Part shown: positions 1 to 64,000 of the stretch, in pieces
Layout of the letters: the number at the start of each line of letters is the position of its first letter
Position numbering within the stretch: the stretch's first letter is position 1
Origin: Hyphomicrobiales bacterium
GTDB taxonomy: Bacteria; Pseudomonadota; Alphaproteobacteria; Rhizobiales; JAJFHB01
NCBI GenBank assembly: GCA_021775755.1
Contig: JAJFHE010000039.1
Location: 124,001 to 188,000, forward strand
Length of the DNA stretch: 64,000 nucleotides
Direction: 5' to 3'
Notes under the pieces: model-generated
The model's input: only the letters and a program-made list of their open reading frames with translations
The model's database searches: none
Told to the model about the DNA's origin: nothing
Made by a program: the position numbers and the translations under genes

Positions 1-729
1 CATCACGGCGCCGAGCATGGCGCCATAGGGCGAACCGATACCGCCGAGGATCGCCGCGGCAAATATCGGGATGGTCAGGTTCCACCCCAGCAGCGGTTCA
101 ATGACCAGATCGAGGCCTGCGAGAACGCCGGTGAGCCCGAACAGCGCACCACAGAAGAGCCAGGTGAAACCGATGACGAGGCCCGTATTGATGCCGCGCA
201 CTTCCGCCAGAACAGGGTTATCGGCAGTGGCACGCATGGCCTTGCCGATATTGGTGAAGCGCAAGAGCAAATGCGTGGCGACGGCGACCGCGAGAGCGAG
301 CGCGATGATATCCATTTGCTCATAAGTAATGCGAATGCCGGCGAATTTCACCGGTCGCTGCAACGGGATGTCGAAGCCGCGCACTTCGGCGGAATAGATG
401 ATGCGGATGATGTGCTCGAGGATCAGCGTCAGGGCAATCGACACAACGAGCAGAGTGACCGGCCCGTGTCCGCGCATCGGTTTGAAGACAATGATATCGG
501 AGAGCCAGACGATGAAACCTGTCAGGGCCATTGCCGCGACGGCGGAGGCGAGCAGCGGCAGGCCGAGCTGCACGTTGAAGGCATAGGCAGCGAACGCACC
601 TGCTGTGATGTAACCGCCAATCGCGAAGTTCGGAAACCGCATCACACCAAACAGCAACGAGAACGCAATTGCCGGCGGGGCAATGAGTGCGGCATTGACG
701 ATGCCATTGACGAATAGCTGCATGTTCAT
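1..729 (-). CDS. livH: Branched-chain amino-acid-type ABC transporter permease LivH (3' end outside window)
   Basis: The reverse strand opens with ATG at 729 (MNMQLFVNGIVNAALIAP) and stays open to the window edge, giving 243 residues. The protein is hydrophobic, with several membrane segments, and shows the LivH-type stretch LRFTNIGKAMRA followed by TADNPVLAE, the permease loop that contacts the ATPase. LivH and LivM form the membrane channel of HAAT-family importers for branched-chain amino acids, amides or related small acids. The start overlaps the stop of the upstream livF gene by ATGA (726-729), so the two are translationally coupled. The expected livM and binding-protein genes would lie beyond position 1. 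The family is clear; the substrate is not. Confidence 0.9.
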   Translation of the reverse strand, partial: MNMQLFVNGIVNAALIAPPAIAFSLLFGVMRFPNFAIGGYITAGAFAAYAFNVQLGLPLLASAVAAMALTGFIVWLSDIIVFKPMRGHGPVTLLVVSIALTLILEHIIRIIYSAEVRGFDIPLQRPVKFAGIRITYEQMDIIALALAVAVATHLLLRFTNIGKAMRATADNPVLAEVRGINTGLVIGFTWLFCGALFGLTGVLAGLDLVIEPLLGWNLTIPIFAAAILGGIGSPYGAMLGAVM

Positions 730-1442
730 GCGCGGGTCCCCAGATAAAGTTCCGACACTTCTTCGTTGTCGAGCAGGTTTGCCGCGTTGTCGGCGAGCAC
801 AATCTGACCCGCCGCCATGACATAACCGTGGTGTGAAATCCGCAGAGCCTGGATGGCATTCTGTTCCACCATGAGTACCGCTATTCCCGTCGCGTTGACT
901 TCGCGGACCGTGTCGAACATCTGTTCCACCATAACGGGCGAGAGGCCGGCGGAAGGCTCATCGAGCAGCAACACTTGCGGATCAACCATCAAGGCCATGC
1001 CGAAGGCAACCATCTGGCGCTGGCCGCCGGAGAGGTTTCCCGCCCGTGTCGTGGCGCGCTCCTTCAGGACCGGAAACAGGCCGTGGACCCGCGCAAGACG
1101 CTCTGAGTAGTTCGCCCGATCGGTCCAGGCGCCCATCTGCAGGTTTTCCGTGACCGTAAGCTGGCGGAATACATTCGCTTCCTGAGGTACGAAGCTGACG
1201 CCGCGCCGTGCCACGTCGCTGGCGCCCAGACCGCCGATTTCCTGACCGTCCACGATGATCGAACCGGTGCGGCGGCGCAGCACGCCGGCGATTGTTTTGA
1301 TGACGGTCGATTTGCCGGCACCATTGGGGCCGATGATCGTTGCGATCTGCCCCGCATGAGCTTCGAGACTTACCTCGTGGATGATGTCGCCGCGGCCGTA
1401 GCCGGCGCACACGTCCGTCACTTTCAAGAGCGCGTCAGCCAT
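726..1442 (-). CDS. livF: Branched-chain amino-acid-type ABC transporter ATP-binding protein LivF
   Basis: This 238-residue protein is a single cytoplasmic ABC ATPase. Walker A (GPNGAGKST) is at residues 38-46, the signature LSGGQRQ at about 138, and Walker B plus catalytic glutamate (VLLLDEPSAGLSP) at about 160; the switch region reads VLMVEQNA as in LivF proteins. Length and motif spacing are normal for LivF, the second ATPase of HAAT importers. It overlaps livG by 8 nt upstream and livH by 4 nt downstream, so it belongs to one transcript with the TetR gene at 2268-2960. The imported substrate is unknown; a nearby TetR regulator suggests inducible uptake of an organic acid or amino-acid-like compound. 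Confidence 0.93.
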   Translation of the reverse strand: MADALLKVTDVCAGYGRGDIIHEVSLEAHAGQIATIIGPNGAGKSTVIKTIAGVLRRRTGSIIVDGQEIGGLGASDVARRGVSFVPQEANVFRQLTVTENLQMGAWTDRANYSERLARVHGLFPVLKERATTRAGNLSGGQRQMVAFGMALMVDPQVLLLDEPSAGLSPVMVEQMFDTVREVNATGIAVLMVEQNAIQALRISHHGYVMAAGQIVLADNAANLLDNEEVSELYLGTRA

Positions 1443-2256
1443 CGTGAGCGCCTCCGAGATAAGCTTCGATAACGCGCTTGTCTTTGCGGATTTCGTCGAA
1501 ACCGGCTTCGAGAAGATGGCGGCCTTCGGTCATGACAATGACCGGGTCGCACAGCGCGGCAATCAGGTCCATATCATGCTCGACAATCAGGAATGTCTTG
1601 CCGTGGTCCTTGTTTAACTCAAGGATCATCTCGCGCAGGGTCGTCATGAGAGCCGGGTTGACGCCCGCGCCTGGCTCATCGAGGAGGATGACCGAGCAAT
1701 CGATCATCAAGGTGCGCGCCAGCTCAAGAAGCTTTTTCTGTCCGCCGGAGAGGTTGGACGCATACTCGTCACGTAAATCGCCAAGCCGCGATATTTCCAT
1801 GACCTCGAGTGCGCGCGCATACACCGCTTGCTCAGCTTCGTGCACGCGCCTTTGCGCCGAGAACAGTGGCACGAGCTTTTCACCAAGCTGTTGTTGCGGC
1901 GACAGCATGAGGTTTTCCAGCACGGTCAATCCGCCAAACTCGCGCGACAGTTGAAAAGTGCGGATCATGCCGCGGCGGGCGCGTTCATAGGTCGGCAACC
2001 GCGATATGTCTTCCCCGAACAACCGTACGGTTCCTGCCTGAGGCTTGATGACACCGGTTACGAGATTGAAAACGGTTGATTTTCCCGCACCATTGGGACC
2101 GATAAGGCCGGTTATGCTTCCTTCGCGCAACGTGAATCCCATACTGTCAACGGCGCGCACGCCGCCGAAGCTGCGTTCAAGTCCCTCCGCCTGAAGCACT
2201 ATGGTGGCGTCCCGCGATTGTGCGCTGGGAGCTTGTACGCGAGCTGCTTCCGCCAT
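1435..2256 (-). CDS. livG: Branched-chain amino-acid-type ABC transporter ATP-binding protein LivG
   Basis: This 273-residue protein is the first ATPase of the HAAT importer. It has Walker A GPNGAGKST near residue 55, signature LSGGQKK near 168, Walker B VILLDEPGAGVNP near 190, and the H-loop in LIVEHDMDLI. The C-terminal tail after the H-loop, ending with EAYLGGAHDG, is typical of LivG and distinguishes it from LivF. It starts 11 nt after the TetR gene ends and runs into livF with an 8-nt overlap. All catalytic residues are present, so it should be active. Confidence 0.93.
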   Translation of the reverse strand: MAEAARVQAPSAQSRDATIVLQAEGLERSFGGVRAVDSMGFTLREGSITGLIGPNGAGKSTVFNLVTGVIKPQAGTVRLFGEDISRLPTYERARRGMIRTFQLSREFGGLTVLENLMLSPQQQLGEKLVPLFSAQRRVHEAEQAVYARALEVMEISRLGDLRDEYASNLSGGQKKLLELARTLMIDCSVILLDEPGAGVNPALMTTLREMILELNKDHGKTFLIVEHDMDLIAALCDPVIVMTEGRHLLEAGFDEIRKDKRVIEAYLGGAHDG

Positions 2257-2267
2257 AGCGATTGTCC

Positions 2268-2960
2268 TCAGCCCGTCTTCGCCGGGGGCAGGACGCCTCC
2301 GGCGGCTTCATTGGCATTGTCAAACTGCAGGTCGCGGCCGACCGACCAGGCGGCACCAGCGTGAAGAACGTTGTGCAACATGACCTTCAGGGCATCGCGG
2401 ATCGCCTGGGTCATGGCAGGATTGGGGTGCATGAGTTCCTGCAGCTTCAGGCCGCGGATCGTGCAGATGGTCAGCGAAACGAGAACCCGCCGCTGGTCCT
2501 TTGTCAGGCCGGAATCGGCAAATGCCTGATCAGCAATTTCGTCATAGGCTTCAAAGAGGTTCTGCAAGTGAACCGAAATGCGTTCGCGCAGTTCCTCATC
2601 GGAGCGCGCGGCGCTCATGAGATCGAGTGTCATGGTCACCGATGATGCACGGAACACGCGTGTCCACACGCCTTCGACGAACGCATCAAGGTCAACGTTT
2701 CCGGCACTCAAGGCCTCCGACAGGTCACGTACCTGTTTGATGGCGTCGCTCCAGACATGCGCGGCAGCGTCCACGATGAGGTCTATTTTGTGGGGATAGT
2801 GGTGCAGAAGCGCACCGCGTGAAACGCCGGCGCGCTTTGATATATCGATGGTTGTGGTGTTGACGTAGCCGCGCTCTGAGATCAGTGCGATCGTCGCATC
2901 GCGCAGGCGGGCACAGGTTTCCGTACGGCGTTCTTCCTGACTGCGGCGGACTTTCGACAT
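2268..2960 (-). CDS. TetR-family transcriptional regulator
   Basis: The start was set at ATG 2960 (MSKVRRSQEERRTETCARLR), giving 230 residues; a longer frame from 3023 would run through the operator-like palindrome at 3016-3037. The N-terminal TetR helix-turn-helix is clear: residues about 20-65 contain TTIDISKRAGVSRGALLHHY followed by PHK, the canonical TetR recognition helix region. The C-terminal half is a ligand-binding helical domain of normal length. The gene is first in the TetR-livG-livF-livH operon and probably represses its own operon from the palindrome upstream. It may also touch the divergent antiporter gene at 3159. The effector is unknown. Confidence 0.9.
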   Translation of the reverse strand: MSKVRRSQEERRTETCARLRDATIALISERGYVNTTTIDISKRAGVSRGALLHHYPHKIDLIVDAAAHVWSDAIKQVRDLSEALSAGNVDLDAFVEGVWTRVFRASSVTMTLDLMSAARSDEELRERISVHLQNLFEAYDEIADQAFADSGLTKDQRRVLVSLTICTIRGLKLQELMHPNPAMTQAIRDALKVMLHNVLHAGAAWSVGRDLQFDNANEAAGGVLPPAKTG

Positions 2961-3015
2961 AGGGCCCCGGTTCTCGATTTCATCGCGAGCGTAGCGGTGA
3001 GGGAATCGAGAGTCA

Positions 3016-3037
3016 ACAAACAATCATGCCTGTTTGT
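3016..3037. promoter_or_regulatory. Candidate TetR operator palindrome
   Basis: A 22-bp dyad has arms ACAAACA (3016-3022) and TGTTTGT (3031-3037), which are perfect reverse complements, with a central CATG that is itself palindromic. It lies 56 bp upstream of the TetR start and about 120 bp upstream of the divergent antiporter start. The size, symmetry and position match TetR operators, so autoregulation of the TetR-liv operon is the likely role. Confidence 0.65.
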
Positions 3038-3158
3038 TTTTGTGCGGAGCAAACTCCAATTCATTAGCTTCGACAATCGCATGCACTCAGATGTGCTGAT
3101 CCTTTGCCGCAATCCCCGCTATGATGCGGCAGATCGAATCGTCTCCGGAGAGAAATGC

Positions 3159-4964
3159 GTGACACATTCGCTTCTATTTCAGATCACCTTGTTCCTCGCA
3201 GCGGCGGTCTTTGCGGCACCTTTGGCGAAATGGCTCGGCATCGGATCCGTGCTGGGTTATCTGGGAGCCGGCATGCTGATCGGCCCGTTCGGGTTCGGCC
3301 TGATCTATTCGCTCTACGAAGTCGAGAATGTGCTCCATATCGCCGAATTTGGCGTTGTGCTTTTACTGTTCGTAATTGGGCTGGAGATGAAGCCGATCCG
3401 GCTGTGGGCTCTGCGCTCGTCGGTTTTCGGCTTCGGCGGCGCGCAGATGCTTCTCAGCACGATTGCGCTTAGCGGCATCGGCATGGCGTTCGGGCTGCCG
3501 CTCAAGACCGCTCTGTTTATCGGGCTGGCGCTCGCCCTGTCGTCGACCGCGTTTGCTATTCAGGTGCTGGAAGAGCAGGGCGAACTGACCACCCGGCACG
3601 GGCGCTTCGCCTTTTCGACCTTGCTGTTCCAGGATCTGGCGGCCATACCGCTTATAGCCTTCGTGCCGCTGTTTGCCGTCGACACCAGCGTTGCCGGCGG
3701 CATGGATCTGCTGGCGGTCGGCAAGGCGCTTGGCATGATCGCGGCGGTGATCGTGGTGGGACCGTTCGTACTGCGGCGCTTGTATCCGCTGGTAGCCGCC
3801 ACCGGCCTCAACGAAGCGATGACGGCGAGCGCGCTGCTGACGGTTGTCAGTGTGTCGGTGCTCATGGAGCTTGCCGGATTATCGGCGGCACTTGGGGCGT
3901 TTATCGCCGGGGCGCTGCTTGCCGATTCTGAGTACCGCCACGAGCTTTCCGCCAATATCGCGCCGTTCCAGGGGCTGCTGCTCGGGCTGTTTTTCACGGC
4001 CATCGGCATGTCGCTGAACCTTTCCATCATCCTCACCGAGCCGGGCAAGGTGCTTGCTGTGACCGCCGGCCTGCTCATCATCAAGGGGCTTGTGCTTTAC
4101 GGGCTTGGCCGCTGGCAGGGTCTCGGCGACGGCCCGGCGCGGCGCCTCGGGCTGGCGATACCGCAGGGCGGGGAGTTTGCGTTCGTCCTGTTCGCATCGG
4201 CGATCGGCGTCGGCGTTCTGGAACGGTCGGTTTCCGACTTTCTGTCCGTGGTCGTCACCGTCTCCATGATTGCGACGCCGCTTTTGCTCAAACTCGATGA
4301 CATCTGGGCGCAGCGCCAGCCGAAATCGGATGAGCCCGAATACGACATGCTGCCTGACGAGTTCGGCCATGTGGTGATCGCAGGCTTTGGCCGGGTGGGC
4401 CAGATCGTGGCGCGTATTCTGCGCGCCCGCGGTATTCCGTTTATCGCGCTCGACGCCAATGCGCATCAGGTCGGGCTGGTGCGCAAGTTCGGCAGTCAGA
4501 GCTATTTCGGCGATGCGGCGCGGCTCGACATTCTGCGTGCCGCGCAGGTCGACAAGGCACGAGCGCTGGTGCTTGCGGTCGGCGATGTGGAGGCCTCGCT
4601 CAAGGCCGCGGCGCTGGCGCGCAAACATTTCCCCGATGTGCCGATCATCGCGAGGGCGCGCAACCGCAATCATGCCCACCGCCTCATGGACCTCGGCGTC
4701 TCGATCATCCACCGGGAAAGCTTCCTGTCATCGATCGAGCTGGCGCGCGAAACCCTGCGCGCGTCCGGCATCGGCGAAAGCGAGGCGCGCCACATTACCG
4801 AGACGTTCCGCCACTATGACCGCAAGCGCGTCTACGACGACTACAAACACTACACGGATGCGGAACGCATGCACGACCGCGCCAAGGAAGCGGATCAGGA
4901 GCTGGAAGATCTCCTGGCCCGCGATCTCAACGAGCAACTGCTTGATGACGGGGAGGAGAGTTGA
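3159..4964 (+). CDS. CPA2-family K+/H+ antiporter with TrkA-N domain (KefB/KefC type)
   Basis: The start is GTG 3159 (VTHSLLFQITLFLAAAVF), with a GGAGAG ribosome site about 7 nt upstream; this gives 601 residues, the usual KefB length. Residues 1 to about 395 form a Na+/H+ exchanger domain of many membrane helices, including the conserved ALSSTAFAIQVLEE segment and the IPQGGEFAFVLF helix. From about residue 405 a Rossmann RCK/TrkA-N domain begins (VIAGFGRVGQIVARIL, then LDANAHQVGLVRKFG and YFGDAARLDILRAA). Kef proteins export K+ in exchange for protons during electrophile stress, gated by glutathione adducts and nucleotide. The C-terminal tail is charged and possibly coiled. It is divergent from the TetR gene; no ancillary kefF or kefG gene is adjacent. 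Confidence 0.9.
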   Translation: MTHSLLFQITLFLAAAVFAAPLAKWLGIGSVLGYLGAGMLIGPFGFGLIYSLYEVENVLHIAEFGVVLLLFVIGLEMKPIRLWALRSSVFGFGGAQMLLSTIALSGIGMAFGLPLKTALFIGLALALSSTAFAIQVLEEQGELTTRHGRFAFSTLLFQDLAAIPLIAFVPLFAVDTSVAGGMDLLAVGKALGMIAAVIVVGPFVLRRLYPLVAATGLNEAMTASALLTVVSVSVLMELAGLSAALGAFIAGALLADSEYRHELSANIAPFQGLLLGLFFTAIGMSLNLSIILTEPGKVLAVTAGLLIIKGLVLYGLGRWQGLGDGPARRLGLAIPQGGEFAFVLFASAIGVGVLERSVSDFLSVVVTVSMIATPLLLKLDDIWAQRQPKSDEPEYDMLPDEFGHVVIAGFGRVGQIVARILRARGIPFIALDANAHQVGLVRKFGSQSYFGDAARLDILRAAQVDKARALVLAVGDVEASLKAAALARKHFPDVPIIARARNRNHAHRLMDLGVSIIHRESFLSSIELARETLRASGIGESEARHITETFRHYDRKRVYDDYKHYTDAERMHDRAKEADQELEDLLARDLNEQLLDDGEES

Positions 4965-4993
4965 GCTTCTGCTCTCCCTTGAAACGAGCCGCT

Positions 4994-6910
4994 CTAATCG
5001 ACAGCGGGAACCGCGCCGACCCAGCGGTTGACGTTGGGCATGCGCGGCGCGGTGTTGCGCTCGCGTGATGCCGGCGTGACGGGGCCGAGCCTGATCCTCA
5101 GGCCGCCGACAACGGCGTGATCGATGACGTTGTCCGTGCCCCCCACGGTGGATTGCTCGATCACCTTCGAGCCCTGATATCCGAAGAAGAGCGATGCCGC
5201 CGCATTGCCCATCTCGAAATCAAGACCATGTTCGAACTCCATACCCCATGAGATAATTTCCGTCGGGTTCACACCCAGAAAATCATTGGGGTCCTGTTCT
5301 CCCACGACATAGGCAACGTCGACCTGGAGCACGGAGTTTCCATCGTTGAAGAACAGTTGTGCAATCGCTCTGCCGAACACCGCATCGCTGATGGTCTCGG
5401 GATCATCGGCGTCCGTGTCGAACACGCCCACCTGCGCGGTAAACGAGCCGTGCTCTGATATGAGTCGGGTTTGCCCGCCGAACATCCAGTGATCTGCATC
5501 CTGATTAGGGGCGCCGGCTGTCGCAATGTCTGTTTCGCCGGCTGCGCCAAAGATTGCCAGGAGGAAGGGATCCGAGATGAAGGCGAGCTGGCCGCCGCCT
5601 GAAAATCCGCCTTCGTATGTGTCATCGTCGGGAACGCCGTCCGGTTTGTTGTCGCCGAAGGTCTCTTCGCCGGCAATCTCGGCCTGAATGAGAAGATGCG
5701 GCAGCGGGCGGGCGGCAAACAACCCGTCGATCCGTCCGAATGGGAACTCTTCAAGCTCATTGTCGGGGCCTGCCGACAGGTTCAGCCCCGTACCGCTGCG
5801 CCAGTTGTGTCCGCCGGAAAGCCCGACCTCAACGATCGGCCATGCCGGTGGCCTGTCAGCCGCGCCATCCGGACCGTTCAACACAAGATCGCGAATATCT
5901 GTGTGCGCGTCCCCATCGCCCCCGCCGAGCGGCACGGTCAGGCGGGCGAACGGGCTGATCGAGATGCGGTCGGCATCGCGCCTGCCGATATTGGCCGGGG
6001 TGAATGTGTTAAACGACGTACGCTGATCGTAGACGTCGAACCACGCGTCGGTCCTGACCCCGATGGACAAACTTGCGGACGTGCCTGGCATCTGGAAACG
6101 GAATGCGGCGGAGCCCTCAAGCGTTGGAACGACTTTGAAGCTTTCTCTGACAAAGCTGGTGCTGATAAAGAAGTTACCGCCGACGGTGTTGTTGCTTGTG
6201 TTTCTACGCCCGAACAGCAACGCCGCAGAGCCTGACAGGTCGATCGAAAGGTTTCCGCTGATGGGAATGTTCGAGTCGAAGCCGACGCGCGGCCCGGCGC
6301 CGATGAACTGCGATTCGCGGTTGTCGCGAAGTGTGTAGGGAACCGGTGTCGGCAGATAGACGAACTTCGTTTCGGTATCGGCATTGAAATACGCGAACCT
6401 GAAACCCGCCATGAACTTGGTGGATATCGGCAGGTCGCCGCCCAACCCGACATCGCGTCGCGCCTCGAAGTCCACAATCAGGTGTTCTTCCTGGTGCCGG
6501 GATTTGCCGGCCGTGTAGAACGTCGGGTAATAGCCACCGATAATGTTGAAATAGGGCGACGCAACACCGCCTTCGGTCTCTGTGTTGGAAACGCCGAAGC
6601 GGGCGAAGACGCCAATATCCCACGCATGACCGGCTTCATGGAACACCTGTGTTGCCGGTGCCCGGTAACCGACCGTCCCGCCCAGCGATGTGTCCGGCGC
6701 AATTCTTTCGGTGTGGAAGTCCGGAAAGCCGCCGGGCCCGAACCTTTGCGCCCAGGGCTGCTCGTTGCCGGACAGAAATCCGCCGTGAAACTCAAAGATC
6801 AGTTCGCCCGACAATTCGTCGGCGCGCGCGGGATCTGGATTGTGCGAGAGGACCACGGCCAAGGCCGCGGCGGAAACCGTCTGGAGAAAAACCGTCCTCG
6901 TCGTTTTCAC
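4994..6910 (-). CDS. Hypothetical outer-membrane/porin-like secreted protein
   Basis: I do not recognise a named family with certainty. From GTG 6910 the protein has 638 residues and begins with a clear signal peptide (VKTTRTVFLQTVSAAALAVV, cleavage near DPARA-DE); ATG 6937 would add nine residues. The mature protein is rich in Gly, Asn, Asp and alternating polar/hydrophobic stretches typical of beta-barrels, for example FMAGFRFAYFNADTETKFVY and LSIDLSGSAALLFGRR. It appears to have two halves, residues about 30-340 and 370-630, each barrel-like. It ends in PAVD rather than a terminal aromatic residue, unlike classic porins. It stands alone, convergent with the Kef gene. A pore-forming or structural outer-membrane role is inference. 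Confidence 0.6.
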   Translation of the reverse strand: MKTTRTVFLQTVSAAALAVVLSHNPDPARADELSGELIFEFHGGFLSGNEQPWAQRFGPGGFPDFHTERIAPDTSLGGTVGYRAPATQVFHEAGHAWDIGVFARFGVSNTETEGGVASPYFNIIGGYYPTFYTAGKSRHQEEHLIVDFEARRDVGLGGDLPISTKFMAGFRFAYFNADTETKFVYLPTPVPYTLRDNRESQFIGAGPRVGFDSNIPISGNLSIDLSGSAALLFGRRNTSNNTVGGNFFISTSFVRESFKVVPTLEGSAAFRFQMPGTSASLSIGVRTDAWFDVYDQRTSFNTFTPANIGRRDADRISISPFARLTVPLGGGDGDAHTDIRDLVLNGPDGAADRPPAWPIVEVGLSGGHNWRSGTGLNLSAGPDNELEEFPFGRIDGLFAARPLPHLLIQAEIAGEETFGDNKPDGVPDDDTYEGGFSGGGQLAFISDPFLLAIFGAAGETDIATAGAPNQDADHWMFGGQTRLISEHGSFTAQVGVFDTDADDPETISDAVFGRAIAQLFFNDGNSVLQVDVAYVVGEQDPNDFLGVNPTEIISWGMEFEHGLDFEMGNAAASLFFGYQGSKVIEQSTVGGTDNVIDHAVVGGLRIRLGPVTPASRERNTAPRMPNVNRWVGAVPAVD

Positions 6911-7100
6911 TCCATTCCCCCCAAGACATGCCACCACTGAACGAGTCGCACAGCAACTAGCGCGGCCCGCCTGCCTTGATTAACAGATGGTTAACCGACA
7001 CACAATCGCAACAAAGACGTGGATTGGCAATTGTGAACATTGCCAAGCTAGCACCGCCGCGTCATATAACGCCCCAAACGCGGGGGCAGGGAGAGTTGCG

Positions 7101-7967
7101 GTGACCGAGCAGCAAAAACCGAAGGGTATCATCTGGCTCGCGTCCTATCCCAAGTCCGGCAACACCTGGACGCGGAACTTCCTGCACAATCTGATCAATG
7201 TGATGTCGGAAGACGATGCACCGGCCCAGGACATCAACCGTATGAATGCGATGTCGACGTGGGAGATCGCGGCTGCCGCCTATGAGAGCCTGCTGGGGCG
7301 CAGCGTTACGGAGTGCACGCGCGAGGAAATCGCGGCGGTGCGCCACTCGGTTCAGCAGCAAATGGCTGACAGCGCCGACGGGCTTGCCTTCGTTAAAACC
7401 CACCACGCGCTGGTCATGGACCGGAAGTTGCCAACCATCAATTTCGATGTCACTGCCGGTGCGATCTACATCGTCCGCAACCCGCTGGATGTCGCCATAT
7501 CTTTCAGTCATCACATGGGCGCATCGATCGACGATGCGATCACGCAGATGGCGACTGAAGGACTTGAAACTCCCGTGGCGGAGAAAGCGGTCTACGAGGT
7601 GTATGGTTCGTGGAGCCAGCATGTCGAAAGCTGGACCCGCAAACCCCACCGCACGATTTATGTCATGCGGTACGAGGACATGCTGGCGTCGCCGGAAGAC
7701 ACATTCGGCGGGCTTGCACGTCACCTGCTGCTGCAGCCCGACGACCGCCAACTTGGCAAGGCAATTGAGCTCTCTTCATTTGAAATTTTGCGGGACCAGG
7801 AACTGGAGAAGGGGTTCTCGGAAAAACCGAAGGCCGCGGAGACGTTCTTCCGGGCCGGCAGACAAGGGCAGTGGAAAGACGAGCTGACAGCGGCCCAGGT
7901 GGACCGGATCGTTGCGGACCATCGCGGACAGATGCAGCGCTTCGGGTACGTCCCGCTGGCGGACTAG
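7101..7967 (+). CDS. Sulfotransferase-domain protein
   Basis: The start GTG 7101 is preceded by GGGAGAG at a 7-nt gap, giving 288 residues; the frame upstream to 6987 looks non-coding. The N-terminal P-loop reads LASYPKSGNTWTRNFL (residues 13-28), the 5'-phosphosulfate loop of PAPS-dependent sulfotransferases. The 3'-phosphate motif follows as YIVRNPLDVAISF near residue 125, and the conserved YEDML comes near 200. These enzymes move a sulfuryl group from PAPS to hydroxyl or amino groups of lipids, sugars or small molecules. The acceptor cannot be told from sequence. The gene is monocistronic and convergent, 25 nt away, with the cyclodeaminase gene. Confidence 0.85.
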   Translation: MTEQQKPKGIIWLASYPKSGNTWTRNFLHNLINVMSEDDAPAQDINRMNAMSTWEIAAAAYESLLGRSVTECTREEIAAVRHSVQQQMADSADGLAFVKTHHALVMDRKLPTINFDVTAGAIYIVRNPLDVAISFSHHMGASIDDAITQMATEGLETPVAEKAVYEVYGSWSQHVESWTRKPHRTIYVMRYEDMLASPEDTFGGLARHLLLQPDDRQLGKAIELSSFEILRDQELEKGFSEKPKAAETFFRAGRQGQWKDELTAAQVDRIVADHRGQMQRFGYVPLAD

Positions 7968-7992
7968 AGTGTTTTGCAGTGGGGACTGCCGG

Positions 7993-8937
7993 TCAGGCCT
8001 CGGAGTACTTCCGGAAAGCCAGAGCCGCGAGAGCTAGGTCGCCGAGCGCATGGCCCCGGAATATGAAAGCCGTACGGTCGCTCGCCTTTTCGCGGCCTTT
8101 GAATTTCCCCAGAATCAGACCCGAAAGGTCGCCGGTTACGTGTTTGGGATCGGCCAGTTTGTTGGGCAGTGCGGCCTCCTGATCCAGATCGTCGATGGCA
8201 AGCCGGTCGAAGGCGGAAAAGCTCTCCTTGATCCATGGTGCGGCAATGTCGGTGCCCGTGGCGAAACATCCAGGCGCCAGTCCGCCGGCGTCGAGAAAGG
8301 GTACGAATTCGGTGGAATAGGTTACCGACGTAACGATCAGATCGGCGTCGGCCATCGCCTCATTGCCCGTCCCGCAGATCTCTGACGACAGGCCAAGCTC
8401 TTCTGCCAGCTTGCACATCCCGTCAATGTTCGCCTGCCCGCGTCCAAAGAGCTTTACCTTCCGCAAGGGGAACATGCCGGCGAATGCCCTGAGGTGGCTC
8501 GCCGCCTGTACTCCGCAACCGATGAAGGCCGCAACCGCGGCGTCCGGGTTCGCCATGTGCTTTGCCGCCACGGCGCTCAGGCCCGCGGTGCGAACGGCGG
8601 TGATCCAGTTGCCGTCGGCGATCGCGACCGGCAGCCCCGTTTCACTGTCCAGCATAGTGACGAGGCCGTTGATCTGCGGCAGGCCCCTGTCGGAGTTGCG
8701 TGGGTTCAGCACGACCGTCTTCACGGCCAGCAGGGACGGCTTATCCATCGCCGCAAGTGCGGCCATCATGTAACGGCCATCGGGGGGCAGAATGACCGCC
8801 TTTGGTGCGCTCCAGACCGTACCTTCAGCGCTGCCGCGAATAAGTGCTTCGATGCTGTCGATAACGTCGGCGGTGGTGATGCCGAGCCCCGCGAGGGTTT
8901 CTTCAGACAGGTAGGGGATATCGGGTGCAATGGACAT
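7993..8937 (-). CDS. Ornithine cyclodeaminase / mu-crystallin family protein
   Basis: This 314-residue protein matches the OCD/mu-crystallin fold. Lys73 sits in LAVKTVVLNPRN, the substrate carboxylate-binding region; Arg116 lies in TAVRTAGLSAVAAKHMA; the Rossmann NAD loop is FIGCGVQAASHLRAF (residues 138-152); and CFATGTDIAAPWIKE matches the segment bearing the catalytic Asp. Members include ornithine cyclodeaminase, alanine dehydrogenase (Ala from pyruvate), ketimine reductase and tauropine-like enzymes, so the exact reaction is open. It follows the FAD-oxidase gene (8980-10359) in the same direction with a 42-nt gap, so the pair may form a small operon controlled by the divergent LysR gene. 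Confidence 0.88.
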   Translation of the reverse strand: MSIAPDIPYLSEETLAGLGITTADVIDSIEALIRGSAEGTVWSAPKAVILPPDGRYMMAALAAMDKPSLLAVKTVVLNPRNSDRGLPQINGLVTMLDSETGLPVAIADGNWITAVRTAGLSAVAAKHMANPDAAVAAFIGCGVQAASHLRAFAGMFPLRKVKLFGRGQANIDGMCKLAEELGLSSEICGTGNEAMADADLIVTSVTYSTEFVPFLDAGGLAPGCFATGTDIAAPWIKESFSAFDRLAIDDLDQEAALPNKLADPKHVTGDLSGLILGKFKGREKASDRTAFIFRGHALGDLALAALAFRKYSEA

Positions 8938-8979
8938 GTTTCGCCTTTCGCCAGCAGATGGCGTTCAACTTAGCAGACT

Positions 8980-10359
8980 TCATTTTGACGGTGGGATATT
9001 CTGATTTCGGTAGAACAGGTTGTCCGGGTCGTACCGGTTCTTGAGCGCCTGCAGTCGAGGGAAGTTGTCGCCGAAAGCCTGGTGGACGCGCGCCGTGCCC
9101 TCATCGTCGTCCATGTAATTGGTATAGGCGCCCTCGCGGCTGTGGGGCGCCAAAAGATCGTAGGTCCGCCGCGCCCAGGCGATGTTGCGGTCATTGTCGG
9201 CCGGGTCGGTCCACTGGGTGATGATGAGAATGCTGTAGCCCGCATCGCGGTGGGGAAACGCCATGGCCGAGGGGGCCTGACGCAGCACGGCACCGTGAAA
9301 GTGTTCGACGAAGATCTTGGTTCTGCGGGACGGGCAGTTGGCGAACTGCTCAACGAGAAGGGCGATCACTTCATCGCTCAGTTCCTCGATGAAGCAGGAC
9401 TTCCAGTAGTAGAGATCGAGTTTCGGAACGCCCGCATCGAAGATCTGGTTCATGGCCGAATAGGGCAGAGGTCCCAGATTGTCGAGGACGGGGTTTGCAA
9501 ACGATTTGATCTCCTCAAGGCACGCCGTTGCAGCGTCGGGTGCGCCGCAATGGCACGGAACAATCGCGGCGAGCTTCGTGCGCGGCTCGTCGCGGCCATG
9601 GGTGAGGCCGGCGAGCACAGTGAATTCGTCGGCAAGATCGTGTGTCAGGCCGCGATAGAAGCGGAGCATTTCGCCGGCCTCGTCGAACGGATAGGCGATC
9701 ATGCCGCCATGTACCGTCGGACCGATGGCGTGCAGGTCAAATTCAAAGCCGGTGGCAACGCCGAAATTCCCGCCACCGCCTCGCAGTCCCCAGAAGAGCT
9801 CCGCGTTTTCCTCCTCCGACGCCTGCACGACGTCACCAGCCGCGGTGACCAGTTCTACCGAGCGCAGAGCATCGATCGTGTAGCCGCACTTGCCGGACAG
9901 AAAGCCGAAGCCGCCGCCAAGCGTCAGCCCGGCAACGCCGGTGGAGGAGACCGCGCCGCCGGTTGTCGCGAGCCCTTGCAGTTGCGTTGCCCGGTTGAAT
10001 TCGCCCCAGTTGACGCCGGCTTGAACGCGTACGCGCCGGCGCTTCGGGTCGACCCAGGTTCCTTTCATGAGGCCCAGGTCGATCATCATGCCGTCATCGC
10101 CGACCGCCCGGCCGGCAACGTTATGACCGCCACTACGCACCGCAACCTCAAGATTGTGCTCTATCGCAAAGGCCAGCGCATCGCGGACATCGGCGTTGAC
10201 GATGCATTGCGCGATAACTGCCGGGTGCCGGTCGATCATGCCGTTATGCACGCGGCGTGCGGTTTCGAAACCATCATCGCCGGGCAACAGAACCTGACCT
10301 GAAAAACCTTCCTCGAGGGGCGCGACGACCGAGCGGTCAGAGGGTGTCATGACGTTCAT
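8980..10359 (-). CDS. FAD-linked oxidase, berberine-bridge/hexose-oxidase-like
   Basis: This 459-residue protein belongs to the PCMH-type FAD oxidases. The segment VRSGGHNVAGRAVG (His79) is the site where FAD is attached through histidine in this family; VSSTGVAGLTLGGGFG follows near residue 145. The C-terminal BBE element NRYDPDNLFYRNQNI is intact. In bicovalent members a cysteine precedes the GxGG segment; here that place reads SST, so only the histidyl link is expected. Such enzymes oxidise sugars, alkaloid-like amines or alcohols with O2. It is divergent from a LysR regulator 101 bp away and is followed by the cyclodeaminase-like gene. The substrate is unknown. Confidence 0.85.
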   Translation of the reverse strand: MNVMTPSDRSVVAPLEEGFSGQVLLPGDDGFETARRVHNGMIDRHPAVIAQCIVNADVRDALAFAIEHNLEVAVRSGGHNVAGRAVGDDGMMIDLGLMKGTWVDPKRRRVRVQAGVNWGEFNRATQLQGLATTGGAVSSTGVAGLTLGGGFGFLSGKCGYTIDALRSVELVTAAGDVVQASEEENAELFWGLRGGGGNFGVATGFEFDLHAIGPTVHGGMIAYPFDEAGEMLRFYRGLTHDLADEFTVLAGLTHGRDEPRTKLAAIVPCHCGAPDAATACLEEIKSFANPVLDNLGPLPYSAMNQIFDAGVPKLDLYYWKSCFIEELSDEVIALLVEQFANCPSRRTKIFVEHFHGAVLRQAPSAMAFPHRDAGYSILIITQWTDPADNDRNIAWARRTYDLLAPHSREGAYTNYMDDDEGTARVHQAFGDNFPRLQALKNRYDPDNLFYRNQNIPPSK

Positions 10360-10460
10360 GCGGAACTCCGTCTCGCCAGTGTGATCGTGTCCGGCGAATT
10401 AAGCCCCCAAAATATTTGAAGCGCCATAGCAAGGTTTGCATAATCGTCATACAATTCTGA

Positions 10461-11360
10461 ATGGATGTGAATTGGGACGATCACCGTTATTTTCTCGCCA
10501 TCGCGCGCGAGCGCTCCCTGACGGCGGCCGGAAAAGCGCTTGGCGTCAGCCAGCCTACCGTCTCCCGGCGCCTGGAAGCGCTTGAAGCAAAGTTGAAAGT
10601 GCGGCTCTTCGACCGGACCCGGCACGGCTACGAGCTGACCAGCGTCGGGATGGAGCTTTTCAACACCGTGCAGCGGGTCGAAGCGGATCTGGCCGAGGCC
10701 GACCGCAAGATATTCGGTCAGGATCAGGATCTGACCGGGGCGTTACGCATTACATGTACCGAGATTCTTCTTACCGGTTATCTTTCGCCCTTTGTCTGGC
10801 AGTTTCTGGCGCAAAATTCGGGTATTGAGTTCAGTGTTGCCTGCACGCAGTCCCAGCTGTCTCTCAGCAGGGGAGATGCTGACCTGGCGCTGCGCTTTAC
10901 GCGACATCCGCCGGAAACGCTCGTTGGGCGGCGCCTCGCGTCGGCGGCGTACGGCATATACGCCGCCAGCAGCGCGACGGAAGACCGGTTCACAGGCGCG
11001 AACCGGGCGGAGTGGGATTGGATCGGCACGCACGACGATATGTACAACCGGATGCTATTTGAAAGCGTAATGAACGGCAAAGGGTTCAAGCACCAGACCG
11101 ACAGTATGATGGCCATGCATTCTATGGTCCGCGCCGGTCTTGGGGTGTCTTTGCTGCCGTGCTACGTCGCGGACCGGGACCCGCTCTTGCGTCGCGCCGA
11201 ACCGGAGCCGGTTGCCGACGTCAAATTCGATCTGTGGGTTCTGTATCACCCCGATGTCCGGCGCGTTTCCCGCATCCGGCTCTTCACCGATTTCATCTCC
11301 GACGTGATTAGCGCAGACAGGGACCTGTTCGAGGGCCGCCGGCCGATGGAGGCTGTTTAA
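10461..11360 (+). CDS. LysR-family transcriptional regulator
   Basis: This 299-residue protein starts MDVNWDDHRYFLAIARERSL and carries the LysR winged HTH in residues 1-60 (TAAGKALGVSQPTVSRRLEALE). A periplasmic-binding-protein-like effector domain follows. Phrases such as FDRTRHGYELTSVG and the compact effector domain resemble the AmpR/GcvA-like group that regulates a divergent gene. It lies head-to-head with the FAD-oxidase, which is its probable target. It ends 3 bp before the convergent carA gene. Confidence 0.9.
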   Translation: MDVNWDDHRYFLAIARERSLTAAGKALGVSQPTVSRRLEALEAKLKVRLFDRTRHGYELTSVGMELFNTVQRVEADLAEADRKIFGQDQDLTGALRITCTEILLTGYLSPFVWQFLAQNSGIEFSVACTQSQLSLSRGDADLALRFTRHPPETLVGRRLASAAYGIYAASSATEDRFTGANRAEWDWIGTHDDMYNRMLFESVMNGKGFKHQTDSMMAMHSMVRAGLGVSLLPCYVADRDPLLRRAEPEPVADVKFDLWVLYHPDVRRVSRIRLFTDFISDVISADRDLFEGRRPMEAV

Positions 11361-11363
11361 CGC

Positions 11364-12608
11364 TCAGGCCGCTGCTGCCTTGGCGGCGGCGATGAGGTCG
11401 ACGAAACGCTCAAACAGATAGTGGCTGTCTTTCGGGCCGGGTGAGGCTTCGGGGTGGTACTGCACCGAGAAGATCGGCTGGTCCTTCACCGCAAGACCGC
11501 AATTGCTGTCATCGAACAGCGACACATGGGTCTCTTCCACATTGGCGGGCAGCGACGCGCGCTCAACGGTGAAGCCGTGGTTCATGGAGGTGATCTCGAC
11601 CTTGCCTGTGGTGTGGTCCTTTACCGGGTGGTTCGCGCCGTGGTGGCCCTGATGCATTTTTTCGGTTTTAGCACCAAGCGCTAGCGACAGGATCTGGTGT
11701 CCGAGGCAGATGCCGAACAGGGGCAGGCCGCTGGCGATCAGTTTGCGGATTTCCGGTACCGCATACTCGCCGGTTGCCGCCGGGTCGCCCGGGCCGTTCG
11801 ACAGGAAGATCCCGTCGGGCTGAAGCGCCAGGATGTTTTCCGCGGTCTCGGTTGCCGGCACCACCGTGACGCGGCAGCCAAGGGTCGCGAGGCAGCGCAG
11901 GATGTTGCGCTTGAGGCCGTAGTCGACGGCCACTACATGGTGGATCGGTTCGCTCATGCGGCCGTAGCCCGTGCCCCATTCCCATGCGGTCTCGTCCCAG
12001 CTGTAGCGCTGGCCGCAGGTCACTTCGATGGCGAGGTCCATGCCTTCAAGGCCGGGGAACGCCCGCGCCTCCGCGATGAGCTTGTCGGTATCGAAGGTGC
12101 CGGCGCTGTCATGGGCGATGACCGCGTTGGGCATGCCGTGTGAGCGGATCAGATTGGTCAGCGCGCGGGTGTTGATGCCACAAATGCCGACAATACCCCG
12201 GGCTTTGAGCCAATCGTCGAGATGGCGCGTCGCACGGTAGTTCGACGGGTTGGTTATGTCGGCGCGCATGATGGCGCCGCGCACACCGGAACTGGCCGCG
12301 AGGTTCGATGTTTCTATGTCTTCCTCGTTGGTGCCGACATTGCCGATGTGCGGAAACGTAAAGGTTATGATCTGTCCGGCATAAGACGGGTCGGTGAGAA
12401 TTTCCTGATACCCGGTCATGGCGGTGTTGAAACACACTTCCCCGGTTGCAGTACCTTCCGCGCCGACGCCGTAACCCTCGATCACCGTGCCGTCGGCGAG
12501 CACCAGCCGCGCGCTTTTCGTGCGTGCGGTCCAGCCTTTTTCGCCGCCACCTCGAACGCCAGATGCCACATCCGCGGCGTTGCGGGTCGAGGCATCGGTG
12601 CCGGACAT
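11364..12608 (-). CDS. carA: Carbamoyl-phosphate synthase small (glutamine amidotransferase) subunit
   Basis: The start is ATG 12608, preceded by GGAGAT; this gives 414 residues, normal for CarA with a short alphaproteobacterial N-terminal extension. The N-terminal CPSase small-chain domain has YEGYGVGAEG-like and GEVCFNTAMTGYQEILTDPSY segments. The class I glutamine amidotransferase domain has its nucleophile near residue 300 in LFGICLGHQ, and the catalytic His/Glu in QYHPEASPGPKDS. CarA hydrolyses glutamine and channels ammonia to CarB for carbamoyl phosphate, used in arginine and pyrimidine synthesis. carB is not in the window. The gene is divergent from yqeY; the roughly 250 bp between them includes an AT-rich stretch near 12740-12795 likely to hold the promoters. 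Confidence 0.97.
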   Translation of the reverse strand: MSGTDASTRNAADVASGVRGGGEKGWTARTKSARLVLADGTVIEGYGVGAEGTATGEVCFNTAMTGYQEILTDPSYAGQIITFTFPHIGNVGTNEEDIETSNLAASSGVRGAIMRADITNPSNYRATRHLDDWLKARGIVGICGINTRALTNLIRSHGMPNAVIAHDSAGTFDTDKLIAEARAFPGLEGMDLAIEVTCGQRYSWDETAWEWGTGYGRMSEPIHHVVAVDYGLKRNILRCLATLGCRVTVVPATETAENILALQPDGIFLSNGPGDPAATGEYAVPEIRKLIASGLPLFGICLGHQILSLALGAKTEKMHQGHHGANHPVKDHTTGKVEITSMNHGFTVERASLPANVEETHVSLFDDSNCGLAVKDQPIFSVQYHPEASPGPKDSHYLFERFVDLIAAAKAAAA

Positions 12609-12855
12609 GGCCGTATCTCCTTGAATGTGCGCGCGTTTGCGTGCCAGCAGGTGGCCTCGCCACTCTATCACGGCGCACTGAGCCTGCCGCAACGGGCACT
12701 CGCGCGGCAAACTATTGATTCGCCGCTATGCCGTCAAGCGCTAGGGAATATTTATTTTATTCAATTGTTTCAAATAGTTACGGTTTTTCAAATGTTTGCG
12801 CTCGCCCCTAAAGCTGGGTATGTTGTGGGCCGTCGATGGCAACATCAGGTGAGTT

Positions 12856-13320
12856 ATGGCTGAGTCCATTCGTGAGCGAATCAACTCTTCGCTCAAAGAT
12901 GCGATAAAAGCACAGGAAAAGACGCGCATGTCCACATTGCGGCTGATCACCGCCGCAATCAAGGACCGCGACATTGCGGGCCGCACGGCTGGCCGCGATG
13001 CCGGTGTGCCCGATACGGAAGTGCTGGCGATCCTGGCCAAGATGATCAAGCAGCGCGAGGAATCGGCGGTAACCTACGAGGAAGCGGGGCGCCTTGAGCT
13101 GGCCGAGCAGGAACGCTCGGAGATTTTGGTGATCCGCGACTTCCTGCCCACGCAGCTCGATGACGACGAAATCAACAGCGCCTGCGAAGCTGTCGTTCAG
13201 GAACTGGGGGCGGACGGACTAAAGGACATGGGCCGCACCATGGGTGCGCTCAAGGAGCGCTACGCCGGCCAGATGGATTTCGGCCGGGCGAGCAAGATCG
13301 TCAAAGAGCTGTTGAGCTGA
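12856..13320 (+). CDS. GatB/YqeY domain protein
   Basis: This 154-residue protein (MAESIRERINSSLKDAIKAQ) is a stand-alone GatB/YqeY domain along nearly its whole length, with the typical DVLAILAKMIKQREES-like segment and the C-terminal MGALKERYAGQMDFGRAS. The domain is tRNA-binding in the GatB amidotransferase and appears alone upstream of dnaG and rpoD in many bacteria. Here it likewise sits 100-odd bp ahead of dnaG. A role in tRNA amidation or translation quality is suggested by the family, not shown. Confidence 0.92.
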   Translation: MAESIRERINSSLKDAIKAQEKTRMSTLRLITAAIKDRDIAGRTAGRDAGVPDTEVLAILAKMIKQREESAVTYEEAGRLELAEQERSEILVIRDFLPTQLDDDEINSACEAVVQELGADGLKDMGRTMGALKERYAGQMDFGRASKIVKELLS

Positions 13321-13439
13321 GCGGTATCCACACGTTTTCCACCGCGAACTGCCACTGAAGCTTCGTATGATGCGCGCACTTCGCGGCGCGTGGCGTATAA
13401 TGACTGGTTAGCCGTGACCGCGTGAGCAGTGATTCGTTT

Positions 13440-15371
13440 ATGAACTTTCCGTCTGGTTTCCTCGATGAAATCCGCGAACGGCTTTCGGTGTCGGAAGTCG
13501 TGGGACGGCGCGTGGCGTTGAAGAAGCGCGGCCGCGAGTGGCTCGGGCTGTCGCCGTTCAACTCCGAAAAGACACCCTCGTTCACGGTCAACGACCAGAA
13601 GGGATTCTATCACTGCTTCTCGTCGGGCAAGCATGGCGACATCTTCACGTTCATTATGGAAACCGAAGGACTTACGTTTCCCGAAGCCGTCGAGCGCCTG
13701 GCCCGCGATGCCGGACTTGACATGCCGCAGCGCAGTGCCGAGGCCGAGCGCCGCGACGCTGAGCGCAAGAGCCTGCTCGATGTCATGGAACTGGCCTCAC
13801 AGTTTTTTGAAGAGCGGCTGCAATCGGCCGATGGTGCGGTGGCGCGGGGCTATCTCGCCGACCGCGGGCTCTCAACGCAAATCCAGCAGCGCTTCCGGAT
13901 GGGTTTTGCGCCGAACGACCGCCGCGCGCTCAAGACGCATCTGGCGGCGCTTGACATCACGGTAGAGCAGATGGTCGCCGCCGGCCTGATTATCGCCGGC
14001 GAGGATATCCAGGTGCCGTATGACCGGTTCCGTGACCGCGTTATCTTTCCGATCAGCGATCAGAAGGGCCGCGTCATTGCGTTTGGCGGCCGGGCGCTCA
14101 GCCCCGATGCACAGGCGAAGTATCTGAATTCGCCGGAAACGGAGCTCTTCCACAAAGGCGCGGTGCTTTACAATCTGGCGCAAGCGCGCCGTGCCGCCCA
14201 TGACACCGGTAATCTCATCGTCGTTGAGGGCTATATGGATGCGATCGCGCTCAGCGCTGTGGGCATCGACCATGTGGTGGCGCCGCTCGGCACCGCACTG
14301 ACCGGCGACCAGCTTGCCCTGATGTGGCGGATGGCGCCTGAACCGATGCTCTGCCTCGATGGCGATGCCGCGGGGCTCAAGGCGGCCTACAGGTCCATCG
14401 AGACCGCCCTGCCGCTTCTGCAGCCCGGCCGGTCGCTGCGATACGCAATGCTGCCCGACGGCCAGGACCCGGACGATCTCATCCGCAATGAGGGGGTCGA
14501 TGCCCTGAAAGCGGTGTTTGCCGCGGCGCGGCCCCTGTCTGAGATGATCTGGGCACGCGAAACCGAGGGTCGTGACTTCGCAACTCCGGAGCGCCGCGCT
14601 GAGCTTGAAACTCGCATTGAAGCGGTGTCGCGGGAAATTCACGATGACAAGGTTCGTCACCACTATGTGTCGCATTTCCGAGAACGGTTGAAGGCGCTGT
14701 GGGCGCCACAGCAAAAATCCGGCCCGCGCGGACGGCACGGCAGGCGGCAACCTGCCGGCAAGGGCAATTGGGGAGGGGGAAGGCCGTGGCGCGACACGCG
14801 CGACGGAGCGCTCACCCAGGCGCTCCGCAACTCCGCCTTGGCGCGATCCGCGCAAGGCGATCAGATGGGGCGCCAGCGTGAGGCGGTCCTTCTGCTCACC
14901 GTGTTTGAGCACCCGTTTCTGCTCGAACGCTATTCGGAGGAATTTGCCGAGGTCGAATTTACGTCGACTCTGCTTGACAGACTGCGCCATGAAATTCTAG
15001 ATATCGCGGCCCTTAACGCGCCTCTTGACAAAGGCCTGCTCGAAACCCAGTTGGATACTCGAGGCCAGCTTCAAAGCATACGGCAAGTGAGTGCGGGGCT
15101 GACGCTGAAAAGCGAGTGGTTTACAGACAGCGGTGCGGCACCCTCGGATGCAGAAACGGGGTGGCGGCACACACTTATGCTGCATAGAAAATCGCTCACG
15201 CTTCAGAAAGAGCTCAAGGCGGCTGAGCGATTGCTTGCTGAGCAGCCGAGCGAGGAGAATCTGGCGCACCTCAACGATATTCGCGAACAGATACGTTCCG
15301 AAATCGGCGAGGAGGCGACGATTGAGGGTTTCGGAGAAGCTTCAGGCAGGGTTTCGAGCAAAGTCGGCTAA
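13440..15371 (+). CDS. dnaG: DNA primase DnaG
   Basis: The start ATG 13440 (MNFPSGFLDEIRERLSVSEVV) matches alphaproteobacterial DnaG N-termini; GTG 13422 would add six residues. The 643-residue protein has an N-terminal CHC2-like domain, a TOPRIM domain (VVEGYMDAIALSAVGIDHVVAPLG near residue 265 and DGDAAGLKAAYR near 310) and a helicase-binding C-terminal region. It makes RNA primers for replication. The zinc-ribbon positions are altered: the stretch reads GLSPFNSEKTPSF and HCFSSGKHGD, so most Cys/His ligands of the classic CHC2 finger are absent. It is the second gene of the yqeY-dnaG-rpoD macromolecular-synthesis cluster. Confidence 0.96.
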   Translation: MNFPSGFLDEIRERLSVSEVVGRRVALKKRGREWLGLSPFNSEKTPSFTVNDQKGFYHCFSSGKHGDIFTFIMETEGLTFPEAVERLARDAGLDMPQRSAEAERRDAERKSLLDVMELASQFFEERLQSADGAVARGYLADRGLSTQIQQRFRMGFAPNDRRALKTHLAALDITVEQMVAAGLIIAGEDIQVPYDRFRDRVIFPISDQKGRVIAFGGRALSPDAQAKYLNSPETELFHKGAVLYNLAQARRAAHDTGNLIVVEGYMDAIALSAVGIDHVVAPLGTALTGDQLALMWRMAPEPMLCLDGDAAGLKAAYRSIETALPLLQPGRSLRYAMLPDGQDPDDLIRNEGVDALKAVFAAARPLSEMIWARETEGRDFATPERRAELETRIEAVSREIHDDKVRHHYVSHFRERLKALWAPQQKSGPRGRHGRRQPAGKGNWGGGRPWRDTRDGALTQALRNSALARSAQGDQMGRQREAVLLLTVFEHPFLLERYSEEFAEVEFTSTLLDRLRHEILDIAALNAPLDKGLLETQLDTRGQLQSIRQVSAGLTLKSEWFTDSGAAPSDAETGWRHTLMLHRKSLTLQKELKAAERLLAEQPSEENLAHLNDIREQIRSEIGEEATIEGFGEASGRVSSKVG

Positions 15372-15581
15372 GCGCAATGAGCGCATGCTTAATTGGCGAT
15401 TAAGACACTTCCACTCTACTGGCGCGCGAAGGCGAATCGACCAGGGACGGGTGGTCCGGGTGCATCGGCAGTCAAGAGCAAACCGACAGGACGTTCAACC
15501 CGGGCTTTAGGGCTTTTCCTGAAACGGATGATGGTCAGCTTAACCGGCACGCCCTGAACGGGTGGCTGCGGAGATAACTGA

Positions 15582-17591
15582 ATGGCGACCAAGGTAGCTG
15601 AGAAGAAAGAAGCGCAGGAAACCGCTGCTCCGACGCAGGACGGGCCTTTGCTCGACATGTCCGATCAAGCCGTCAAGCGGATGATCAAGCTTGCCAAGCA
15701 GCGCGGATACGTGACCTATGAGGAACTGAACGAGGTTCTGCCGTCGGAAGAAGTGTCTTCGGAACAGATCGAAGACACGCTTGCTATGCTGTCGGAGATG
15801 GGCATTAACGTGGTCGAGAACGACGACGAAGTCGAAGACCAGCAGCGCGAAAGCGCCGAAGGAGAAACTGCGGGACCCGGGCTGCCGGTCAAGCAGGAAA
15901 AAGCGGCCTCCGAACCAGTTGAACGCACCGATGACCCGGTCCGCATGTATCTGCGGGAAATGGGGTCGGTGGAGCTTCTGTCGCGCGAGGGCGAAATTGC
16001 CATCGCCAAGCGCATCGAAGCCGGCCGCGAGGCAATGATTGCGGGGCTTTGCGAAAGCCCGCTGACGTTTCAGGCGATCATCATATGGCGCGACGAACTG
16101 AACGAAGGCCGCATTCTGCTGCGCGACATCATTGATCTTGAGGCGACCTACGCCGGTCCCGACGCAAAGGCCCCGGCACCAAGTGCCGATGAGGAAAAGG
16201 GCGAAGACGACGAGGACGGCAAGAGCGACGAAGACAAGGAAAGCGGCGAACAGAAGGAAGACGGCGAAGAGGCCGAAGACGAAGATAACAACGACGACGA
16301 CGATGATGATGATGCGGAGAACAATCTGTCACTAGCCGCCATGGAAGCGGAGCTCAAGCCGCAGGTTGTCGAGACGTTCGACGGCATCGCGGGGAACTAC
16401 AAGAAGCTGCGGCGCCTGCAAGACCAGCTGGTCGAGAACCGCATGCAGAGCAAGGGCTTGAGCCCGAGCCAGGAGCGCCGCTACAAGAAGCTGCGCGAAG
16501 AGATTATCGAGGAAGTGAAGAGCCTGTCGCTCAACAACAACCGTATCGAGGCACTGGTTGAGCAGCTCTACGGCATCAACAAGCGTCTGCTCGGCCTTGA
16601 GGGCCGGCTGTTGCGCACCGCCGACAGCTACGGCATCGTGCGCGAAGACTTCCTCAAGCAGTACCAGGGCAACGAACTCGATCCTAACTGGCTGCGCCGG
16701 GTGAGCCGGCTCACCGGCAAGGGCTGGAAGGAGTTCGTCAAGGACGAGCGCGACAATATCAAGAACACGCGCGGTGAGATCCAGTCGCTGGCGGCTGAAA
16801 CCGGCCTTGAGATCGCGGAATTCCGCCGCATCGTGCATTCGGTACAGAAGGGCGAGCGCGAGGCGCGTCAGGCGAAAAAGGAAATGGTCGAGGCCAATCT
16901 CAGGCTCGTCATTTCGATTGCCAAGAAATACACCAACCGCGGCCTGCAGTTCCTCGACCTCATTCAGGAGGGAAATATCGGCCTCATGAAGGCGGTCGAC
17001 AAGTTCGAGTACCGCCGCGGCTACAAGTTCTCAACCTATGCGACATGGTGGATCCGCCAGGCGATCACCCGCTCGATCGCCGACCAGGCGCGCACAATCC
17101 GCATCCCGGTGCATATGATTGAGACGATCAACAAGCTGGTGCGCACCGGCCGCCAGATGCTGCACGAGATCGGCCGTGAGCCGACGCCGGAAGAGCTTGC
17201 CGAGAAACTCTCCATGCCGCTTGAGAAAGTGCGCAAGGTGATGAAGATCGCCAAGGAACCGATCTCCCTTGAAACGCCGATCGGCGATGAGGAAGACTCT
17301 CATCTTGGCGATTTCATCGAAGACAAGAATGCGGTTCTGCCGATCGATGCGGCGATCCAGTCGAACCTGCGTGAGACGACGACGCGCGTGCTCGCCTCGC
17401 TGACGCCGCGCGAGGAACGCGTGTTGCGCATGCGCTTCGGCATCGGCATGAACACCGACCACACACTCGAAGAGGTCGGTCAGCAATTCTCGGTAACGCG
17501 CGAACGTATCCGCCAGATCGAAGCCAAGGCGCTGAGGAAGCTCAAGCACCCGAGCCGGTCGCGCAAGTTGCGTTCGTTCCTCGACAACTGA
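15582..17591 (+). CDS. rpoD: RNA polymerase primary sigma factor RpoD (sigma-70)
   Basis: This 669-residue protein starts at ATG 15582 with GGAGAT upstream. Region 1.1 is at residues about 25-90. Region 1.2 begins at [22 protein letters not shown] non-conserved acidic insertion at about 195-245 is dominated by Glu, Asp and Lys and ends in a run of aspartates. Region 2 ([56 protein letters not shown]), region 3 and region 4.2 ([15 protein letters not shown]-like and [20 protein letters not shown]) are all intact. It directs housekeeping promoter recognition. The gene is followed by a strong intrinsic terminator. Confidence 0.98.
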
Positions 17592-17614
17592 GTTTCAGCA
17601 TACAAGAACGAAAG

Positions 17615-17641
17615 AAGCCCGGCCATTGAGCCGGGCTTTTT
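17615..17641 (+). terminator. Rho-independent terminator after rpoD
   Basis: A perfect 9-bp stem AAGCCCGGC / GCCGGGCTT (17615-17623 with 17630-17638) with a 6-nt loop is followed by a run of T. It ends the dnaG-rpoD transcript 24 bp after the rpoD stop. The symmetric AA...TT ends may let it serve the convergent gene as well. Confidence 0.9.
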
Positions 17642-17667
17642 CGTTACGTCGGCTTCGGAAATGCCCG

Positions 17668-18396
17668 TTAGCGGAGTTCCCAGGTGATGTTGACCTGCAT
17701 GCTGATCGCCTGCTGGCCGGCTTCGATGGGCACGGAACTGTCGGCCGCCATCGACTCGAACCGGGCATAGCGCGGCTCTTGCGCGTAGCTGCCGCCCTCG
17801 GCGATGGAAAGAATCGGGCCGAGTTCGATACCGGCCGCCTCGGCATAGAGTTCGGCACGGTCGATAACGGTTTTCACGGCCTGCCGCCGGGCTTCATCTT
17901 CAAGCGGCCCTGGCTCTGAGACGGCAAAGCGGATGCCGTTGATACGATTGGAACCAACGCGCACGGCGCGGTCGAGAATGGTGCCGATGGAGGTCAGCTC
18001 GCGCACCGTGGCGCGGACTTCGTTCGACACCGTGTAGCCGACGAGGCGAGGTGGATTGTTGCGGTTATTGTCGTCATGCACGAAGCGCGGGTCGACGGAG
18101 AACTGCGCGGTCTGAATGTCGCGCGCGTCGAGGCCCTTCTCCTTGAGCATGTCGATCACGGCTTGCATCGATTCACTGTTCGCCGAAAGCGCATCGGCTG
18201 CCGTTTGGGCTTCGGTGTAGACGCCGATGGAAACGATCGCCTTGTCCGGCGTGGTGAAGACGATGCCGGTGCCCGATAGCGTCATGGTGCGGGTTGGCGC
18301 GTCGTCGGCGAGGGCCGCGCTGGGAGCGGCGAGCGGTGCGGCAAGGGCCAGCGCGCCGGCAAGACCAAGCGCGAGTGCGGAACTGCGTATCATCAT
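17668..18396 (-). CDS. SIMPL (DUF541) domain secreted protein
   Basis: The start ATG 18396 (MMIRSSALALGLAGALALAA) follows AGGAGACCCC and gives 242 residues; the upstream extension to 18522 is not needed. An alanine-rich signal peptide, with cleavage near ALA-DD at about residue 31, shows export to the periplasm. The mature protein is one SIMPL/DUF541 domain: RTMTLSGTGIVFTTPDKAIVSIGV at the start, GYTVSNEVRATVRELTSIG in the middle, and GPLEDEARRQAVKTVIDRAE towards the end. These proteins (Escherichia coli YggE is one) are periplasmic, oligomeric, and linked to oxidative stress tolerance; the molecular function is not established. It is convergent with rpoD. Confidence 0.9.
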   Translation of the reverse strand: MMIRSSALALGLAGALALAAPLAAPSAALADDAPTRTMTLSGTGIVFTTPDKAIVSIGVYTEAQTAADALSANSESMQAVIDMLKEKGLDARDIQTAQFSVDPRFVHDDNNRNNPPRLVGYTVSNEVRATVRELTSIGTILDRAVRVGSNRINGIRFAVSEPGPLEDEARRQAVKTVIDRAELYAEAAGIELGPILSIAEGGSYAQEPRYARFESMAADSSVPIEAGQQAISMQVNITWELR

Positions 18397-18713
18397 ATTC
18401 GGGGTCTCCTGATGCAAAAGCGGGGGCTCCGGTGCCATCGATCGAGCTTTTGCCACATGCCGGCGGGGGTATCCGCCTGATGGGCACTGCACGACGGCTG
18501 TGTCCGGTGCGCGTCGTCCCACTATATAGGAACTGGTGCCAAGGTTGGCGAGTGATCCAGATCACTATGCCGCACCGCCCGTGCCGAGTTCGCGCGCCCC
18601 AGCGCCGTTTGCAGCGTTGCCGCGCTGGACGCGCGCAATGGGGGGTTTGGCGCGGGGGCGAATTCTGCTATAGCGGGCGCCGCACTTCCCACCTGTCTCA
18701 GGCAATCTTGGAA

Positions 18714-18790
18714 GGGCCCGTAGCTCAACTGGTTAGAGCCGGCCGCTCATAACGGTCTGGTTGCAGGTTCGAGTCCTGCCGGGCCCACCA
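18714..18790 (+). tRNA. tRNA with CAU anticodon, probably tRNA-Ile2 (lysidine type)
   Basis: A full cloverleaf can be drawn. The acceptor GGGCCCG pairs with CGGGCCC, the D-stem is GCTC/GAGC, the anticodon arm is GGCCG-CTCATAA-CGGTC with anticodon CAT, and the T-arm is GCAGG-TTCGAGT-CCTGC; the CCA is encoded. CAU tRNAs are initiator Met, elongator Met or Ile2. C4-G69 and C5-G68 in the acceptor and the A37-A38 loop favour the Ile2 type modified by TilS; the first base pair is G-C, unlike initiators. Elongator Met remains possible. An IS6 nest starts 18 bp downstream. Confidence 0.9.
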
Positions 18791-18808
18791 CCAAGTCCAT
18801 GGCTGTTG

Positions 18809-19621
18809 GGGGCGGTGTCAGAGGAAAATGCCCGAGCCGGCACCCCTCTGAAATCGGCAAACCTCACGCGGCGAGTTGACGCCACTCGATAAGAGCGGCA
18901 GTGCGATTGAGCTTGAAGTTCAGGCGTTTGTAGAGGTGACGATCTTGATTGAAATGATTGTGGACTGAGGAGTGAATGGAGGTGAATTTCTGCAGCGACT
19001 TTGCGCACCTGAATCTCGCCATCGCTCGTTCTCGTCGCCGGAATGGCTGATGCGAGTTTTCGGCCTGATTGTTCAGCCAACGACCGGTCGCCTGGCGCTC
19101 GGCATTTCCGATGATCTTCATCGCGGCGCGATATGAACGGAGACGGTCGGTCACTGCGGCCCTGGGGCTACCGTGCCTCTTCATTGCTTTCTTCAAGAAC
19201 CTCAATGCGGCCTTGCGATTCCGTTTCTTCGTGACAAATGCTTCAAGGACTTCTCCTTCGTGGTCAACGGCCCGCCACAGGTAGTGGATTTCACCGTTGA
19301 TACGCACGAAAACCTCATCCAGATGCCAGCGCCACTGCGTCATGCCTTGCACTGACGCTGATCGTTTCTTTCTGATTTCTGCTGCGAACATCGGGCCGAA
19401 CCGGTTCCACCAGGCGCGCACGGTCTCATAGCTGACATCGATACCGCGTTCGTGGAGCATGTCTTCGACTTGCCGCAACGACAAGGGGAAGCGGACGTAC
19501 ATCATGACTGCCAGCCGGATTATGTCTGGCGAGGTCTTGTAATAGCGGAACGGATTTCTCATCCGGCGACGCTACGAAACTAGATGCTGTGGCTCAAGAC
19601 AGTTTCCTCTGACACCGCCCC
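18809..19621 (-). mobile_element. Complete IS6-family insertion sequence (copy A)
   Basis: An 813-bp element is bounded by identical 19-bp inverted repeats GGGGCGGTGTCAGAGGAAA (18809-18827 and, inverted, 19603-19621). It contains a single DDE transposase. Size and architecture fit IS6. The flanking 8-mers, ggctgttg on the left and ttcgacag on the right, do not match, so no target duplication is present. The right flank is the 3' end of another IS6 transposase, so this copy either inserted into an older one and then deleted the DNA on its left, or recombined. Confidence 0.9.
18864..19562 (-). CDS. IS6-family transposase (copy A)
   Basis: This 232-residue transposase begins MRNPFRYYKTSPDIIRLAVM. 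The DNA-binding N-terminus with SLRQVEDMLHERGIDVSYETVRAW is typical of IS6. The DDE triad is visible: Asp in WRWHLDEVFVRI, Asp in AAVTDRLRSYRAA, and Glu in NNQAENSHQPFRRRERAM. It is full length and appears intact, so the element may still be mobile through replicative cointegrate formation. Confidence 0.94.
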   Translation of the reverse strand: MRNPFRYYKTSPDIIRLAVMMYVRFPLSLRQVEDMLHERGIDVSYETVRAWWNRFGPMFAAEIRKKRSASVQGMTQWRWHLDEVFVRINGEIHYLWRAVDHEGEVLEAFVTKKRNRKAALRFLKKAMKRHGSPRAAVTDRLRSYRAAMKIIGNAERQATGRWLNNQAENSHQPFRRRERAMARFRCAKSLQKFTSIHSSVHNHFNQDRHLYKRLNFKLNRTAALIEWRQLAA

Positions 19622-19734
19622 TTCGACAGTTCCGTAGTGTTGCGATGAACACGTGGCACGACGTGGTCGCCGCAGCTTAACCGAAAAGGATCCTCAGATT
19701 CCATGCGCCTGAGGTTCCTTAACGTGACAGAACC
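19622..19734 (+). pseudogene. 3' remnant of an older IS6-family element (B-type, plus strand)
   Basis: From 19621 the plus strand reads LRQFRSVAMNTWHDVVAAA followed by a stop (TAA at about 19678). This closely parallels the C-terminus of the complete B element at 42325-43017, LRQFCAAAMDEWHAITAA. The relic ends with TTAACGTGACAGAACC (19719-19734), the inverted terminal repeat of that IS6 subgroup. The rest of the element has been lost at the junction with copy A. Confidence 0.75.
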
Positions 19735-19821
19735 TTTGAAATAGCGGTATGGATTTCTCATCAGACGACGCTACGAAGGCCACTGCGCCGGCTCAAGTCC
19801 ATTTCCTCTGACAGCGCCGTC
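19735..19821 (-). pseudogene. 5' remnant of an IS6-family element related to copy A
   Basis: Read on the reverse strand, this stretch starts with GGCGCTGTCAGAGGAAA, a variant of copy A's terminal repeat. It continues with the same leader as copy A and then codes MRNPYRYFK, matching copy A's MRNPFRYYK. It breaks at the B-type terminal repeat at 19734. Identity to copy A looks roughly three quarters by eye. It is a third layer in the IS6 nest and abuts the 3' end of the LysR gene. Confidence 0.75.
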
Positions 19822-19829
19822 AGACACGC

Positions 19830-20834
19830 TCATCGGTGGGCTTTGGAAATCGGCTGAAGGTTCTCCGTGTCGGTGGAACTCGAAAGGGCTGTGTCCGGAA
19901 TTCTTGCCGGTTTGCAGGAATCTGTATTCAGATGATGCTTTGCAAACCAGTCGACACAAAAATCTGAAAAGACCTTCATGATACGGGTTGGGCGGATTTG
20001 GGCGAGTTGTGAAATCCCCAGGATGCCATTTGCAACATTTTCGCTTATTGGCAGTGGCTTGACCGACTGACCGTCATAGGTTTGGTCGTAGTAGGGGCGC
20101 GTAACCAACAACGAATATCCCCGGTTTCTGCCTACGAGGCAGCGAACCATTTCAAGCGAAGGCGAACTGAATCCAACACACGGTTCCAGGCCGTTCTGCC
20201 TGAACATGCGCATGAAGTAATCCCGGCTGGGCGGCACGTCGAGCAGTATGAAGTTCTCGTCAACCAGGCTTGCCAGCGAAACACGTTCCTGATCGGCCAA
20301 TCGGTGCGATGTAGGCAACAGGATATATGGCTCAAAAGAAGCAAGTTTGGTTGTGGTTATGTCCGGGGGAAGGACGGAATCATACATGATCGCCAATTCA
20401 AACTGGCCGTTCGATAATCCGGCGATCATTTCCTCCTGATTGCCTTCATACAATCTGACATCTACGCCCGGATACTTTTCCGAGAAGTCCGCGAGTATGG
20501 CCGGCATGAAGACCGGCGCAACAGCAACAAAACAGGCGACCTCGAGCGTGCCGCTGATGATATCGCTCGATTCCAGGACATTCTGCTGCAAGCCTTTGGC
20601 ATACCGAAGCAGGCCACGCGCATCAACCAGCAAACGTTCCCCGGCGGCGGTCAGAGAAACGCCGCGGGCATGATGACGAATAAACAGCTGATTGGAAAAC
20701 TGCTCCTCAAGCTTGGTTATGGATTTTGATATCGAGGGCTGAGATACGTTCAGCTGTCGCGCTGCATCCGCCACGGACGACAGCTCAGCTGTCACAATGA
20801 AATACTCCAGTTGCCGCAACGAATATCTCAGCAT
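19830..20834 (-). CDS. LysR-family transcriptional regulator of the hyu-cox operon
   Basis: The start ATG 20834 (MLRYSLRQLEYFIVTAELSS) gives 334 residues. The LysR HTH occupies residues 1-60 (VADAARQLNVSQPSISKSIT), followed by the effector domain (ISGTLEVACFVAVAPVFMPAIL). It lies head-to-head with hyuA, 164 bp apart, and is the obvious regulator of the block A operon. It is about 30 residues longer than a usual LysR protein, and the tail ends only 9 bp from an IS6 relic, so the last residues could have been replaced by IS-proximal sequence. Confidence 0.9.
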   Translation of the reverse strand: MLRYSLRQLEYFIVTAELSSVADAARQLNVSQPSISKSITKLEEQFSNQLFIRHHARGVSLTAAGERLLVDARGLLRYAKGLQQNVLESSDIISGTLEVACFVAVAPVFMPAILADFSEKYPGVDVRLYEGNQEEMIAGLSNGQFELAIMYDSVLPPDITTTKLASFEPYILLPTSHRLADQERVSLASLVDENFILLDVPPSRDYFMRMFRQNGLEPCVGFSSPSLEMVRCLVGRNRGYSLLVTRPYYDQTYDGQSVKPLPISENVANGILGISQLAQIRPTRIMKVFSDFCVDWFAKHHLNTDSCKPARIPDTALSSSTDTENLQPISKAHR

Positions 20835-20876
20835 GCGCAAACCCTCACTTCCATTTCATTGTATGTGAATTTCCAC

Positions 20877-20895
20877 AACTAGATAGCTTTTAGTT
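20877..20895. promoter_or_regulatory. Candidate LysR-type binding site
   Basis: Between the divergent LysR and hyuA genes, AACTA (20877-20881) and TAGTT (20891-20895) form a dyad with a 9-bp spacer that contains a T-N11-A core. This is the general shape of LysR sites. The region around it is AT-rich, as expected for overlapping divergent promoters. Only the symmetry and position support it. Confidence 0.4.
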
Positions 20896-20998
20896 AAGGG
20901 TAGTAGAGACAAATTGAATTTTAACTCATCTGTGAAGTGCCGGATACTTCCTTCTCAAACAGATTGCAGGAACCCCAGAGGACAAGGACGCGCACAAC

Positions 20999-23017
20999 AT
21001 GGGTGGCACCTGGGAAGTCGGCATTGATATTGGCGGGACGTTTACCGACGTTATCGGAATCAATGTGGCCAGTAATGAGGTCAGAACCGCAAAGGTGCGG
21101 ACCCAGACGAGCGATCCTGTCTCCTGCATCACATCGGCCTTTGGCGCGATTGGAGTCGATTGGGACAGTGTTTCAGATCTCATGCACGGCACCACGATGG
21201 CAACCAATGCCATTGTTGAGGACAATCTTGCCCCTGCAGCACTGGTTGCAACGGAAGGTTTCCGCGATACCATTGAAATTGGACGCCAGAACCGTCGCGA
21301 GCTTTATCGCCTGCATGTTACGCCCCGGCTGCCGCCACTCGTTCCCGAAGAACGCCGCATCGAAGCTGTTGAGCGTATTGGTCCGGAAGGTCAGGTGCTT
21401 AAGCCCCTGTGTGAAGATGAATCACGCCGGGTTGCCTCCATCATTGGCGACTTGAACGTTGAGGCCGTCGCCATTGCCCTGCAGCACTGCTACATCAATG
21501 CTGCTCATGAAAAAATGCTGGGCGATCAACTTTCAAAGTCGATCAAATATGTTGCACTTTCCCATGAAATGAGCCCCGAGCCCCGGGAATTTGAGCGCAC
21601 AAACACGACAATCCTGAACGCCGCCCTCATGCCTTTGACGGCCAGATACCTGGACGAGTTACAGTCGGGCGCAGGCGATAGGACGAACATCCATCTGCTT
21701 CATTCCGCCGGAGGCATGGCCTCCATCGACGCGGTCAAGGAACGCCCCCTGACACTTGCACTTTCCGGTCCAGCCGCCGGGGTGGCCGCCGCAGGAAAAA
21801 TTGCCAACGAGCTCAAGCTGGACAACGCCATCGGTTTCGACATGGGTGGCACGACAACGGATACCTGTGTCGTTATTGACGGCAAGGTTCAGATCGGCAG
21901 CGATCAACGGCTTGCCGGAAGACCTGTGCGCCAACTCATGGTTGCCGTCGAATCCATTGGAGCTGGGGGAGGGTCCATAGCCCGGGTAGAAGGCGCAGCC
22001 GTGCGTGTTGGCCCCGACAGTGCAGGCGCCGAACCGGGGCCGGCCTGTTACGGGCATGGCGGGCAATTGCCCACAGTAACCGATGCCAATATGACCCTGG
22101 GGTTCCTCAGTACGGAGCGTTTGCTGGGGGGCGTCATCCGCCTGAACAAGGAAAAAGCGGAAACAGCGATAAATACCCTTGCCCATAAATTTGGAACATC
22201 TGTGCACGAAACAGCCTTGGGCGTTTACAGGGTTGCGAATGCCTCAATGGCGCGTGCGCTTCGCCGGGTCACCGTGGAACGCGGTGTTGACGCCCGTTCT
22301 TGTTCGCTGATTGCGTTTGGTGGTGCAGGGCCTATGCATGCCGTGGCGTTGGCGCGGGAGTTCGGCATTGAAAAAGTGATCGTGCCGAAATTCTCCAGTG
22401 TATTTTCCGCCCTCGGTTGCTTGACAGCGGAGCTCAGTTACGCCGAACAGCATACCGTTCGTATGCCCAGCACTGATTGGGACACCGACCAGCTCAATGA
22501 ACGCTGCAAGAGCGTTGTCGATCGTCTCAGCAAACCTATTGTTGCTGCCGGGCATGATGCCGACAAAGTTACCACCAGCTTTATCGCTCTGATCCGCTAT
22601 GCCGGACAGAGCGATACGGTTGAGGTTTCCTTTAACTTGCCCTGTGATCCGGAAAAACTGGGCCAGGACTTCATGGCGCAGCACACGAAATTGTACGGGT
22701 TTGCGACAGACGAACCATGGCAGTTTGAAACACTTCGCGTGACCGTTTCCGAACCGTCCAAAGGCGATATAGCTAAACTCAACGAAGTCGAACAGGAAGA
22801 AACTACAACACCGATTTCCACGGAAAACATCTGGTTTGAGACAAGCGGTCCGGTTTCGACCAGACGGTGTGAGCGCGGTGCTCTGCCCGTTGACTGGAAA
22901 ATTCAAGGACCTGCCATTGTCGAAGATGACTGGTCAACCATTGTTGTTCCGCCGGGCGCCACAGCCTGGGTCGATCCAACAGGCCACCTGATAATTGAGG
23001 CGGGAGAGGGCATATGA
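20999..23017 (+). CDS. hyuA: Hydantoinase/oxoprolinase subunit A (HyuA family)
   Basis: This 672-residue protein (MGGTWEVGIDIGGTFTDVIG) is a HyuA-type ATPase subunit. The N-terminal phosphate-binding motif DIGGTFTDV is at residues 9-17, and the second actin-like motif FDMGGTTTDTCVV is near residue 285. HGTTMATNAIVE, typical of the Hydant_A_N domain, occurs near 63. HyuA with HyuB forms ATP-dependent cyclic-amide hydrolases such as N-methylhydantoinase, 5-oxoprolinase and caprolactamase, and relatives of acetone carboxylase. It is first in a six-gene operon and overlaps hyuB by ATGA. Base composition looks more AT-rich than the core genes to the left. Confidence 0.92.
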   Translation: MGGTWEVGIDIGGTFTDVIGINVASNEVRTAKVRTQTSDPVSCITSAFGAIGVDWDSVSDLMHGTTMATNAIVEDNLAPAALVATEGFRDTIEIGRQNRRELYRLHVTPRLPPLVPEERRIEAVERIGPEGQVLKPLCEDESRRVASIIGDLNVEAVAIALQHCYINAAHEKMLGDQLSKSIKYVALSHEMSPEPREFERTNTTILNAALMPLTARYLDELQSGAGDRTNIHLLHSAGGMASIDAVKERPLTLALSGPAAGVAAAGKIANELKLDNAIGFDMGGTTTDTCVVIDGKVQIGSDQRLAGRPVRQLMVAVESIGAGGGSIARVEGAAVRVGPDSAGAEPGPACYGHGGQLPTVTDANMTLGFLSTERLLGGVIRLNKEKAETAINTLAHKFGTSVHETALGVYRVANASMARALRRVTVERGVDARSCSLIAFGGAGPMHAVALAREFGIEKVIVPKFSSVFSALGCLTAELSYAEQHTVRMPSTDWDTDQLNERCKSVVDRLSKPIVAAGHDADKVTTSFIALIRYAGQSDTVEVSFNLPCDPEKLGQDFMAQHTKLYGFATDEPWQFETLRVTVSEPSKGDIAKLNEVEQEETTTPISTENIWFETSGPVSTRRCERGALPVDWKIQGPAIVEDDWSTIVVPPGATAWVDPTGHLIIEAGEGI

Positions 23018-24618
23018 GTCCCAATTCAAGCTTTGGACCAGATCCCTTTACCGTAGAGGTCATCCGAAATGCCCTGACGGCCATTGCCGAGGAAATGTCC
23101 CTTACTGTCATGCGCTCTGCACGTTCGCCCTTGCTGCGTGAGGCAGGCGATCTTTCCTCGGCCCTGACCGACAGTGGCGGCAACCTGATTGCGCAAGGCA
23201 GAGACATACCGGCGCATCTTGGCGTCATGGGATCAACGGTTCAGGAATTTCTCAAACGTGTCCCGGCGGAAAAACTTGAACCCGGCGATGTCTGGTTCAT
23301 GAACCTGCCCGAAGCGGGCGGCAATCATCTGCCGGATGTGAAAGCGGTCCGTCCGATCTTTGCTGAAGGCGCAATTCAGGCCTATGCCGTCAGTTTGGCC
23401 CACTGGGCCGATATCGGCGGAGCAAAACCCGGCAGTTATGTGCCCGATGCCCGCGATGCCTGGCAGGAAGGGCTACGCATTCCGCCACTTCGCGTTTTCA
23501 CAAAGGACGGGCCGGATCGAGAAAAGCTTGATGTAATTCTCTGTAACGTTCGTGGCGCGGAAGAGCGTGAAGGCGATATATTGGCGCAGATGGCTTCCAC
23601 CTATGCGGCCGATGTGCGTCTGCAGGAAGTGTTCTCTCGCTATGACGCGGCAACTGTGCGTGCCGCCATCGCCGACCTTCACAACCAATCGGAGGCGGAA
23701 ATGCGGGCCGCCATTCGAACCATTCCCAATGGTGTGTATGAAGGTGAAGACTGGCTTGATGACGATGGCCTGGGCGGTGAGCCCATACCCGTTCGTGTCC
23801 GCATCGAAATACGCGATGAAGATGCAACATTCGATTTCTCGGCGACGGGCGATGCGGCAGCAGGGCCACTCAATGCTACGCCCTTTACGGCGTCGGCCAG
23901 TGTCTTTTATGCCATGAAGGCTGTCGCCGGGCCTGACATCCAGCCCAATGCCGGGTGCGCCCGGCCACTGGAAATCGTAACGCGAGAAGGCTCCTTGCTG
24001 CATCCACCGCTTGAAAAACCGGTGGTCGGCGGCAATCACGAAACATCGCAACGCATCGTCGACGCCATCTTCAATGCCTTTGAGACTGTTATGCCTGAAC
24101 GCCTGACAGCGGGAGGGTCAACCACATCCGGTTTGCTGTTGTTCAGTGGCCGGGATCCCCGAACCGGGCGGTGGACCACGCTCTATGAGGTCCATGGTGG
24201 TGGAGAAGGTGCACGTCATGACCGCGACGGTATGTGTGTCGTCCGCCCACACATGTCCAACGTGATGAACACGCCAGCCGAGGTCATCGAGGCCAACTAT
24301 CCCATCATCATTGACCGGCAGGAGCTGCGTCGCGGTTCCGGGGGAAAGGGCGTTCATTGCGGCGGGGAGGGTCAAATCCGCACGTATTTGATCAACGGTC
24401 CGGAGGTCGTCATGACGTCCATGGTCGAACGCTGTGTCATCCCGCCATACGGGCTGCAGGGCGGTGAAGCTGGAGAAACATTTCAGATCACCTTGCAACG
24501 GGCCTCCGGCGAAACCGAGAACATCGCAGGCAAAGCACATATTCGTCTGATGCAGGGCGATCGCATCATCATGAAGACCAGTGGCGGCGGCGGCTACGGC
24601 ATCCCGGCAAGACAGTAG
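23014..24618 (+). CDS. hyuB: Hydantoinase/oxoprolinase subunit B (HyuB family)
   Basis: This 534-residue protein starts inside the hyuA stop (ATGA overlap). It has the HyuB hallmarks: TVEVIRNALTAIAEEMSLTV at the N-terminus, ALTDSGGNLIAQGRDIPAHLG near residue 50, PGDVWFMNLPEAGGNHLPDV near 90, and the glycine-rich end IMKTSGGGGYGIPARQ. HyuB is the metal-dependent hydrolytic partner of HyuA. It stops right after the glycine-rich motif and lacks the roughly 100-residue tail found on the second HyuB of this window. Confidence 0.92.
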   Translation: MSPNSSFGPDPFTVEVIRNALTAIAEEMSLTVMRSARSPLLREAGDLSSALTDSGGNLIAQGRDIPAHLGVMGSTVQEFLKRVPAEKLEPGDVWFMNLPEAGGNHLPDVKAVRPIFAEGAIQAYAVSLAHWADIGGAKPGSYVPDARDAWQEGLRIPPLRVFTKDGPDREKLDVILCNVRGAEEREGDILAQMASTYAADVRLQEVFSRYDAATVRAAIADLHNQSEAEMRAAIRTIPNGVYEGEDWLDDDGLGGEPIPVRVRIEIRDEDATFDFSATGDAAAGPLNATPFTASASVFYAMKAVAGPDIQPNAGCARPLEIVTREGSLLHPPLEKPVVGGNHETSQRIVDAIFNAFETVMPERLTAGGSTTSGLLLFSGRDPRTGRWTTLYEVHGGGEGARHDRDGMCVVRPHMSNVMNTPAEVIEANYPIIIDRQELRRGSGGKGVHCGGEGQIRTYLINGPEVVMTSMVERCVIPPYGLQGGEAGETFQITLQRASGETENIAGKAHIRLMQGDRIIMKTSGGGGYGIPARQ

Positions 24619-24648
24619 AACTCATTGTTCATCAGGAAGGAGCCACAC

Positions 24649-25431
24649 ATGAGACTTGAAAACAAGACGACAATTATCACCGGTGGCGCTCAGGGAATGG
24701 GCGGTACCATCTCGGAAACCATGGCCAGGGAAGGCTGCGATCTTGTTCTGACTGCCCGGACACTGGGTCCTATTGAGGAATTAGCCGAAAAAATCCGCGG
24801 TATGGGACGGAGAGCCCTGGCCGTTGCGGCAGATACCACCGAAGAGGATCAGGTCGAGAGCCTTGTCGCCAAGGCCAAGGAGTTTTTTCATGGGCGGATC
24901 GATATCCTGGTGAATGCCATGGGGGCAACCGGCCCCATCGAGACGCCGGTCTGGGAAATCGAAGGTCAGGATTTCATGGATCTGCTGCGCAAGAATGTGG
25001 TCGGCATGTTCCTTCCTTCAAAGCATGTCATACCGACAATGATCGACCAGCACTACGGAAAGATCGTCAATATCGGCGGTTGTTCCGGCATGCGGGGGTA
25101 TCGCTATCGCGCCGGGTACAGCTCGTCCAAATGGGCAATTCGGGGACTGACACGCACGTCAGCAATCGATTGCGGCGAGCACAATATAAATGTGAACGCA
25201 ATTATGCCCGGCATTGTCGAGACCCCGCGCATGACCAAGCTCTGTAAAGAAAAGGCAAAAACCAAAGGGACGACCTTTGAGGAAGAGTACGCCGAATATG
25301 TAGCCGAAATGCCCCTGAAACGGGTCACGACACCTCAGGATATCGCGAATGCCGCAATCTTCCTGGCCAGCGATGAATCGCAAAACCTCACCGGGCAGGA
25401 GATCGTCATTGATGGCGGCTGGGCTGCATAG
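24649..25431 (+). CDS. Short-chain dehydrogenase/reductase (SDR)
   Basis: The start ATG 24649 (MRLENKTTIITGGAQGMGGT) follows AGGAAGGAG by 7 nt and gives 260 residues. The classical SDR NAD(P) loop TGGAQGMGG is at residues 11-19, the NAMGA motif near 91, and the active site has Ser in NIGGCSGMRGY and YSSSK near 155-160. The C-terminal VIDGGWAA is standard. It sits between hyuB and the molybdenum hydroxylase genes, so it probably oxidises or reduces an alcohol/ketone intermediate of the same pathway. Confidence 0.92.
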   Translation: MRLENKTTIITGGAQGMGGTISETMAREGCDLVLTARTLGPIEELAEKIRGMGRRALAVAADTTEEDQVESLVAKAKEFFHGRIDILVNAMGATGPIETPVWEIEGQDFMDLLRKNVVGMFLPSKHVIPTMIDQHYGKIVNIGGCSGMRGYRYRAGYSSSKWAIRGLTRTSAIDCGEHNINVNAIMPGIVETPRMTKLCKEKAKTKGTTFEEEYAEYVAEMPLKRVTTPQDIANAAIFLASDESQNLTGQEIVIDGGWAA

Positions 25432-25467
25432 CAGCAGATCGTAGGACATTTGGAACGGGAGGCATCG

Positions 25468-26325
25468 ATGCTACCACGATTTGAACTATCCCAACCACAA
25501 ACCCTGCCCGAGGCTTTGAAAGCTCTGGCAGGCGGCGTTGGACAGCCTTTGGCGGGTGGCACAAATCTGTTTCCCGACCTGCGCGGCGGACGGGAAAAAG
25601 GCGACACGTTCATCAGCCTGTCTCAGGTTGGTGAGCTGCGCTACATCGAGCACACGGATAACCGGGTCACGCTTGGTTCGGGGGCAACCATTTCTGATAT
25701 CCTTCGTGATCCCCAAATGAAGATCGCGGCTCCCGCGCTGGTTGCCGCCTCGGATATCTTCGCCGGCGCCATGGTCCGGAATGCGGCAACCATCGGCGGC
25801 AATGTCTGTTGCGGATCACCTTCCGCTGATTCGGTGCCACCGCTTCTGACGCTGGGTGCCGACGTTACGTTGGCCAGCGCATCGGGGGAAAGAACGCTTC
25901 CTCTTGATGAGTTTTATCTCGACTACAAGAAGACCGTCATGAAACCGGATGAGTTGCTGGCGTCCATATCTTGGACACCGCCAACGCCGGGCAGCGCACA
26001 TCTTTTTTACAAACTTTCCCGCAGAAAAGGAGACGCCATAACGATTACGGGCATCTCTGTTCTGGTTGAGGCAGAAGGTGGCAAATGCAAGACAGTGCGT
26101 ATTGCTCTGGGATCCGTTGCACCGACAATCTTCCGTGCACACGAGGCCGAAGGCATGCTTGCCGGCCGGGTCTTAACATCCGAGCTGATTGAAGAGGCGG
26201 CACAAAGTGCTGCCGGCCAATGCAAACCCATCAGTGATAATCGCGCATCGGCTGAATACCGGCTGTTGACGGCGCATTCGCTCACCCGCCGCTTGCTGAG
26301 ACAAGCCTGGAAACAGGCTTCCTAA
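25468..26325 (+). CDS. Molybdenum hydroxylase FAD subunit (CoxM/XdhB-like)
   Basis: ATG 25468 with GGGAGG 6 nt upstream gives 285 residues. The protein shows the FAD-binding domain of molybdopterin dehydrogenases: LAGGTNLFPDLRGG near residue 30 and MVRNAATIGGNVCCGSPSADSVPPLL near 100. It carries electrons from the [2Fe-2S] subunit to FAD and on to an acceptor. It is followed by the iron-sulfur and molybdenum subunits in the order M-S-L known from CO-dehydrogenase-like and nicotinate-type hydroxylases. Confidence 0.93.
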   Translation: MLPRFELSQPQTLPEALKALAGGVGQPLAGGTNLFPDLRGGREKGDTFISLSQVGELRYIEHTDNRVTLGSGATISDILRDPQMKIAAPALVAASDIFAGAMVRNAATIGGNVCCGSPSADSVPPLLTLGADVTLASASGERTLPLDEFYLDYKKTVMKPDELLASISWTPPTPGSAHLFYKLSRRKGDAITITGISVLVEAEGGKCKTVRIALGSVAPTIFRAHEAEGMLAGRVLTSELIEEAAQSAAGQCKPISDNRASAEYRLLTAHSLTRRLLRQAWKQAS

Positions 26326-26346
26326 CACCATCGAAGGAGACGCCAC

Positions 26347-26835
26347 ATGTCATCGGAAAAAGCCGTGACCCTTCGGGTAAATGGCAACGAGGTAAACATC
26401 ATCACCCCGGCGCACCGCACATTGCTGGAAGCGCTGCGCCATGAAGGGTTTGTTGAAATCAAAAGCGGTTGCGAAAAAGGCGACTGTGGAGCCTGCGCTG
26501 TCCTGCTTGACGGTGTGCCTGTCGATAGCTGCATAACGCTGGCATGGCATGCCGAGGGGCGTGACGTCACCACCATCAAGGGATTGGGAAATTCTGATTC
26601 TCCCGATCCTCTGCAAAAGGCGTTTATCGAAACGGGTGGCGCTCAGTGTGGCTATTGCACGCCGGGCATGATCATTGCGGCAAAAGCGCTGTTGAATGAG
26701 AACCCAGAACCTTCACTTGACGACATCAAGAAAGCGTTGAGCGGTAACCTGTGCCGGTGCACAGGCTACACAAAAATCTTTGAAGCCGTACAAATCGCAG
26801 CAGAAGACCTCCGCAAAGAGGGAGAAGCGGCATGA
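26347..26835 (+). CDS. Molybdenum hydroxylase [2Fe-2S] subunit (CoxS-like)
   Basis: This 162-residue protein has a good AAGGAG ribosome site. It binds two [2Fe-2S] clusters: a plant-ferredoxin type (SGCEKGDCGACAVLLDG, fourth Cys in VDSCITLAW) and an alpha-helical type (GGAQCGYCTPGMI and NLCRCTGYTKI). All eight cysteines are present. It overlaps the large-subunit gene by ATGA. Confidence 0.95.
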   Translation: MSSEKAVTLRVNGNEVNIITPAHRTLLEALRHEGFVEIKSGCEKGDCGACAVLLDGVPVDSCITLAWHAEGRDVTTIKGLGNSDSPDPLQKAFIETGGAQCGYCTPGMIIAAKALLNENPEPSLDDIKKALSGNLCRCTGYTKIFEAVQIAAEDLRKEGEAA

Positions 26836-29168
26836 ACCAGGTCGATACTTCGCCCAACGCTATTCCCAATGTGAACTTGCGGCAGGTTGGCAAAAACAAA
26901 CCACGTAATGATTCCCCCACCAAGGTTTACGGCAAGGCGATCTATGCCGGAGACCTCATCATGGATGATATGCTTTTCGCCAAGGTTCTTCACAGCGATC
27001 GCGCCTGTGCCGATATCAAAAGCATTGATGTATCTGTGGCCAAGACACTGCCGGGCGTTCACAGCGTTCTGACAGCAGATGACCTGCCGGCAACCAATGC
27101 GGTCATGACCGATATGCCGGGGCAGGTCGGTGGCGGTACGAAAAACACCAAACAGCCTATTCTGGCAAAGGAACGCGTTCGTTTTTACGGCGAGCCGATC
27201 GCCCTTGTAGCAGCAGAATCCTATGAACTTGCACAACGGGCGCTGGATTTGATTGTCGTCGATTATGAGGACACGGAAGGTGTCTATGACGCCTTTGACG
27301 CGCAAAAACCCGATGCGCCCATTGTATACGGCAATGATAATATCGTTGCCGCCTACAAGGTTCGAAAAGGCGACATTGAGAAAGGTTTTCAGGAAGCCGA
27401 TTTTGTTCTCGAGAACACCTACTCATCGCAATATCAGGAGCAGGCCTTCCTGGAGCCGGAGGCAGCCGTTGCCTGGGTTGATGAGCATGACATTTTGAAC
27501 ATCCGCTCGAGCACTCAAGTTGTAGAACATTTCCGAGCTGTGGCGGATGCGCTTGGCATGCCTCACAACAAGGTCCACCTACAGGCACCATATGTCGGTG
27601 GCGGATTTGGTGGCAAAGAAGTCATGACCATCGAGGTGTGGCTGGCATTGCTCGCCATGGATGCCCAGCGTCCGGTCAAGTTGAAACAGACGCGTGAAAA
27701 CTCCTTTATTTCTCATGGTCCGCGCCATCCCTTTACAATCACTCACAAAACCGGCGTTACTAAGGATGGCAAGATAACGGCGGCGAAAATTACCCTGACG
27801 TCCGATGCAGGCGCTTATGCCAAGCTGAGCCCCTATATCCTGCTTTATGCGACGGTTGGTGCAACCGGGCCGTACAGGGTCGATAATCTGTGGATTGACT
27901 CCACCTCTGCGGCGACCAACAACCTGCCGACCTGCGCCTATCGCGGGTTTGGCACAATGCAGGCCACCACAGCCTGTGAGGCCCAGATGGAAGAGCTTTC
28001 CAAGCTGATAGGCTTGGACTCTCTGGAATTTCGCCGCAAGAACTTCATTCAAACGGGTGATCCGAATGCTACCGGCCAGATCATTCGTAGCGCGGTGTGG
28101 TCAGACCAATGCGCGACGAAAGCCCGGGAGGCTCTCGGTGATAAACCGAAGAGCACGGAGCACACTGTCTACGGCCACGGTCTTGCCTGTTATCAACAGA
28201 GCTATGGGCGTATCCGCTGGATGAAAGATACCTCTGAATCGTGGGTTGGACTTGAAATGGACGGCACGCTCATTGTCCGATGTGCTGTTACCGATATCGG
28301 TGCGGGTCAGATGTCCGCACTGGCACAAATTGCCGGGGAGGTGCTTGGTGTCCCGATGGAAGAGATCACCGTTTACTTCGGTGATGGTCACGTCAATCCG
28401 CTGGCCGGGACTTCAACAGCTAGCCGCGCCCTCTACATGACCGGTAAAGCGACCGAACTGGCGGCCAAAAATGTTCGAAATAACCTGTTCGAATGCATGG
28501 CGGAATACTTCGATGTTAGGCCGGAGGAACTGGATCTGGGTGATTCAAAGGTTTTCGTTCAGGACAATCCCGAACGCTGCATGTCCGTCAAGGACATGGC
28601 CAAGCACTGTGCTGCTCAGGGTGTTCATCGTCACAGCCTTGAAATTTACAGAGCTCCGCCGAGCGAGGGCCTTGATCCTGAGACCGGACAGGGAGAAGTG
28701 TTCCCGGATTTCACCTACGGCGCCCATGCTGCCACGGTTGCTGTTGATACGGATACCGGCGAAGTCACCGTCATCAAGAGTGTCGGCGCTCACGACGTGG
28801 GGCAATCGATCAACAGGCAAGCCGTAGAAGGGCAGATCGAAGGCAGTGCTCTCATGGGTCAGGGATTTGCATTGAGCGAAGAACTGATTCTTGAAAAGGG
28901 TGTGCTGAAAAACGGTTCTTTCAGCGAGTATCTGATCCCAACCTCAGAGGATGTGCCGGAGATTGAATCCATAATCCTTGAATCCCGAAGTGGCCTCGGC
29001 CCATTCGGGTCGAAGGGAATTGGCGAACCCGTCTTCTCACCGGTCGCGGCTTCCATCGTCAATGCCGTGGCTGATGCTATAGGAACCCGCATACATCATC
29101 TGCCGCTGACGCCGGAAAAAGTCCTGACCGCTATCAATGAAGAGAAGACGAAGGAAGCCGCTGAGTAA
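26832..29168 (+). CDS. Molybdenum hydroxylase large (molybdopterin) subunit (CoxL/XdhC-type fold)
   Basis: This 778-residue protein holds the molybdenum cofactor. The N-terminal a/b hammerhead includes VYGKAIYAGDLIM, with QEQAFLEPEAAVAW near residue 200 carrying an active-site Glu. YVGGGFGGKE is near 255 and CAYRGFGTMQ near 370, with the Arg that aligns to the substrate-binding Arg of xanthine dehydrogenase. The catalytic Glu lies in GPFGSKGIGEP at about 731. It hydroxylates a carbon next to nitrogen in heterocycles, or oxidises aldehydes. The AYRCSFR loop of true CO dehydrogenase is absent, so it is not a CODH. No XdhC-type maturation gene accompanies it. Confidence 0.93.
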   Translation: MNQVDTSPNAIPNVNLRQVGKNKPRNDSPTKVYGKAIYAGDLIMDDMLFAKVLHSDRACADIKSIDVSVAKTLPGVHSVLTADDLPATNAVMTDMPGQVGGGTKNTKQPILAKERVRFYGEPIALVAAESYELAQRALDLIVVDYEDTEGVYDAFDAQKPDAPIVYGNDNIVAAYKVRKGDIEKGFQEADFVLENTYSSQYQEQAFLEPEAAVAWVDEHDILNIRSSTQVVEHFRAVADALGMPHNKVHLQAPYVGGGFGGKEVMTIEVWLALLAMDAQRPVKLKQTRENSFISHGPRHPFTITHKTGVTKDGKITAAKITLTSDAGAYAKLSPYILLYATVGATGPYRVDNLWIDSTSAATNNLPTCAYRGFGTMQATTACEAQMEELSKLIGLDSLEFRRKNFIQTGDPNATGQIIRSAVWSDQCATKAREALGDKPKSTEHTVYGHGLACYQQSYGRIRWMKDTSESWVGLEMDGTLIVRCAVTDIGAGQMSALAQIAGEVLGVPMEEITVYFGDGHVNPLAGTSTASRALYMTGKATELAAKNVRNNLFECMAEYFDVRPEELDLGDSKVFVQDNPERCMSVKDMAKHCAAQGVHRHSLEIYRAPPSEGLDPETGQGEVFPDFTYGAHAATVAVDTDTGEVTVIKSVGAHDVGQSINRQAVEGQIEGSALMGQGFALSEELILEKGVLKNGSFSEYLIPTSEDVPEIESIILESRSGLGPFGSKGIGEPVFSPVAASIVNAVADAIGTRIHHLPLTPEKVLTAINEEKTKEAAE

Positions 29169-29230
29169 GCGGACATCCGAACCGGGTGTTACGCGAAGAA
29201 TTCGGCATCCCTGATCAGGGCGGCTAAATC
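29169..29230. other. Intergenic start of a 918-bp gene-poor interval
   Basis: The stretch from the coxL stop (29168) to the next gene (30087) holds no convincing gene. In order it contains 60 bp of plain spacer, an IS66 relic (29231-29316), a 201-bp inverted-repeat element (29348-29548), and about 540 bp likely to include the promoter of the ABC transporter. It is a junction between two catabolic blocks patched together by insertion sequences. Confidence 0.6.
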
Positions 29231-29316
29231 GTAAGCGTCCATTTCTGACACGCAGCTCAGTTATCGACGTGTGGGGGCTGCCAATTCCAGGGCAACAGAT
29301 CGTCAATACGGCATTG
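29231..29316 (-). pseudogene. IS66-family remnant (TnpC C-terminus plus terminal repeat)
   Basis: The left edge GTAAGCGTCCATTTCTGAC (29231 on) is the characteristic GTAAGCG end of IS66 elements. On the reverse strand just inside it, codons at 29260-29310 read RIDDLLPWNWQPPHVDN followed by a stop, the well-known C-terminus of IS66 TnpC transposases. Upstream the frame is broken within a few codons. Only this end of the element survives. Confidence 0.75.
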
Positions 29317-29347
29317 TCAGGCACTGTCAGAGCCATTCGATCGGCGA

Positions 29348-29548
29348 TGTCATCTATGGACACCCCTCTGATTGCAAGTGCTTTTTAACGTGATACGCGA
29401 GGTGGGTTTGCAGTCATCTATCCGGCCTCTCATTGCAGCACAATGTTGACTGCGGGCCTTGATGGAATCCGAGGATCAACCAAACCCGAGGCGTTGTCCG
29501 AGCTTTGAGCTAGTTCCTCTGCAATCAGAGGGGTGTCCATAGATGACA
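29348..29548. repeat. 201-bp element with perfect 29-bp terminal inverted repeats
   Basis: The arms 29348-29376 and 29520-29548 are perfect reverse complements over 29 bp, beginning TGTCATCTATGGACACCCC. The 143-bp interior has no gene; at about 29413-29440 it carries a degenerate third copy of the arm (GTCATCTAT...CTCATTGCA). A further copy of the outer 19 bp with one change lies alone at 47706-47724. This is the structure of a non-autonomous insertion element (MITE-like) or two ends of a deleted IS. I do not recognise the parent family. Confidence 0.75.
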
Positions 29549-30086
29549 AAGCCTCTAGCGACCACGCTACCTAACGTGTCCATGCCAGATCAACAAATTC
29601 GACTTGCATTATAGCAATTCCAAGGTTACCACTATTCCAACAAAAACCACAAAACAGAGCTCGCACACTTATTCTGGATATAGCGGTTATGCAGGTTTCA
29701 GACGAATTTTCGGATGTGGTGCGCTTGGTCGAGGCGCATTCTACAAACGAAGTTGAGCTCTCAGAAACCCAAAAACACCACAAAAGTGACAAGCATGTGG
29801 CTCTCCGGTGGACCGGTTGGGCGGTACTCACTCATCCGTTCAACAGCGTCGGCAACCCCGCTTCAGCGATGTCTCCGGGGCTTTGCGGCAATGGTCTGTC
29901 TGTTGGATATCAGAATGTTGGAACACGATACTCCAACGCAATTGGTTTTTCATTTAGCCGGGAATTTGGGGGGGCCAGGTGTGCTGTAACGGGCGCCGAT
30001 CCTCCGTCCCTTCAGATCAGTGAATTTGAGCAAGAAGGATTGGAAAGTCCCACACAAAGTCAAACAGAGAGGAAGAGGAAGAGAAA
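29549..30086. other. 538-bp non-coding leader of the block B operon
   Basis: No open frame here has convincing protein-like sequence. The region is AT-richer than its surroundings and ends with the purine-rich ribosome site GAGAGGAAGAGGAAGAG just before ATG 30087. The operon promoter is probably inside it, but I could not single out a sure -35/-10 pair. Confidence 0.4.
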
Positions 30087-31646
30087 ATGAACAGGCGCAA
30101 ATTTTTGGGATCATCTGCGATGGCAGCGGCGGTTGCGGGCATGCCCATGATCAATGGCGGCTTCTTTGCCAGTCCAGCGTTTGCCGGATCCGACAGACCG
30201 ATAACGTTTCTGTCGGCAGAAAATCTGACGGGCAACTGGAATCCAACGGCGCATACCGCGCTTTCACAGATCATATTTGAAGGCTTCGTGTTCGGCTATC
30301 TGACGCGTGCGCCGATGTCACCCGACAATCCAGACGAGATTGTGTTCGAACTGGCAACGGCAATGACATTGATCGACGAGCACACACTGGAGTTCAAGCT
30401 GCGTAAGGGCGTGAAGTTCCACAATGGCGAGCCGTTCACGGCCAATGACGTCAAGGCAACATTTGAATATGCGTCTCAACCCGAGCACCCGGCTCAGTGG
30501 TATCCAGGCCAGGCGAGAGTCGACGTAATCGACGATCACACCGCACATGTGAAGACCAAGGAGTTCGGTTATCCAGCAAGCCTGTTCTGGTTCCTCTCGG
30601 CATTCCTTCCCATCATGTCAGCGAAGGATATCGCTGATGGCACGGCGCTGACAGAAAGACCCAACGGAACCGGCGCATTCAAGTTCGTTAAACAGGACGG
30701 CAACACTACTGTCCTTGAAGCGAACATGGATTTCTTTGCCGGCCCACCGAAAGTGCCGGGCGTCAACTTCTCGTTCTCGGGCGATGCCACAACGCGCATG
30801 TTGTCGCTCCTCTCCGGTGAGGCCGACATCATTGAGCGCCTTGAGGCCGAGCAGGTAGATACCATCAATTCCAAGACGGGATTCCGGCTCAATCAAGCAG
30901 TTTCGGTCGAGAACAAATACCTTTGGTTCCGCTGCTCCAAGCCGCCCTTCAATGACTGGCGTTTGCGCCGTGCGGTCAGCCACGCGATCGACAGAGATGT
31001 TATTCTGGAAGTGCTCGGCGCCTCCGGCACGCCGTCAAATGCATGGATTTCGCCAGTGAAATTCGGATATGTCGACACTCCGAACTATCCGCAATATGAC
31101 CCGGAGCTATGTCAGAAGTTTTTGGCAGACGCCGGTTTTCCGCGCGCGGAAGGTTTGCCAAAACTGGAATACCTTACCTCTGTCGGGTTCTATCCCAAGA
31201 CCAAGGAGTATGGCGAAGTCATCACTGCGATGCTGCAGGAGCAAGGCTTTGATGTGGAGTTCAGCGCCATGGAAGTCGCGGCATGGGGGGATCGCCTCTA
31301 TGATAGACCGGGTGGTGGCCCGGGTCATATGATTGACTGCGGATGGGCAACAGGTTCCCCGGAACCGGACCTCGTATTGCGCACACACTTCCATTCGTCA
31401 TCGAAACGCATCTGTGGCATTGAAGATGCTGAATTGGATGCGGTTCTCGACAAGGAGCGCAATGCCACCGATCCGGCGGAACGCAAACGCGTGATCCAGG
31501 AAGAGGTCATGCCGATGCTGGCGGAGAAGACGCCGTCGCTCAGCTTGTTCACATCGGTGTTCATCCATGCCATGCGGGAAGATTTGGAAGGCATGTTCAT
31601 ATACCCCAACGGTATGTTGGACGCGACCCAGGCGACCAACGCCTAA
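30087..31646 (+). CDS. Dpp/Opp-type ABC transporter substrate-binding protein (Tat signal)
   Basis: This 519-residue protein is a cluster C (family 5) extracellular solute-binding protein. The N-terminus MNRRKFLGSSAMAAAVAG is a twin-arginine signal (NRRKFLG), with cleavage near SPAFA-GS at about residue 33, so it is exported folded. Family hallmarks are FELATAMTLIDEHTLEFKLR, KGVKFHNGEPFTANDVKATFEY and WRLRRAVSHAIDRD. Such proteins bind peptides, opines, nickel chelates, glycosides or other small solutes. It heads the operon with two permeases and a fused ATPase. The Tat signal is unusual against the Sec signals of most homologues, though known in the family. Confidence 0.93.
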   Translation: MNRRKFLGSSAMAAAVAGMPMINGGFFASPAFAGSDRPITFLSAENLTGNWNPTAHTALSQIIFEGFVFGYLTRAPMSPDNPDEIVFELATAMTLIDEHTLEFKLRKGVKFHNGEPFTANDVKATFEYASQPEHPAQWYPGQARVDVIDDHTAHVKTKEFGYPASLFWFLSAFLPIMSAKDIADGTALTERPNGTGAFKFVKQDGNTTVLEANMDFFAGPPKVPGVNFSFSGDATTRMLSLLSGEADIIERLEAEQVDTINSKTGFRLNQAVSVENKYLWFRCSKPPFNDWRLRRAVSHAIDRDVILEVLGASGTPSNAWISPVKFGYVDTPNYPQYDPELCQKFLADAGFPRAEGLPKLEYLTSVGFYPKTKEYGEVITAMLQEQGFDVEFSAMEVAAWGDRLYDRPGGGPGHMIDCGWATGSPEPDLVLRTHFHSSSKRICGIEDAELDAVLDKERNATDPAERKRVIQEEVMPMLAEKTPSLSLFTSVFIHAMREDLEGMFIYPNGMLDATQATNA

Positions 31647-31660
31647 TTATGGAGCTTTCG

Positions 31661-31691
31661 GAGGCCGAGCCAGCGCTGAGGGCTCGGCCTC
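31661..31691 (+). promoter_or_regulatory. Intercistronic hairpin between binding protein and permease
   Basis: A perfect 11-bp stem, GAGGCCGAGCC (31661-31671) with GGCTCGGCCTC (31681-31691), closes a 9-nt loop, just after the binding-protein stop. No T-run follows. Such hairpins after a binding-protein gene usually protect its mRNA 3' end or partly reduce read-through, giving more binding protein than permease. Confidence 0.7.
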
Positions 31692-31715
31692 TGCACCTGC
31701 AAGGAAAGCAATCAC

Positions 31716-32696
31716 TTGTACCTGCTGATCTTCCTTTCCAGAAGGCTGCTTCAAGGAGCTGCTGTTCTCCTGATCGTCACCTTCGCGATCTTCACGCTGC
31801 TTCGGGTAGTGCCGGGCGATCCCGCGCGGCTGATCGTCGGTGGTATGGCTCCGGACGAGGTGGTGGAACAGAAAGCCGAAGAACTTGGATTGAACGATCC
31901 GATCCCGGTCCAGTTCATTAAGTACCTCGGCGAGATCGCCCAGGGTGATCTCGGCAACTCGTTTGTGCGTGCCAGGAGCGGCAGCATGGGCGGGGCGGTG
32001 GCATTTGACGACCCGAGCCGCGGCGACCGGGCCGAGGTTCTCGATCTGATTATTGAGAGGGTTCCTCTGACACTTCAACTGGCAGGTCTTGCCGTACTCT
32101 TTTCTTTGATAATTTCATTCCCTTTGGGAGTGGCGGCAGGGCTGAATCCTGGAGCCTGGCAGGATAAACTGGCGTTTTTTGCAGGGTCGATCTTCGTGTC
32201 CGTCCCTAACTTTTGGCTAGGCATTGTCCTTGCTCTTTTGTTTTCCGTGCATCTCGGCATCCTGCCGTCGATTGGCTACAAGGGTTTTGAATACACGATC
32301 CTTCCGGCGTTCGTCCTTGCCATCGAAATGTCACCGTTCATCATTCGTACCCTGTCAGTCTCAATAGCCCAGATCATGCAGGAAGAGTTCATATCCGTCG
32401 CGCCACTGCGCGGTTTGATGCGCTCGCGTATCGTCGGCGCGCATGCCATCCGAAACGCCTCGATTCCCTTGCTGAACCTGTTCGGTATTCAACTCGGATC
32501 GTTGCTTGGTGGCGTGCTGGTGATCGAGTTCATCTTCGACTATCCCGGGCTCGGGCGCCTGACCATCAATGCGGTGCTGCAACGGGACTTCCCACTCATC
32601 CAAGGCATCGCAATATTCATCAGCGCCATGTTCGTTTTCATCAACATCGCTGTCGATCTCGCGGCGAGTTTTATTGATCCCCGGCTGGAGTATTGA
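31716..32696 (+). CDS. Dpp/Opp-type ABC transporter permease 1 (DppB-like)
   Basis: A TTG start at 31716 (LYLLIFLSRRLLQGAAVLL) with AAGGAAAG upstream gives 326 residues. The sequence FTLLRVVPGDPARLIVGG is the DppB N-terminal hallmark. The BPD_transp_1 domain carries about six membrane helices, and the EAA-type loop is SVAPLRGLMRSRIVGAHAIRNASIPLLN. It forms the membrane channel with the next gene, whose ATG begins one base after this stop. Confidence 0.92.
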   Translation: MYLLIFLSRRLLQGAAVLLIVTFAIFTLLRVVPGDPARLIVGGMAPDEVVEQKAEELGLNDPIPVQFIKYLGEIAQGDLGNSFVRARSGSMGGAVAFDDPSRGDRAEVLDLIIERVPLTLQLAGLAVLFSLIISFPLGVAAGLNPGAWQDKLAFFAGSIFVSVPNFWLGIVLALLFSVHLGILPSIGYKGFEYTILPAFVLAIEMSPFIIRTLSVSIAQIMQEEFISVAPLRGLMRSRIVGAHAIRNASIPLLNLFGIQLGSLLGGVLVIEFIFDYPGLGRLTINAVLQRDFPLIQGIAIFISAMFVFINIAVDLAASFIDPRLEY

Positions 32697-32697
32697 G

Positions 32698-33621
32698 ATG
32701 TCGGACACGGCCACCAAAAACCAGGCACCGGGGCAGGCGGCCTCCGCCGCATCGATGCTGACGCCGACACAACGCATGCTCCGGGAGGCATGGTCGAAGC
32801 CATCGTTCAAGTTTGGCTTCTTCACATTCACGGTGCTGCTCCTCGGTGCGCTGCTCTACCCGGAAATCAGCTCCATCGATCCGACCAAGATGAACATCAA
32901 GGCGCGTCACACGCCGCCTCTGCTCATTGGCGATTGGTCGTGGGCGCACCCCCTGGGAACCGATCATCTTGGGCGCGACCTTCTGGTCCGCTGCCTCGTC
33001 GGGCTTCGCTACTCGGTACTGATTGGCTGCGCTACGGTGGTCATGATGTTCATCGTCGGTTGCGGTTTGGGCCTTCTTTCCGGCTTCAAGGGCAAGTACA
33101 CCGACACAATCATCATGCGCATCACGGACGCGCAACTTTCGATTCCCATGATCATCCTGGCAATCGCCATTCTGGGTGTATCGCGTCCGACTGTGCCCGC
33201 CATCATCCTCGTCCTGGGACTGTCCGGCTGGCCGCTCTATGCGCGCGTTGCCCGCAGCGTAACGCTGTCGGAAAAGAGCAAGGAGTACATCAAGGGCCAA
33301 CGCGTTTTGGGGGCTTCGGATTGGCGGATCATTTTTTTGTTTGTCGCACCAGCGGTCTTGCCGCCTATCGCCTTTGTGGCGGTTCTGGACGTCGCCCGTA
33401 TGATGATTTTCGAATCCATACTCGGGTTTCTGGGACTCGGGGTTCAACCACCGACACCGACGTTCGGCAATATCATCGCGGACGGGCGAAAGTACCTCCT
33501 CAATGCATGGTGGATTGCCACCATGCCCGGACTGTTCCTCTTGTTCACGCTGACCAGCCTCAACTTGATGGGGTCAGCACTGGAAGGTGCGCGAAACAAT
33601 GTGCTCAGGGGAACTGTGTGA
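32698..33621 (+). CDS. Dpp/Opp-type ABC transporter permease 2 (DppC-like)
   Basis: ATG 32698 (MSDTATKNQAPGQAASAASM) gives 307 residues; the frame upstream to 32569 overlaps permease 1 and was dropped. The protein has the DppC pattern: one N-terminal helix, HPLGTDHLGRDLLVRCLVG near residue 85, five more helices, and the loop YIKGQRVLGASDWRIIF. It pairs with permease 1. Its stop shares one base with the start of the ATPase gene, which implies tight coupling. Confidence 0.93.
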   Translation: MSDTATKNQAPGQAASAASMLTPTQRMLREAWSKPSFKFGFFTFTVLLLGALLYPEISSIDPTKMNIKARHTPPLLIGDWSWAHPLGTDHLGRDLLVRCLVGLRYSVLIGCATVVMMFIVGCGLGLLSGFKGKYTDTIIMRITDAQLSIPMIILAIAILGVSRPTVPAIILVLGLSGWPLYARVARSVTLSEKSKEYIKGQRVLGASDWRIIFLFVAPAVLPPIAFVAVLDVARMMIFESILGFLGLGVQPPTPTFGNIIADGRKYLLNAWWIATMPGLFLLFTLTSLNLMGSALEGARNNVLRGTV

Positions 33622-35459
33622 TGTCCGGCGACAAGGCAATTCTCCAGGTTCAGGGGCTATCAGTCGGATTGCGGAACGATCCGTCGGCAAGAATTCTGGA
33701 CAATGTCAGTTTCGAGCTCGGGGCCGGCAAGGTTCTTGGTGTCATCGGTGAAGCGGGGTCGGGCAAAACTGTTCTGGCCAGAGCGATTGTGCGCGGGCTT
33801 ACCGAACCCCTGACATATGAAGCCGGACAGGTGTTCTATGGAGGCGATGACATATCGTCTCTTTCGCCGAAAAGGCTCGCCGACATTCGCGGCAACAAGA
33901 TTGGCTATATTGGATCGAACCCGGCCGGAGCGTTGGACCCGACACTCCCGGTGGGCGAACAGATCGTGGAAAAGCTTCTGTCGGTCAGTTCCGGTCTGTC
34001 ACGCAGTGCTGCCAAAAAACGCGTGCTGGAAGTGCTCTTTGCAGTCAGAATCCCATCAGCCGAAGTCAGGTTTCACGAATACCCCTTCCAATTCAGTGGC
34101 GGAATGATGCAACGCGTCATGATCGTCGATGCGCTGGTGACAAACCCTTCGGTCCTGATCGCTGACAACATCACGCAGGCTTTGGACGTGACGGTCGCAG
34201 CGCAAATCATCCGGCTCATCCAGGAGCTGCGGGACAAGTTCTCCACGGCCATTTTGTTTATCTCCTCATCGCTGCCGGTTGTCGAAACCATTGCCGATGA
34301 GGTGTTGGTTCTGCAGCAGGGCAAGATCATTGAGCAGGCAACCCCGTCGATACTGATCAACGCGCCGCAACATGACTACACAATGTCATTGTTGGCGAGG
34401 TTGCCGCGCATTTGGGGTGCCGACATTTCCGGTCCGGAAGCGAGCGATGCCCCGACGCTGATGGCCATCGAGGATGTTCACCGAACCTATATGGTCCGCA
34501 AGAAAGGCACATTCCGCGGCATGAATGCGGTGCAGGCGGTTCGCGGGGTCACGCTGGACATTCGCGAAGGCGAGAACATCGGTATTGTCGGGGAGTCCGG
34601 TTGTGGCAAATCCACACTCACACGGCTGTTGGCCTGGCTTGAAACGCCGGAACAGGGGACGATTCGTTTCGCCGGTGAGGATCTTTCACGATTAAGCCGG
34701 CAGGAACTGACTAAGCTGCGGCAGTCTTTCCAGTTGCTTCTCCAGGATCCCTACAGCTCCCTGCCGTCGCGCATGGCGGTGGGACGGATCATCGCCGAAC
34801 CGCTTTTGATCCACGGCAGCTTCAAGAAGCGGGAAATTCGTGATCGCGTCCTGCAGGCCATGGATGAAGTCGGGCTGGACCGGGCGCTTGAAAACCAACT
34901 GACCGTTGGATTGAGTGCCGGCCAGCGTCAGCGCATCAACATCGCACGCGCGCTGGTGCTCGAACCCCGGCTGCTCATACTGGACGAGACGTTGTCTGCG
35001 CTCGATCAGGTGGAGCAATCAAAGCTGTTCGAACTGTTCGACAAACTTCAGCAAAAGCATGGTTTCACCTACATCTTCATCTCTCACGACATGGCACTGG
35101 TGCGAAAGGTTTGCCATCGGGTGGCCGTCATGTATCTGGGCCGGATTGTCGAGCTTGCCGACAATAATGCCCTCTTTGAAGATCCGGTTCACCCGTATTC
35201 AAAAGCACTTTTGAGTGCGGTTCCGACGTTGGATGATCACCCGTTCAAGGCGCAGGAGTACCTGCTGGAAGGGGAGCCGCCGAGCCCGGTGGATATACCA
35301 ACTGGCTGCTCCTTTCGGTCCCGCTGTCCGGTCGCGCTGGCAAAGTGCGAAACCAATGATCCCGATGCCCGAGTTCTGGTCGGGGGCGGACAAGTCTCCT
35401 GTCATCTGGTTGATGAAAACCAGCCTGCCCCAAACTATCAAATTGCAGCTGCAGTCTAG
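33621..35459 (+). CDS. Fused two-domain ABC ATPase (DppD-DppF fusion) with a degenerate first site
   Basis: ATG 33621 gives 612 residues holding two full ATPase domains that are usually separate proteins. Domain 1 (1-265): Walker A GEAGSGKT (43-50) and signature SGGMMQ (159-164) are fine, but the Q-loop Gln is Ser (about 99), the catalytic Glu after Walker B is Asn183 (LIADNITQALD), and the H-switch His is Ser (about 216, LFISSSLPV). Domain 2 (280-612): Walker A GESGCGKS, Gln375, signature LSAGQRQ, Walker B LLILDETLSALD, and His489 in ISHDMALV are intact. The C-terminal oligopeptide domain with cysteine-containing CSFRSRCP is present. One of the two composite ATP sites is therefore expected to be weak or dead. 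Confidence 0.93.
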   Translation: MSGDKAILQVQGLSVGLRNDPSARILDNVSFELGAGKVLGVIGEAGSGKTVLARAIVRGLTEPLTYEAGQVFYGGDDISSLSPKRLADIRGNKIGYIGSNPAGALDPTLPVGEQIVEKLLSVSSGLSRSAAKKRVLEVLFAVRIPSAEVRFHEYPFQFSGGMMQRVMIVDALVTNPSVLIADNITQALDVTVAAQIIRLIQELRDKFSTAILFISSSLPVVETIADEVLVLQQGKIIEQATPSILINAPQHDYTMSLLARLPRIWGADISGPEASDAPTLMAIEDVHRTYMVRKKGTFRGMNAVQAVRGVTLDIREGENIGIVGESGCGKSTLTRLLAWLETPEQGTIRFAGEDLSRLSRQELTKLRQSFQLLLQDPYSSLPSRMAVGRIIAEPLLIHGSFKKREIRDRVLQAMDEVGLDRALENQLTVGLSAGQRQRINIARALVLEPRLLILDETLSALDQVEQSKLFELFDKLQQKHGFTYIFISHDMALVRKVCHRVAVMYLGRIVELADNNALFEDPVHPYSKALLSAVPTLDDHPFKAQEYLLEGEPPSPVDIPTGCSFRSRCPVALAKCETNDPDARVLVGGGQVSCHLVDENQPAPNYQIAAAV

Positions 35460-35468
35460 GAATTTGCA

Positions 35469-36227
35469 ATGCTGAACAGCCATCGCCGCGAACACATTCT
35501 GGAGAGTATTTCAAACCACAACCGGGTCTCGGTAACAGACATCGCGGCCAGCTTGAATGTGTCCGACGAGACCGTGCGGCGGGACCTGAAGGATCTTGAA
35601 AAAGAAGGCTTGCTGAGGCGTGTTCATGGCGGCGCAATAGGCGTTACGCGCATACGCGATGAACCCATCAGCAAGCGCGTTCAGAAGGCAGCCAAAGAAA
35701 AGGGAATTATAGCGCAACTCGCTGTCGAGCTGATCTCTGATCACACCTCCATCTTCCTGGACATAGGTTCGACCACGGAGGCCCTTGCACGACAGCTTGG
35801 AAGGTTTTCCGACCTCAAGCTCTACACCAACTCACTGAACATCGCCAAAATCGCAATAGAGTACTTTGGCGTTTCGGTGTTTGTGACCCCCGGTCAATTG
35901 CGAAAAGTGGAGTTGGATCTCGTCGGCTATGACACGGTGTCCTACATCCAGAGCTACTACTTTGACACCGTGTTCATGGGCGTGGCCGGCATTGACGTGG
36001 ATCGCGGGTTCATGGACTTCGAAGAAGATGAAGTCAGGATTCGCCAGGCTCTGGTGAAGAGTGCCAGGAACAAGGTGTTCCTCGCCGATTCAAGCAAATT
36101 TGGAAAATCCGCCAACATCCGCACCGCAACCTTTGATGAAATTGATCGGTTGGTTACAGATCGCGCGCCCGATCGGGAGTTCCAGGCGCAGTTCGAAAAA
36201 GAAGGAATGGAAGTCATCCATGCTTGA
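35469..36227 (+). CDS. DeoR-family transcriptional regulator
   Basis: This 252-residue protein has AGGAA overlapping the ATPase stop as its ribosome site. The N-terminal DeoR HTH is plain (VSVTDIAASLNVSDETVRRDLKDLEKEGLLRRVHGGA). The C-terminal sensor domain has LDIGSTTEALARQL and LADSSKFGKS, which bind phosphorylated sugars or sugar-like effectors in known DeoR proteins. It lies within the operon. A phospho-compound effector would fit the kinases and phosphatase encoded downstream. It overlaps the next gene by 8 nt. Confidence 0.92.
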   Translation: MLNSHRREHILESISNHNRVSVTDIAASLNVSDETVRRDLKDLEKEGLLRRVHGGAIGVTRIRDEPISKRVQKAAKEKGIIAQLAVELISDHTSIFLDIGSTTEALARQLGRFSDLKLYTNSLNIAKIAIEYFGVSVFVTPGQLRKVELDLVGYDTVSYIQSYYFDTVFMGVAGIDVDRGFMDFEEDEVRIRQALVKSARNKVFLADSSKFGKSANIRTATFDEIDRLVTDRAPDREFQAQFEKEGMEVIHA

Positions 36228-37521
36228 TGACGCTCCGTTCAATCACACCGCGCACGCCACGCTGCTGGATTTGTTCTCCGAGTTCGGGAAGATCGGCGCC
36301 GTGCAAAGCGGCGGGATTTCGCGGCTGGCCGCGAGTCCGGAAGATGGCTTGGCTCGAGACTCTCTTTGCGATTGGTTTCGGCATCACGACTTCGAGATCC
36401 TTGTCGACGAAATTGGAAACATCTTCGGGGTTCTGGATTTGGCGCTCGGAGACCCGACACAACATTTTTTCTGCGGCTCCCATCTCGATAGCCAGCCGGA
36501 CGGCGGAAAGTTTGATGGTGCCCTCGGTGTGGTCTGTGCCTGCGTCTGTGGATTGGTGATCAAGGATGCGGTGGCAAAGGGGGAGATTGACCCATTCTAT
36601 CGCTACTACGTTGTGGCCTGTTGGACCGGCGAGGAAGGTGCACGTTTTCAACCGAGCCTCATTGGCAGCAGCGTATTCGTTGGACTGATGCCGTTGGAAA
36701 TTGCTCTGGCCCGGCAGGATCATGAGGGCGTTTCCCTAAGGCATGCTCTTTCGCAGATCGATTATCTGGGCACCGCACAAGTGCCCGCGCCGGGGCACTA
36801 TCTTGAGGTTCACATAGAGCAGGGCGCGAAGCTTGAAACCGCGAACATACCTATCGGGATTGTCTCTTCTTGCTGGGGTGCAAAGAAAATTCTGATGGAG
36901 GTATCCGGGCGACCTGATCACACGGGACCGACGCCGATGGAGGACCGCCAAGATGCATTATTGGCAGCTTCGCATCTGGTTGTTCAGGCAAATGAAATTT
37001 CCCACCACTCGACCTCAACCTTGTACAGTTCGGTCGGCCGCATAGACGTTTCTCCCAACTCACCAAACACCATTGCTGACAAGGTACAACTATGGATCGA
37101 GTTCCGTTCGAACGACGGAGAAGCACTCCTTGAGGCCGAGCACCAATTCAGACATTCCTTTGACGGAATCGCCAAATCAACCGGCTGCGAGTTGAGAGTT
37201 GCAAGCTCTGAAGATCGTGCGGTTGTTGAGTTTGACAAGCACGGCATTGCAAACGTCGAAGACGTTTTGTCAAAGTCGAACATTCCCTATCTGCATATGA
37301 CCACAATCGCCGGCCATGACGCGATACGTTTGCAGTCCGTATGCCCCTCTACATTGCTCTTTGTTCCATCCAGGAACGGCATCAGTCACTCCCCGGACGA
37401 ATTCACCTCCGACGACGATATCACCGCCGGCTTCGATGCGATGCTGCACGCGGTTTCGCGTTTAATTTCAGCAGTGGCTTGCGATGATCTTCAACCCAGT
37501 TCTTGCGAAACGAAAAACTAG
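36220..37521 (+). CDS. M20-family amidohydrolase (N-carbamoyl-L-amino-acid hydrolase / allantoate amidohydrolase type)
   Basis: ATG 36220 gives 433 residues. The binuclear metal site is complete: FFCGSHLDSQPDGGKFDGALG (His88, Asp99), WTGEEGARFQPS (Glu pair), EVHIEQG, and a late His in NGISHSPDEFT. The dimerisation-lid segment GRPDHTGPTPMEDRQD is typical of the HyuC/AmaB/ureidoglycolate family. It would remove a carbamoyl or ureido group from an amino acid or allantoate-like substrate. The product of a HyuAB ring opening is exactly such an N-carbamoyl compound, which links block B to block A functionally. Confidence 0.92.
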   Translation: MLDDAPFNHTAHATLLDLFSEFGKIGAVQSGGISRLAASPEDGLARDSLCDWFRHHDFEILVDEIGNIFGVLDLALGDPTQHFFCGSHLDSQPDGGKFDGALGVVCACVCGLVIKDAVAKGEIDPFYRYYVVACWTGEEGARFQPSLIGSSVFVGLMPLEIALARQDHEGVSLRHALSQIDYLGTAQVPAPGHYLEVHIEQGAKLETANIPIGIVSSCWGAKKILMEVSGRPDHTGPTPMEDRQDALLAASHLVVQANEISHHSTSTLYSSVGRIDVSPNSPNTIADKVQLWIEFRSNDGEALLEAEHQFRHSFDGIAKSTGCELRVASSEDRAVVEFDKHGIANVEDVLSKSNIPYLHMTTIAGHDAIRLQSVCPSTLLFVPSRNGISHSPDEFTSDDDITAGFDAMLHAVSRLISAVACDDLQPSSCETKN

Positions 37522-38316
37522 ATGTCCGGTTTTGATCAAAACATAAACAATGCGATCCTGGCGACGGCGAATGAGATTTCCCAGAACGCCGCGGAAACTG
37601 CGCTTTCATACTTCCGGAAGAGCATGGACATTGGCCTGAAAGGAGACTCCAGCCCGGTCACGGTCGCCGATATTCAGATCGAACAAGAAGCCCGTGATCT
37701 TTTGGGCAGGCAGTTTCCCGAACACAGTATTCTTGGCGAGGAGTTTGGTGCGGGAGATATGAGCAAAGAGCATGTCTGGGTGATTGATCCCATCGACGGC
37801 ACGCGCTCGTTCATTTCCGGTCATCCGCTGTTCGGCTTTTTGCTAGCCTATTTCAAAGGCGGAGTAAGCCAGCTTTGCGTTGTTTCGATGCCGGTTCTGG
37901 GGGAACGGTATGTTGGCCTGTCCGGGCATGCGGCCACGTTGAATGGCTCCGAAATCAGGACTTCCGATAAAGCAAAACTCTGTGATGCCATCCTCTTCAT
38001 AAACGAGGGTGAAAAGATATTCGCAAATGAATCCGAGGTGCATGGGCGGCTGCTAACTGCAGGGCATACGCGGCGGTTTGGTTATGACTGCTATCCGCAT
38101 GCACTTGTGGCCGCCGGGCATGTAGATGCCGTCGTCGATTACGATGCGAAGCCCTTTGACTACCTGCCGCTGGCAGGACTGATTGAATCCGCTGGTGGCT
38201 GCATGACCGATTGGTCAGGAAAACCCCTAACGTTTGAATCCGATGGCAGGGTTGTAACAGCGGCGACACCGGAGTTGCATCGCGAAATGCTTCATCTGTT
38301 GGCGAAGGGGTCTTGA
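37522..38316 (+). CDS. Inositol-monophosphatase-family phosphatase
   Basis: This 264-residue protein begins immediately after the M20 stop. The Mg2+-dependent IMPase motifs are visible: ILGEEFG (Glu), WVIDPIDGTRSFISGHP (DPIDGT, near residue 88-93), and the second-site Asp in YDAKPFDYLPLAGLIESAGG near 207. Relatives hydrolyse inositol-1-phosphate, histidinol-phosphate, or 3'-phosphoadenosine nucleotides. With two kinases in the same operon, a phosphorylated pathway intermediate is likely. The ligand cannot be named. Confidence 0.9.
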   Translation: MSGFDQNINNAILATANEISQNAAETALSYFRKSMDIGLKGDSSPVTVADIQIEQEARDLLGRQFPEHSILGEEFGAGDMSKEHVWVIDPIDGTRSFISGHPLFGFLLAYFKGGVSQLCVVSMPVLGERYVGLSGHAATLNGSEIRTSDKAKLCDAILFINEGEKIFANESEVHGRLLTAGHTRRFGYDCYPHALVAAGHVDAVVDYDAKPFDYLPLAGLIESAGGCMTDWSGKPLTFESDGRVVTAATPELHREMLHLLAKGS

Positions 38317-38455
38317 GTATGCCTTGCATCGGATCCCAGACCACAAGTGACAGATCTTGCCGTGCAGACGAAGGAAGCCTCGGCGGCGCGCCTGCCAGGT
38401 TGTGTCGCATGGTTTGCCGGTGCTGTGGATTCATGACCGAGGAAAGTTGGCTAAC

Positions 38456-39877
38456 ATGCGCCGCGAGTTGAAAGAGACACCGGAAATGGACGTCAAGATG
38501 CTTGCGCACATGTCTCTTGTCGAACTCCAGACGGCATACGCAAACAGACAACTGAGCCCGGTGGAAGTAGTTGACGTATCGCTGGCACAGATTGCAGCCA
38601 CGAATGACACGATCAATGCGCTCTATGGTGTTCGTGCGGATGAGGCGCGAGCGGAAGCAAAGTCCTCAGAGGAACGCTATGCCGCTGGCCGGCAGCTCAG
38701 TAATTTTGACGGCATTCCGGTCACGATCAAGGACAGCGTCCATGCAGTCGGCATGAAGTGGCATCACGGATCTGCGATCCATGGCAAAGGTGTCCTGGGC
38801 ACCAAAGATGCGCCGCCTGCTGTTCGTTTGAAACGGGCGGGGACGATCATTCTCGGCAAATGCACAATGCCGGATTTCGGGTTGAGCGGGTCGGGGGTCA
38901 GCAGTTCACACGGGATTGTGCGCAATCCTTGGGGAATTTCCTGGAGCACCGGCGGATCGAGTGCCGGCGGTGGTGCGTCAATTGCCACTGGAATTGCCAT
39001 GATGTCCCTGGGTTCCGATATTGCGGGGTCGGTACGTTTACCAGCGGCACATTGCGGTCTGGCGGCACTCAAACCCACGCAAGGTGTTATTCCCCATTCG
39101 CCGGCATCGACCGTGCGGTCCGCGGGACCGATAACACGCAAGGCGGCAGACCTGCATGCCTGGACGAAACTTCTTTTGGGCCCGGATGAAAATGACCGGT
39201 ATTCCGTTCCGTATTGGGGGGCAACCTGCAGTACCGAACCGAAGGTCGGAGCCTGCGCAGATTTTGGATTTGGACCTGCTGTAGAGCCCGCTGTTCTGGC
39301 CTGTTTTAGCGACGCCAAGGCGGTGCTTTCAGATCTGGTTGGCCCTATTGTCGATGTTGATAAGACTGCGGGCTTTGACGCCTATATACCAATTGATGAC
39401 ATGCTCAAATTGAAGGGCTGGCTCGAGTATAGCGCTGCCGACCCGGCACTGCGTTGCCACACGCCATCGGAACTATACGAATGGTTCAAAGAGGCGGAGG
39501 GATGGACGTCCAGCAAGATCGGTGAGGTTGACTGCGGAATAGAAAAGGGTGTGGCCTATTGCGTGGATCTTTTCTCGGAAGTGGATTTTCTTCTGACGCC
39601 TGTGATGCCGGTGGTCAACTTCCCGGCCGAAGATCGCGGTATCGATCCTTGCATGCCGTTGCGTCACACAACGTTCACCGCGCTTTTCAATCAGTCTGGA
39701 AACCCGGCGGTTTCGCTTTGTGGCGGATTTGACGCGCGAGGCCTTCCCGTTGGGATACAGCTTGTTGGGAAGCGTTTTGACGATGTGCGGCTGCTAAAGC
39801 TTGCCACACAGCTTGAAGCCGCTCTGGATATCTATGGCCCCGGAAAGAAAGAATGGCCCATTGTACCGCTCACCTGA
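38456..39877 (+). CDS. Amidase-signature-family amidase
   Basis: ATG 38456 follows GAGGAAAG by about 9 nt and gives 473 residues; ATG 38486 is an alternative. The Ser-cisSer-Lys triad is visible: Lys in VTIKDSVHAVG, cis-Ser in STGGSSAGGGASIATGIAM, and the nucleophile Ser in GSDIAGSVRLPAAHCGLAALKPT. These enzymes hydrolyse amides to acids and ammonia. It lies in the ABC-M20-IMPase-kinase operon after a 139-bp gap, in which no terminator is visible. Confidence 0.92.
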   Translation: MRRELKETPEMDVKMLAHMSLVELQTAYANRQLSPVEVVDVSLAQIAATNDTINALYGVRADEARAEAKSSEERYAAGRQLSNFDGIPVTIKDSVHAVGMKWHHGSAIHGKGVLGTKDAPPAVRLKRAGTIILGKCTMPDFGLSGSGVSSSHGIVRNPWGISWSTGGSSAGGGASIATGIAMMSLGSDIAGSVRLPAAHCGLAALKPTQGVIPHSPASTVRSAGPITRKAADLHAWTKLLLGPDENDRYSVPYWGATCSTEPKVGACADFGFGPAVEPAVLACFSDAKAVLSDLVGPIVDVDKTAGFDAYIPIDDMLKLKGWLEYSAADPALRCHTPSELYEWFKEAEGWTSSKIGEVDCGIEKGVAYCVDLFSEVDFLLTPVMPVVNFPAEDRGIDPCMPLRHTTFTALFNQSGNPAVSLCGGFDARGLPVGIQLVGKRFDDVRLLKLATQLEAALDIYGPGKKEWPIVPLT

Positions 39878-39894
39878 AAATTTGGAGCTAAATC

Positions 39895-40845
39895 ATGTCT
39901 GACGAAGAAATCCAGATCAGAGAAAGCACGGCGAGGGATAAGGCCCAGCTGATTCTGGGTTCTGAACCGGAGACGTTCGAAAGCCCGCTGACCGTTTTGG
40001 CTTCGCCGGCGTGGCGGGGGATCGAGGGCGACACCTGGCGTGCAAAGACCGCAAAGAACTCCATTATTTTGAAGCATTACCACGCCGACGTGGATTTCTA
40101 TGTCGATGCAAGTGCGGCGATCAACGCTGCTGACCAGGCAGGCAAGATTGGCGTCGGGCCAGCACTTGTTCAGAGCTGGCATGACGAAGGTCTCGCGGCG
40201 TTTACGGATCTGTCGGGTGCCTGGCGTGCTGGGGGCCTGCATGATGCGGTAAATGCGACCGTCAGATCGAACGTCATCGCATGCAAGAAGTCATTTCAAT
40301 CCGACGCGACACTCGAAAACGATGCCTGCATTTTCGACGAAATCGAGAACCTTTATGAACTTGCCCGGTCAGGCAGCGTCGTAACCCACAATGATGTGGC
40401 GGTTTTTCTGGAATTCTTCCGCGATGCCAAAGGCAAACTGAAGAGTTCGGGGCAGGACCGCCTGCCGTGCCATCGAGACGGGAACACTGCCAATATCATG
40501 GTGGGGCCCGAAGATGCGGTCCTGTTGGTTGATTTCGATCTTGCGGCGAACTGCGATCCGTTCGAGGACATCGGTTGTTACCTGATCGAGTTCTTTGAAA
40601 GTGATGCGGAAGCGCGCGGTGGCTTTGAAGAATGGTACGGACGCTTTGACGAGGGACTGTTCCAGCGATCGATACTCTTTGGTCTTGCCGACGACATGCG
40701 GTGGGGCTTGATCGCGGCGATCATGGCCGCTCAGTCACCTCGCAGCAGTTTGGAGTTTTCGAAGTACTCCGCTTGGCGTTTCATGCGATTGGAAACGCAG
40801 GCCAAACGTTCCGAGGCGAACGACCGGATTAGAATTTCGACTTAG
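39895..40845 (+). CDS. Aminoglycoside-phosphotransferase/choline-kinase-like protein 1
   Basis: This 316-residue protein has GGAG 8 nt before the start. The kinase catalytic loop is LPCHRDGNTANIMVG near residue 195-209 (HxDxxxxN), followed by the metal-binding Asp in LLVDFDLAANCDPFEDIGCYL. The N-lobe lysine is probably in SIILKHYHADVDF near 58. Spacing resembles the APH/choline-kinase fold, but the N-lobe is short and diverged. It is followed at once by a second family member, suggesting partners or two substrates. No drug-resistance role is indicated. Confidence 0.8.
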   Translation: MSDEEIQIRESTARDKAQLILGSEPETFESPLTVLASPAWRGIEGDTWRAKTAKNSIILKHYHADVDFYVDASAAINAADQAGKIGVGPALVQSWHDEGLAAFTDLSGAWRAGGLHDAVNATVRSNVIACKKSFQSDATLENDACIFDEIENLYELARSGSVVTHNDVAVFLEFFRDAKGKLKSSGQDRLPCHRDGNTANIMVGPEDAVLLVDFDLAANCDPFEDIGCYLIEFFESDAEARGGFEEWYGRFDEGLFQRSILFGLADDMRWGLIAAIMAAQSPRSSLEFSKYSAWRFMRLETQAKRSEANDRIRIST

Positions 40846-40854
40846 GTGAATGAT

Positions 40855-41778
40855 ATGAGCGCAGCGACTGAACAGCAAGTCAAGGCAGCCGTGAACTCAG
40901 TTCCCGGTTGGTCATCCGAAAGTGTTTCCGTGCGACCGGTTGTCGGCGGATTGATGAATTCCAACTGGCTGGCCACACATGAAGGCAAGATGCATTTCAT
41001 GAAGGTCTACGGTATCGGATCGGAGAATTTCATCAATCGCGACCTGTCAATCGAAGCCGCCCGGCAGGCCCATGACCTGGGCATTGGTCCCGATGTTTTG
41101 CATTACGACAATCAAACCGGTCTGGAGGTTGTCGAGTTTCTAACGGACTATCGCGCGTCCACAAATGCCGACTTTTCGCGCATGGATTTTCTGGAAGGCG
41201 TAATCGATCTTTATGCTGCGTTTAACGGCGGCAAACGGCTTTCGAAGACGAAGGACGTGTTTGAAATGACCGACGAACACATTGAGCAGGGCGATGAGAT
41301 CGGCGCCATCCGCCCCGCCGACTTCGATTGGTTATTGAAGCAGTATGTCAAGGCGAAGAAGGCCTTCATGGCGTCCGGGCTTGACCTTGTACCGTGTCAC
41401 AATGACCCGATGCCGGGCAATTTCATGGTGCAGCTGTACGCTGACAAGATCACCGACATGAAACTCATCGATTACGAATTCGCATCCAACAATGAGCGTG
41501 CTTATGAGCTTGGTGTCTTTTTGGGTGAGGTGTTCCTGGATGAAGCAACCTCGCTGACACTGATTGAAAGGTATTATGGCGACGTGCGCGCCGAAATCGT
41601 TGCGCGTGTCACCGTCGCGCGTGCTGTCGCCGATATGAAATGGGGATCGTGGGCGGTGCAGCAGCGCCAACTGTCGGAATGGGACTTCGACTATCAGAAA
41701 TACGGGATCTGGAAATACGCACGTGCGCGCATGTTGTTCAATGATCCTCGGTGGGACGACTGGCTGCGCATAGTATAG
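40855..41778 (+). CDS. Choline/ethanolamine-kinase-like protein 2
   Basis: ATG 40855, with AGGTGA at a 5-nt gap, gives 307 residues; GTG 40846 is the alternative. The catalytic loop LVPCHNDPMPGNFMV (HND...N) and KLIDYEFASNNERAYELGVFL are close to choline/ethanolamine kinase signatures. The N-lobe reads PVVGGLMNSNWLATHEGKMHFMKVYG. It probably phosphorylates an amino-alcohol or similar small hydroxyl compound. It is the last gene of the block B operon. Confidence 0.85.
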   Translation: MSAATEQQVKAAVNSVPGWSSESVSVRPVVGGLMNSNWLATHEGKMHFMKVYGIGSENFINRDLSIEAARQAHDLGIGPDVLHYDNQTGLEVVEFLTDYRASTNADFSRMDFLEGVIDLYAAFNGGKRLSKTKDVFEMTDEHIEQGDEIGAIRPADFDWLLKQYVKAKKAFMASGLDLVPCHNDPMPGNFMVQLYADKITDMKLIDYEFASNNERAYELGVFLGEVFLDEATSLTLIERYYGDVRAEIVARVTVARAVADMKWGSWAVQQRQLSEWDFDYQKYGIWKYARARMLFNDPRWDDWLRIV

Positions 41779-41846
41779 TGGGGCAAAGGTGGGAGCGAGC
41801 CCGAGATGGCTTGCGTGAAACTGGTCGTTACGAGCGCGGCGGACGG

Positions 41847-42036
41847 TTCCCTGTTTCTGTTCTGAAATTCCCTGATGTTCTTCCAGAATTCCCTGTTAGT
41901 TCCAAACAAATCCCTGTTCCGTTCTTTAGGAAATTTGCCATCTAAGGCGCTGATTTTGCGAAGTTATTTCGAGTGAAGTTACGAAAAAAATGGCAGTATT
42001 CTCAATTTTCCCTGTATTCTCCCCATTATCAGGGAA
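41847..42036. repeat. TTCCCTG repeats at exact 21-bp spacing, then an inverted pair
   Basis: TTCCCTG occurs at 41847, 41868 and 41889, and ATCCCTG at 41910, each start 21 bp after the last (two helical turns). Further on, TTCCCTG at 42008 faces CAGGGAA at 42030, 22 bp apart, in inverted orientation. The DNA between is AT-rich and non-coding. Phased copies suggest a protein-binding array or an end of a mobile element; I cannot name it. Confidence 0.7.
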
Positions 42037-42037
42037 T

Positions 42038-42226
42038 TTGACGCAGAGACGGGTTCGCTCAAGACTGCGCCCACCACCACCAAGTCTGGGGATTTCAGAC
42101 GTCCTTCGTGTGTTTGCGGAAACTGTCCGACATTCCGGGGGTTTAGCTCAGTGTTCGTCGGTATAGTCTGACGCAGAGACCGCAGAATCCGACAATATAG
42201 GGCCAAAATCCCATAGCGTCTCTGCG
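42038..42226. repeat. Direct and inverted TGACGCAGAGAC repeats
   Basis: TGACGCAGAGAC occurs at 42039-42050 and again at 42169-42180. The complement GTCTCTGCG follows at 42218-42226, so the second copy can form a hairpin with the third. The region is non-coding and lies just left of the IS6 copy B. Together with the TTCCCTG array, it fills the 490-bp gap between the kinase gene and the IS. Confidence 0.6.
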
Positions 42227-42268
42227 GGCCATTTTTGGCCACCAGACGTCTGGGAGAATGATGAGGCA

Positions 42269-43070
42269 GGCTCTGTCAGGTTAACCAGGTATCGGCAGCA
42301 GCCGAAATGCGCTAGCGATTATCAATGTCGAAAATCTCTTATGCGCGCCATCGCTTTCCACCCGTCATCATCCAGAATGCGGTTTGGCTCTCCAGTCGCT
42401 TTTCGCTAAGTTATCGCGACGTAGAAGATTTGCTCGCTGTACGCGGCCTCGACATTTCATATGAAACGATCCGTCCTTGGGTCATCAAGTTCGGACAGCT
42501 CTACGCTCGCAGGCTCCGAGACAATCGACCACGACCTGCCGGCCGTTGGCATCTCGATGAAATGTACGTTTCGATCGGCGGAAGGTGGATGTATCTGTGG
42601 CGCGCGGTCGACAGCGAAGGCGAAATTCTCGATGTTCTGGTTCAAACGAAACGAGACAAGCGCGCCGCGTTGAAGCTCATGCGCAAATTGTTGAAGATGC
42701 AGGGCTACGTTCCCGACGCGATCGTTACAGACAAGCTGAGATCATACGGCGCTGCGTTACGGGAGCTTGGCCTCTCAACTCGCCACGTGACTGGGGGAAG
42801 GTCGAACAACCGGGCTGAGAATTCGCATCAACCGGTGCGACGACGAGAGCGGGTGAGCAAGGGCTTCAAATCTCCGGGAACCGCTCAACGTATTCTTTCC
42901 ATCCATGCCGCCGTGTACAACCACTTCAACGTCCAGCGCCACCTGATAACCCGTCGAACGCTTCGCCAATTCTGTGCTGCCGCCATGGATGAATGGCACG
43001 CAATTACGGCGGCCTGAATTCTGAGTGAGAAAGCTTTTTGCGCCGACATAGCCGTTAACTTGACACTTCC
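42269..43070 (+). mobile_element. IS6-family insertion sequence (copy B)
   Basis: An element of about 802 bp is bounded by imperfect inverted ends, GGCTCTGTCAGGTTAAC on the left and, inverted, GGAAGTGTCAAGTTAAC on the right (13 of 17 positions match). One intact transposase lies inside. The flanking 8-mers, atgaggca and cccagcgc, do not match. It differs clearly from copy A in terminal repeats and protein, so the two belong to different IS6 subgroups. Confidence 0.82.
42325..43017 (+). CDS. IS6-family transposase (copy B)
   Basis: This 230-residue transposase starts MSKISYARHRFPPVIIQNAV. The IS6 DDE catalytic core is intact: Asp in GRWHLDEMYVSIGG, Asp in AIVTDKLRSYGAAL, and Glu in NNRAENSHQPVRRRERV. 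The C-terminus LRQFCAAAMDEWHAITAA is mirrored by the relic at 19622-19734. It appears full length. Confidence 0.94.
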   Translation: MSKISYARHRFPPVIIQNAVWLSSRFSLSYRDVEDLLAVRGLDISYETIRPWVIKFGQLYARRLRDNRPRPAGRWHLDEMYVSIGGRWMYLWRAVDSEGEILDVLVQTKRDKRAALKLMRKLLKMQGYVPDAIVTDKLRSYGAALRELGLSTRHVTGGRSNNRAENSHQPVRRRERVSKGFKSPGTAQRILSIHAAVYNHFNVQRHLITRRTLRQFCAAAMDEWHAITAA

Positions 43071-43080
43071 CCCAGCGCAC

Positions 43081-45051
43081 TCAAATGGACTGACTGACGA
43101 CAAGTCCGTCCAGTATGGCCTCTTCGGCCGTGCGAGGGGCGAGGCAATCGCCGATCACCTCTACTTCGAAGGGGTACTCGTTTTCGCGAAGTGCCTCTTC
43201 AAGATTTGTGTCAGGCGTGTGGCCCAGGCAAAGTACGACGCTGTCCGTGTCATCCAGGACGATCGGCTCATTCAGCGCGGTCTGCATGCAATAAGCGGCT
43301 TCATCGTCGAAACCGAAGAGCCTTGCGTAGGGGATGATCTCGACGCCTAGGCTGTGCAGAACTCCGGCCCATCTGTCTCTGATGTAAAATTGCAGGAATT
43401 CACCCGGGGCACGGCACGTGGTGGTGAGGCGAACATGATGGCCGTTGCGGGCAAGCATCTCGGCCACACCAAGGCCCACCCAGTCACCTCGCCAGTCCGA
43501 AACCACGACGTTGCCGCCGAGCTCGGCCTCTCCACGCAGCACCTGCCAGGCGTCCACCATGTGCTCTTCACCTTCCAGTGTCGGCCGGTGTGGGACAGCG
43601 CCCGTTGCCAGGATCACGGTATCCGGTTTTTCCCGGATCAAAAGATCTGGAGTGACTTCGACAGACCTGTGCACGGCAATCTGGTTGAGTTGAAGCTCTC
43701 GCTCGAGATTTGTGACAAGCCCTCCGAACTCCTCCCGACCAGGGAGCATCTGTGCGAGCAGGACCTGGCCGCCCAGGCGCTTTGTGCGCTCATAGAGGCT
43801 CACTTCGTGACCTCTCTTGGCCGCGACCACCGCAGCTTTCATGCCAGCGGGGCCTCCACCGACCACGATGACGCGCTTTCTCCTTGGCGCGGGCATGATG
43901 TTGCCAATGCCAAGCTCGCGGCCCGTCTCGGGCCTTTGGATGCAGGAGATATGGGCGTCCAGTTGGATGTGGCCGATACAGGCCTGATTGCAGCCGATGC
44001 AGGCCCTTATGTCGTCGAGCCGTCCTTCACGCGCCTTGTTTGGCATCTCGGGATCGGAAATCATAGCGCGGGTCATGCCGCACATATCGGCCTCTTTGGC
44101 GGCGACCATGCGATCGGCGATCTGGGGCTGATTGATGCGGCCGGCAACGAATACAGGCCTTTCGACGAGCGATTTCACCTGTGCTGAAAACGACGCCAGA
44201 TAACCTGTGTCAAACGACATTGAAGGGACAATGTGAAACGAGGCGCTGGCCGTTGATGAGGCGCCAGCGGTGACATTGAAATAATCGAACAGGCCATTGT
44301 CGGAGAGCTGCTGGATTGCCGGCAGCGACTCTTCAGGCGTCAAGCCAATCTGGTTCATGTCGTCGCCGGAGATCCTGAGCCCGACGACCATTTCGTCGCC
44401 GACTTTGCGGCGAATGCCCTTGGCGACATCGGACAGGAAGCGAAGCCTGTTCTCTTCCGTGCCACCATACCGGTCGCTCCGCCTGTTGGTTCGGGGATTG
44501 AGAAACTGCGCTGGTAGATAGCCGTGACTGCCGACCACTTCCACGCCGTCAAGGCCGGCAGCCTTCATGCGCGAGGCGGTGTCGCCGTAGCCCTCAACAA
44601 TCTCCTCAATCAGACCCAGGGGCATGGCGCGGGGCATGTGCAGGTAGCGCTCATGTGGTTCCGGTGAGGGCGCATAGGTAACCCGGCGGGTGCCGTCAGG
44701 GTTCATGCCCAGAACTTCCCGACCGGGGTGAAACAGCTGCCCGAAAATGCGGCAGTCTTGTTCATGCACCGCGTTGGCCAACTGCCGGTACCCGGGAATA
44801 CATTCGTCCCGATAGCCCAGGATCGTGAAGTTGTTGAATTGTGCCGTCTCGTGAATTGCGGCGATTTCGACAATGACGAGGCCGGCGCCGCCGCGGGCGC
44901 GATCCGACAGGTAGGCTTTGAGGGCGTCATTGGGCAGGCCGTCGGACACCAGGTTGGTCTGGTGACCGGTGGTGAAGATCCTGTTGCGGATTGTGCAACC
45001 GCGGATCGTCAGGGGAGAAAACAAATCGTTGAGGGGCATGGGCTCGCTCAT
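43081..45051 (-). CDS. FMN/[4Fe-4S]/FAD oxidoreductase, old-yellow-enzyme type (FadH/TMADH-like)
   Basis: This 656-residue protein has an N-terminal TIM barrel binding FMN (residues 1-350), including SHGYLPAQFLNPRTNRRSDRYGG, then the cysteine cluster CIGCNQACIGH...SC that binds [4Fe-4S]. Next comes an FAD/NAD(P) Rossmann pair (VIVVGGGPAGMKAAVVAAKRG). This is the layout of 2,4-dienoyl-CoA reductase, trimethylamine dehydrogenase and stachydrine/proline-betaine demethylases. Its stop lies 11 bp from the IS6 copy B end, so whatever followed in its operon is gone. The substrate is unknown. Confidence 0.92.
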   Translation of the reverse strand: MSEPMPLNDLFSPLTIRGCTIRNRIFTTGHQTNLVSDGLPNDALKAYLSDRARGGAGLVIVEIAAIHETAQFNNFTILGYRDECIPGYRQLANAVHEQDCRIFGQLFHPGREVLGMNPDGTRRVTYAPSPEPHERYLHMPRAMPLGLIEEIVEGYGDTASRMKAAGLDGVEVVGSHGYLPAQFLNPRTNRRSDRYGGTEENRLRFLSDVAKGIRRKVGDEMVVGLRISGDDMNQIGLTPEESLPAIQQLSDNGLFDYFNVTAGASSTASASFHIVPSMSFDTGYLASFSAQVKSLVERPVFVAGRINQPQIADRMVAAKEADMCGMTRAMISDPEMPNKAREGRLDDIRACIGCNQACIGHIQLDAHISCIQRPETGRELGIGNIMPAPRRKRVIVVGGGPAGMKAAVVAAKRGHEVSLYERTKRLGGQVLLAQMLPGREEFGGLVTNLERELQLNQIAVHRSVEVTPDLLIREKPDTVILATGAVPHRPTLEGEEHMVDAWQVLRGEAELGGNVVVSDWRGDWVGLGVAEMLARNGHHVRLTTTCRAPGEFLQFYIRDRWAGVLHSLGVEIIPYARLFGFDDEAAYCMQTALNEPIVLDDTDSVVLCLGHTPDTNLEEALRENEYPFEVEVIGDCLAPRTAEEAILDGLVVSQSI

Positions 45052-45120
45052 GTCTGTTCACCCCAATCCTATTCGCTGACACCATATTCGATTTGCACCA
45101 AACGCGGGAAACTTGATACT

Positions 45121-45432
45121 TTACGCATGGACTTGTGGGTGGAGTGGTGACTTGGAGACCAGCAGTACAGTTCCATCAAGTGAGCCCCGGCATATCGCGC
45201 TGTGCGTATCGCAGGAGATGTCACTGGTATCAGCGCTGCTTGCTTGTGAGCCGTTCAGGTCGGCAAACCGTATCAGCCACACGCGGATTGTTTCATACGA
45301 AACCTCAATTCCACCCTCAGGCATGAGTTCTTCAACATCTGGGAATCTCAGATTGGATCGAACGTAAAGCCAGGCGGTCTGCTGCACGATTGACGGTGGA
45401 AAGTGGAGATTACGATAGCTGATTGTGCTCAA
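45121..45432 (-). pseudogene. Broken IS6-family transposase
   Basis: The reverse frame from 45432 reads MSTISYRNLHFPPSIVQQTA and keeps IS6 N-terminal features (FPDVEELMPEGGIEVSYETI, RVWLIRFA). After about residue 57 the frame shifts: another frame reads AGAHLMELY, a decayed form of the WHLDE catalytic segment. The DDE core is lost. It sits between the reductase gene and the MaoC-like gene in a 524-bp gap that has no other gene. Confidence 0.75.
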
Positions 45433-45575
45433 TCACTCAGCATAAGCGGTTCAACACCGAAAGCTGCCCGGAGTTTGCGACAAGGCCGGGTCAAGATGTA
45501 ATCTTGCGAACTGGCGCTGCTTTCGAGGTCGCTTCAGGCCAGGACACCCGCAGGCCCAACCACTGAGACAAACAG

Positions 45576-46433
45576 ATGCAACAATTGAACCTCTCGACGA
45601 TGCTGCTGAACAGGCAAATGGAAACCGTCACAATCAGCCCGGAGTTCCCAAACCTGCTACTTCAGACGCTGAACAGTTCTGGTTCGCGATTTGAGACCGG
45701 CAGTGAGCTGCCGATTGCATGGCACTGGATGCACTTTTTGTTGTCGCTTCCAACTTCAGAGCTTTTCGAAGACGGTTGCGGTGCGGCAGACGACCTGGTT
45801 CCGCACCTGGAGGGGTACAGACGAATGTGGGCCGGCGGAAAGTTCGAAGTATCGCGGTGTTTGAGGGTCGGGGATCCGGTAACGCGCCACAGCCGTCTTT
45901 CTTCGGTCCAAGAGAAAGAAGGAAATTCCGGCAAGCTCGTTCTCGCGACGGTTGAGCACGATCATTCGGTTGACGGTGCGCATTGTTTCAAAGAAACCCA
46001 GAGCATCGTTTTTCGTGAAGCCTCCGGGAATCTCAAAGCCAGCGCGGGCGTGCGGCCTGACAAGGAACCCATGTGGGTTAAGGATGTGACTCCCAACGAA
46101 GTGCTTTTGTTCAGGTACTCCGCGCTGACCTTTAACGCTCACCGCATCCACTATGACTGGCGATACACGACCGAGGTCGAGGGCTATCCGGGCCTGCTGG
46201 TGCATGGTCCCCTCAGCTGTACTCTTCTTCTGGAACTGCTCCGGGAATACCTGCCGGACAGAAAGCTTGCCGGGTTCTCTTACCGGGCCATGCGCCCCGC
46301 ATTCGTCAACAATCCGCTACGCGTCTGTGGGACGCTGGATATATCCGCGGATGTTGTGGACCTTTGGGTTGAAGATAACGAAGGCTTCATCGTCATGAAA
46401 GCGAATGCGACGCTAAAAGGAAAAGGCCAATGA
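45576..46433 (+). CDS. MaoC/HTD2-like acyl-CoA hydratase (mesaconyl-C4-CoA hydratase-like)
   Basis: This 285-residue protein (MQQLNLSTMLLNRQMETVTI) has two hot-dog halves. The N-terminal half contains IAWHWMHFLLSLP and LRVGDPVTRHSRLSSV. The C-terminal half has LFRYSALTFNAHRIHYDWRYTTEVEGYPGLLVHGPL, the hydratase-2-like active segment with conserved Asn/His/Asp. Homologues include Meh (mesaconyl-C4-CoA hydratase) and fungal HTD2. It overlaps the acyl-CoA dehydrogenase by ATGA, so both likely act on one acyl-CoA in turn. The ribosome site is poor. Confidence 0.85.
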   Translation: MQQLNLSTMLLNRQMETVTISPEFPNLLLQTLNSSGSRFETGSELPIAWHWMHFLLSLPTSELFEDGCGAADDLVPHLEGYRRMWAGGKFEVSRCLRVGDPVTRHSRLSSVQEKEGNSGKLVLATVEHDHSVDGAHCFKETQSIVFREASGNLKASAGVRPDKEPMWVKDVTPNEVLLFRYSALTFNAHRIHYDWRYTTEVEGYPGLLVHGPLSCTLLLELLREYLPDRKLAGFSYRAMRPAFVNNPLRVCGTLDISADVVDLWVEDNEGFIVMKANATLKGKGQ

Positions 46434-47590
46434 GTTTCGATGTCGAGACGTACTCAGACATTCGAGGCGAGGTACGTAAACTTTGCGTGGAGTTTCCCGC
46501 GGAGTACTGGCGCGGACTGGATCGCGAGGACGCCTACCCCCAGAAGTTTGTCAGCACTCTGACTAAAGAAGGATGGCTCGCGGCGCTGATTCCCGAGGAG
46601 TACGGAGGATCGGGCCTGCCATTGTCCGCCGCCGCTGCAATTCTCGAAGAGATCCAACTGTCCGGATGCAACGGTGCGGCCTGTCATGCCCAGATGTACA
46701 TTATGGGAGCACTGCTGCGGCACGGAAGCGATGCACAAAAGGAAGCTTACCTGCCCAGTATTGCCTCAGGCGAACTGAGGCTGCAGGCTTTCGGTGTGAC
46801 GGAGCCGACGTCCGGCACCGACACGTCTTCGATCAAGACATTCGCGCGGCGCGATGGTGACATCTACATCGTCAACGGGCAGAAGGTGTGGACGTCGCGT
46901 GCCGAGCACTCCGACCTCATGCTTCTCCTGGCGCGCACAACGCCCAAGGGTCAGGTGCAGAAGCGGACCGATGGCCTTTCGGTCTTCATCCTCGACATGC
47001 GCGAGGCAAAGGAGAACGGTCTGACCATCTCTCCGATCAAGACGATGATGAACCACTCGACTACGGAAGTGTTCTTTGAGGACGTCAGGGTCCCCGCGAA
47101 AAACCTAGTGGGAGAAGAAGGCAAGGGCTTCAGGTACATACTCTCCGGCATGAACGCGGAGCGCATTCTGATAGGGGCTGAGTGTATCGGTGATGCAAAG
47201 TGGTTTATCGATAAGGCTAGCGCCTATGCCAAAGAACGGGTGGTGTTCAGCCGCCCCATCGGACAGAATCAGGGCATTCAGTTTCCGCTGGCGAAGGCCT
47301 ATGCGTCGATGCGCGCCGCCGAACTGATGGTGTATCACGCTGCGGAGATGTTCGAGGCAGGCAAGAACATCGGAGCGGAGGCAAACATGGCAAAAATGCT
47401 GGCGGCAGACGCCTCGTGGGAGGCCGCCAATGCATGCCTGCAAACACATGGAGGATACGGGTTTGCCGAAGAGTACGATGTTGAGCGCAAATTCCGTGAA
47501 ACCCGGCTCTATCAGGTCGCACCAATTTCAACGAACCTGGTGCTGTCCTACTTGGCGGAGCATGTTCTGGGACTGCCGCGATCATTTTAG
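46430..47590 (+). CDS. Acyl-CoA dehydrogenase
   Basis: This 386-residue protein matches the FAD acyl-CoA dehydrogenase family. It has QAFGVTEPTSGTDTSSIKTFA near residue 125 (FAD-binding), VNGQKVWTSRAEHSDLMLLLART, the middle beta-domain, and C-terminal QTHGGYGFAEEYDVERKFRETRLYQVAPISTN, which includes the adenine/FAD contacts and the base region. It is coupled to the hydratase-like gene. Together with the divergent reductase it forms a small CoA-ester module. The substrate chain is not determined. Confidence 0.93.
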   Translation: MSFDVETYSDIRGEVRKLCVEFPAEYWRGLDREDAYPQKFVSTLTKEGWLAALIPEEYGGSGLPLSAAAAILEEIQLSGCNGAACHAQMYIMGALLRHGSDAQKEAYLPSIASGELRLQAFGVTEPTSGTDTSSIKTFARRDGDIYIVNGQKVWTSRAEHSDLMLLLARTTPKGQVQKRTDGLSVFILDMREAKENGLTISPIKTMMNHSTTEVFFEDVRVPAKNLVGEEGKGFRYILSGMNAERILIGAECIGDAKWFIDKASAYAKERVVFSRPIGQNQGIQFPLAKAYASMRAAELMVYHAAEMFEAGKNIGAEANMAKMLAADASWEAANACLQTHGGYGFAEEYDVERKFRETRLYQVAPISTNLVLSYLAEHVLGLPRSF

Positions 47591-47705
47591 GGGAGTGACG
47601 CGCTGAGGGGACCGCGGAAACAGAGCCAAATCGCATGTTGAATGCTCACGGATGGAAATCGGGGAAATCTTCTGCGTCCGACAACAGTTCCGGCCCGCCG
47701 GCCAC

Positions 47706-47724
47706 GGGGCGTCCATAGATGACA
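47706..47724. repeat. Solo copy of the 29348-29548 element end
   Basis: The sequence GGGGCGTCCATAGATGACA is the reverse complement of the outer 19 bases of the 29-bp terminal repeat at 29348, with one substitution. It lies alone in the 212-bp spacer between the convergent acyl-CoA dehydrogenase and permease genes; no partner end is nearby. It suggests a past insertion and deletion of the same element. Confidence 0.6.
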
Positions 47725-47802
47725 GCTCCGTTGGTGCTCCCGGAGCACAAGGCAGACGCGAGTTAATGCGACAATGCCCCCGCTGGTTTTTTCAGCAGCC
47801 TG

Positions 47803-48732
47803 TTAGTGCCGATCCTGTCTCAGGTAGTCCAGTCCAAGCGCTGACGGCGAGACGTCCGCACGTTTGAACAAGACGGCGGGGATGATCAGCACCGCGAGCG
47901 TCAACACGTAAGGCAGCGCGAGCATCAGGTAGACCGGGATGTCGGCGCCGATTGCCTGAAGACGTGGAATGAGGCTGTCCGCTCCGGCAAACAAGATTGC
48001 CCCTGCAAGCGCGCGTAAGGGCCGCCACCGTGCGAAAATCACCAGCGCGATCGCAATCCAGCCGCGCCCCGCGATCATGCCCTCGACCCACACCTGGCTC
48101 GAGGCGATGGAGAGATAAGCGCCGGCGAGGCCGCAAAAGGCGCCGCTGCAAAGCACAGCTATGAACCGGTAGAAGAGGACATCGACCCCAGCTGTATCGG
48201 CGGTTGCCGGGTCCTCGCCGACGGCGCGGAGCTTCAGGCCATAGCGCGTGGTTTCAATTGCCCACCAGGTCACGATCACGATCACTATGCAGACATAGAT
48301 CATAATATTCTGGGAGAACACGATTTTACCAATCCAGGGAATTTCGCTCAGGAAGCCCATATTCAGGCGTTCGAACCCCGGCACCGGTTGATGTGCGACC
48401 GCCCGCCCGGCGACGCCCGTAATCCCTGCGCCCAACGCCACGATGGCAAGGCCCGAAAGAACCTGGTTTGTCTTGAAGTAGACGACGGCAATTCCGAAGA
48501 TCACCGCAAGGGCGGTAGCGCTGATTGTGCCAACGGCCATTGCCAGGGCCGGGCTGGAGGTGTTGAAGCTCACGATGACTGCCGACATGGCCCCCACCGC
48601 CATCAAGCCCTCAGCGCCGAGGTTAATCACGCCGGAGCGTTCGCAGATGATCAAGCCGAGGGCGGCCAGCAGAAGGGGAGCCGCATAGTCCGGTATGGTC
48701 GCGAACCAGTTCAGGAAAAAGGCGCTGCTCAT
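47803..48732 (-). CDS. BMP-family ABC transporter permease 2
   Basis: ATG 48732 (MSSAFFLNWFATIPDYAAPL) gives 309 residues; the first codon overlaps the upstream permease stop by ATGA. The protein is a BPD_transp_2 membrane protein with helices such as LLLAALGLIICERSGVINLG and the AEGLMAVGAMSAV segment typical of nucleoside-type (YufQ/PnrE-like) permeases. It pairs with the next permease and is the last gene of the importer operon. Confidence 0.92.
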   Translation of the reverse strand: MSSAFFLNWFATIPDYAAPLLLAALGLIICERSGVINLGAEGLMAVGAMSAVIVSFNTSSPALAMAVGTISATALAVIFGIAVVYFKTNQVLSGLAIVALGAGITGVAGRAVAHQPVPGFERLNMGFLSEIPWIGKIVFSQNIMIYVCIVIVIVTWWAIETTRYGLKLRAVGEDPATADTAGVDVLFYRFIAVLCSGAFCGLAGAYLSIASSQVWVEGMIAGRGWIAIALVIFARWRPLRALAGAILFAGADSLIPRLQAIGADIPVYLMLALPYVLTLAVLIIPAVLFKRADVSPSALGLDYLRQDRH

Positions 48733-49808
48733 GCCGGAACCCTCTGTTTGACGAACTCGATGTGGTAGCGGCTGAAGAATTCCCAAACGAGGAGGCTCAA
48801 GAGGATGATGCCTTCGATCAGGATGACGATCGCTTCGGAGAGCCCGTAGAACACCTTGAGCGTATCGCCGGCGACATAGACGCCGCCAACGAGGAACGCG
48901 ACCACCACGACGAGCGCCGGGCGGAACCGTGCGAGGAATGCGATCACGATACCGCTGAAAGTGTAGCCGTGAGCAAGGAACTGGGTGAGGCGGTACTCCG
49001 CCCCGGAGGTGATGACACCTCCGGCGAGACCTGCGAGGCCGCCGGAAAGGAGAACCGAGATGACGATGGTTGTGATCACAGGAAGCCCCGTGCCCTTGGC
49101 CGCCAGCGGGTTGTGGCCGACGGCGGTGGCGCAGTAGCCGAACTTGCTGCGTTCAAGCAGCACCCACATCAGTGCGCCGAAGCCAAGGGCGACCCACAGT
49201 CCGTTGTGCACTGCCCCCCAGCCAATACGGCTCAGTCGCTCGGCGTCGTCGAAATGTGGCGAGACGGGGAAGCTCGCGGAGGGATCCTGCCAGGGGCCGA
49301 ATAAAAGATGCTGTACGAGCTGAAAGATCACGTAGGCCATCAGGAGCGTCATGATGATCTCATTCACGCCATAACGCAGTTTGAAGAAAACCGGGATCGC
49401 GATCCATGCAGCGCCTGCGAGAATGGCCGCCAGGAGCATTACATAGAGACGAATACTTTCAGGGCCGATGTCATAGAACGCGACGCCGGTCGCGGCGATG
49501 GCGCCGGCCCAAACCTGGCCCTCGATGCCGATATTCCAGAATCGCAGTTTCATGGCTGCCGCCGCACCCAGTCCTGCGAGAATAAGCGGGATTGCGGTGG
49601 TCGTGGCTTGCGCAAGACCATGCAGGTCGAAGAACACCTGAACCACGAACTCGTTCAGAATTGACGCAGGTTCCACGCCTGAAGACACCAGCACCAGGAA
49701 CGTGATGAAGAAACCCGTTCCAAGCCCGCCGACGAAGGACAATGCCCTCAGCCTGCCGGATATTGACTGCCGCCGCACAAGGGTGATGCCTGTAGACATA
49801 TCAAGCAT
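48729..49808 (-). CDS. BMP-family ABC transporter permease 1
   Basis: This 359-residue protein starts at ATG 49808, overlapping the ATPase stop by 8 nt; ATG 49799 is an equal alternative. It has about ten hydrophobic segments and the NIGIEGQVWAGAIAATGVAFYD motif, the NxGxEGQ signature of YufP/PnrD-type permeases. GVNEIIMTLLMAYV, the permease coupling element, is present. Known systems import purine nucleosides, riboflavin or autoinducer-like sugars. Confidence 0.92.
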   Translation of the reverse strand: MLDMSTGITLVRRQSISGRLRALSFVGGLGTGFFITFLVLVSSGVEPASILNEFVVQVFFDLHGLAQATTTAIPLILAGLGAAAAMKLRFWNIGIEGQVWAGAIAATGVAFYDIGPESIRLYVMLLAAILAGAAWIAIPVFFKLRYGVNEIIMTLLMAYVIFQLVQHLLFGPWQDPSASFPVSPHFDDAERLSRIGWGAVHNGLWVALGFGALMWVLLERSKFGYCATAVGHNPLAAKGTGLPVITTIVISVLLSGGLAGLAGGVITSGAEYRLTQFLAHGYTFSGIVIAFLARFRPALVVVVAFLVGGVYVAGDTLKVFYGLSEAIVILIEGIILLSLLVWEFFSRYHIEFVKQRVPA

Positions 49809-51303
49809 GGCCCATCATCAGCGCACCGATCTTCTCGGGCGTTGCCTCCTGTTTCGGAAATTCGCCGACGACCTTGCCCCGGCTGATAACGGCGACGCGC
49901 GTCGACAGGGTCAGTATCTCTTCAAGGTCTTCGCTGATCAGCAAGCAGGCCGCTCCGGATTCCACGAACTTGCGGATCAGCGAGTGAACCGTGTTGCAGG
50001 CTTTGATGTCCAAGCCACGGGTGGGGGAGTGCGCAACCAGCAGCCGCGTGGATCCGGAAAGCTCGCGCGCCAGCAATAGCTTTTGCGCGTTGCCGCCGGA
50101 CAGGAGCCTGGTCTGGCGCGTGGGTGCCGCGCCGCGAATGTCGTGATCGGAAATCGCGTCTTCTGCTTCCTTGCGCATGGTGCGCCTTGATAGCGTGAAA
50201 TAGCCGCCGAACTCGCCGTCTGCGAGCCTTGTCATGGCCAGGTTTTCGGCGATCGTCATGTCGGCGATGAGACCACTGGCAAAACGATCTGCAGGGACGG
50301 CGCGCAATCCGGCCTGACGGCGTCGCGTCACATTGTCGTTCGTGATGTCATTCTCGCCGAGTCGAATGCTGCCGTTCTCACATGCCGTGAGCCCCATCAG
50401 GGCGTCGGCGAGTTGTTGCTGTCCGTTGCCACCGACCCCCGCGATGCCGAGGATTTCGCCTTCCCGTACGCTGACGCTTATCCCCTCTACGCCGATCGTT
50501 CCGTTCGGACTCGGCACCACGAGATTGCTGACCGTAAGGCACGGGTCGCCGAGGGACGCGTTCAGTTCGTCCATCGCGAGAGAGGGTTCGCCAATCATGT
50601 GGCGCGAAAGGATGTCGACATCGAGCCCCGACGTATCGGCGCCGTCCAGGACTGTCTCTCCGTGGCGCATGACGGTTACGCGGTCGGAGAACTCGAGAAC
50701 TTCACGAAGCTTGTGCGTTATGAGCACCACCGCGTGTCCGGCTTCGGCCATTCGTCTGCAAAAGGCGAGGATTGCACGCGATTCCTGATCTGTGAGAACT
50801 GCCGTCGGCTCATCCAGAATGATTATGCTGGCGCCGAGAAGAAGGACTTTGAGAATTTCAACTCGTTGCTGTTCGGCAATCGACAACTGGCCGACAATCG
50901 CGTGCGCGCTCACGTCAAAGCCGACTTCCGCTGCTTTTTCCGCGACTGCGGATGCCGCAGCGGATGTTGAGGTGAGGTTCTGTATGTCGCCACAGGCGAG
51001 GACGATGTTTTCCGCGACGGAGAATCGTTTCACGAGGCGGTAGTGCTGATGCACCATGCCGATGCCGTGACGGATCGCATCGCCGGGCGAGCGGACCGCG
51101 ACGGGCTGTTCGTTGATGTGAACCGATCCTTCGTCGGGGGAGTAGATGCCCGTCGCCACATTCATGATCGTAGATTTGCCGGCGCCGTTCTCACCAAGGA
51201 GTGCGTGAACCTCGCCCCATCGCACGTTGAACGAGGCTTTCCGCAACGCTTCCTTGCCGTCAAACGACTTGGAGATTGCTTTCAGTTCCAACGCATGTGT
51301 CAT
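49801..51303 (-). CDS. BMP-family ABC transporter ATPase (two ATP-binding domains)
   Basis: ATG 51303 (MTHALELKAISKSFDGKEAL) gives 500 residues; ATG 51321 or 51348 would add 6 or 15. Domain 1 has GENGAGKST, an LSIAEQQRVEIL signature and IIILDEPTAVLT. Domain 2 has the Walker A variant GVGGNGQQ, LLSGGNAQKLLLARELS and LLVAHSPTRGLD. That asymmetry is normal for sugar/nucleoside-type fused ATPases such as RbsA and YufO, in contrast to the Dpp fusion at 33621. It energises the two downstream permeases. Confidence 0.92.
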   Translation of the reverse strand: MTHALELKAISKSFDGKEALRKASFNVRWGEVHALLGENGAGKSTIMNVATGIYSPDEGSVHINEQPVAVRSPGDAIRHGIGMVHQHYRLVKRFSVAENIVLACGDIQNLTSTSAAASAVAEKAAEVGFDVSAHAIVGQLSIAEQQRVEILKVLLLGASIIILDEPTAVLTDQESRAILAFCRRMAEAGHAVVLITHKLREVLEFSDRVTVMRHGETVLDGADTSGLDVDILSRHMIGEPSLAMDELNASLGDPCLTVSNLVVPSPNGTIGVEGISVSVREGEILGIAGVGGNGQQQLADALMGLTACENGSIRLGENDITNDNVTRRRQAGLRAVPADRFASGLIADMTIAENLAMTRLADGEFGGYFTLSRRTMRKEAEDAISDHDIRGAAPTRQTRLLSGGNAQKLLLARELSGSTRLLVAHSPTRGLDIKACNTVHSLIRKFVESGAACLLISEDLEEILTLSTRVAVISRGKVVGEFPKQEATPEKIGALMMGHA

Positions 51304-51360
51304 GGTGGCTTGCGCTTGCATTATCTGATCTGTGGCAACGGGCAGCATAGCGTGCTTGCG

Positions 51361-52458
51361 TCAGTTGCTCGCGGGCATTGTGCCGACGATACCTTCGACA
51401 AAGTAGTTCATCTGCCAGAGCGCGCCATCGTCCAGGGACTCTCCGGCCGCAACGACCTGATCACCATCCTGGTTGTTCAACGGTCCGTCAAACGGCGTAA
51501 ACTTACCCTCGGAGATCGCCTGTCTGGCTTCTTCGATGCGCGCTCTGATGTCGTCCGGCAGATCGCCCGTGACACCGCCCAAAGCGACGGAACCGGTTTC
51601 GATGCCCACGAACGCCCCCCATTCGGAAGGCTCCCACTCACCTGCCCGGATCTTGCGGATCGTATCCGTCAGATAGGGCGCCCAAACGAGCAGAACCGAT
51701 GCGAGATGGCCGGTCGGTGCATGCCGCGTCATGTCGATCTGGAAGCCAACGGAAAAGCGGTTGAGCTGTTCGGCCGCGTTAAGCGCGGACGCAGCGCTGA
51801 GATCGGTTGCAATGACGTCCGCACCCTGCTCGAGAAGAGCTTCGGATGCCTGACCTTCTTTCACCGAGTCGTACCAGGTGTTGAGGAAGATCGCTGCGAG
51901 TTCGATATCCGGATTGACCTCCTGTGCACCACGCATGAAGGCGTTGATGTCCCAGTTGACCAATCCAAGAGGAAAGCCCGCAATCATGCCCAGCTTATTG
52001 GTTTCCGTTTTGGCGCCCGCGATCATGCCCGCGAGGTACCAGCCCTGGTAGGTGCGAAGGTAGAAGCTCTCGAGGTTCTTCTGGTTGTTCGTCACGCCGG
52101 CGGCATTCATGAACGCGACTTCAGGATACTCGGTCGCCGCCTCAAGGAAAGCGTCGGAGTATCCGAACGAGTTGCCGATGATGATATTGTATCCGCGCCG
52201 TACATACAGATCGATGATCTGTTTGACCCGAACGGTGTCCTCCGGCACGTCTTCGGTAACCGCTACATCGACACCAAATTCCTCTTCGATGGCCTGTATG
52301 GCTATGCCGTGGGACTCACCCCATCCACCGTCCTGTCTCGTGCTGCCCATGATATAGGCGATCTTGAGATCGCCTTCGATGCCGAATCCGGCATGGGCTT
52401 GCGGGCTGATAGTGATCAGCAGCAGCGCCAAACCCAAAAGCATTCCAAACCGTTTCAT
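51361..52458 (-). CDS. BMP-family (PnrA-like) substrate-binding protein
   Basis: ATG 52458, preceded by GGAGGGAAAG, gives 365 residues. A Sec signal peptide (MKRFGMLLGLALLLITISPQ, cleavage near AHA-GF) is present, without a lipobox, as usual for Gram-negative periplasmic forms. The mature part matches BMP/PnrA: IAYIMGSTRQDGGWGESHGIAIQAIEEEFG and GNSFGYSDAFLEAATEYPEVAFMNAAG. BMP proteins bind purine nucleosides or related ring compounds. A purine-like or cyclic N-heterocycle ligand would suit the xanthine-dehydrogenase and HyuAB genes across the divergent promoter. Confidence 0.93.
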   Translation of the reverse strand: MKRFGMLLGLALLLITISPQAHAGFGIEGDLKIAYIMGSTRQDGGWGESHGIAIQAIEEEFGVDVAVTEDVPEDTVRVKQIIDLYVRRGYNIIIGNSFGYSDAFLEAATEYPEVAFMNAAGVTNNQKNLESFYLRTYQGWYLAGMIAGAKTETNKLGMIAGFPLGLVNWDINAFMRGAQEVNPDIELAAIFLNTWYDSVKEGQASEALLEQGADVIATDLSAASALNAAEQLNRFSVGFQIDMTRHAPTGHLASVLLVWAPYLTDTIRKIRAGEWEPSEWGAFVGIETGSVALGGVTGDLPDDIRARIEEARQAISEGKFTPFDGPLNNQDGDQVVAAGESLDDGALWQMNYFVEGIVGTMPASN

Positions 52459-52477
52459 CTTTCCCTCCAGTAGGCAC

Positions 52478-52498
52478 ATATCCGCGATATGCGGAATT
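52478..52498. promoter_or_regulatory. Candidate operator for the BMP importer operon
   Basis: TCCGC (52481-52485) and GCGGA (52491-52495) form a dyad with a 5-bp spacer, and ATATCCG begins at 52478. It lies 20 bp upstream of the binding-protein start. The ATATCCG half-site is shared with the palindromes at 52586-52612 and 62981-62995. Confidence 0.5.
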
Positions 52499-52551
52499 AG
52501 GATATCGCATCCTTTTTTGGACGCTCGAATGTTGCGTAATGCAATCTACAT

Positions 52552-52578
52552 TTGACACGATACTTTCATATTGATAAT
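52552..52578 (+). promoter_or_regulatory. Candidate sigma-70 promoter of the hyuAB-xdh operon
   Basis: TTGACA at 52552-52557 is a perfect -35 hexamer. A TGATAAT stretch at 52572-52578 gives a plausible -10 (GATAAT, 15-bp spacer; TGATAATCT could act as an extended -10). It lies just before the twin palindromes, so a repressor there would cover the start of transcription. Confidence 0.5.
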
Positions 52579-52585
52579 CTGTCAA

Positions 52586-52612
52586 CGGATATGATATCCG
52601 ATATACGGATAT
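52586..52612. promoter_or_regulatory. Twin overlapping palindromic operators upstream of hyuA2
   Basis: CGGATATGATATCCG (52586-52600) is a perfect 15-bp palindrome around one central base. It shares its right half ATATCCG with a second dyad, ATATCCG-ATATA-CGGATAT (52594-52612). The three half-sites lie directly after the candidate promoter and 39 bp before hyuA2. A nearly identical 15-mer lies upstream of the creatininase-like gene. Confidence 0.75.
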
Positions 52613-52650
52613 TAATGAAATTCGAAATTGGCGCTGACGGAGTCCGAGAC

Positions 52651-54699
52651 ATGACATTAAGAGTGGCAATCGATACGGGTGGCACATTCACCGACGTCGT
52701 CGCGATCGATGATGAGAATGGCGAGCAATATGTTGTGAAAACGCCGAGCACGCCGTCTGACCCAAGCGTGGGGCTGCTCAATGGCGTGCGTGAAATCGTC
52801 GAGATTGCCGGCCGCAGCGGCAGTGACGTCGGTCAGTTGCTGCACGGTTCGACGACGGCGACAAACGCCGTACTGGAGCACAAGTTCGACGGCCTCGGAC
52901 TGATTGTCACCAAAGGCTTCCGGCACATGATCGAGATCGCGCGCCAGTCCGTTCCAGATGGCTACGGCAACTCGTTTTTCTGGGTAAAGCCGCCGCGATT
53001 GTGTCCGTTGCATCTGGTGCGTGAGGCCGCCGCGCGGATGGACCACAACGGTGAAATCATCGACGAACTCGATGAAGAAGGTGTGGTGGTCGCAATCGAT
53101 GAGCTTGTCGAGCAGGGTGTGAATTGCATCGGTGTCTGCCTGTTACACTCTTACGCCAACGATGCTCACGAAAAGCGGATCGGCGCGTTGATCGAAGAGC
53201 GCCATCCGGGCGTCTTCTACTCCCTGTCATCGGTCGTGCTGCCGGAGTACCGCGAGTACGAGCGGGCGATGACAACACTTATCGATGTCCTCGTGAAGCC
53301 TTATTGCAAGACCTACCTGCAAAATGCAGCCGATGAAATTCGCTCCGAAGCCGGGCAAATCCCTTTCCTGATCATGCAGTCGAACGGTGGTGTGGTGCGG
53401 CACGAAACGGCCGGTGGCAAGCCCGTGACCATGTTGTTGTCGGGCCCAGCCGCAGGCGTTTTGGGTGCCATTCACATGTCGCGTCTGGCCGGGTTCGACG
53501 ACATTCTGACGCTCGATGTGGGAGGGACGTCGACAGACATCTCGCTGGTCAGCAAGTTGACGCCGCAAATGACGAGCTACTCCATGGTCGAGCACTATCC
53601 CGTGAAAACGCCGATGCTCGATATCGTCACCGTGGGCACCGGCGGTGGATCGCTCGCCTGGGTCGATGACTATGGCGGGCTGAAAGTGGGTCCCCGCAGC
53701 GCTGGTGCCGTACCCGGGCCGATCTGCTACAGCCGCGGCGGCACAAAACCGGCGGTTACGGATGCCGCCGCCGTGCTCGGGCGCCTGCCGGACGCTCTCG
53801 TTGGCGGTGGCCTGAAACTTGACATTCCTTCGTCGCAGAAAGCGTTCGATGAACTAGGTGAGCGTTTCGGCATGAGCGCTGAAGAAGTTGCCGCCGGGGT
53901 TTTTGAGATCGCCGCTGCCAATATGGTGCACGGCATTCGTCAGGTGAGTACGACGCGTGGAAGCGATCCGGGCGCCTATGCACTCGTCTCGTTCGGTGGT
54001 GCGGGTGCGATGTTTGCAACCGATGTTGCCGACTTTCTCGGCATGAAAACGGTTCTCTCGCCCCCCAATCCCGGCAACCTCTCCGCCTATGGCCTGCATG
54101 TTTGCGACGTAAAGCAAGATTACATACGGACCCTGGTGCGCCAGCAATCCAAGGCCGACGCGACCGAGATCGAGGAACAGTGGCGTGAACTTGAAGAAAC
54201 CGGTCGAGCTGCCGTTGCGTCTGAAGGTGTCGCGCCGGGCGACATCGAGCTTCTCCGTTCCGCTGACGTTCGCTATGTCGGCGAGGGTCACGAAGTGAGT
54301 GTTGCCATTGCGGCTGGAAAGACGGGTACGCACGCTATTGAGTTCATGTGGAACGATTTTCACCGGGTTCACGACGAGTCTTTCGGCTTCGAGTACAAGG
54401 GCGAACAAGATGTTGAACTCGTCAACTTGCGGGTTCAGGCAGTCGGACGGGCCAGCCGTCCGGAAGTGAAGAAGAAGCTGGACACCGACGCACAGGCCTC
54501 CCCGAGCGGTACGCGCAATGTGTTCTGGCGGGAGACAGGGTGGATCGAGTGCCCGATATACGATCGTGAATCCCTGGCAATTGGCCAGAGGGTCACCGGT
54601 CCGACAATAGTTGAGGAGTATGGCTCGACTGTCGTTGTGCCGACAAGCTGGTCGGCGCGTGCGGATCAATACGGCAATCTGATTTTGGAGAAAGTGTGA
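52651..54699 (+). CDS. hyuA: Hydantoinase/oxoprolinase subunit A, second copy (HyuA family)
   Basis: ATG 52651 (MTLRVAIDTGGTFTDVVAID) has GGAG 8 nt upstream and gives 682 residues; earlier ATGs at 52615 and 52552 run into the operator. The phosphate-binding motif DTGGTFTDV is at residues 8-16, HGSTTATNAVLE near 65, and TLDVGGTSTDISLV near 285, all intact. It is the ATP-binding half of a cyclic-amide hydrolase with the next gene. It is clearly diverged from the copy at 20999, so it is not a recent duplication. Confidence 0.92.
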   Translation: MTLRVAIDTGGTFTDVVAIDDENGEQYVVKTPSTPSDPSVGLLNGVREIVEIAGRSGSDVGQLLHGSTTATNAVLEHKFDGLGLIVTKGFRHMIEIARQSVPDGYGNSFFWVKPPRLCPLHLVREAAARMDHNGEIIDELDEEGVVVAIDELVEQGVNCIGVCLLHSYANDAHEKRIGALIEERHPGVFYSLSSVVLPEYREYERAMTTLIDVLVKPYCKTYLQNAADEIRSEAGQIPFLIMQSNGGVVRHETAGGKPVTMLLSGPAAGVLGAIHMSRLAGFDDILTLDVGGTSTDISLVSKLTPQMTSYSMVEHYPVKTPMLDIVTVGTGGGSLAWVDDYGGLKVGPRSAGAVPGPICYSRGGTKPAVTDAAAVLGRLPDALVGGGLKLDIPSSQKAFDELGERFGMSAEEVAAGVFEIAAANMVHGIRQVSTTRGSDPGAYALVSFGGAGAMFATDVADFLGMKTVLSPPNPGNLSAYGLHVCDVKQDYIRTLVRQQSKADATEIEEQWRELEETGRAAVASEGVAPGDIELLRSADVRYVGEGHEVSVAIAAGKTGTHAIEFMWNDFHRVHDESFGFEYKGEQDVELVNLRVQAVGRASRPEVKKKLDTDAQASPSGTRNVFWRETGWIECPIYDRESLAIGQRVTGPTIVEEYGSTVVVPTSWSARADQYGNLILEKV

Positions 54700-56621
54700 T
54701 GGCGGGAAAAAACGCGAAGACGACACTCGGTCCGATCGAGCTGGAAGTCATTACCGGAACGATCAGGTCGGCGGAGCTTGAAATCGAGGCCGCGGTCGAG
54801 CGCACATCGCGCTCACCGATGATCCGCGATCAGCACGACTATCGGGTGGCCTTGTTTGATGCCAAGGGCCGCAAGCTGACGGGGCGGTCCTACTCGGCGC
54901 TGGTCGAGCCGGTGTTTGAGTATTTCGACGACGGCGATATCCATCCAGGCGATGTGTTCTTCTGGAACGATCCCTATAATTCCTGCGGTGGCATTGGCCA
55001 TGTGCCGGACCTGTGCACTACCGTGCCGATCTTCCATGAAGAGCGTCTGATCGGTTTCAGCCAGGTGTTCGGGCACCACGATGATGTCGGCGGTGCGGTG
55101 CCGGGCTCGCTGCCGGTCGATGCTCGCGACATGTGGGCGGAAGGTCTCGTTATCCCGCCCATCAAGCTTTACGACAAAGGCGTGCTCAACGAAGCGGCCT
55201 ACAAGATCGTGTTTCGCAACTCGCGCCTCGGCGAACACTTGCGCGGCGATGTTGATGCCGAGATCGGTGCGGCGCTTCTTGGTTCGCGGCGCATCACGGC
55301 GATGGCTGAGCGCTACGGCATAGATGCTCTGGAATCGGCTTTTGACACGATCCTGGAGAACTGCGCTGCCACCATTCGGCGCGAACTGCTGCCGAAGATC
55401 AAGAACGGAACCTATACCTGGGAAGACTTTGTCGAGTGCGATGGCGTTGAGCGTGACAAGATCCACGCCTTCCGCCTGACAATGACCAAGACGGACGACA
55501 AGATTTTTCTCGATTTCAGCGGAACCGACCCCGAAGCCGCCGGCCCGATCAACTGGCCGATCGACTATGCGGACGGCAAGTTCATCCGCAAGTTCATGGC
55601 GCCGGTTCTCCGGTCGCTTGCGGATTCACCCGAACGCGCCGCGGAGATCGACATGAACGAAGGGGCAATCGATGTCCTTGAAGTGAAATTCCCGGAAAAG
55701 GGGACGTTGGTCACGCCGACCTTCGGCAAGCCGACCGGGATGCGGTTCTTCCTGTTCCTGCGCGTGCTCGGCACCTTCGCCGGGGCGCTGGCAAAGGCCA
55801 CCGGCGGGCGCATGCCGGCGGATCATGAAACCATCCGCATCTGGGGTATGCATGGTGGGCGCAATCAGGACGAATTCTACCTGTTCCGCGAAGTGCTTGG
55901 CGGCGGTGGGCCCGGGCGCCCCTGGGCCGACGGCAGCGACGTCGTGCACATTGTGCCCAACTCGAGAAACCTTCCGGCTGAATTTTCAGAAACGCGCTAT
56001 CCGATACGTGTTGAAAAACTAGGTCTCGCCCGCGATTCTGCCGGCGCCGGTTACCGGCGTGGAGGGTTCGGTTACAACAAACAGATCCGTACTCTGGGAG
56101 ACGCCACATTGCTGTCAAACGCCGATCGCTCCTTCATCAACTGCTATGGCGTGAACGGCGGCAAGGCGGGTGGGCTTTACGGAGTTACGATCGAGCAGCC
56201 AGATGGCTCGGAAGTCGAAGCGCCTGGCATGTCGGACGACAGGGTCGTTCCCGCCGGCGGTATTGTCAAACTGCAGACGACCGGCGGCGGCGGCTGGGGC
56301 GACCCGTTGGCGCGGGAACCCGAACTGGTCTGCTATGACGTGTTGTGCGGTTTGGTATCGCCGGACGCGGCCCAAAGCGATTACGGTGTTGTGGTCGCCA
56401 AGGATGGCAATGCGTTTGTCGTCGATGAAGCGGCGACCGGTGCGTTGCGGACCAAACTCGCAGCCGCACGGGGAGAACTCAACATGTTCGACCGTGGCCC
56501 GGTCGTCGACGACCTCAGACGGAAGGGCGAAATCGACTGGCCGGAAGGCTGGCAGGATCCGGATGAAGGATGGCATGCTGTGGACGCAGACGGCAGGTCG
56601 GACGCTGAACGGGCGGCCTGA
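54699..56621 (+). CDS. hyuB: Hydantoinase/oxoprolinase subunit B, second copy (HyuB family)
   Basis: ATG 54699 shares one base with the hyuA stop; GGAGAAAG is the ribosome site. The 640-residue protein shows LEVITGTIRSAELEIEAAVE, PGDVFFWNDPYNSCGGIGHVPD and the terminal glycine-rich motif LQTTGGGGWGDPLAREPELV. After that motif it keeps a tail of about 110 residues (VLCGLVSPDAAQSDYGVVVA and beyond) that the block A HyuB lacks. It forms an ATP-dependent hydrolase with HyuA2. The molybdenum hydroxylase genes follow. Confidence 0.92.
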   Translation: MAGKNAKTTLGPIELEVITGTIRSAELEIEAAVERTSRSPMIRDQHDYRVALFDAKGRKLTGRSYSALVEPVFEYFDDGDIHPGDVFFWNDPYNSCGGIGHVPDLCTTVPIFHEERLIGFSQVFGHHDDVGGAVPGSLPVDARDMWAEGLVIPPIKLYDKGVLNEAAYKIVFRNSRLGEHLRGDVDAEIGAALLGSRRITAMAERYGIDALESAFDTILENCAATIRRELLPKIKNGTYTWEDFVECDGVERDKIHAFRLTMTKTDDKIFLDFSGTDPEAAGPINWPIDYADGKFIRKFMAPVLRSLADSPERAAEIDMNEGAIDVLEVKFPEKGTLVTPTFGKPTGMRFFLFLRVLGTFAGALAKATGGRMPADHETIRIWGMHGGRNQDEFYLFREVLGGGGPGRPWADGSDVVHIVPNSRNLPAEFSETRYPIRVEKLGLARDSAGAGYRRGGFGYNKQIRTLGDATLLSNADRSFINCYGVNGGKAGGLYGVTIEQPDGSEVEAPGMSDDRVVPAGGIVKLQTTGGGGWGDPLAREPELVCYDVLCGLVSPDAAQSDYGVVVAKDGNAFVVDEAATGALRTKLAAARGELNMFDRGPVVDDLRRKGEIDWPEGWQDPDEGWHAVDADGRSDAERAA

Positions 56622-56660
56622 CCGCCGCCAAGGATAGGCGTTGAGACAAGGGTGGATCTG

Positions 56661-58127
56661 ATGTCCGGCACGGTTCGGTTTGTTTTGGGGAGCGAGCTTC
56701 GCGAATTGAGCGATGTTCGCCCGACCCAAACAGTGCTTGAGTATTTGAGAACCGTTGAGAAACGATGCGGGACAAAGGAAGGCTGTGCCGAAGGCGATTG
56801 TGGTGCGTGTACCGTTGCCCTGGGAGAGCCCGATGAAGCCGGCGAGATGCATTATCGCGCCGTCAACGCGTGTATCCAGTTCGTTCCGACGCTGCACGGC
56901 AGGCATCTGATCACGATTGAGGATCTGAGGCAGGCCGACGGTTCGCTCCATCCTGCGCAGGAGGCAATGGTGCGAACGCACGGCTCGCAGTGCGGCTTCT
57001 GTACGCCTGGATTTGTGATGTCGCTCTATGCCCGCTATCGCACAGGCGAGCCCCCTGACGCGGCGGAAACCGACGATCTTCTCGCGGGAAATCTCTGCCG
57101 GTGCACGGGCTACGGTCCCATCATTGCCTCAGCGCAGCAAATGTTCGAACTGCCGGAGCCGCAAGCGATCGCGTGCGAACAGCCTGAGGTGATCGAGGCG
57201 TTGCGGGAGGACAGCGATGCAACCGGCCTCGAACTGCGCGGTGGGGCACAATCGTATTATGCACCTCAAACGGCGGACGGGTTGGCTTCGCTTCTTCTTG
57301 AGCATCCCGACGCAACCATTCTGGCCGGCGGCACCGATGTCGGTCTGTGGGTCACGAAGCTGCACCGTGATCTGGAATGCGTCATCTACATTGGCGATGT
57401 GTCCGACCTGAAGGCCGTGCAGCAAACGCAACGCGGACTGGAGATACCGGCCGCGGCGACTTATGCGGACGCCCATGATGCTGTCGGGAAGCACTACCCT
57501 GATTTCGGAGAATTGATCCGGCGGATCGGATCGACCCAGATCAGGAACCTTGGAACGGTCTGCGGCAATGTTGCGAACGGCTCACCGATCGGTGACATGC
57601 CGCCGGCGTTGATTGCGCTCGGCGCGACGCTGGTTTTGCGCAAAGGCAAAGAGCGCCGCGAAATGCCGGTTGAGGAGTTCTTTGTAGAGTATGGGGTGCA
57701 AGCTATTGAGCCCGGCGAATTCGTTGAGCGGATCATCCTTCCACTCGATGGACAGAAGCTTTTTAAGGCCTACAAGATATCCAAACGTTTCGATCAGGAC
57801 ATCTCTGCGGTGTGTGCCGCCTTCAGTCTCGATCTGGATGACGGCAACACGGTTCGCGAAGCGCGCATTTGCTACGGCGGGATGGCTGGAGTTCCGAAGC
57901 GGGCGGAGCACGCGGAAGCCGCATTGCAAGGAAAGCCCTTGGAACTCGATGCGGTCAAAGCGGCGATGGCCGCCATGGCAAGCGATTTCACTCCAATGAC
58001 CGACATGCGCGCGAGCGCTGAGTATCGTATGCGGGTTGCGCAAAACCTGCTGATGAAGTGCTACCTGGAGACACAACCGGGTACACAGCCTATACGGCTT
58101 GCAGGTAGTGCGGGGATCAAGCCATGA
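56661..58127 (+). CDS. xdhA: Xanthine dehydrogenase small subunit (Fe-S plus FAD)
   Basis: ATG 56661 gives 488 residues; GTG 56652 is possible. The N-terminal half has both [2Fe-2S] clusters (GCAEGDCGACTVALGEP, GSQCGFCTPGFVM, NLCRCTGYGPII). The C-terminal half has the FAD domain (LAGGTDVGLWVTKL; GSTQIRNLGTVCGNVANGSPIGDMPP). This fused Fe-S/FAD layout is that of two-subunit bacterial xanthine dehydrogenases, unlike the three-gene M-S-L arrangement in block A. It overlaps xdhB by ATGA. Confidence 0.94.
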   Translation: MSGTVRFVLGSELRELSDVRPTQTVLEYLRTVEKRCGTKEGCAEGDCGACTVALGEPDEAGEMHYRAVNACIQFVPTLHGRHLITIEDLRQADGSLHPAQEAMVRTHGSQCGFCTPGFVMSLYARYRTGEPPDAAETDDLLAGNLCRCTGYGPIIASAQQMFELPEPQAIACEQPEVIEALREDSDATGLELRGGAQSYYAPQTADGLASLLLEHPDATILAGGTDVGLWVTKLHRDLECVIYIGDVSDLKAVQQTQRGLEIPAAATYADAHDAVGKHYPDFGELIRRIGSTQIRNLGTVCGNVANGSPIGDMPPALIALGATLVLRKGKERREMPVEEFFVEYGVQAIEPGEFVERIILPLDGQKLFKAYKISKRFDQDISAVCAAFSLDLDDGNTVREARICYGGMAGVPKRAEHAEAALQGKPLELDAVKAAMAAMASDFTPMTDMRASAEYRMRVAQNLLMKCYLETQPGTQPIRLAGSAGIKP

Positions 58128-60481
58128 GCGATCACGCATTCGACGAGCGGCATGCAGGAGGTGGCCAGTCCGCGGTCGTTGGTGGCGTTCATCAAATGTT
58201 GATCCACGATAGTGCGGAACGCCATGTGAGCGGGGAGGCTGTTTACGTCGACGACATTCCTGAGCCCCGCGATCTTCTTCACCTCTATATTTTCAAGAGC
58301 CAGCGCGCCCATGCACGATTCCGGCTGAGTAATCTCGAAGCCGCTGCCGCTGCACCGGGTGTCGCTCGGGTACTCACGTCAGAAGATGTCGATGGGAAAA
58401 ACGACTTCGGCCACGTCAATATCGGTGACGATCCGGTGCTTGCCGAAGGCGTTGTGCTGTTCCCCGGTCAACCTGTTTTTGCGGTCGCCGCGGATACCAT
58501 AGAAGAGGCCCGGCGCGCGGCTCAGCTTGTGGAGATTGAATACGAAGACCTGCCGCCCGTCATCACAATCGAAGACGCGTTGCAGGCGAAGTCCTTTCTC
58601 TGCCCGCCTCACGTCCTGAAACAGGGCGATGCGGCGTCGGCTCTGAGAACGGCTCCGCACCACCTGCAGAACACGTTCCGCTGCGGGGCGCAGGAGCATT
58701 TCTACCTGGAGGGACAGGTCGCGATGGCCGTTCCGAAGGAAGAAGGTGACGTCCACATCTATAGTGCAACGCAAGATCCCTCGGCGGTACAGCACCTTGT
58801 GGCGCGTGTCATCGGGCGGCCGGCAAATGCAGTGATGGTGGAAGTGCGCCGGATGGGTGGAGCCTTTGGTGGCAAGGAAACCTTTGCGACCCTGTTTGCC
58901 GCGATCGCTGCCATCGCTGCGATCAAGACCGGCAGGCCCGCGAAGTGCCGGCTCGACCGGGATGATGACATGATCATCACCGGCAAGCGGCACGAAACAC
59001 GCTTCGATTATGATGTCGGTTTCGATGACGATGGACGCGTGCTTGGCCTCGACCTGAGCCTTGCCATGCGCTGTGGTTACTCGCACGATCAGTCGATCCC
59101 GATCCTCGACCGGGCAATTTCACATTGCGACAACGCGTATTTTTTGAGCGACGTTACGATCACCGGCTACGCCTGCAAGACCAATACCGCGTCCAACTGT
59201 GCCTTCCGAGGTTTCGGCTCGCCGCAAGCGATGCTTGGCATCGAGCGCGTGATGGACGACATCGCATTCCACCTCGGCAAAGAGCCCTACGAGGTTCGGA
59301 TGGCGAACATGTACGGAGTGACCGAGCGCAACGTCACGCCTTATGACTGGAAGATCAACTGCAACATCCTGCCCCGCATTCTGGAAGAGCTCGAAGAGGC
59401 TGCTTCGTACGCAAAGCGGCGACAGGCGGTGAAGGCGTTCAATGCCGAAAGCGAGTGGCTCAAGAAGGGCATAGCACTGTTTCCGATGAAGTACGGCGTC
59501 GGCTTTACCGCGTCGTTCCTCAATCAGGCCGGAGCGCTCATTCACGTCTATCAGGACGGCAGCGTTTACCTCAATCATGGCGGCACCGAAATGGGGCAGG
59601 GGCTTTACCAGAAAGTCGCCCAGATCGTCGCGGAGGAACTGCAGATTGACGTCGCTCACGTCAAAATCTCCAGCACCGTTACGGACAAAGTACCGAACAC
59701 GACAGCTACCGCGGCATCGTCCGGCACGGATATGAACGGCGCGGCGGCGCAGATCGCCGCGCGCAAGATCAGAAGCCGTCTGACGGAGTTTGCGGCGGCG
59801 AAACACAATATCGAACCTGACCGTATCCGGTTCGAGGCCGGCATGGTTCAGATCGGCAACGAACAGGTACGGTTCGAAGATCTCGTCCTAGATGCGTATA
59901 TGAACCTTGTGTCGCTGTCGGCAACCGGCTTCTACACGAACCCCGACATCAAAGTAGACCCGGGCACGATGAAGGGCCGTCCCTACCACTACTATGTTTA
60001 TGGTGGGGCGGTCGTCGAGTCGCTGATCGACACGCTGACCGGGGAAAGCCGGATCACGCGCATTGACATCGTGCATGATGTCGGAAAGTCGATTAATCCG
60101 GCACTCGATATGGGGCAGCTTGAGGGCGGCTTCATACAGGGCATGGGCTGGCTCACAACGGAAGAGGTTGTTTGGGACGACAAGACCGGAGAACTCAGGA
60201 CACACGCGCCATCCACATACAAAATCCCCGTGTGCAGCGACCGGCCGAAGGAATTCAACATGCACCTCGTCGACTGGTCGGAGAACGCGGAAGACGTTGT
60301 CTACCGCTCAAAGGCAATCGGCGAGCCGCCGCTCAACCTCGCCGTTTCCGTCTTCAATTCGATCACCGATGCGGTTGCGAGCGTTGCCGACTACAAGATA
60401 TGTCCGAAGCTCAACGCGCCGGCGACACCGGAAGCGATATTGCGTGCGGTGGAAGACCTGAAGGGCGTAAGTTTACCGTAG
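58124..60481 (+). CDS. xdhB: Xanthine dehydrogenase large (molybdopterin) subunit
   Basis: This 785-residue protein has the XdhB marks: GGAFGGKE near residue 243, QEHFYLEGQVAMAVP with the active-site Glu near 195, SNCAFRGFGSPQ with the substrate-binding Arg near 360, and the catalytic Glu in KAIGEPPLNLAVS near 735. These residues match purine-binding xanthine dehydrogenases, so hydroxylation of a purine-like ring is plausible. Related heterocycles such as hydantoins cannot be ruled out. It is the fourth gene of the hyuA-hyuB-xdhA-xdhB-xdhC operon. Confidence 0.94.
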   Translation: MSDHAFDERHAGGGQSAVVGGVHQMLIHDSAERHVSGEAVYVDDIPEPRDLLHLYIFKSQRAHARFRLSNLEAAAAAPGVARVLTSEDVDGKNDFGHVNIGDDPVLAEGVVLFPGQPVFAVAADTIEEARRAAQLVEIEYEDLPPVITIEDALQAKSFLCPPHVLKQGDAASALRTAPHHLQNTFRCGAQEHFYLEGQVAMAVPKEEGDVHIYSATQDPSAVQHLVARVIGRPANAVMVEVRRMGGAFGGKETFATLFAAIAAIAAIKTGRPAKCRLDRDDDMIITGKRHETRFDYDVGFDDDGRVLGLDLSLAMRCGYSHDQSIPILDRAISHCDNAYFLSDVTITGYACKTNTASNCAFRGFGSPQAMLGIERVMDDIAFHLGKEPYEVRMANMYGVTERNVTPYDWKINCNILPRILEELEEAASYAKRRQAVKAFNAESEWLKKGIALFPMKYGVGFTASFLNQAGALIHVYQDGSVYLNHGGTEMGQGLYQKVAQIVAEELQIDVAHVKISSTVTDKVPNTTATAASSGTDMNGAAAQIAARKIRSRLTEFAAAKHNIEPDRIRFEAGMVQIGNEQVRFEDLVLDAYMNLVSLSATGFYTNPDIKVDPGTMKGRPYHYYVYGGAVVESLIDTLTGESRITRIDIVHDVGKSINPALDMGQLEGGFIQGMGWLTTEEVVWDDKTGELRTHAPSTYKIPVCSDRPKEFNMHLVDWSENAEDVVYRSKAIGEPPLNLAVSVFNSITDAVASVADYKICPKLNAPATPEAILRAVEDLKGVSLP

Positions 60482-60482
60482 C

Positions 60483-61550
60483 GTGGACTTCGCGATCAGC
60501 ACGGGCAAAACGATGCATCACGACTGGATTTCATATGCCCGCGACGAGTTGAGCAACAACCGTCCAATCGTGCTTGTCACGGTCGCCGAGGTCGCGGGCT
60601 CGGCACCGCGGGGGGCCGGTGCGTGTCTCGCCGTCGGCATTGATAACGTTTGCGGCAACATTGGCGGCGGCAATCTTGAGTACAGTGCCATAGAGCGGTC
60701 GCGCCAACTCATGCAGACCGCCGGCCGCCAAGGATTTGAGCTTGAGCAGGTAGCGTTGGGCCCAAGTCTCGGTCAGTGTTGCGGCGGTAACGTCACTTTG
60801 GCCTACGAAGTGTTGGGGGGCGATGACCTCTTGTGGCTCGACGGCGCCTGTGCGGCAGAGCCCGGCCACCTCATATTGAGCGAGTTTTCCGCAAGCGATG
60901 GGCGGCGTACGATTTTGTGCGGCCGTGCCGAGGCACGCGATTTGGCTGTGGCTCTCGGAACAGACGCCGCAGCGGCAGATGCTGCACCCTGCCAGCTGAT
61001 CCGCGGCGCATCGGCAGACCGGTTCATCCTCGTCCGCAATGCAGCGGAAGTCTTGCCGCTGGTTGTCTTGTTCGGGGCGGGCCACGTCGGCAAGGCATTG
61101 GTGCACATACTTGCCGAACTGCCCTTGCGTGTCCTTTGGATCGACACCCGACCTGAAATGTTTGCTTCGACGTCGAGCTCGAACGTTGAGCAGAGGGCGA
61201 GCGCCATTCCCGAAAGCGATGTGTGGCAGGCACCGCCAGGTGCGTCTTACCTGGTGATGACCCATGATCACGGCCTCGATCAGGAGATATGCGCGGCTGT
61301 TTTGAAGCGCGGCGACTTTGCCTTTCTCGGCCTGATCGGCTCGAAGACCAAGCGGCAAAGGTTCATGAAGGAGTTCAGGTCGCGCGGTTTGGATTCAAAG
61401 GTTCTGGATCGCCTGACGTGCCCGATAGGCGTTGCCGGCATATCCGGAAAACGGCCGGAGAGCATTGCCGTTGCGGTTGCCGCACAACTGTTGCAGGTGC
61501 TTGAAGGCCGACACGCCACCAGCGCCCAGACAAGCGACGTCGATACGTGA
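60483..61550 (+). CDS. xdhC: XdhC-type molybdenum cofactor insertion protein
   Basis: This 355-residue protein from GTG 60483 (ATG 60513, MHHDWISYARDELSN, is more like the family start). It shows XdhC features: NIGGGNLEYSAIERSRQLM, GQCCGGNVTLAYE, the Rossmann segment VVLFGAGHVGKALVHIL, and FLGLIGSKTKRQRFMKEF with CPIGVAGISGKRPESIAVAVAAQLL at the end. XdhC binds Mo-cofactor, promotes its sulfuration and inserts it into XdhB. It is the only such chaperone in the window and might also serve the block A hydroxylase. Confidence 0.92.
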   Translation: MDFAISTGKTMHHDWISYARDELSNNRPIVLVTVAEVAGSAPRGAGACLAVGIDNVCGNIGGGNLEYSAIERSRQLMQTAGRQGFELEQVALGPSLGQCCGGNVTLAYEVLGGDDLLWLDGACAAEPGHLILSEFSASDGRRTILCGRAEARDLAVALGTDAAAADAAPCQLIRGASADRFILVRNAAEVLPLVVLFGAGHVGKALVHILAELPLRVLWIDTRPEMFASTSSSNVEQRASAIPESDVWQAPPGASYLVMTHDHGLDQEICAAVLKRGDFAFLGLIGSKTKRQRFMKEFRSRGLDSKVLDRLTCPIGVAGISGKRPESIAVAVAAQLLQVLEGRHATSAQTSDVDT

Positions 61551-61565
61551 ACCCGCAAAAGAATG

Positions 61566-61594
61566 TGGCGGAACGGTCGATGACCATTCCGCCA
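61566..61594 (-). terminator. Hairpin terminator between convergent genes
   Basis: TGGCGGAA (61566-61573) pairs with TTCCGCCA (61587-61594); three more pairs GGT/ACC extend it after one mismatch. On the reverse strand it is followed by CATTCTTTTGC, a short T-run, so it should end the amidohydrolase transcript. It may also slow xdhC read-through. Confidence 0.65.
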
Positions 61595-61613
61595 GTTGGA
61601 GAGAGCGGGAGGA

Positions 61614-62888
61614 TTAATCCTGAGATCTGCTGGTCCAGGTTGATGCGTTGATACCGCCGACAACACGGCCGTTCTTGATGTGAATGCGCCGCCCGGGGAG
61701 CAGGCGGAAAACGTCCGGTATGTTGGCGGCCTCGTGTATGACCATGTCGGCGGGCGCCCCGGCGGCGATGGGGCCATCATATCGGCCCATCAGGCGCGAT
61801 GCCCGGGTCGTCACCATGTTGAACGCCTCGCGAACGTCTTCATCGGTGCGCATGCCGCCGCTGAGGCAGGCCATTAGACCGGTGAAGACGGGATCCATGG
61901 CATTAAAGCGGTACCAGATGTCGAACATGTTATCGGCGCCGGCACAGACGTTGATGCCCGCGTCGAGCAGTTCGAGGATGCGCGAAGATCCGCGGTTGTG
62001 AGGCGTTCGTTTTTCGCTGCCGAGCATCTGGAGATTGGCAATCGGCAGCACTGTTACCTGAATTTCGGCTTTTGCGAGTTTGTCGATTACGCGCGCCGCC
62101 TCATCGTCCGGATAAACCGCAAGAGCGTTACAGTGGCCTGCAACCACGCGGCCCTGGAGTCCACGCTCGATCGTGACGTCCGCGGTTTTTTCAAGGGTCT
62201 TGAATCTTTCGAGATCGGTGTAGTCGGCATGGATGTCGATCGGAACATCGAACTCTTCCGCGATGTCAAAGATCGTTCGTATGTGGGTGTCCTGGTCCTC
62301 TTCCGTCTTCTCGAACTCCGGAAGACCGCCGATCACCTCTGCTCCCATGTTAAAAGCCTCGCGCAGCAGGTCGGGCGCTTTCGGGTCCGTCACGATACCT
62401 TCCTGCGGAAAGGCGACGGGCTGGACATCAACCGACCCGGTAAATCTTTCCCGGGCGCGCAGGACGCCTTCGAGCGAAACCAGTCCGGTGGCAAAGTCCA
62501 CATCGATCTGTGCTCGTAGCGCGCCGGTGCCCTGCGCAACCGCAAGCTCCAGTGCCTCGCATGCCCGGTCCTCGACATCGGCAACAGTAAATTGGGTCTT
62601 CACGTCGCGCGCGTGCGCAAACGCTTCCTGGTAGCTCAAGGCGCCGAAAAATCCCCGACTCAGAACCTTGTCGAGGTGGAAATGTGCATCGGCGAAAGCT
62701 GGAGATACAAGTCCACCGCGTGCATCGATGCGTTGCGCCGCCGGCGCAGAATCGCGCGCGTCCAAACTCTCTATCTGGCCGTTGCGTATGGCAAGTACGC
62801 TGAGACCCTCGGTGTCAAGGAGCTGTGCGTTGGTGATCAAAAGATCAAATGGCCGCTCGGTGCTGTCGCCAGTGTTTGCGTTTGACAT
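61614..62888 (-). CDS. Cytosine-deaminase-like amidohydrolase
   Basis: ATG 62888, with GGAGAG about 7 nt upstream, gives 424 residues. The metal site is visible: FADAHFHLDKVLSRG (HxH), DIHADYTDLERF, VAGHCNAL, and CAGADNMFDIWYRFN with the metal Asp. The HFHLDK and ADNMFD elements are those of cytosine deaminase, creatinine deiminase and N-isopropylammelide isopropylaminohydrolase. It deaminates a C-NH2 on a ring or hydrolyses a similar group. It shares the intergenic region, and a putative operator, with the creatininase-like gene. Confidence 0.88.
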   Translation of the reverse strand: MSNANTGDSTERPFDLLITNAQLLDTEGLSVLAIRNGQIESLDARDSAPAAQRIDARGGLVSPAFADAHFHLDKVLSRGFFGALSYQEAFAHARDVKTQFTVADVEDRACEALELAVAQGTGALRAQIDVDFATGLVSLEGVLRARERFTGSVDVQPVAFPQEGIVTDPKAPDLLREAFNMGAEVIGGLPEFEKTEEDQDTHIRTIFDIAEEFDVPIDIHADYTDLERFKTLEKTADVTIERGLQGRVVAGHCNALAVYPDDEAARVIDKLAKAEIQVTVLPIANLQMLGSEKRTPHNRGSSRILELLDAGINVCAGADNMFDIWYRFNAMDPVFTGLMACLSGGMRTDEDVREAFNMVTTRASRLMGRYDGPIAAGAPADMVIHEAANIPDVFRLLPGRRIHIKNGRVVGGINASTWTSRSQD

Positions 62889-62980
62889 CGGCAAGCTCTC
62901 CAAAACCCCAGGCCCTGCGTATTGAACTGCAAACGGGCGTCCCCGGCCAGCCGCCTGGTGCGACGGCGTACGGATTATTC

Positions 62981-62995
62981 TGGATACTATATCCG
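62981..62995. promoter_or_regulatory. Palindromic operator upstream of the creatininase-like gene
   Basis: TGGATACTATATCCG matches the 52586 palindrome CGGATATGATATCCG at 12 of 15 positions and keeps the dyad (GGATA-CTA-TATCC). It lies between the divergent amidohydrolase (start 62888) and creatininase-like (63063) genes, 68 bp before the latter. One regulator probably binds both sites. Confidence 0.65.
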
Positions 62996-63062
62996 CATTG
63001 CAGATACGGCGTCAATGGACTATAGTGAGTTACTAGCCCAGACCGGTTGAGGAGATCCCGTC

Positions 63063-63854
63063 ATGACAAAGCAAATCGAAACACGAATGGCCCGCATGAC
63101 GCAGGACGAGATTCAAGAGGCGATTGACGCTGGGAGACTTGCAATCGTCCCGACGGGAGCAACCGAGGCGCACGGGCCGCATATGCCCACGGACACAGAT
63201 TCGCATCAGGCCGAACACATGGCCGTGTTGCTTGCGGAGAGGATCGACGCGGTCGTTGCTCCGGCGTTGCCCTATGCGATTTCGAAAACCTTCGAGCATT
63301 TTCCAGGAACGATATCGCTTTCGGTTCCCGTTTATCAGGAGGTTCTTTATGAAGTCTGCGCCGCGCTGGTACAACAGGGCTTCAAGCAGCTTTTGATTCT
63401 AAACGGCAACCGTCCAAACGGCACCTCGAACGATGCGGTCGCCCGCCGTCTGGTGGACGATCTTGATGAAGACTTTGGCTTCAAGGTGACGGCGGTGAGC
63501 TACTGGGAGCCGGGTGCACTCGCTATTCACGAGATGCGCAAATCGCCGGTCGGCGGCATGGGGCATGCTGGCGAGTACGAGACTTCCTTCCAACTGGCGA
63601 CAAGGCCTAAACTGGTCAAGATGGATCGCCTGGACGGGGTCGAAACGCAACTCGTCGGCTGGGATCTCGCGGCACCGATGGTGCCGGTTCGGACCTACGC
63701 CAAAAGGCCGCGGCCGGAGCGCGGGCATCCGGCGATATTCGGCGCTCCGAAGTTTGCTTCCGCCGAGGCGGGTGAAGAGTTCATCCGGGTAACCGTTGAC
63801 GCGCTTGTCGACATGATGGTGAACCTTCAGGGATCATACGAAGAACGCAAGTGA
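63063..63854 (+). CDS. Creatininase-family protein with an altered metal site
   Basis: This 263-residue protein has GAGGAGATC upstream. The family core is recognisable: VPTGATEAHGPHMPTDTDSHQAEHMA (Glu35, His37, Asp46) and GMGHAGEYETSFQLAT (His168, Glu173). However, the conserved NGHGGN-like loop reads LNGNRPNGTSN, so the metal His (about residue 116) is Asn and the following Glu position is not acidic. Creatininase-family enzymes hydrolyse amides in small rings, for example creatinine, or formamide groups in cofactor precursors. The altered site suggests a changed metal count or a different reaction. Confidence 0.85.
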   Translation: MTKQIETRMARMTQDEIQEAIDAGRLAIVPTGATEAHGPHMPTDTDSHQAEHMAVLLAERIDAVVAPALPYAISKTFEHFPGTISLSVPVYQEVLYEVCAALVQQGFKQLLILNGNRPNGTSNDAVARRLVDDLDEDFGFKVTAVSYWEPGALAIHEMRKSPVGGMGHAGEYETSFQLATRPKLVKMDRLDGVETQLVGWDLAAPMVPVRTYAKRPRPERGHPAIFGAPKFASAEAGEEFIRVTVDALVDMMVNLQGSYEERK

Positions 63855-63870
63855 ATTTGCGGCTCCAACC

Positions 63871-63999
63871 TTAGGTTCCGGGCCTCCAACCCAACGCGAT
63901 TGAAATCGACTGAGCAATCTGGAGCAACGATTCGAACAGTTGCTCCCGGCGCTCTTCGCGCTCCATCGTCGACTTGCGCGTGACGAACGACAGGCAGCC
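63871..63999 (-). CDS. C-terminal fragment of a regulator-like protein (possibly IclR family), cut by the window edge
   Basis: The reverse strand is open from the edge to a stop at 63871-63873 and reads GCLSFVTRKSTMEREERREQ, then LFESLLQIAQSISIALGWRPGT. The last helix with A-x-x-I-S-x-x-LGW resembles the end of IclR-type effector domains. Only 42 residues are visible, so the family is tentative. If it is IclR, it is a natural candidate to bind the shared palindromes upstream of the hyu/xdh and creatininase-like genes. Confidence 0.45.
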   Translation of the reverse strand, partial: GCLSFVTRKSTMEREERREQLFESLLQIAQSISIALGWRPGT

Positions 64000-64000
64000 G

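What the first reader, a model, noticed from the sequence alone, without database searches (positions are those of the whole stretch)
29348..29548. Unknown small element with perfect 29-bp inverted ends and a solo end 18 kb away
The arms are perfectly complementary, an internal degenerate third arm is present, and one 19-bp end copy sits alone at 47706-47724. The perfect arms indicate recent activity or selection for the hairpin. No transposase is inside, so it would be mobilised in trans.
Basis: seen in the sequence. Interest (0 to 1): 0.5.

Follow-up and report, generated by a model that had tools for sequence, protein, structure and literature searches.

The report
Fused leftover ends of RNA-guided transposon
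The 201-base palindrome is most likely a dead relic made of two outward-facing copies of the RNA-coding end of a bacterial jumping gene that chooses its insertion sites with a guide RNA; it is a known kind of element in ruins, not a new mobile one.

Summary
The 29-bp perfect arms and the solo end at 47706-47724 are real; the 14-base end occurs 5 times in the 5.47-Mb genome, all within 44 kb of one contig. The unit is not a MITE. Its left 133 bp is the right end (RE) of an IS1111-group (IS110-family) insertion sequence, the stretch downstream of the transposase that encodes the bridge RNA/seekRNA. In relatives it lies 3' of an IS110 transposase (59 loci: 25 full, 14 truncated, 12 none, 8 at contig edges). 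The 'third arm' (29413-29421) is the DNA copy of an RNA guide; guide/end matches exceed all of 5000 permuted pairings. The right arm is a second, inverted, internally deleted RE, joined to the first at GGATCAACC. Both outer ends carry the target flank TGACAnnGCC. No left end and no close intact transposase was found in this genome, so mobilisation in trans is unlikely. New member of a known kind, as a relic. One oddity: among truncated relatives, 12 of 26 break before reaching the transposase, against about 3.6 expected if breaks fell evenly (zone limits set after seeing the data).

The parts
29343..29352 (-). Target flank of the left RE, GGCGATGTCA (reads TGACATCGCC in RNA sense)
   Evidence: TGACA in 13 of 15 and GCC at positions 8-10 in 11 of 15 copies listed; copies from one genome are not independent
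29353..29480 (-). Left RE of an IS1111-group IS (RE6 to RE133, RE1 being window 29348); RNA sense is the minus strand
   Evidence: Gapless alignment over RE1-133: 116 of 133 to L096, 120 of 133 to L111, which has a full transposase; R1 hit 140.1 bits (the window's left end is one of the 17 model sequences)
29356..29366 (-). Subterminal inverted repeat ATGGACACCCC of the left RE
   Evidence: Sequence; counterpart in left and right ends of full relatives
29413..29421 (-). Guide 2 of the bridge RNA/seekRNA (the 'degenerate third arm')
   Evidence: Covaries with the end in relatives; matches exceed 5000 of 5000 permutations
29473..29481 (.). GGATCAACC, shared by both halves: point of fusion
   Evidence: the two places correspond to two complementary stretches of one RE
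29473..29519 (+). Inner piece of the second, inverted RE (RE189 to RE143), RNA sense plus; 29507-29519 holds the left half of guide 1 (GTTCCTC)
   Evidence: 42 of 47 identical to L096 RE143-189; the model finds it as a + strand hit of 16.5 bits with a 109-position internal deletion
29520..29543 (+). Outer piece of the second RE (RE29 to RE6), with subterminal repeat GGGGTGTCCAT at 29530-29540
29544..29553 (+). Target flank of the second RE, TGACAAAGCC
47706..47719 (+). Solo end: last 14 bp of an RE (GGGGCGTCCATAGA)
47720..47724 (+). Target flank TGACA of the solo end (GCC not kept further out)

Best explanation
The unit is an immobile relic of two copies of an IS1111-group (IS110-family) insertion sequence lying with their right ends outward; only right ends (REs) survive. 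In the intact parent a DEDD transposase works with an RNA transcribed from the stretch between the transposase gene and the RE. One guide of that RNA matches the left target flank plus the start of the left end, the other matches the last 3 bp of the right end plus the right target flank. Here the left copy kept RE1-133 with guide 2; the right copy kept RE1-29 and RE143-189. They were probably joined by a deletion at GGATCAACC, which stands in direct orientation in copies so arranged because it belongs to two complementary stretches of one RE; a second deletion with about 2 bp of microhomology shortened the right copy. Without left end, transposase or a complete RNA gene the unit should not transpose. 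Shown: identity as REs, guide/end covariation in relatives, target-flank signature, lack of a detected left end or close intact transposase. Inferred: two separate insertions, deletion by microhomology, immobility.
For: The left 133 bp is 87-90% identical, without gaps, to REs, of which L111 has a full transposase 3 prime-to-5 prime in the expected place. In 59 loci (best per genome, top 30, one shared): 25 full transposase, 14 truncated, 12 none, 8 too near a contig edge; transposase end to RE1 is 240-349 nt where present. Transposase: Pfam PF02371 and PF01548, NCBIfam NF033542 'IS110 family RNA-guided transposase'. Guides: 114 of 144 matches against a permuted mean of 96.7 (largest 109), and 160 of 192 against 139.5 (largest 153), 0 of 5000 each. 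Second RE: 42 of 47 to L096 RE143-189 and a separate + strand model hit. Both outer flanks are TGACAnnGCC and unrelated beyond.
Against: No strain with the two intact copies or an empty site was seen, so the history is inferred. A single RE turned back on itself by template switching, then reinserted, is not excluded. RNA expression was not tested. The consensus RNA structure is thin: 17 pairs, only 2 with changes on both sides. The 24 elements in the permutation test include near relatives, so the test overstates independence. Not all copies keep the flank (L098, L099 lack TGACA; L098, L015, L016 and the 47724 solo end lack GCC).
Confidence: 0.85

Rival explanations
1. A non-autonomous mini-element (MITE-like) with two usable ends, mobilised in trans by an IS110-family transposase.
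For: Short, no transposase, perfect inverted arms, target-like flanks at both ends.
Against: One copy in its genome. No match longer than the left RE part in the other 384 of 385 class genomes searched. Each of the 3 GTDB records with the exact 19-mer shows one end in the 8-kb piece fetched. Both ends are right ends; no left-end-like hit on C33 with up to 3 mismatches (3 hits elsewhere in the genome). No close intact transposase.
Confidence: 0.05
2. One RE duplicated on itself by replication template switching at the RNA stem (quasi-palindrome formation), with no second insertion.
For: The join lies at two complementary stretches of one RE; such places favour template switching (general knowledge).
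Against: The arms end exactly at the target flank TGTCA/TGACA; a fold-back would be expected to continue into the reverse complement of the left flank, which it does not.
Confidence: 0.08
3. A chance palindrome or a host hairpin (terminator).
For: It lies between two genes read in the same direction and folds strongly.
Against: Relatives in many genomes beside IS110 transposases; excess of the 14-mer.
Confidence: 0.01

Closest known systems
IS1111 group of the IS110 family, with seekRNA/bridge RNA (ISEc11, ISPa11, ISKpn4 in PMC11187229; PMC11208160)
   Same: Subterminal inverted repeats, longer non-coding region downstream of the transposase, RNA guides that match target and ends, specific target flank (in the relatives); the window keeps RE pieces of it
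   Different: The window unit has two right ends, no left end, no transposase and an incomplete RNA gene; it works like nothing now, being a relic
MITEs (non-autonomous IS derivatives)
   Same: Short, no transposase, inverted ends
   Different: Not repeated as a unit; both ends are the same end of the parent

Membership tests
IS1111 group (parent family, tested on relatives) | DEDD transposase with PF01548 and PF02371 | tested here: met
   L012 transposase; homologues at 39 of 59 loci
IS1111 group (parent family, tested on relatives) | Subterminal inverted repeat at both ends | tested here: met
   A 9-mer from the RE repeat was found with up to 2 mismatches within 161 nt upstream of the transposase start in 24 of 24 full elements; about 0.2 per element expected by chance (hand calculation)
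IS1111 group (parent family, tested on relatives) | Longer non-coding region downstream of the transposase gene | tested here: met
   240-349 nt from transposase match end to RE1; criterion read in PMC11187229
IS1111 group (parent family, tested on relatives) | RNA from that region with segments matching both sides of the target | tested here: inconclusive
   Sequence matches strongly exceed permutations; the RNA itself cannot be tested here
IS1111 group (parent family, tested on relatives) | 7-bp left and 3-bp right extension beyond the repeat (the 7 bp read, the 3 bp recalled) | tested here: inconclusive
   Assumed by the script, and the flanks then agree with the guides; not an independent test
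IS1111 group (the window unit itself as an intact member) | Left end, right end and transposase | tested here: not met
   Two right ends only
MITE | Several copies of the same unit with both parental ends | tested here: not met
MITE | Movement by a parent transposase in trans | not testable with these tools
   No assay; no close intact transposase found in this genome

The most novel reading that the evidence does not exclude
Transposase-free REs with one sharp end at the target junction and one ragged end before the transposase (the window, the second copy in its genome, five in a Hyphomicrobiales MAG, others) are not random wrecks: they would be products of one-ended, RNA-guided insertion, or orphan bridge-RNA genes kept where the transposase is gone, with the RNA gene's own DNA copy of the target serving at times as a break point.
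Probability: 0.07. Interest if true: 0.6.

Novelty: new member of a known kind. Interest (0 to 1): 0.27.

Why it matters
It shows that a palindrome with a puzzling third arm can be read as the fossil of an RNA-guided transposon: the third arm is the guide. The guide/end covariation offers a way to read the targets of a widespread alphaproteobacterial IS1111 subgroup from sequence alone, and the excess of copies truncated before the transposase can be tested as a possible mark of one-ended insertion.

Tried and rejected
MITE, chance palindrome, host hairpin and single-RE fold-back were considered (see rivals). IS21 was considered because a Phaeobacter plasmid hit lies near istA and dropped: the end points away from istA, toward an IS110 transposase. 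Rfam gave no match at E up to 1 for window 29000-29900 or L111 3300-4000. The L111 RE found no phage record; an exact 19-mer pattern found no viral contig. A tRNA-Met-bordered island was tested as a source of the low-GC stretch: no repeat of the last 14 bases of the tRNA elsewhere in the window and no integrase domain in the one neighbouring ORF checked; it stays a lead. The RNAalifold structure is too thin to claim a full RNA fold. The guide-1 copy as a break point: the right copy's inner deletion and the ends of L097, L098 and L075 lie near it, but variable guides blur the alignment ends, so I do not rest on it.

Literature seen: PMC11187229 (abstract and outline; Results parts 1 and 2 of 4); PMC11208160 (passages); PMC12859917 (passages); the rest only as search listings. 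None of the titles and abstracts listed there (20 of 30, 4 of 4, 20 of 83, 18 of 19 papers) is about transposase-less bridge-RNA relics; that is no proof of absence.

Full report
Observation. The arms, their perfection and the solo end are as described. The 14-base end occurs five times in the 5.47-Mb genome, all on contig C33 between 153348 and 197144: the two arms, the solo end in the window, a second solo end (193611) and a longer copy (197131). A search with the 221-bp stretch found one full copy, one 133-bp match at 88% (C33:197125-197257) and three matches of the arms to one another. Four places within 44 kb of a 5.47-Mb genome are hardly scattered by chance (hand estimate, about 4e-6 for three more within 44 kb of the first).

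Identity. Similar DNA in 5 plasmid records and in genomes covers mainly the left ~130 bp. In several of these places the stretch lies just 3' of an IS110-family transposase. The L012 transposase carries Transposase_20 and DEDD_Tnp_IS110 and matches 'IS110 family RNA-guided transposase'. [quoted passage not shown] PMC11208160 passages). The window stretch has such a repeat, ATGGACACCCC/GGGGTGTCCAT.

Spread. A covariance model from 17 ends (A1 and R1; the window's left end and the C33:197131 copy are among the 17) hits 95 of 397 genomes sampled from the order and 59 of 385 from the class; the samples overlap. Loci were returned only for the best 30 of each call, one shared: 59 loci from 59 genomes. 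Of these, 25 have transposase homology reaching its start (profile position 14 or lower), 14 a truncated transposase, 12 none with at least 1140 nt of contig upstream, and 8 lie too near a contig edge. About a dozen of these loci are the same places as model sequences.

The third arm. Terminal and internal copies covary: L025 has CATGTAT in both; L020 and L031 share other changes. Pairs with imperfect agreement also occur (L023, L018, L019, L032). In 24 full elements I compared the last 6 bases of the left target flank with the first 45 nt of the RNA (114 of 144 matches; permuted mean 96.7, largest 109), and the last 3 IS bases plus 5 flank bases with RNA positions 81-125 (160 of 192; permuted mean 139.5, largest 153). 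None of 5000 permutations reached either value. Some of the 24 are near relatives, so the permutation overstates independence.

Anatomy of the unit. The left half aligns without gaps over RE1-133 to L096 (116 of 133) and L111 (120 of 133). Read inward from the right end, the sequence is RE1-29 and then RE143-189 of an L096-like end (42 of 47); the model also finds this as a + strand hit of 16.5 bits with a 109-position deletion. The halves share GGATCAACC at 29473-29481. Within one RE the two places of this motif are complementary to each other; in copies with right ends outward they become direct repeats, so a deletion between them explains the join. Outside each end stands TGACAnnGCC. Of 15 copies listed, 13 have TGACA and 11 have GCC three bases on; exceptions are L098 and L099 for the first, and L098, L015, L016 and the 47724 solo end for the second. 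Beyond this the two flanks are unrelated. Elements of other subgroups (L018, L019, L028, L030, L032) have other flanks, as expected if they have other targets.

Mobility. The genome search found only one broken IS110 gene, on contig C47: 36% identity over about 290 residues with 2 stops, and 53% over the last 95. A left-end pattern with up to 3 mismatches gave 3 hits in this genome, each with 3 mismatches and none on C33. With two right ends and no left end the unit should be inert; this is inference.

An oddity. Among the 59 loci, 26 copies are truncated from the left-end side, and 12 of these show no transposase at all, their homology to full REs ending 119-251 nt from RE1. If breaks fell evenly over about 1170 detectable bases, about 3.6 of 26 would lie in this 160-base zone (binomial P about 6e-5). 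The limits of the zone were set after seeing the data, so the P value is generous. One Hyphomicrobiales MAG (G407, whose contig C12 has the length of JAJFHA010000020.1) has 6 model matches; the 5 that I fetched lack a transposase and end about 138-241 nt from RE1, and the genome shows only a 32-residue transposase fragment. Against a special cause: some copies are plainly decayed (L099); fragments of either end of the transposase occur elsewhere; variable guides blur the break points; left-end-only copies were not sought with equal sensitivity. Breakage at hairpin-rich DNA is the plain explanation.

Literature. The listings show no paper whose title or abstract is about transposase-less IS1111 RNA ends; the library lacks most subscription journals.

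Verdict. A relic of a known, RNA-guided IS group: well supported as to identity, ordinary as to kind, with one statistical oddity that deserves a survey.

Noticed in passing
window 19000-48000: GC drops to about 0.55 from 20 to 44 kb (0.573 at 44-48 kb), against about 0.60 on either side; a tRNA-Met gene lies at 18714-18790 and the solo RE at 47706-47724 near the borders. Perhaps an acquired segment.
   Followed up: partly
window 42325-43017: ORF with a DDE_Tnp_IS240 domain, another transposase in the low-GC stretch.
   Followed up: no
window 25450-29168 and L014 1340-4992: The unit follows a FAD-binding / 2Fe-2S / molybdopterin-binding gene trio. In L014 an RE relic lies one gene beyond a trio of similar lengths that looks alike by eye (no family search made there).
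   Followed up: no
L021 and L022 (G000:C47:8773-9794): A broken IS110-family transposase of another subgroup in the same genome.
   Followed up: no
L067 1475-1515 (G082:C114): An RE whose outer flank is itself the last bases of another RE (CGTCCATAGATGACAATGCC in RNA sense): a nested or duplicated end.
   Followed up: no
L006 5611-5626 (G000:C33:193611): A second solo RE of about 16 bp, with target flank TGACACTGCC.
   Followed up: partly

Follow-up and report, generated by a model that had tools for sequence, protein, structure and literature searches.

Each composite ATP site of an ABC transporter combines the Walker motifs of one NBD with the signature of the other. In E. coli DppABCDF, the single mutants DppD E179Q and DppF E187Q keep similar ATPase activity while the double mutant has none, and in resting DppBCDF ATP analogues are bound on DppF and not on DppD (PMC12136057). 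The original prediction for the locus described here had assumed activity in both of the standard subunits, DppD and DppF, which agrees with these mutants. The ABC proteins known to have a degenerate site (CFTR, TAP, MRP1, Pdr5) are for the most part exporters or channels. Among human full-length proteins it is invariably NBS1 that is degenerate, and a change in the NBD2 signature is part of every such site; the reason for retiring one site is still debated, and the functional origin of the pattern has been called enigmatic (PMC7756269).

Our analysis covered a window of 64,000 nucleotides, meaning the whole stretch of DNA analysed, which encodes a fused Dpp/Opp-type ATPase (Table 1). The coordinates of the ATPase ORF are exact (ATG at 33621, stop at 35459), its ATG overlaps the stop of permease 2 (tgTGATG), and it is the fourth and last of four transporter genes. 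As in Dpp/Opp-type ABC importers, the operon also encodes an SBP of the SBP_bac_5 family and two BPD permeases. The N-terminus of the SBP (30087-31646) reads MNRRKFLGSSAMAAAVAG, a leader of the twin-arginine type. Pfam matched PF00005 (ABC_tran) in two stretches of the ATPase and PF08352 (oligo_HPY) in its C-terminal region (75.5 bits against a cut-off of 27.1), where there is a four-Cys motif that we take to be of the Fe-S type, as in Dpp/Opp ATPases. NBD1 is DppD-like, grouping with separate DppD-type domains and canonical first halves (support 99) in a domain tree whose deep nodes are weak and in which one row, L117_sep_1, is an artefact from a wrong-frame ORF. NBD2 is DppF-like, with PRK11308 as its best match at a score over that model's cut-off. 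The ATPase missed the equivalog cut-offs for DppF (442.7 against 660), OppF (449.2 against 540), GsiA (418.3 against 1077) and YejF (450 against 834). An AlphaFold2 model built from seven sequences (pLDDT 76.5, pTM 0.72, residues 545-612 low) found its best Foldseek matches in Mtb OppABCD and DppABCD, with target-normalised TM values of at most 0.90. This predicted structure supports the Dpp/Opp ATPase fold only, nucleotide occupancy being beyond its reach. The ATPase is a Dpp/Opp-type variant and not a standard member, since it lacks the two catalytically complete sites that 31 canonical fused relatives possess.

Table 1. Features of the importer operon, the ATPase motifs and the downstream genes, in window positions
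Feature	Positions	Strand	Basis
Substrate-binding protein, SBP_bac_5, twin-arginine-like leader	30087..31646	+	domain search, neighbourhood comparison
Permease 1, DppB/NikB-type	31716..32696	+	domain search, neighbourhood comparison
Permease 2, DppC/NikC-type; stop overlaps ATPase start	32698..33621	+	domain search
Fused two-NBD Dpp/Opp-type ATPase, 612 aa	33621..35459	+	ORF, domain search, fold match to Mtb DppABCD/OppABCD ATPase
NBD1 A-loop position, L17; F/Y in 27/31 canonical relatives	33669..33671	+	alignment
NBD1 Walker A GEAGSGKT, residues 43-50, intact (NBS1)	33747..33770	+	motif reading, alignment
NBD1 Q-loop YIGSNP, S99 in place of Gln (NBS1)	33906..33923	+	motif reading, alignment
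NBD1 signature FSGGM, residues 158-162, intact (faces NBS2)	34092..34106	+	motif reading, alignment
NBD1 Walker B/D-loop LIADNITQALD, N183 in place of catalytic Glu (NBS1)	34155..34187	+	motif reading, alignment
NBD1 H-loop FISSS, S216 in place of switch His (NBS1)	34257..34271	+	motif reading, alignment
NBD2 A-loop Tyr290, invariant (NBS2)	34488..34490	+	alignment
NBD2 Walker A GESGCGKS, residues 324-331, intact (NBS2)	34590..34613	+	motif reading, alignment
NBD2 Q-loop Gln375 (LLLQDP), intact (NBS2)	34743..34745	+	motif reading, alignment
NBD2 signature LSAGQ, A433 in place of Gly (faces NBS1)	34911..34925	+	motif reading, alignment
NBD2 Walker B LILDE, D455 and catalytic Glu456 intact (NBS2)	34974..34988	+	motif reading, alignment
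NBD2 switch His489 (ISHD), intact (NBS2)	35085..35087	+	motif reading, alignment
C-terminal four-Cys motif C563, C569, C576, C594	35307..35402	+	oligo_HPY match; invariant in 30/30 members
DeoR-family regulator, conserved neighbour	35469..36227	+	domain search, neighbourhood comparison
M20 / allantoate-amidohydrolase-like Zn hydrolase, conserved neighbour	36214..37521	+	domain search, neighbourhood comparison
Inositol-monophosphatase/HisN-type phosphatase, conserved neighbour	37522..38316	+	domain search, neighbourhood comparison
Amidase, frequent neighbour	38357..39877	+	domain search, neighbourhood comparison
APH-type phosphotransferase, conserved neighbour	39895..40845	+	domain search, neighbourhood comparison
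Choline/ethanolamine-kinase-type phosphotransferase, conserved neighbour	40846..41778	+	domain search, neighbourhood comparison

Our reading of the motifs confirmed that NBD1 carries Ser99, Asn183 and Ser216 while keeping Walker A and the signature, as originally predicted, and 40/40 members likewise lack the Gln, Glu and His. The Walker B Asp of NBD1 is retained as well. The second half had been predicted to keep all of its motifs; this holds for Walker A, Q375, D455/E456 and H489, however, the change in its signature, LSAGQ, had been overlooked. Since this signature faces the altered motifs of NBD1, every motif change is confined to the composite site NBS1. NBS2, in turn, is complete, with the Walker, Q-loop and H-loop motifs of NBD2 and the intact NBD1 signature. 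The proposal that this importer has become asymmetric in the manner of degenerate-site exporters is supported. The altered NBD2 signature is the strongest single argument for the retirement of one composite site.

A first search of 61 genomes returned two proteins at 54% identity, after which identity fell to about 41%; the other members were gathered through a GTDB contig scan, class, order and phylum genome searches, and plasmid searches. All 40 members compared (46-77% identity), from chromosomes and plasmids of alpha- and betaproteobacteria, have the degenerate pattern, and none has regained the Glu, His or Gln. We aligned 30 of them with 31 canonical fused relatives and read the motif columns from the alignment. 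Position 183 is N in 29/30 members and S in 1/30, position 216 is S in 26, A in three and N in one, position 99 is S in 14, A in 14, N in one and G in one, and position 433 is A in 22 and T in eight; the canonical relatives have E, H, Q and G, respectively, at these positions in 31/31 cases. Signature variants in NBD2 of the degenerate members include LSAGQ, LSTGE and LSTGD. The A-loop aromatic of NBD1 is found in 0/28 degenerate members with a residue there, against 27/31 canonical relatives (F/Y). By contrast with these losses, the NBD1 Walker A Lys, Walker B Asp, D-loop Asp and signature SGG are invariant across the 30 aligned members, and the Thr/Ser following the Walker A Lys is kept. K330, Q375, E456 and H489 are likewise invariant, which together with the NBD1 SGG makes NBS2 canonical. 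The replacement residues are also conserved (N183 as above, Q186 in 30/30 and G98 in 30/30 members), and new invariant or near-invariant residues, including D170 and M163, have appeared in NBD1. Class-switched positions cluster in the NBD1 Q-loop, Walker B/D-loop and H-loop and in the NBD2 signature region.

Ten further members outside the alignment have the same pattern with no exception, the most divergent being from Thioclava (46% identity); they include a betaproteobacterial record from Roseateles whose title is marked unverified, and the GTDB contig scan supplied a second betaproteobacterial member, from Comamonas (L035). The three NBD1 changes thus always occur together in orthologues, and the restored Glu or His that would have pointed to random decay was absent from 40/40 members. 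Because the changes are fixed in the degenerate members and the canonical residues are present in 31/31 relatives, neither chance nor assembly error accounts for them. The most degraded member (L077) has S at the position of the catalytic Glu and, in NBD2, an LTASQ signature and a D-loop with Gly in place of its Asp. One protein at 41% identity (L058) was considered as a possible intermediate and rejected, all of its motifs being canonical. The degenerate set forms one clade, set apart by a branch of length 1.9 that has support 100, in a tree made by a quick method with the four motif blocks omitted and with long branches on some canonical rows. For pairs with usable dS, dN/dS was 0.06-0.35 in NBD1 and 0.03-0.22 in NBD2, with NBD1 higher in every pair, and mean pairwise identity was 0.55 for NBD1 versus 0.61 for NBD2. 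NBD1 thus has slightly more freedom than NBD2 yet is clearly constrained, and the degenerate set is under purifying selection.

The degenerate ATPase was present in 22/397 genomes of the order, 5/385 of the class and 6/398 of the phylum, the window's own genome being counted each time. It also occurs on 76 plasmid records, of which 49 were typed as conjugative, with pRi1724, pAoF64/95, pAt15955, pRL12 and pAtS4e among the carriers. The clade is patchy in its distribution and often plasmid-borne.

The original prediction also held that fusion had locked the two halves together. This did not survive comparison, as the same order holds many fused Dpp-type ATPases whose two sites are both intact, paralogues in the window's own genome among them; for this reason fusion neither requires nor implies degeneracy. 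The related idea that degeneracy comes with fusion was rejected as well, fused canonical relatives being common. In 385 class genomes, we found no split (unfused) degenerate NBD1 beyond the fused ones. Fusion is a background feature and no part of the change.

With its composite pattern fixed across the clade, selection acting against decay and the motifs of NBS2 intact, this ATPase looks like a stable one-engine design and not a broken gene, since all 40 relatives compared do likewise. Based on these observations, we propose, with a probability of roughly 0.6, that it serves an SBP-dependent type I importer of the Dpp/Opp type in which NBS1 has been retired, hydrolysis takes place only at NBS2, and NBS1 probably still binds ATP. 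NBS1, formed by the Walker A and B motifs, Q-loop and H-loop of NBD1 and the signature of NBD2, would not hydrolyse ATP at a useful rate. NBS2, formed by the NBD2 motifs and the FSGGM signature of NBD1, would hydrolyse one ATP per transport cycle. As the phosphate-binding Lys/Thr and the Mg-binding Asp are kept, NBS1 most likely still binds ATP and would hold its side of the dimer while NBS2 opens and closes, a latch role modelled on proposals for MRP1, CFTR, TAP and Pdr5. By analogy with E. coli Dpp, docking of the SBP would close both NBDs, upon which ATP would be hydrolysed. A one-site Dpp with a weak DppD side is mechanically plausible, since DppD E179Q still hydrolyses and resting DppD is unbound (PMC12136057); the asymmetry latent in E. 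coli Dpp may have been made permanent on the DppD side in the degenerate clade. Conservation of the whole transporter and its neighbourhood also counts in favour of a retired site. Against it, both sites of E. coli Dpp can hydrolyse (PMC12136057), and we found no published biochemistry on any member of the degenerate clade. Moreover, findings on exporters may not carry over to importers, whose NBDs open in a different mode.

Without the NBD1 A-loop aromatic, ATP might bind NBS1 only weakly. Together with the missing Q-loop Gln, H-loop His and partner-signature Gly, and with a DppD site that is already empty at rest in E. coli DppBCDF (PMC12136057), this loss speaks for NBS1 as a nucleotide-free structural half-site, with NBD1 serving as scaffold and coupling-helix partner and ATP bound and hydrolysed only at NBS2. 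We consider this unlikely. In NBD1, 30/30 members have the Lys of Walker A and the Asp of Walker B, and the Thr/Ser after the Lys is kept, residues that a non-binding site might shed; Pdr5 has another residue in place of this Lys in NBS1 (PMC7756269), as do RbsA/NupO in their second Walker A (PMC11466899). We therefore favour an ATP-bound NBS1 over an empty one. It is improbable that NBS1 hydrolyses slowly with a substitute base, so that both sites turn over at very different rates. Degenerate exporter sites with a conservative E-to-D change do still hydrolyse slowly (PMC7756269), however, the change here is from E to N, the His and Gln are gone as well, and the partner signature is altered. 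No class-switched position of NBD1 supplies a conserved acidic replacement adjoining the site, and the sole new Asp, D170, sits in the helix after the signature. Less probable again is a role for NBS1 as a regulatory sensor, perhaps responding to the ATP level or to a metabolite, in place of a mechanical latch; this has been raised as an open possibility for NBS1 of exporters (PMC7756269) and would suit the appearance of residues such as D170 and M163, but NBD1 has no extra Pfam domain. Random decay of a duplicated ATPase towards a pseudogene, to which the somewhat faster evolution of NBD1 might point, is refuted by a pattern fixed in 40/40 members down to 46% identity, low dN/dS, an invariant Walker A Lys and signature, and an intact operon. 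Returning to a retired but ATP-bound NBS1, we tentatively suggest, at somewhat below even odds, that a whole clade of SBP-dependent type I importers has convergently reached the asymmetric cycle of exporters and CFTR, in which NBS1 is a permanent ATP latch without catalysis and each substrate costs one hydrolysed ATP. Such a cycle would build on the resting-state asymmetry of Dpp, whose DppD site is without ATP until the SBP docks.

We can speculate on the substrate of the importer from the neighbouring genes. A catabolic cassette (35469-41778), made up of the six genes at the foot of Table 1, accompanies the degenerate importer in most relatives, and an IS240-type DDE transposase gene (42325-43017) lies directly downstream of it. 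Genes for EutB/EutC (ethanolamine ammonia-lyase) or N-formylglutamate amidohydrolase are near the importer in several relatives; there are no Eut genes within the window. Upstream, at 20999-29168, are genes for hydantoinase A/B, an SDR and molybdopterin dehydrogenase subunits, possibly a pathway for cyclic-amide degradation. On the root-inducing plasmid pRi1724 (L130) and on pAoF64/95 (L131), 3462-18472, the cassette adjoins EutBC and N-formylglutamate amidohydrolase, a setting that suggests a plant-associated amine or amide nutrient; a search for literature on the Ri/opine-plasmid cluster found nothing. Given the conserved neighbours, the Eut and N-formylglutamate genes and the upstream hydantoinase genes, the substrate may perhaps be a small amide- or ureide-linked amine, not a general peptide.

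A clade of type I importers that shares the NBS1 geometry of the degenerate exporters offers an independent instance of the arrangement, in which transport runs the other way and an SBP provides the trigger. Through its natural variants one can test whether the import of a substrate costs one ATP or two, and members are found on plasmids of tractable bacteria, e.g. pRL12 of Rhizobium johnstonii 3841. A single degenerate site in an importer is already known from type II systems (RbsA/NupO, PMC11466899). The type I Dpp/Opp case is seemingly new; we found no report of one in a search that had most subscription journals outside its reach.

Comparison with known systems places the ATPase among Dpp/Opp importers. 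It shares with E. coli DppDF and the fused ATPases of Mtb DppABCD/OppABCD the fold, the SBP_bac_5 protein with two permeases and an oligo_HPY region with four Cys, and with the latter also the fused domain order. Those ATPases, however, have two canonical sites, whereas NBS1 here lacks the Glu, His, Gln and partner-signature Gly. RbsA/NupO of B. subtilis (CUT2-type) also has fused importer NBDs with one degenerate site (PMC11466899), but it is a type II system whose second Walker A lacks the Lys; in our type I Dpp ATPase the N-terminal NBD is changed and both Walker A motifs are intact, including the second Lys (K330). The siderophore importer IrtAB likewise shows asymmetric nucleotide binding, and its authors set it against the degenerate-site TM287/288 (PMC10246721), however, it has an exporter fold and no SBP. 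CFTR, TAP1/2, MRP1, Pdr5 and TM287/288 have, as here, a degenerate NBS1 with the NBD1 Walker B Glu replaced, an altered NBD2 signature and a consensus NBS2; CFTR, TAP and Pdr5 also have another residue in place of the H-loop His (PMC7756269). Unlike in that group, the Q-loop Gln is also lost here. These proteins are exporters or channels, while ours belongs to an SBP-dependent type I importer, and its asymmetry must have arisen independently.
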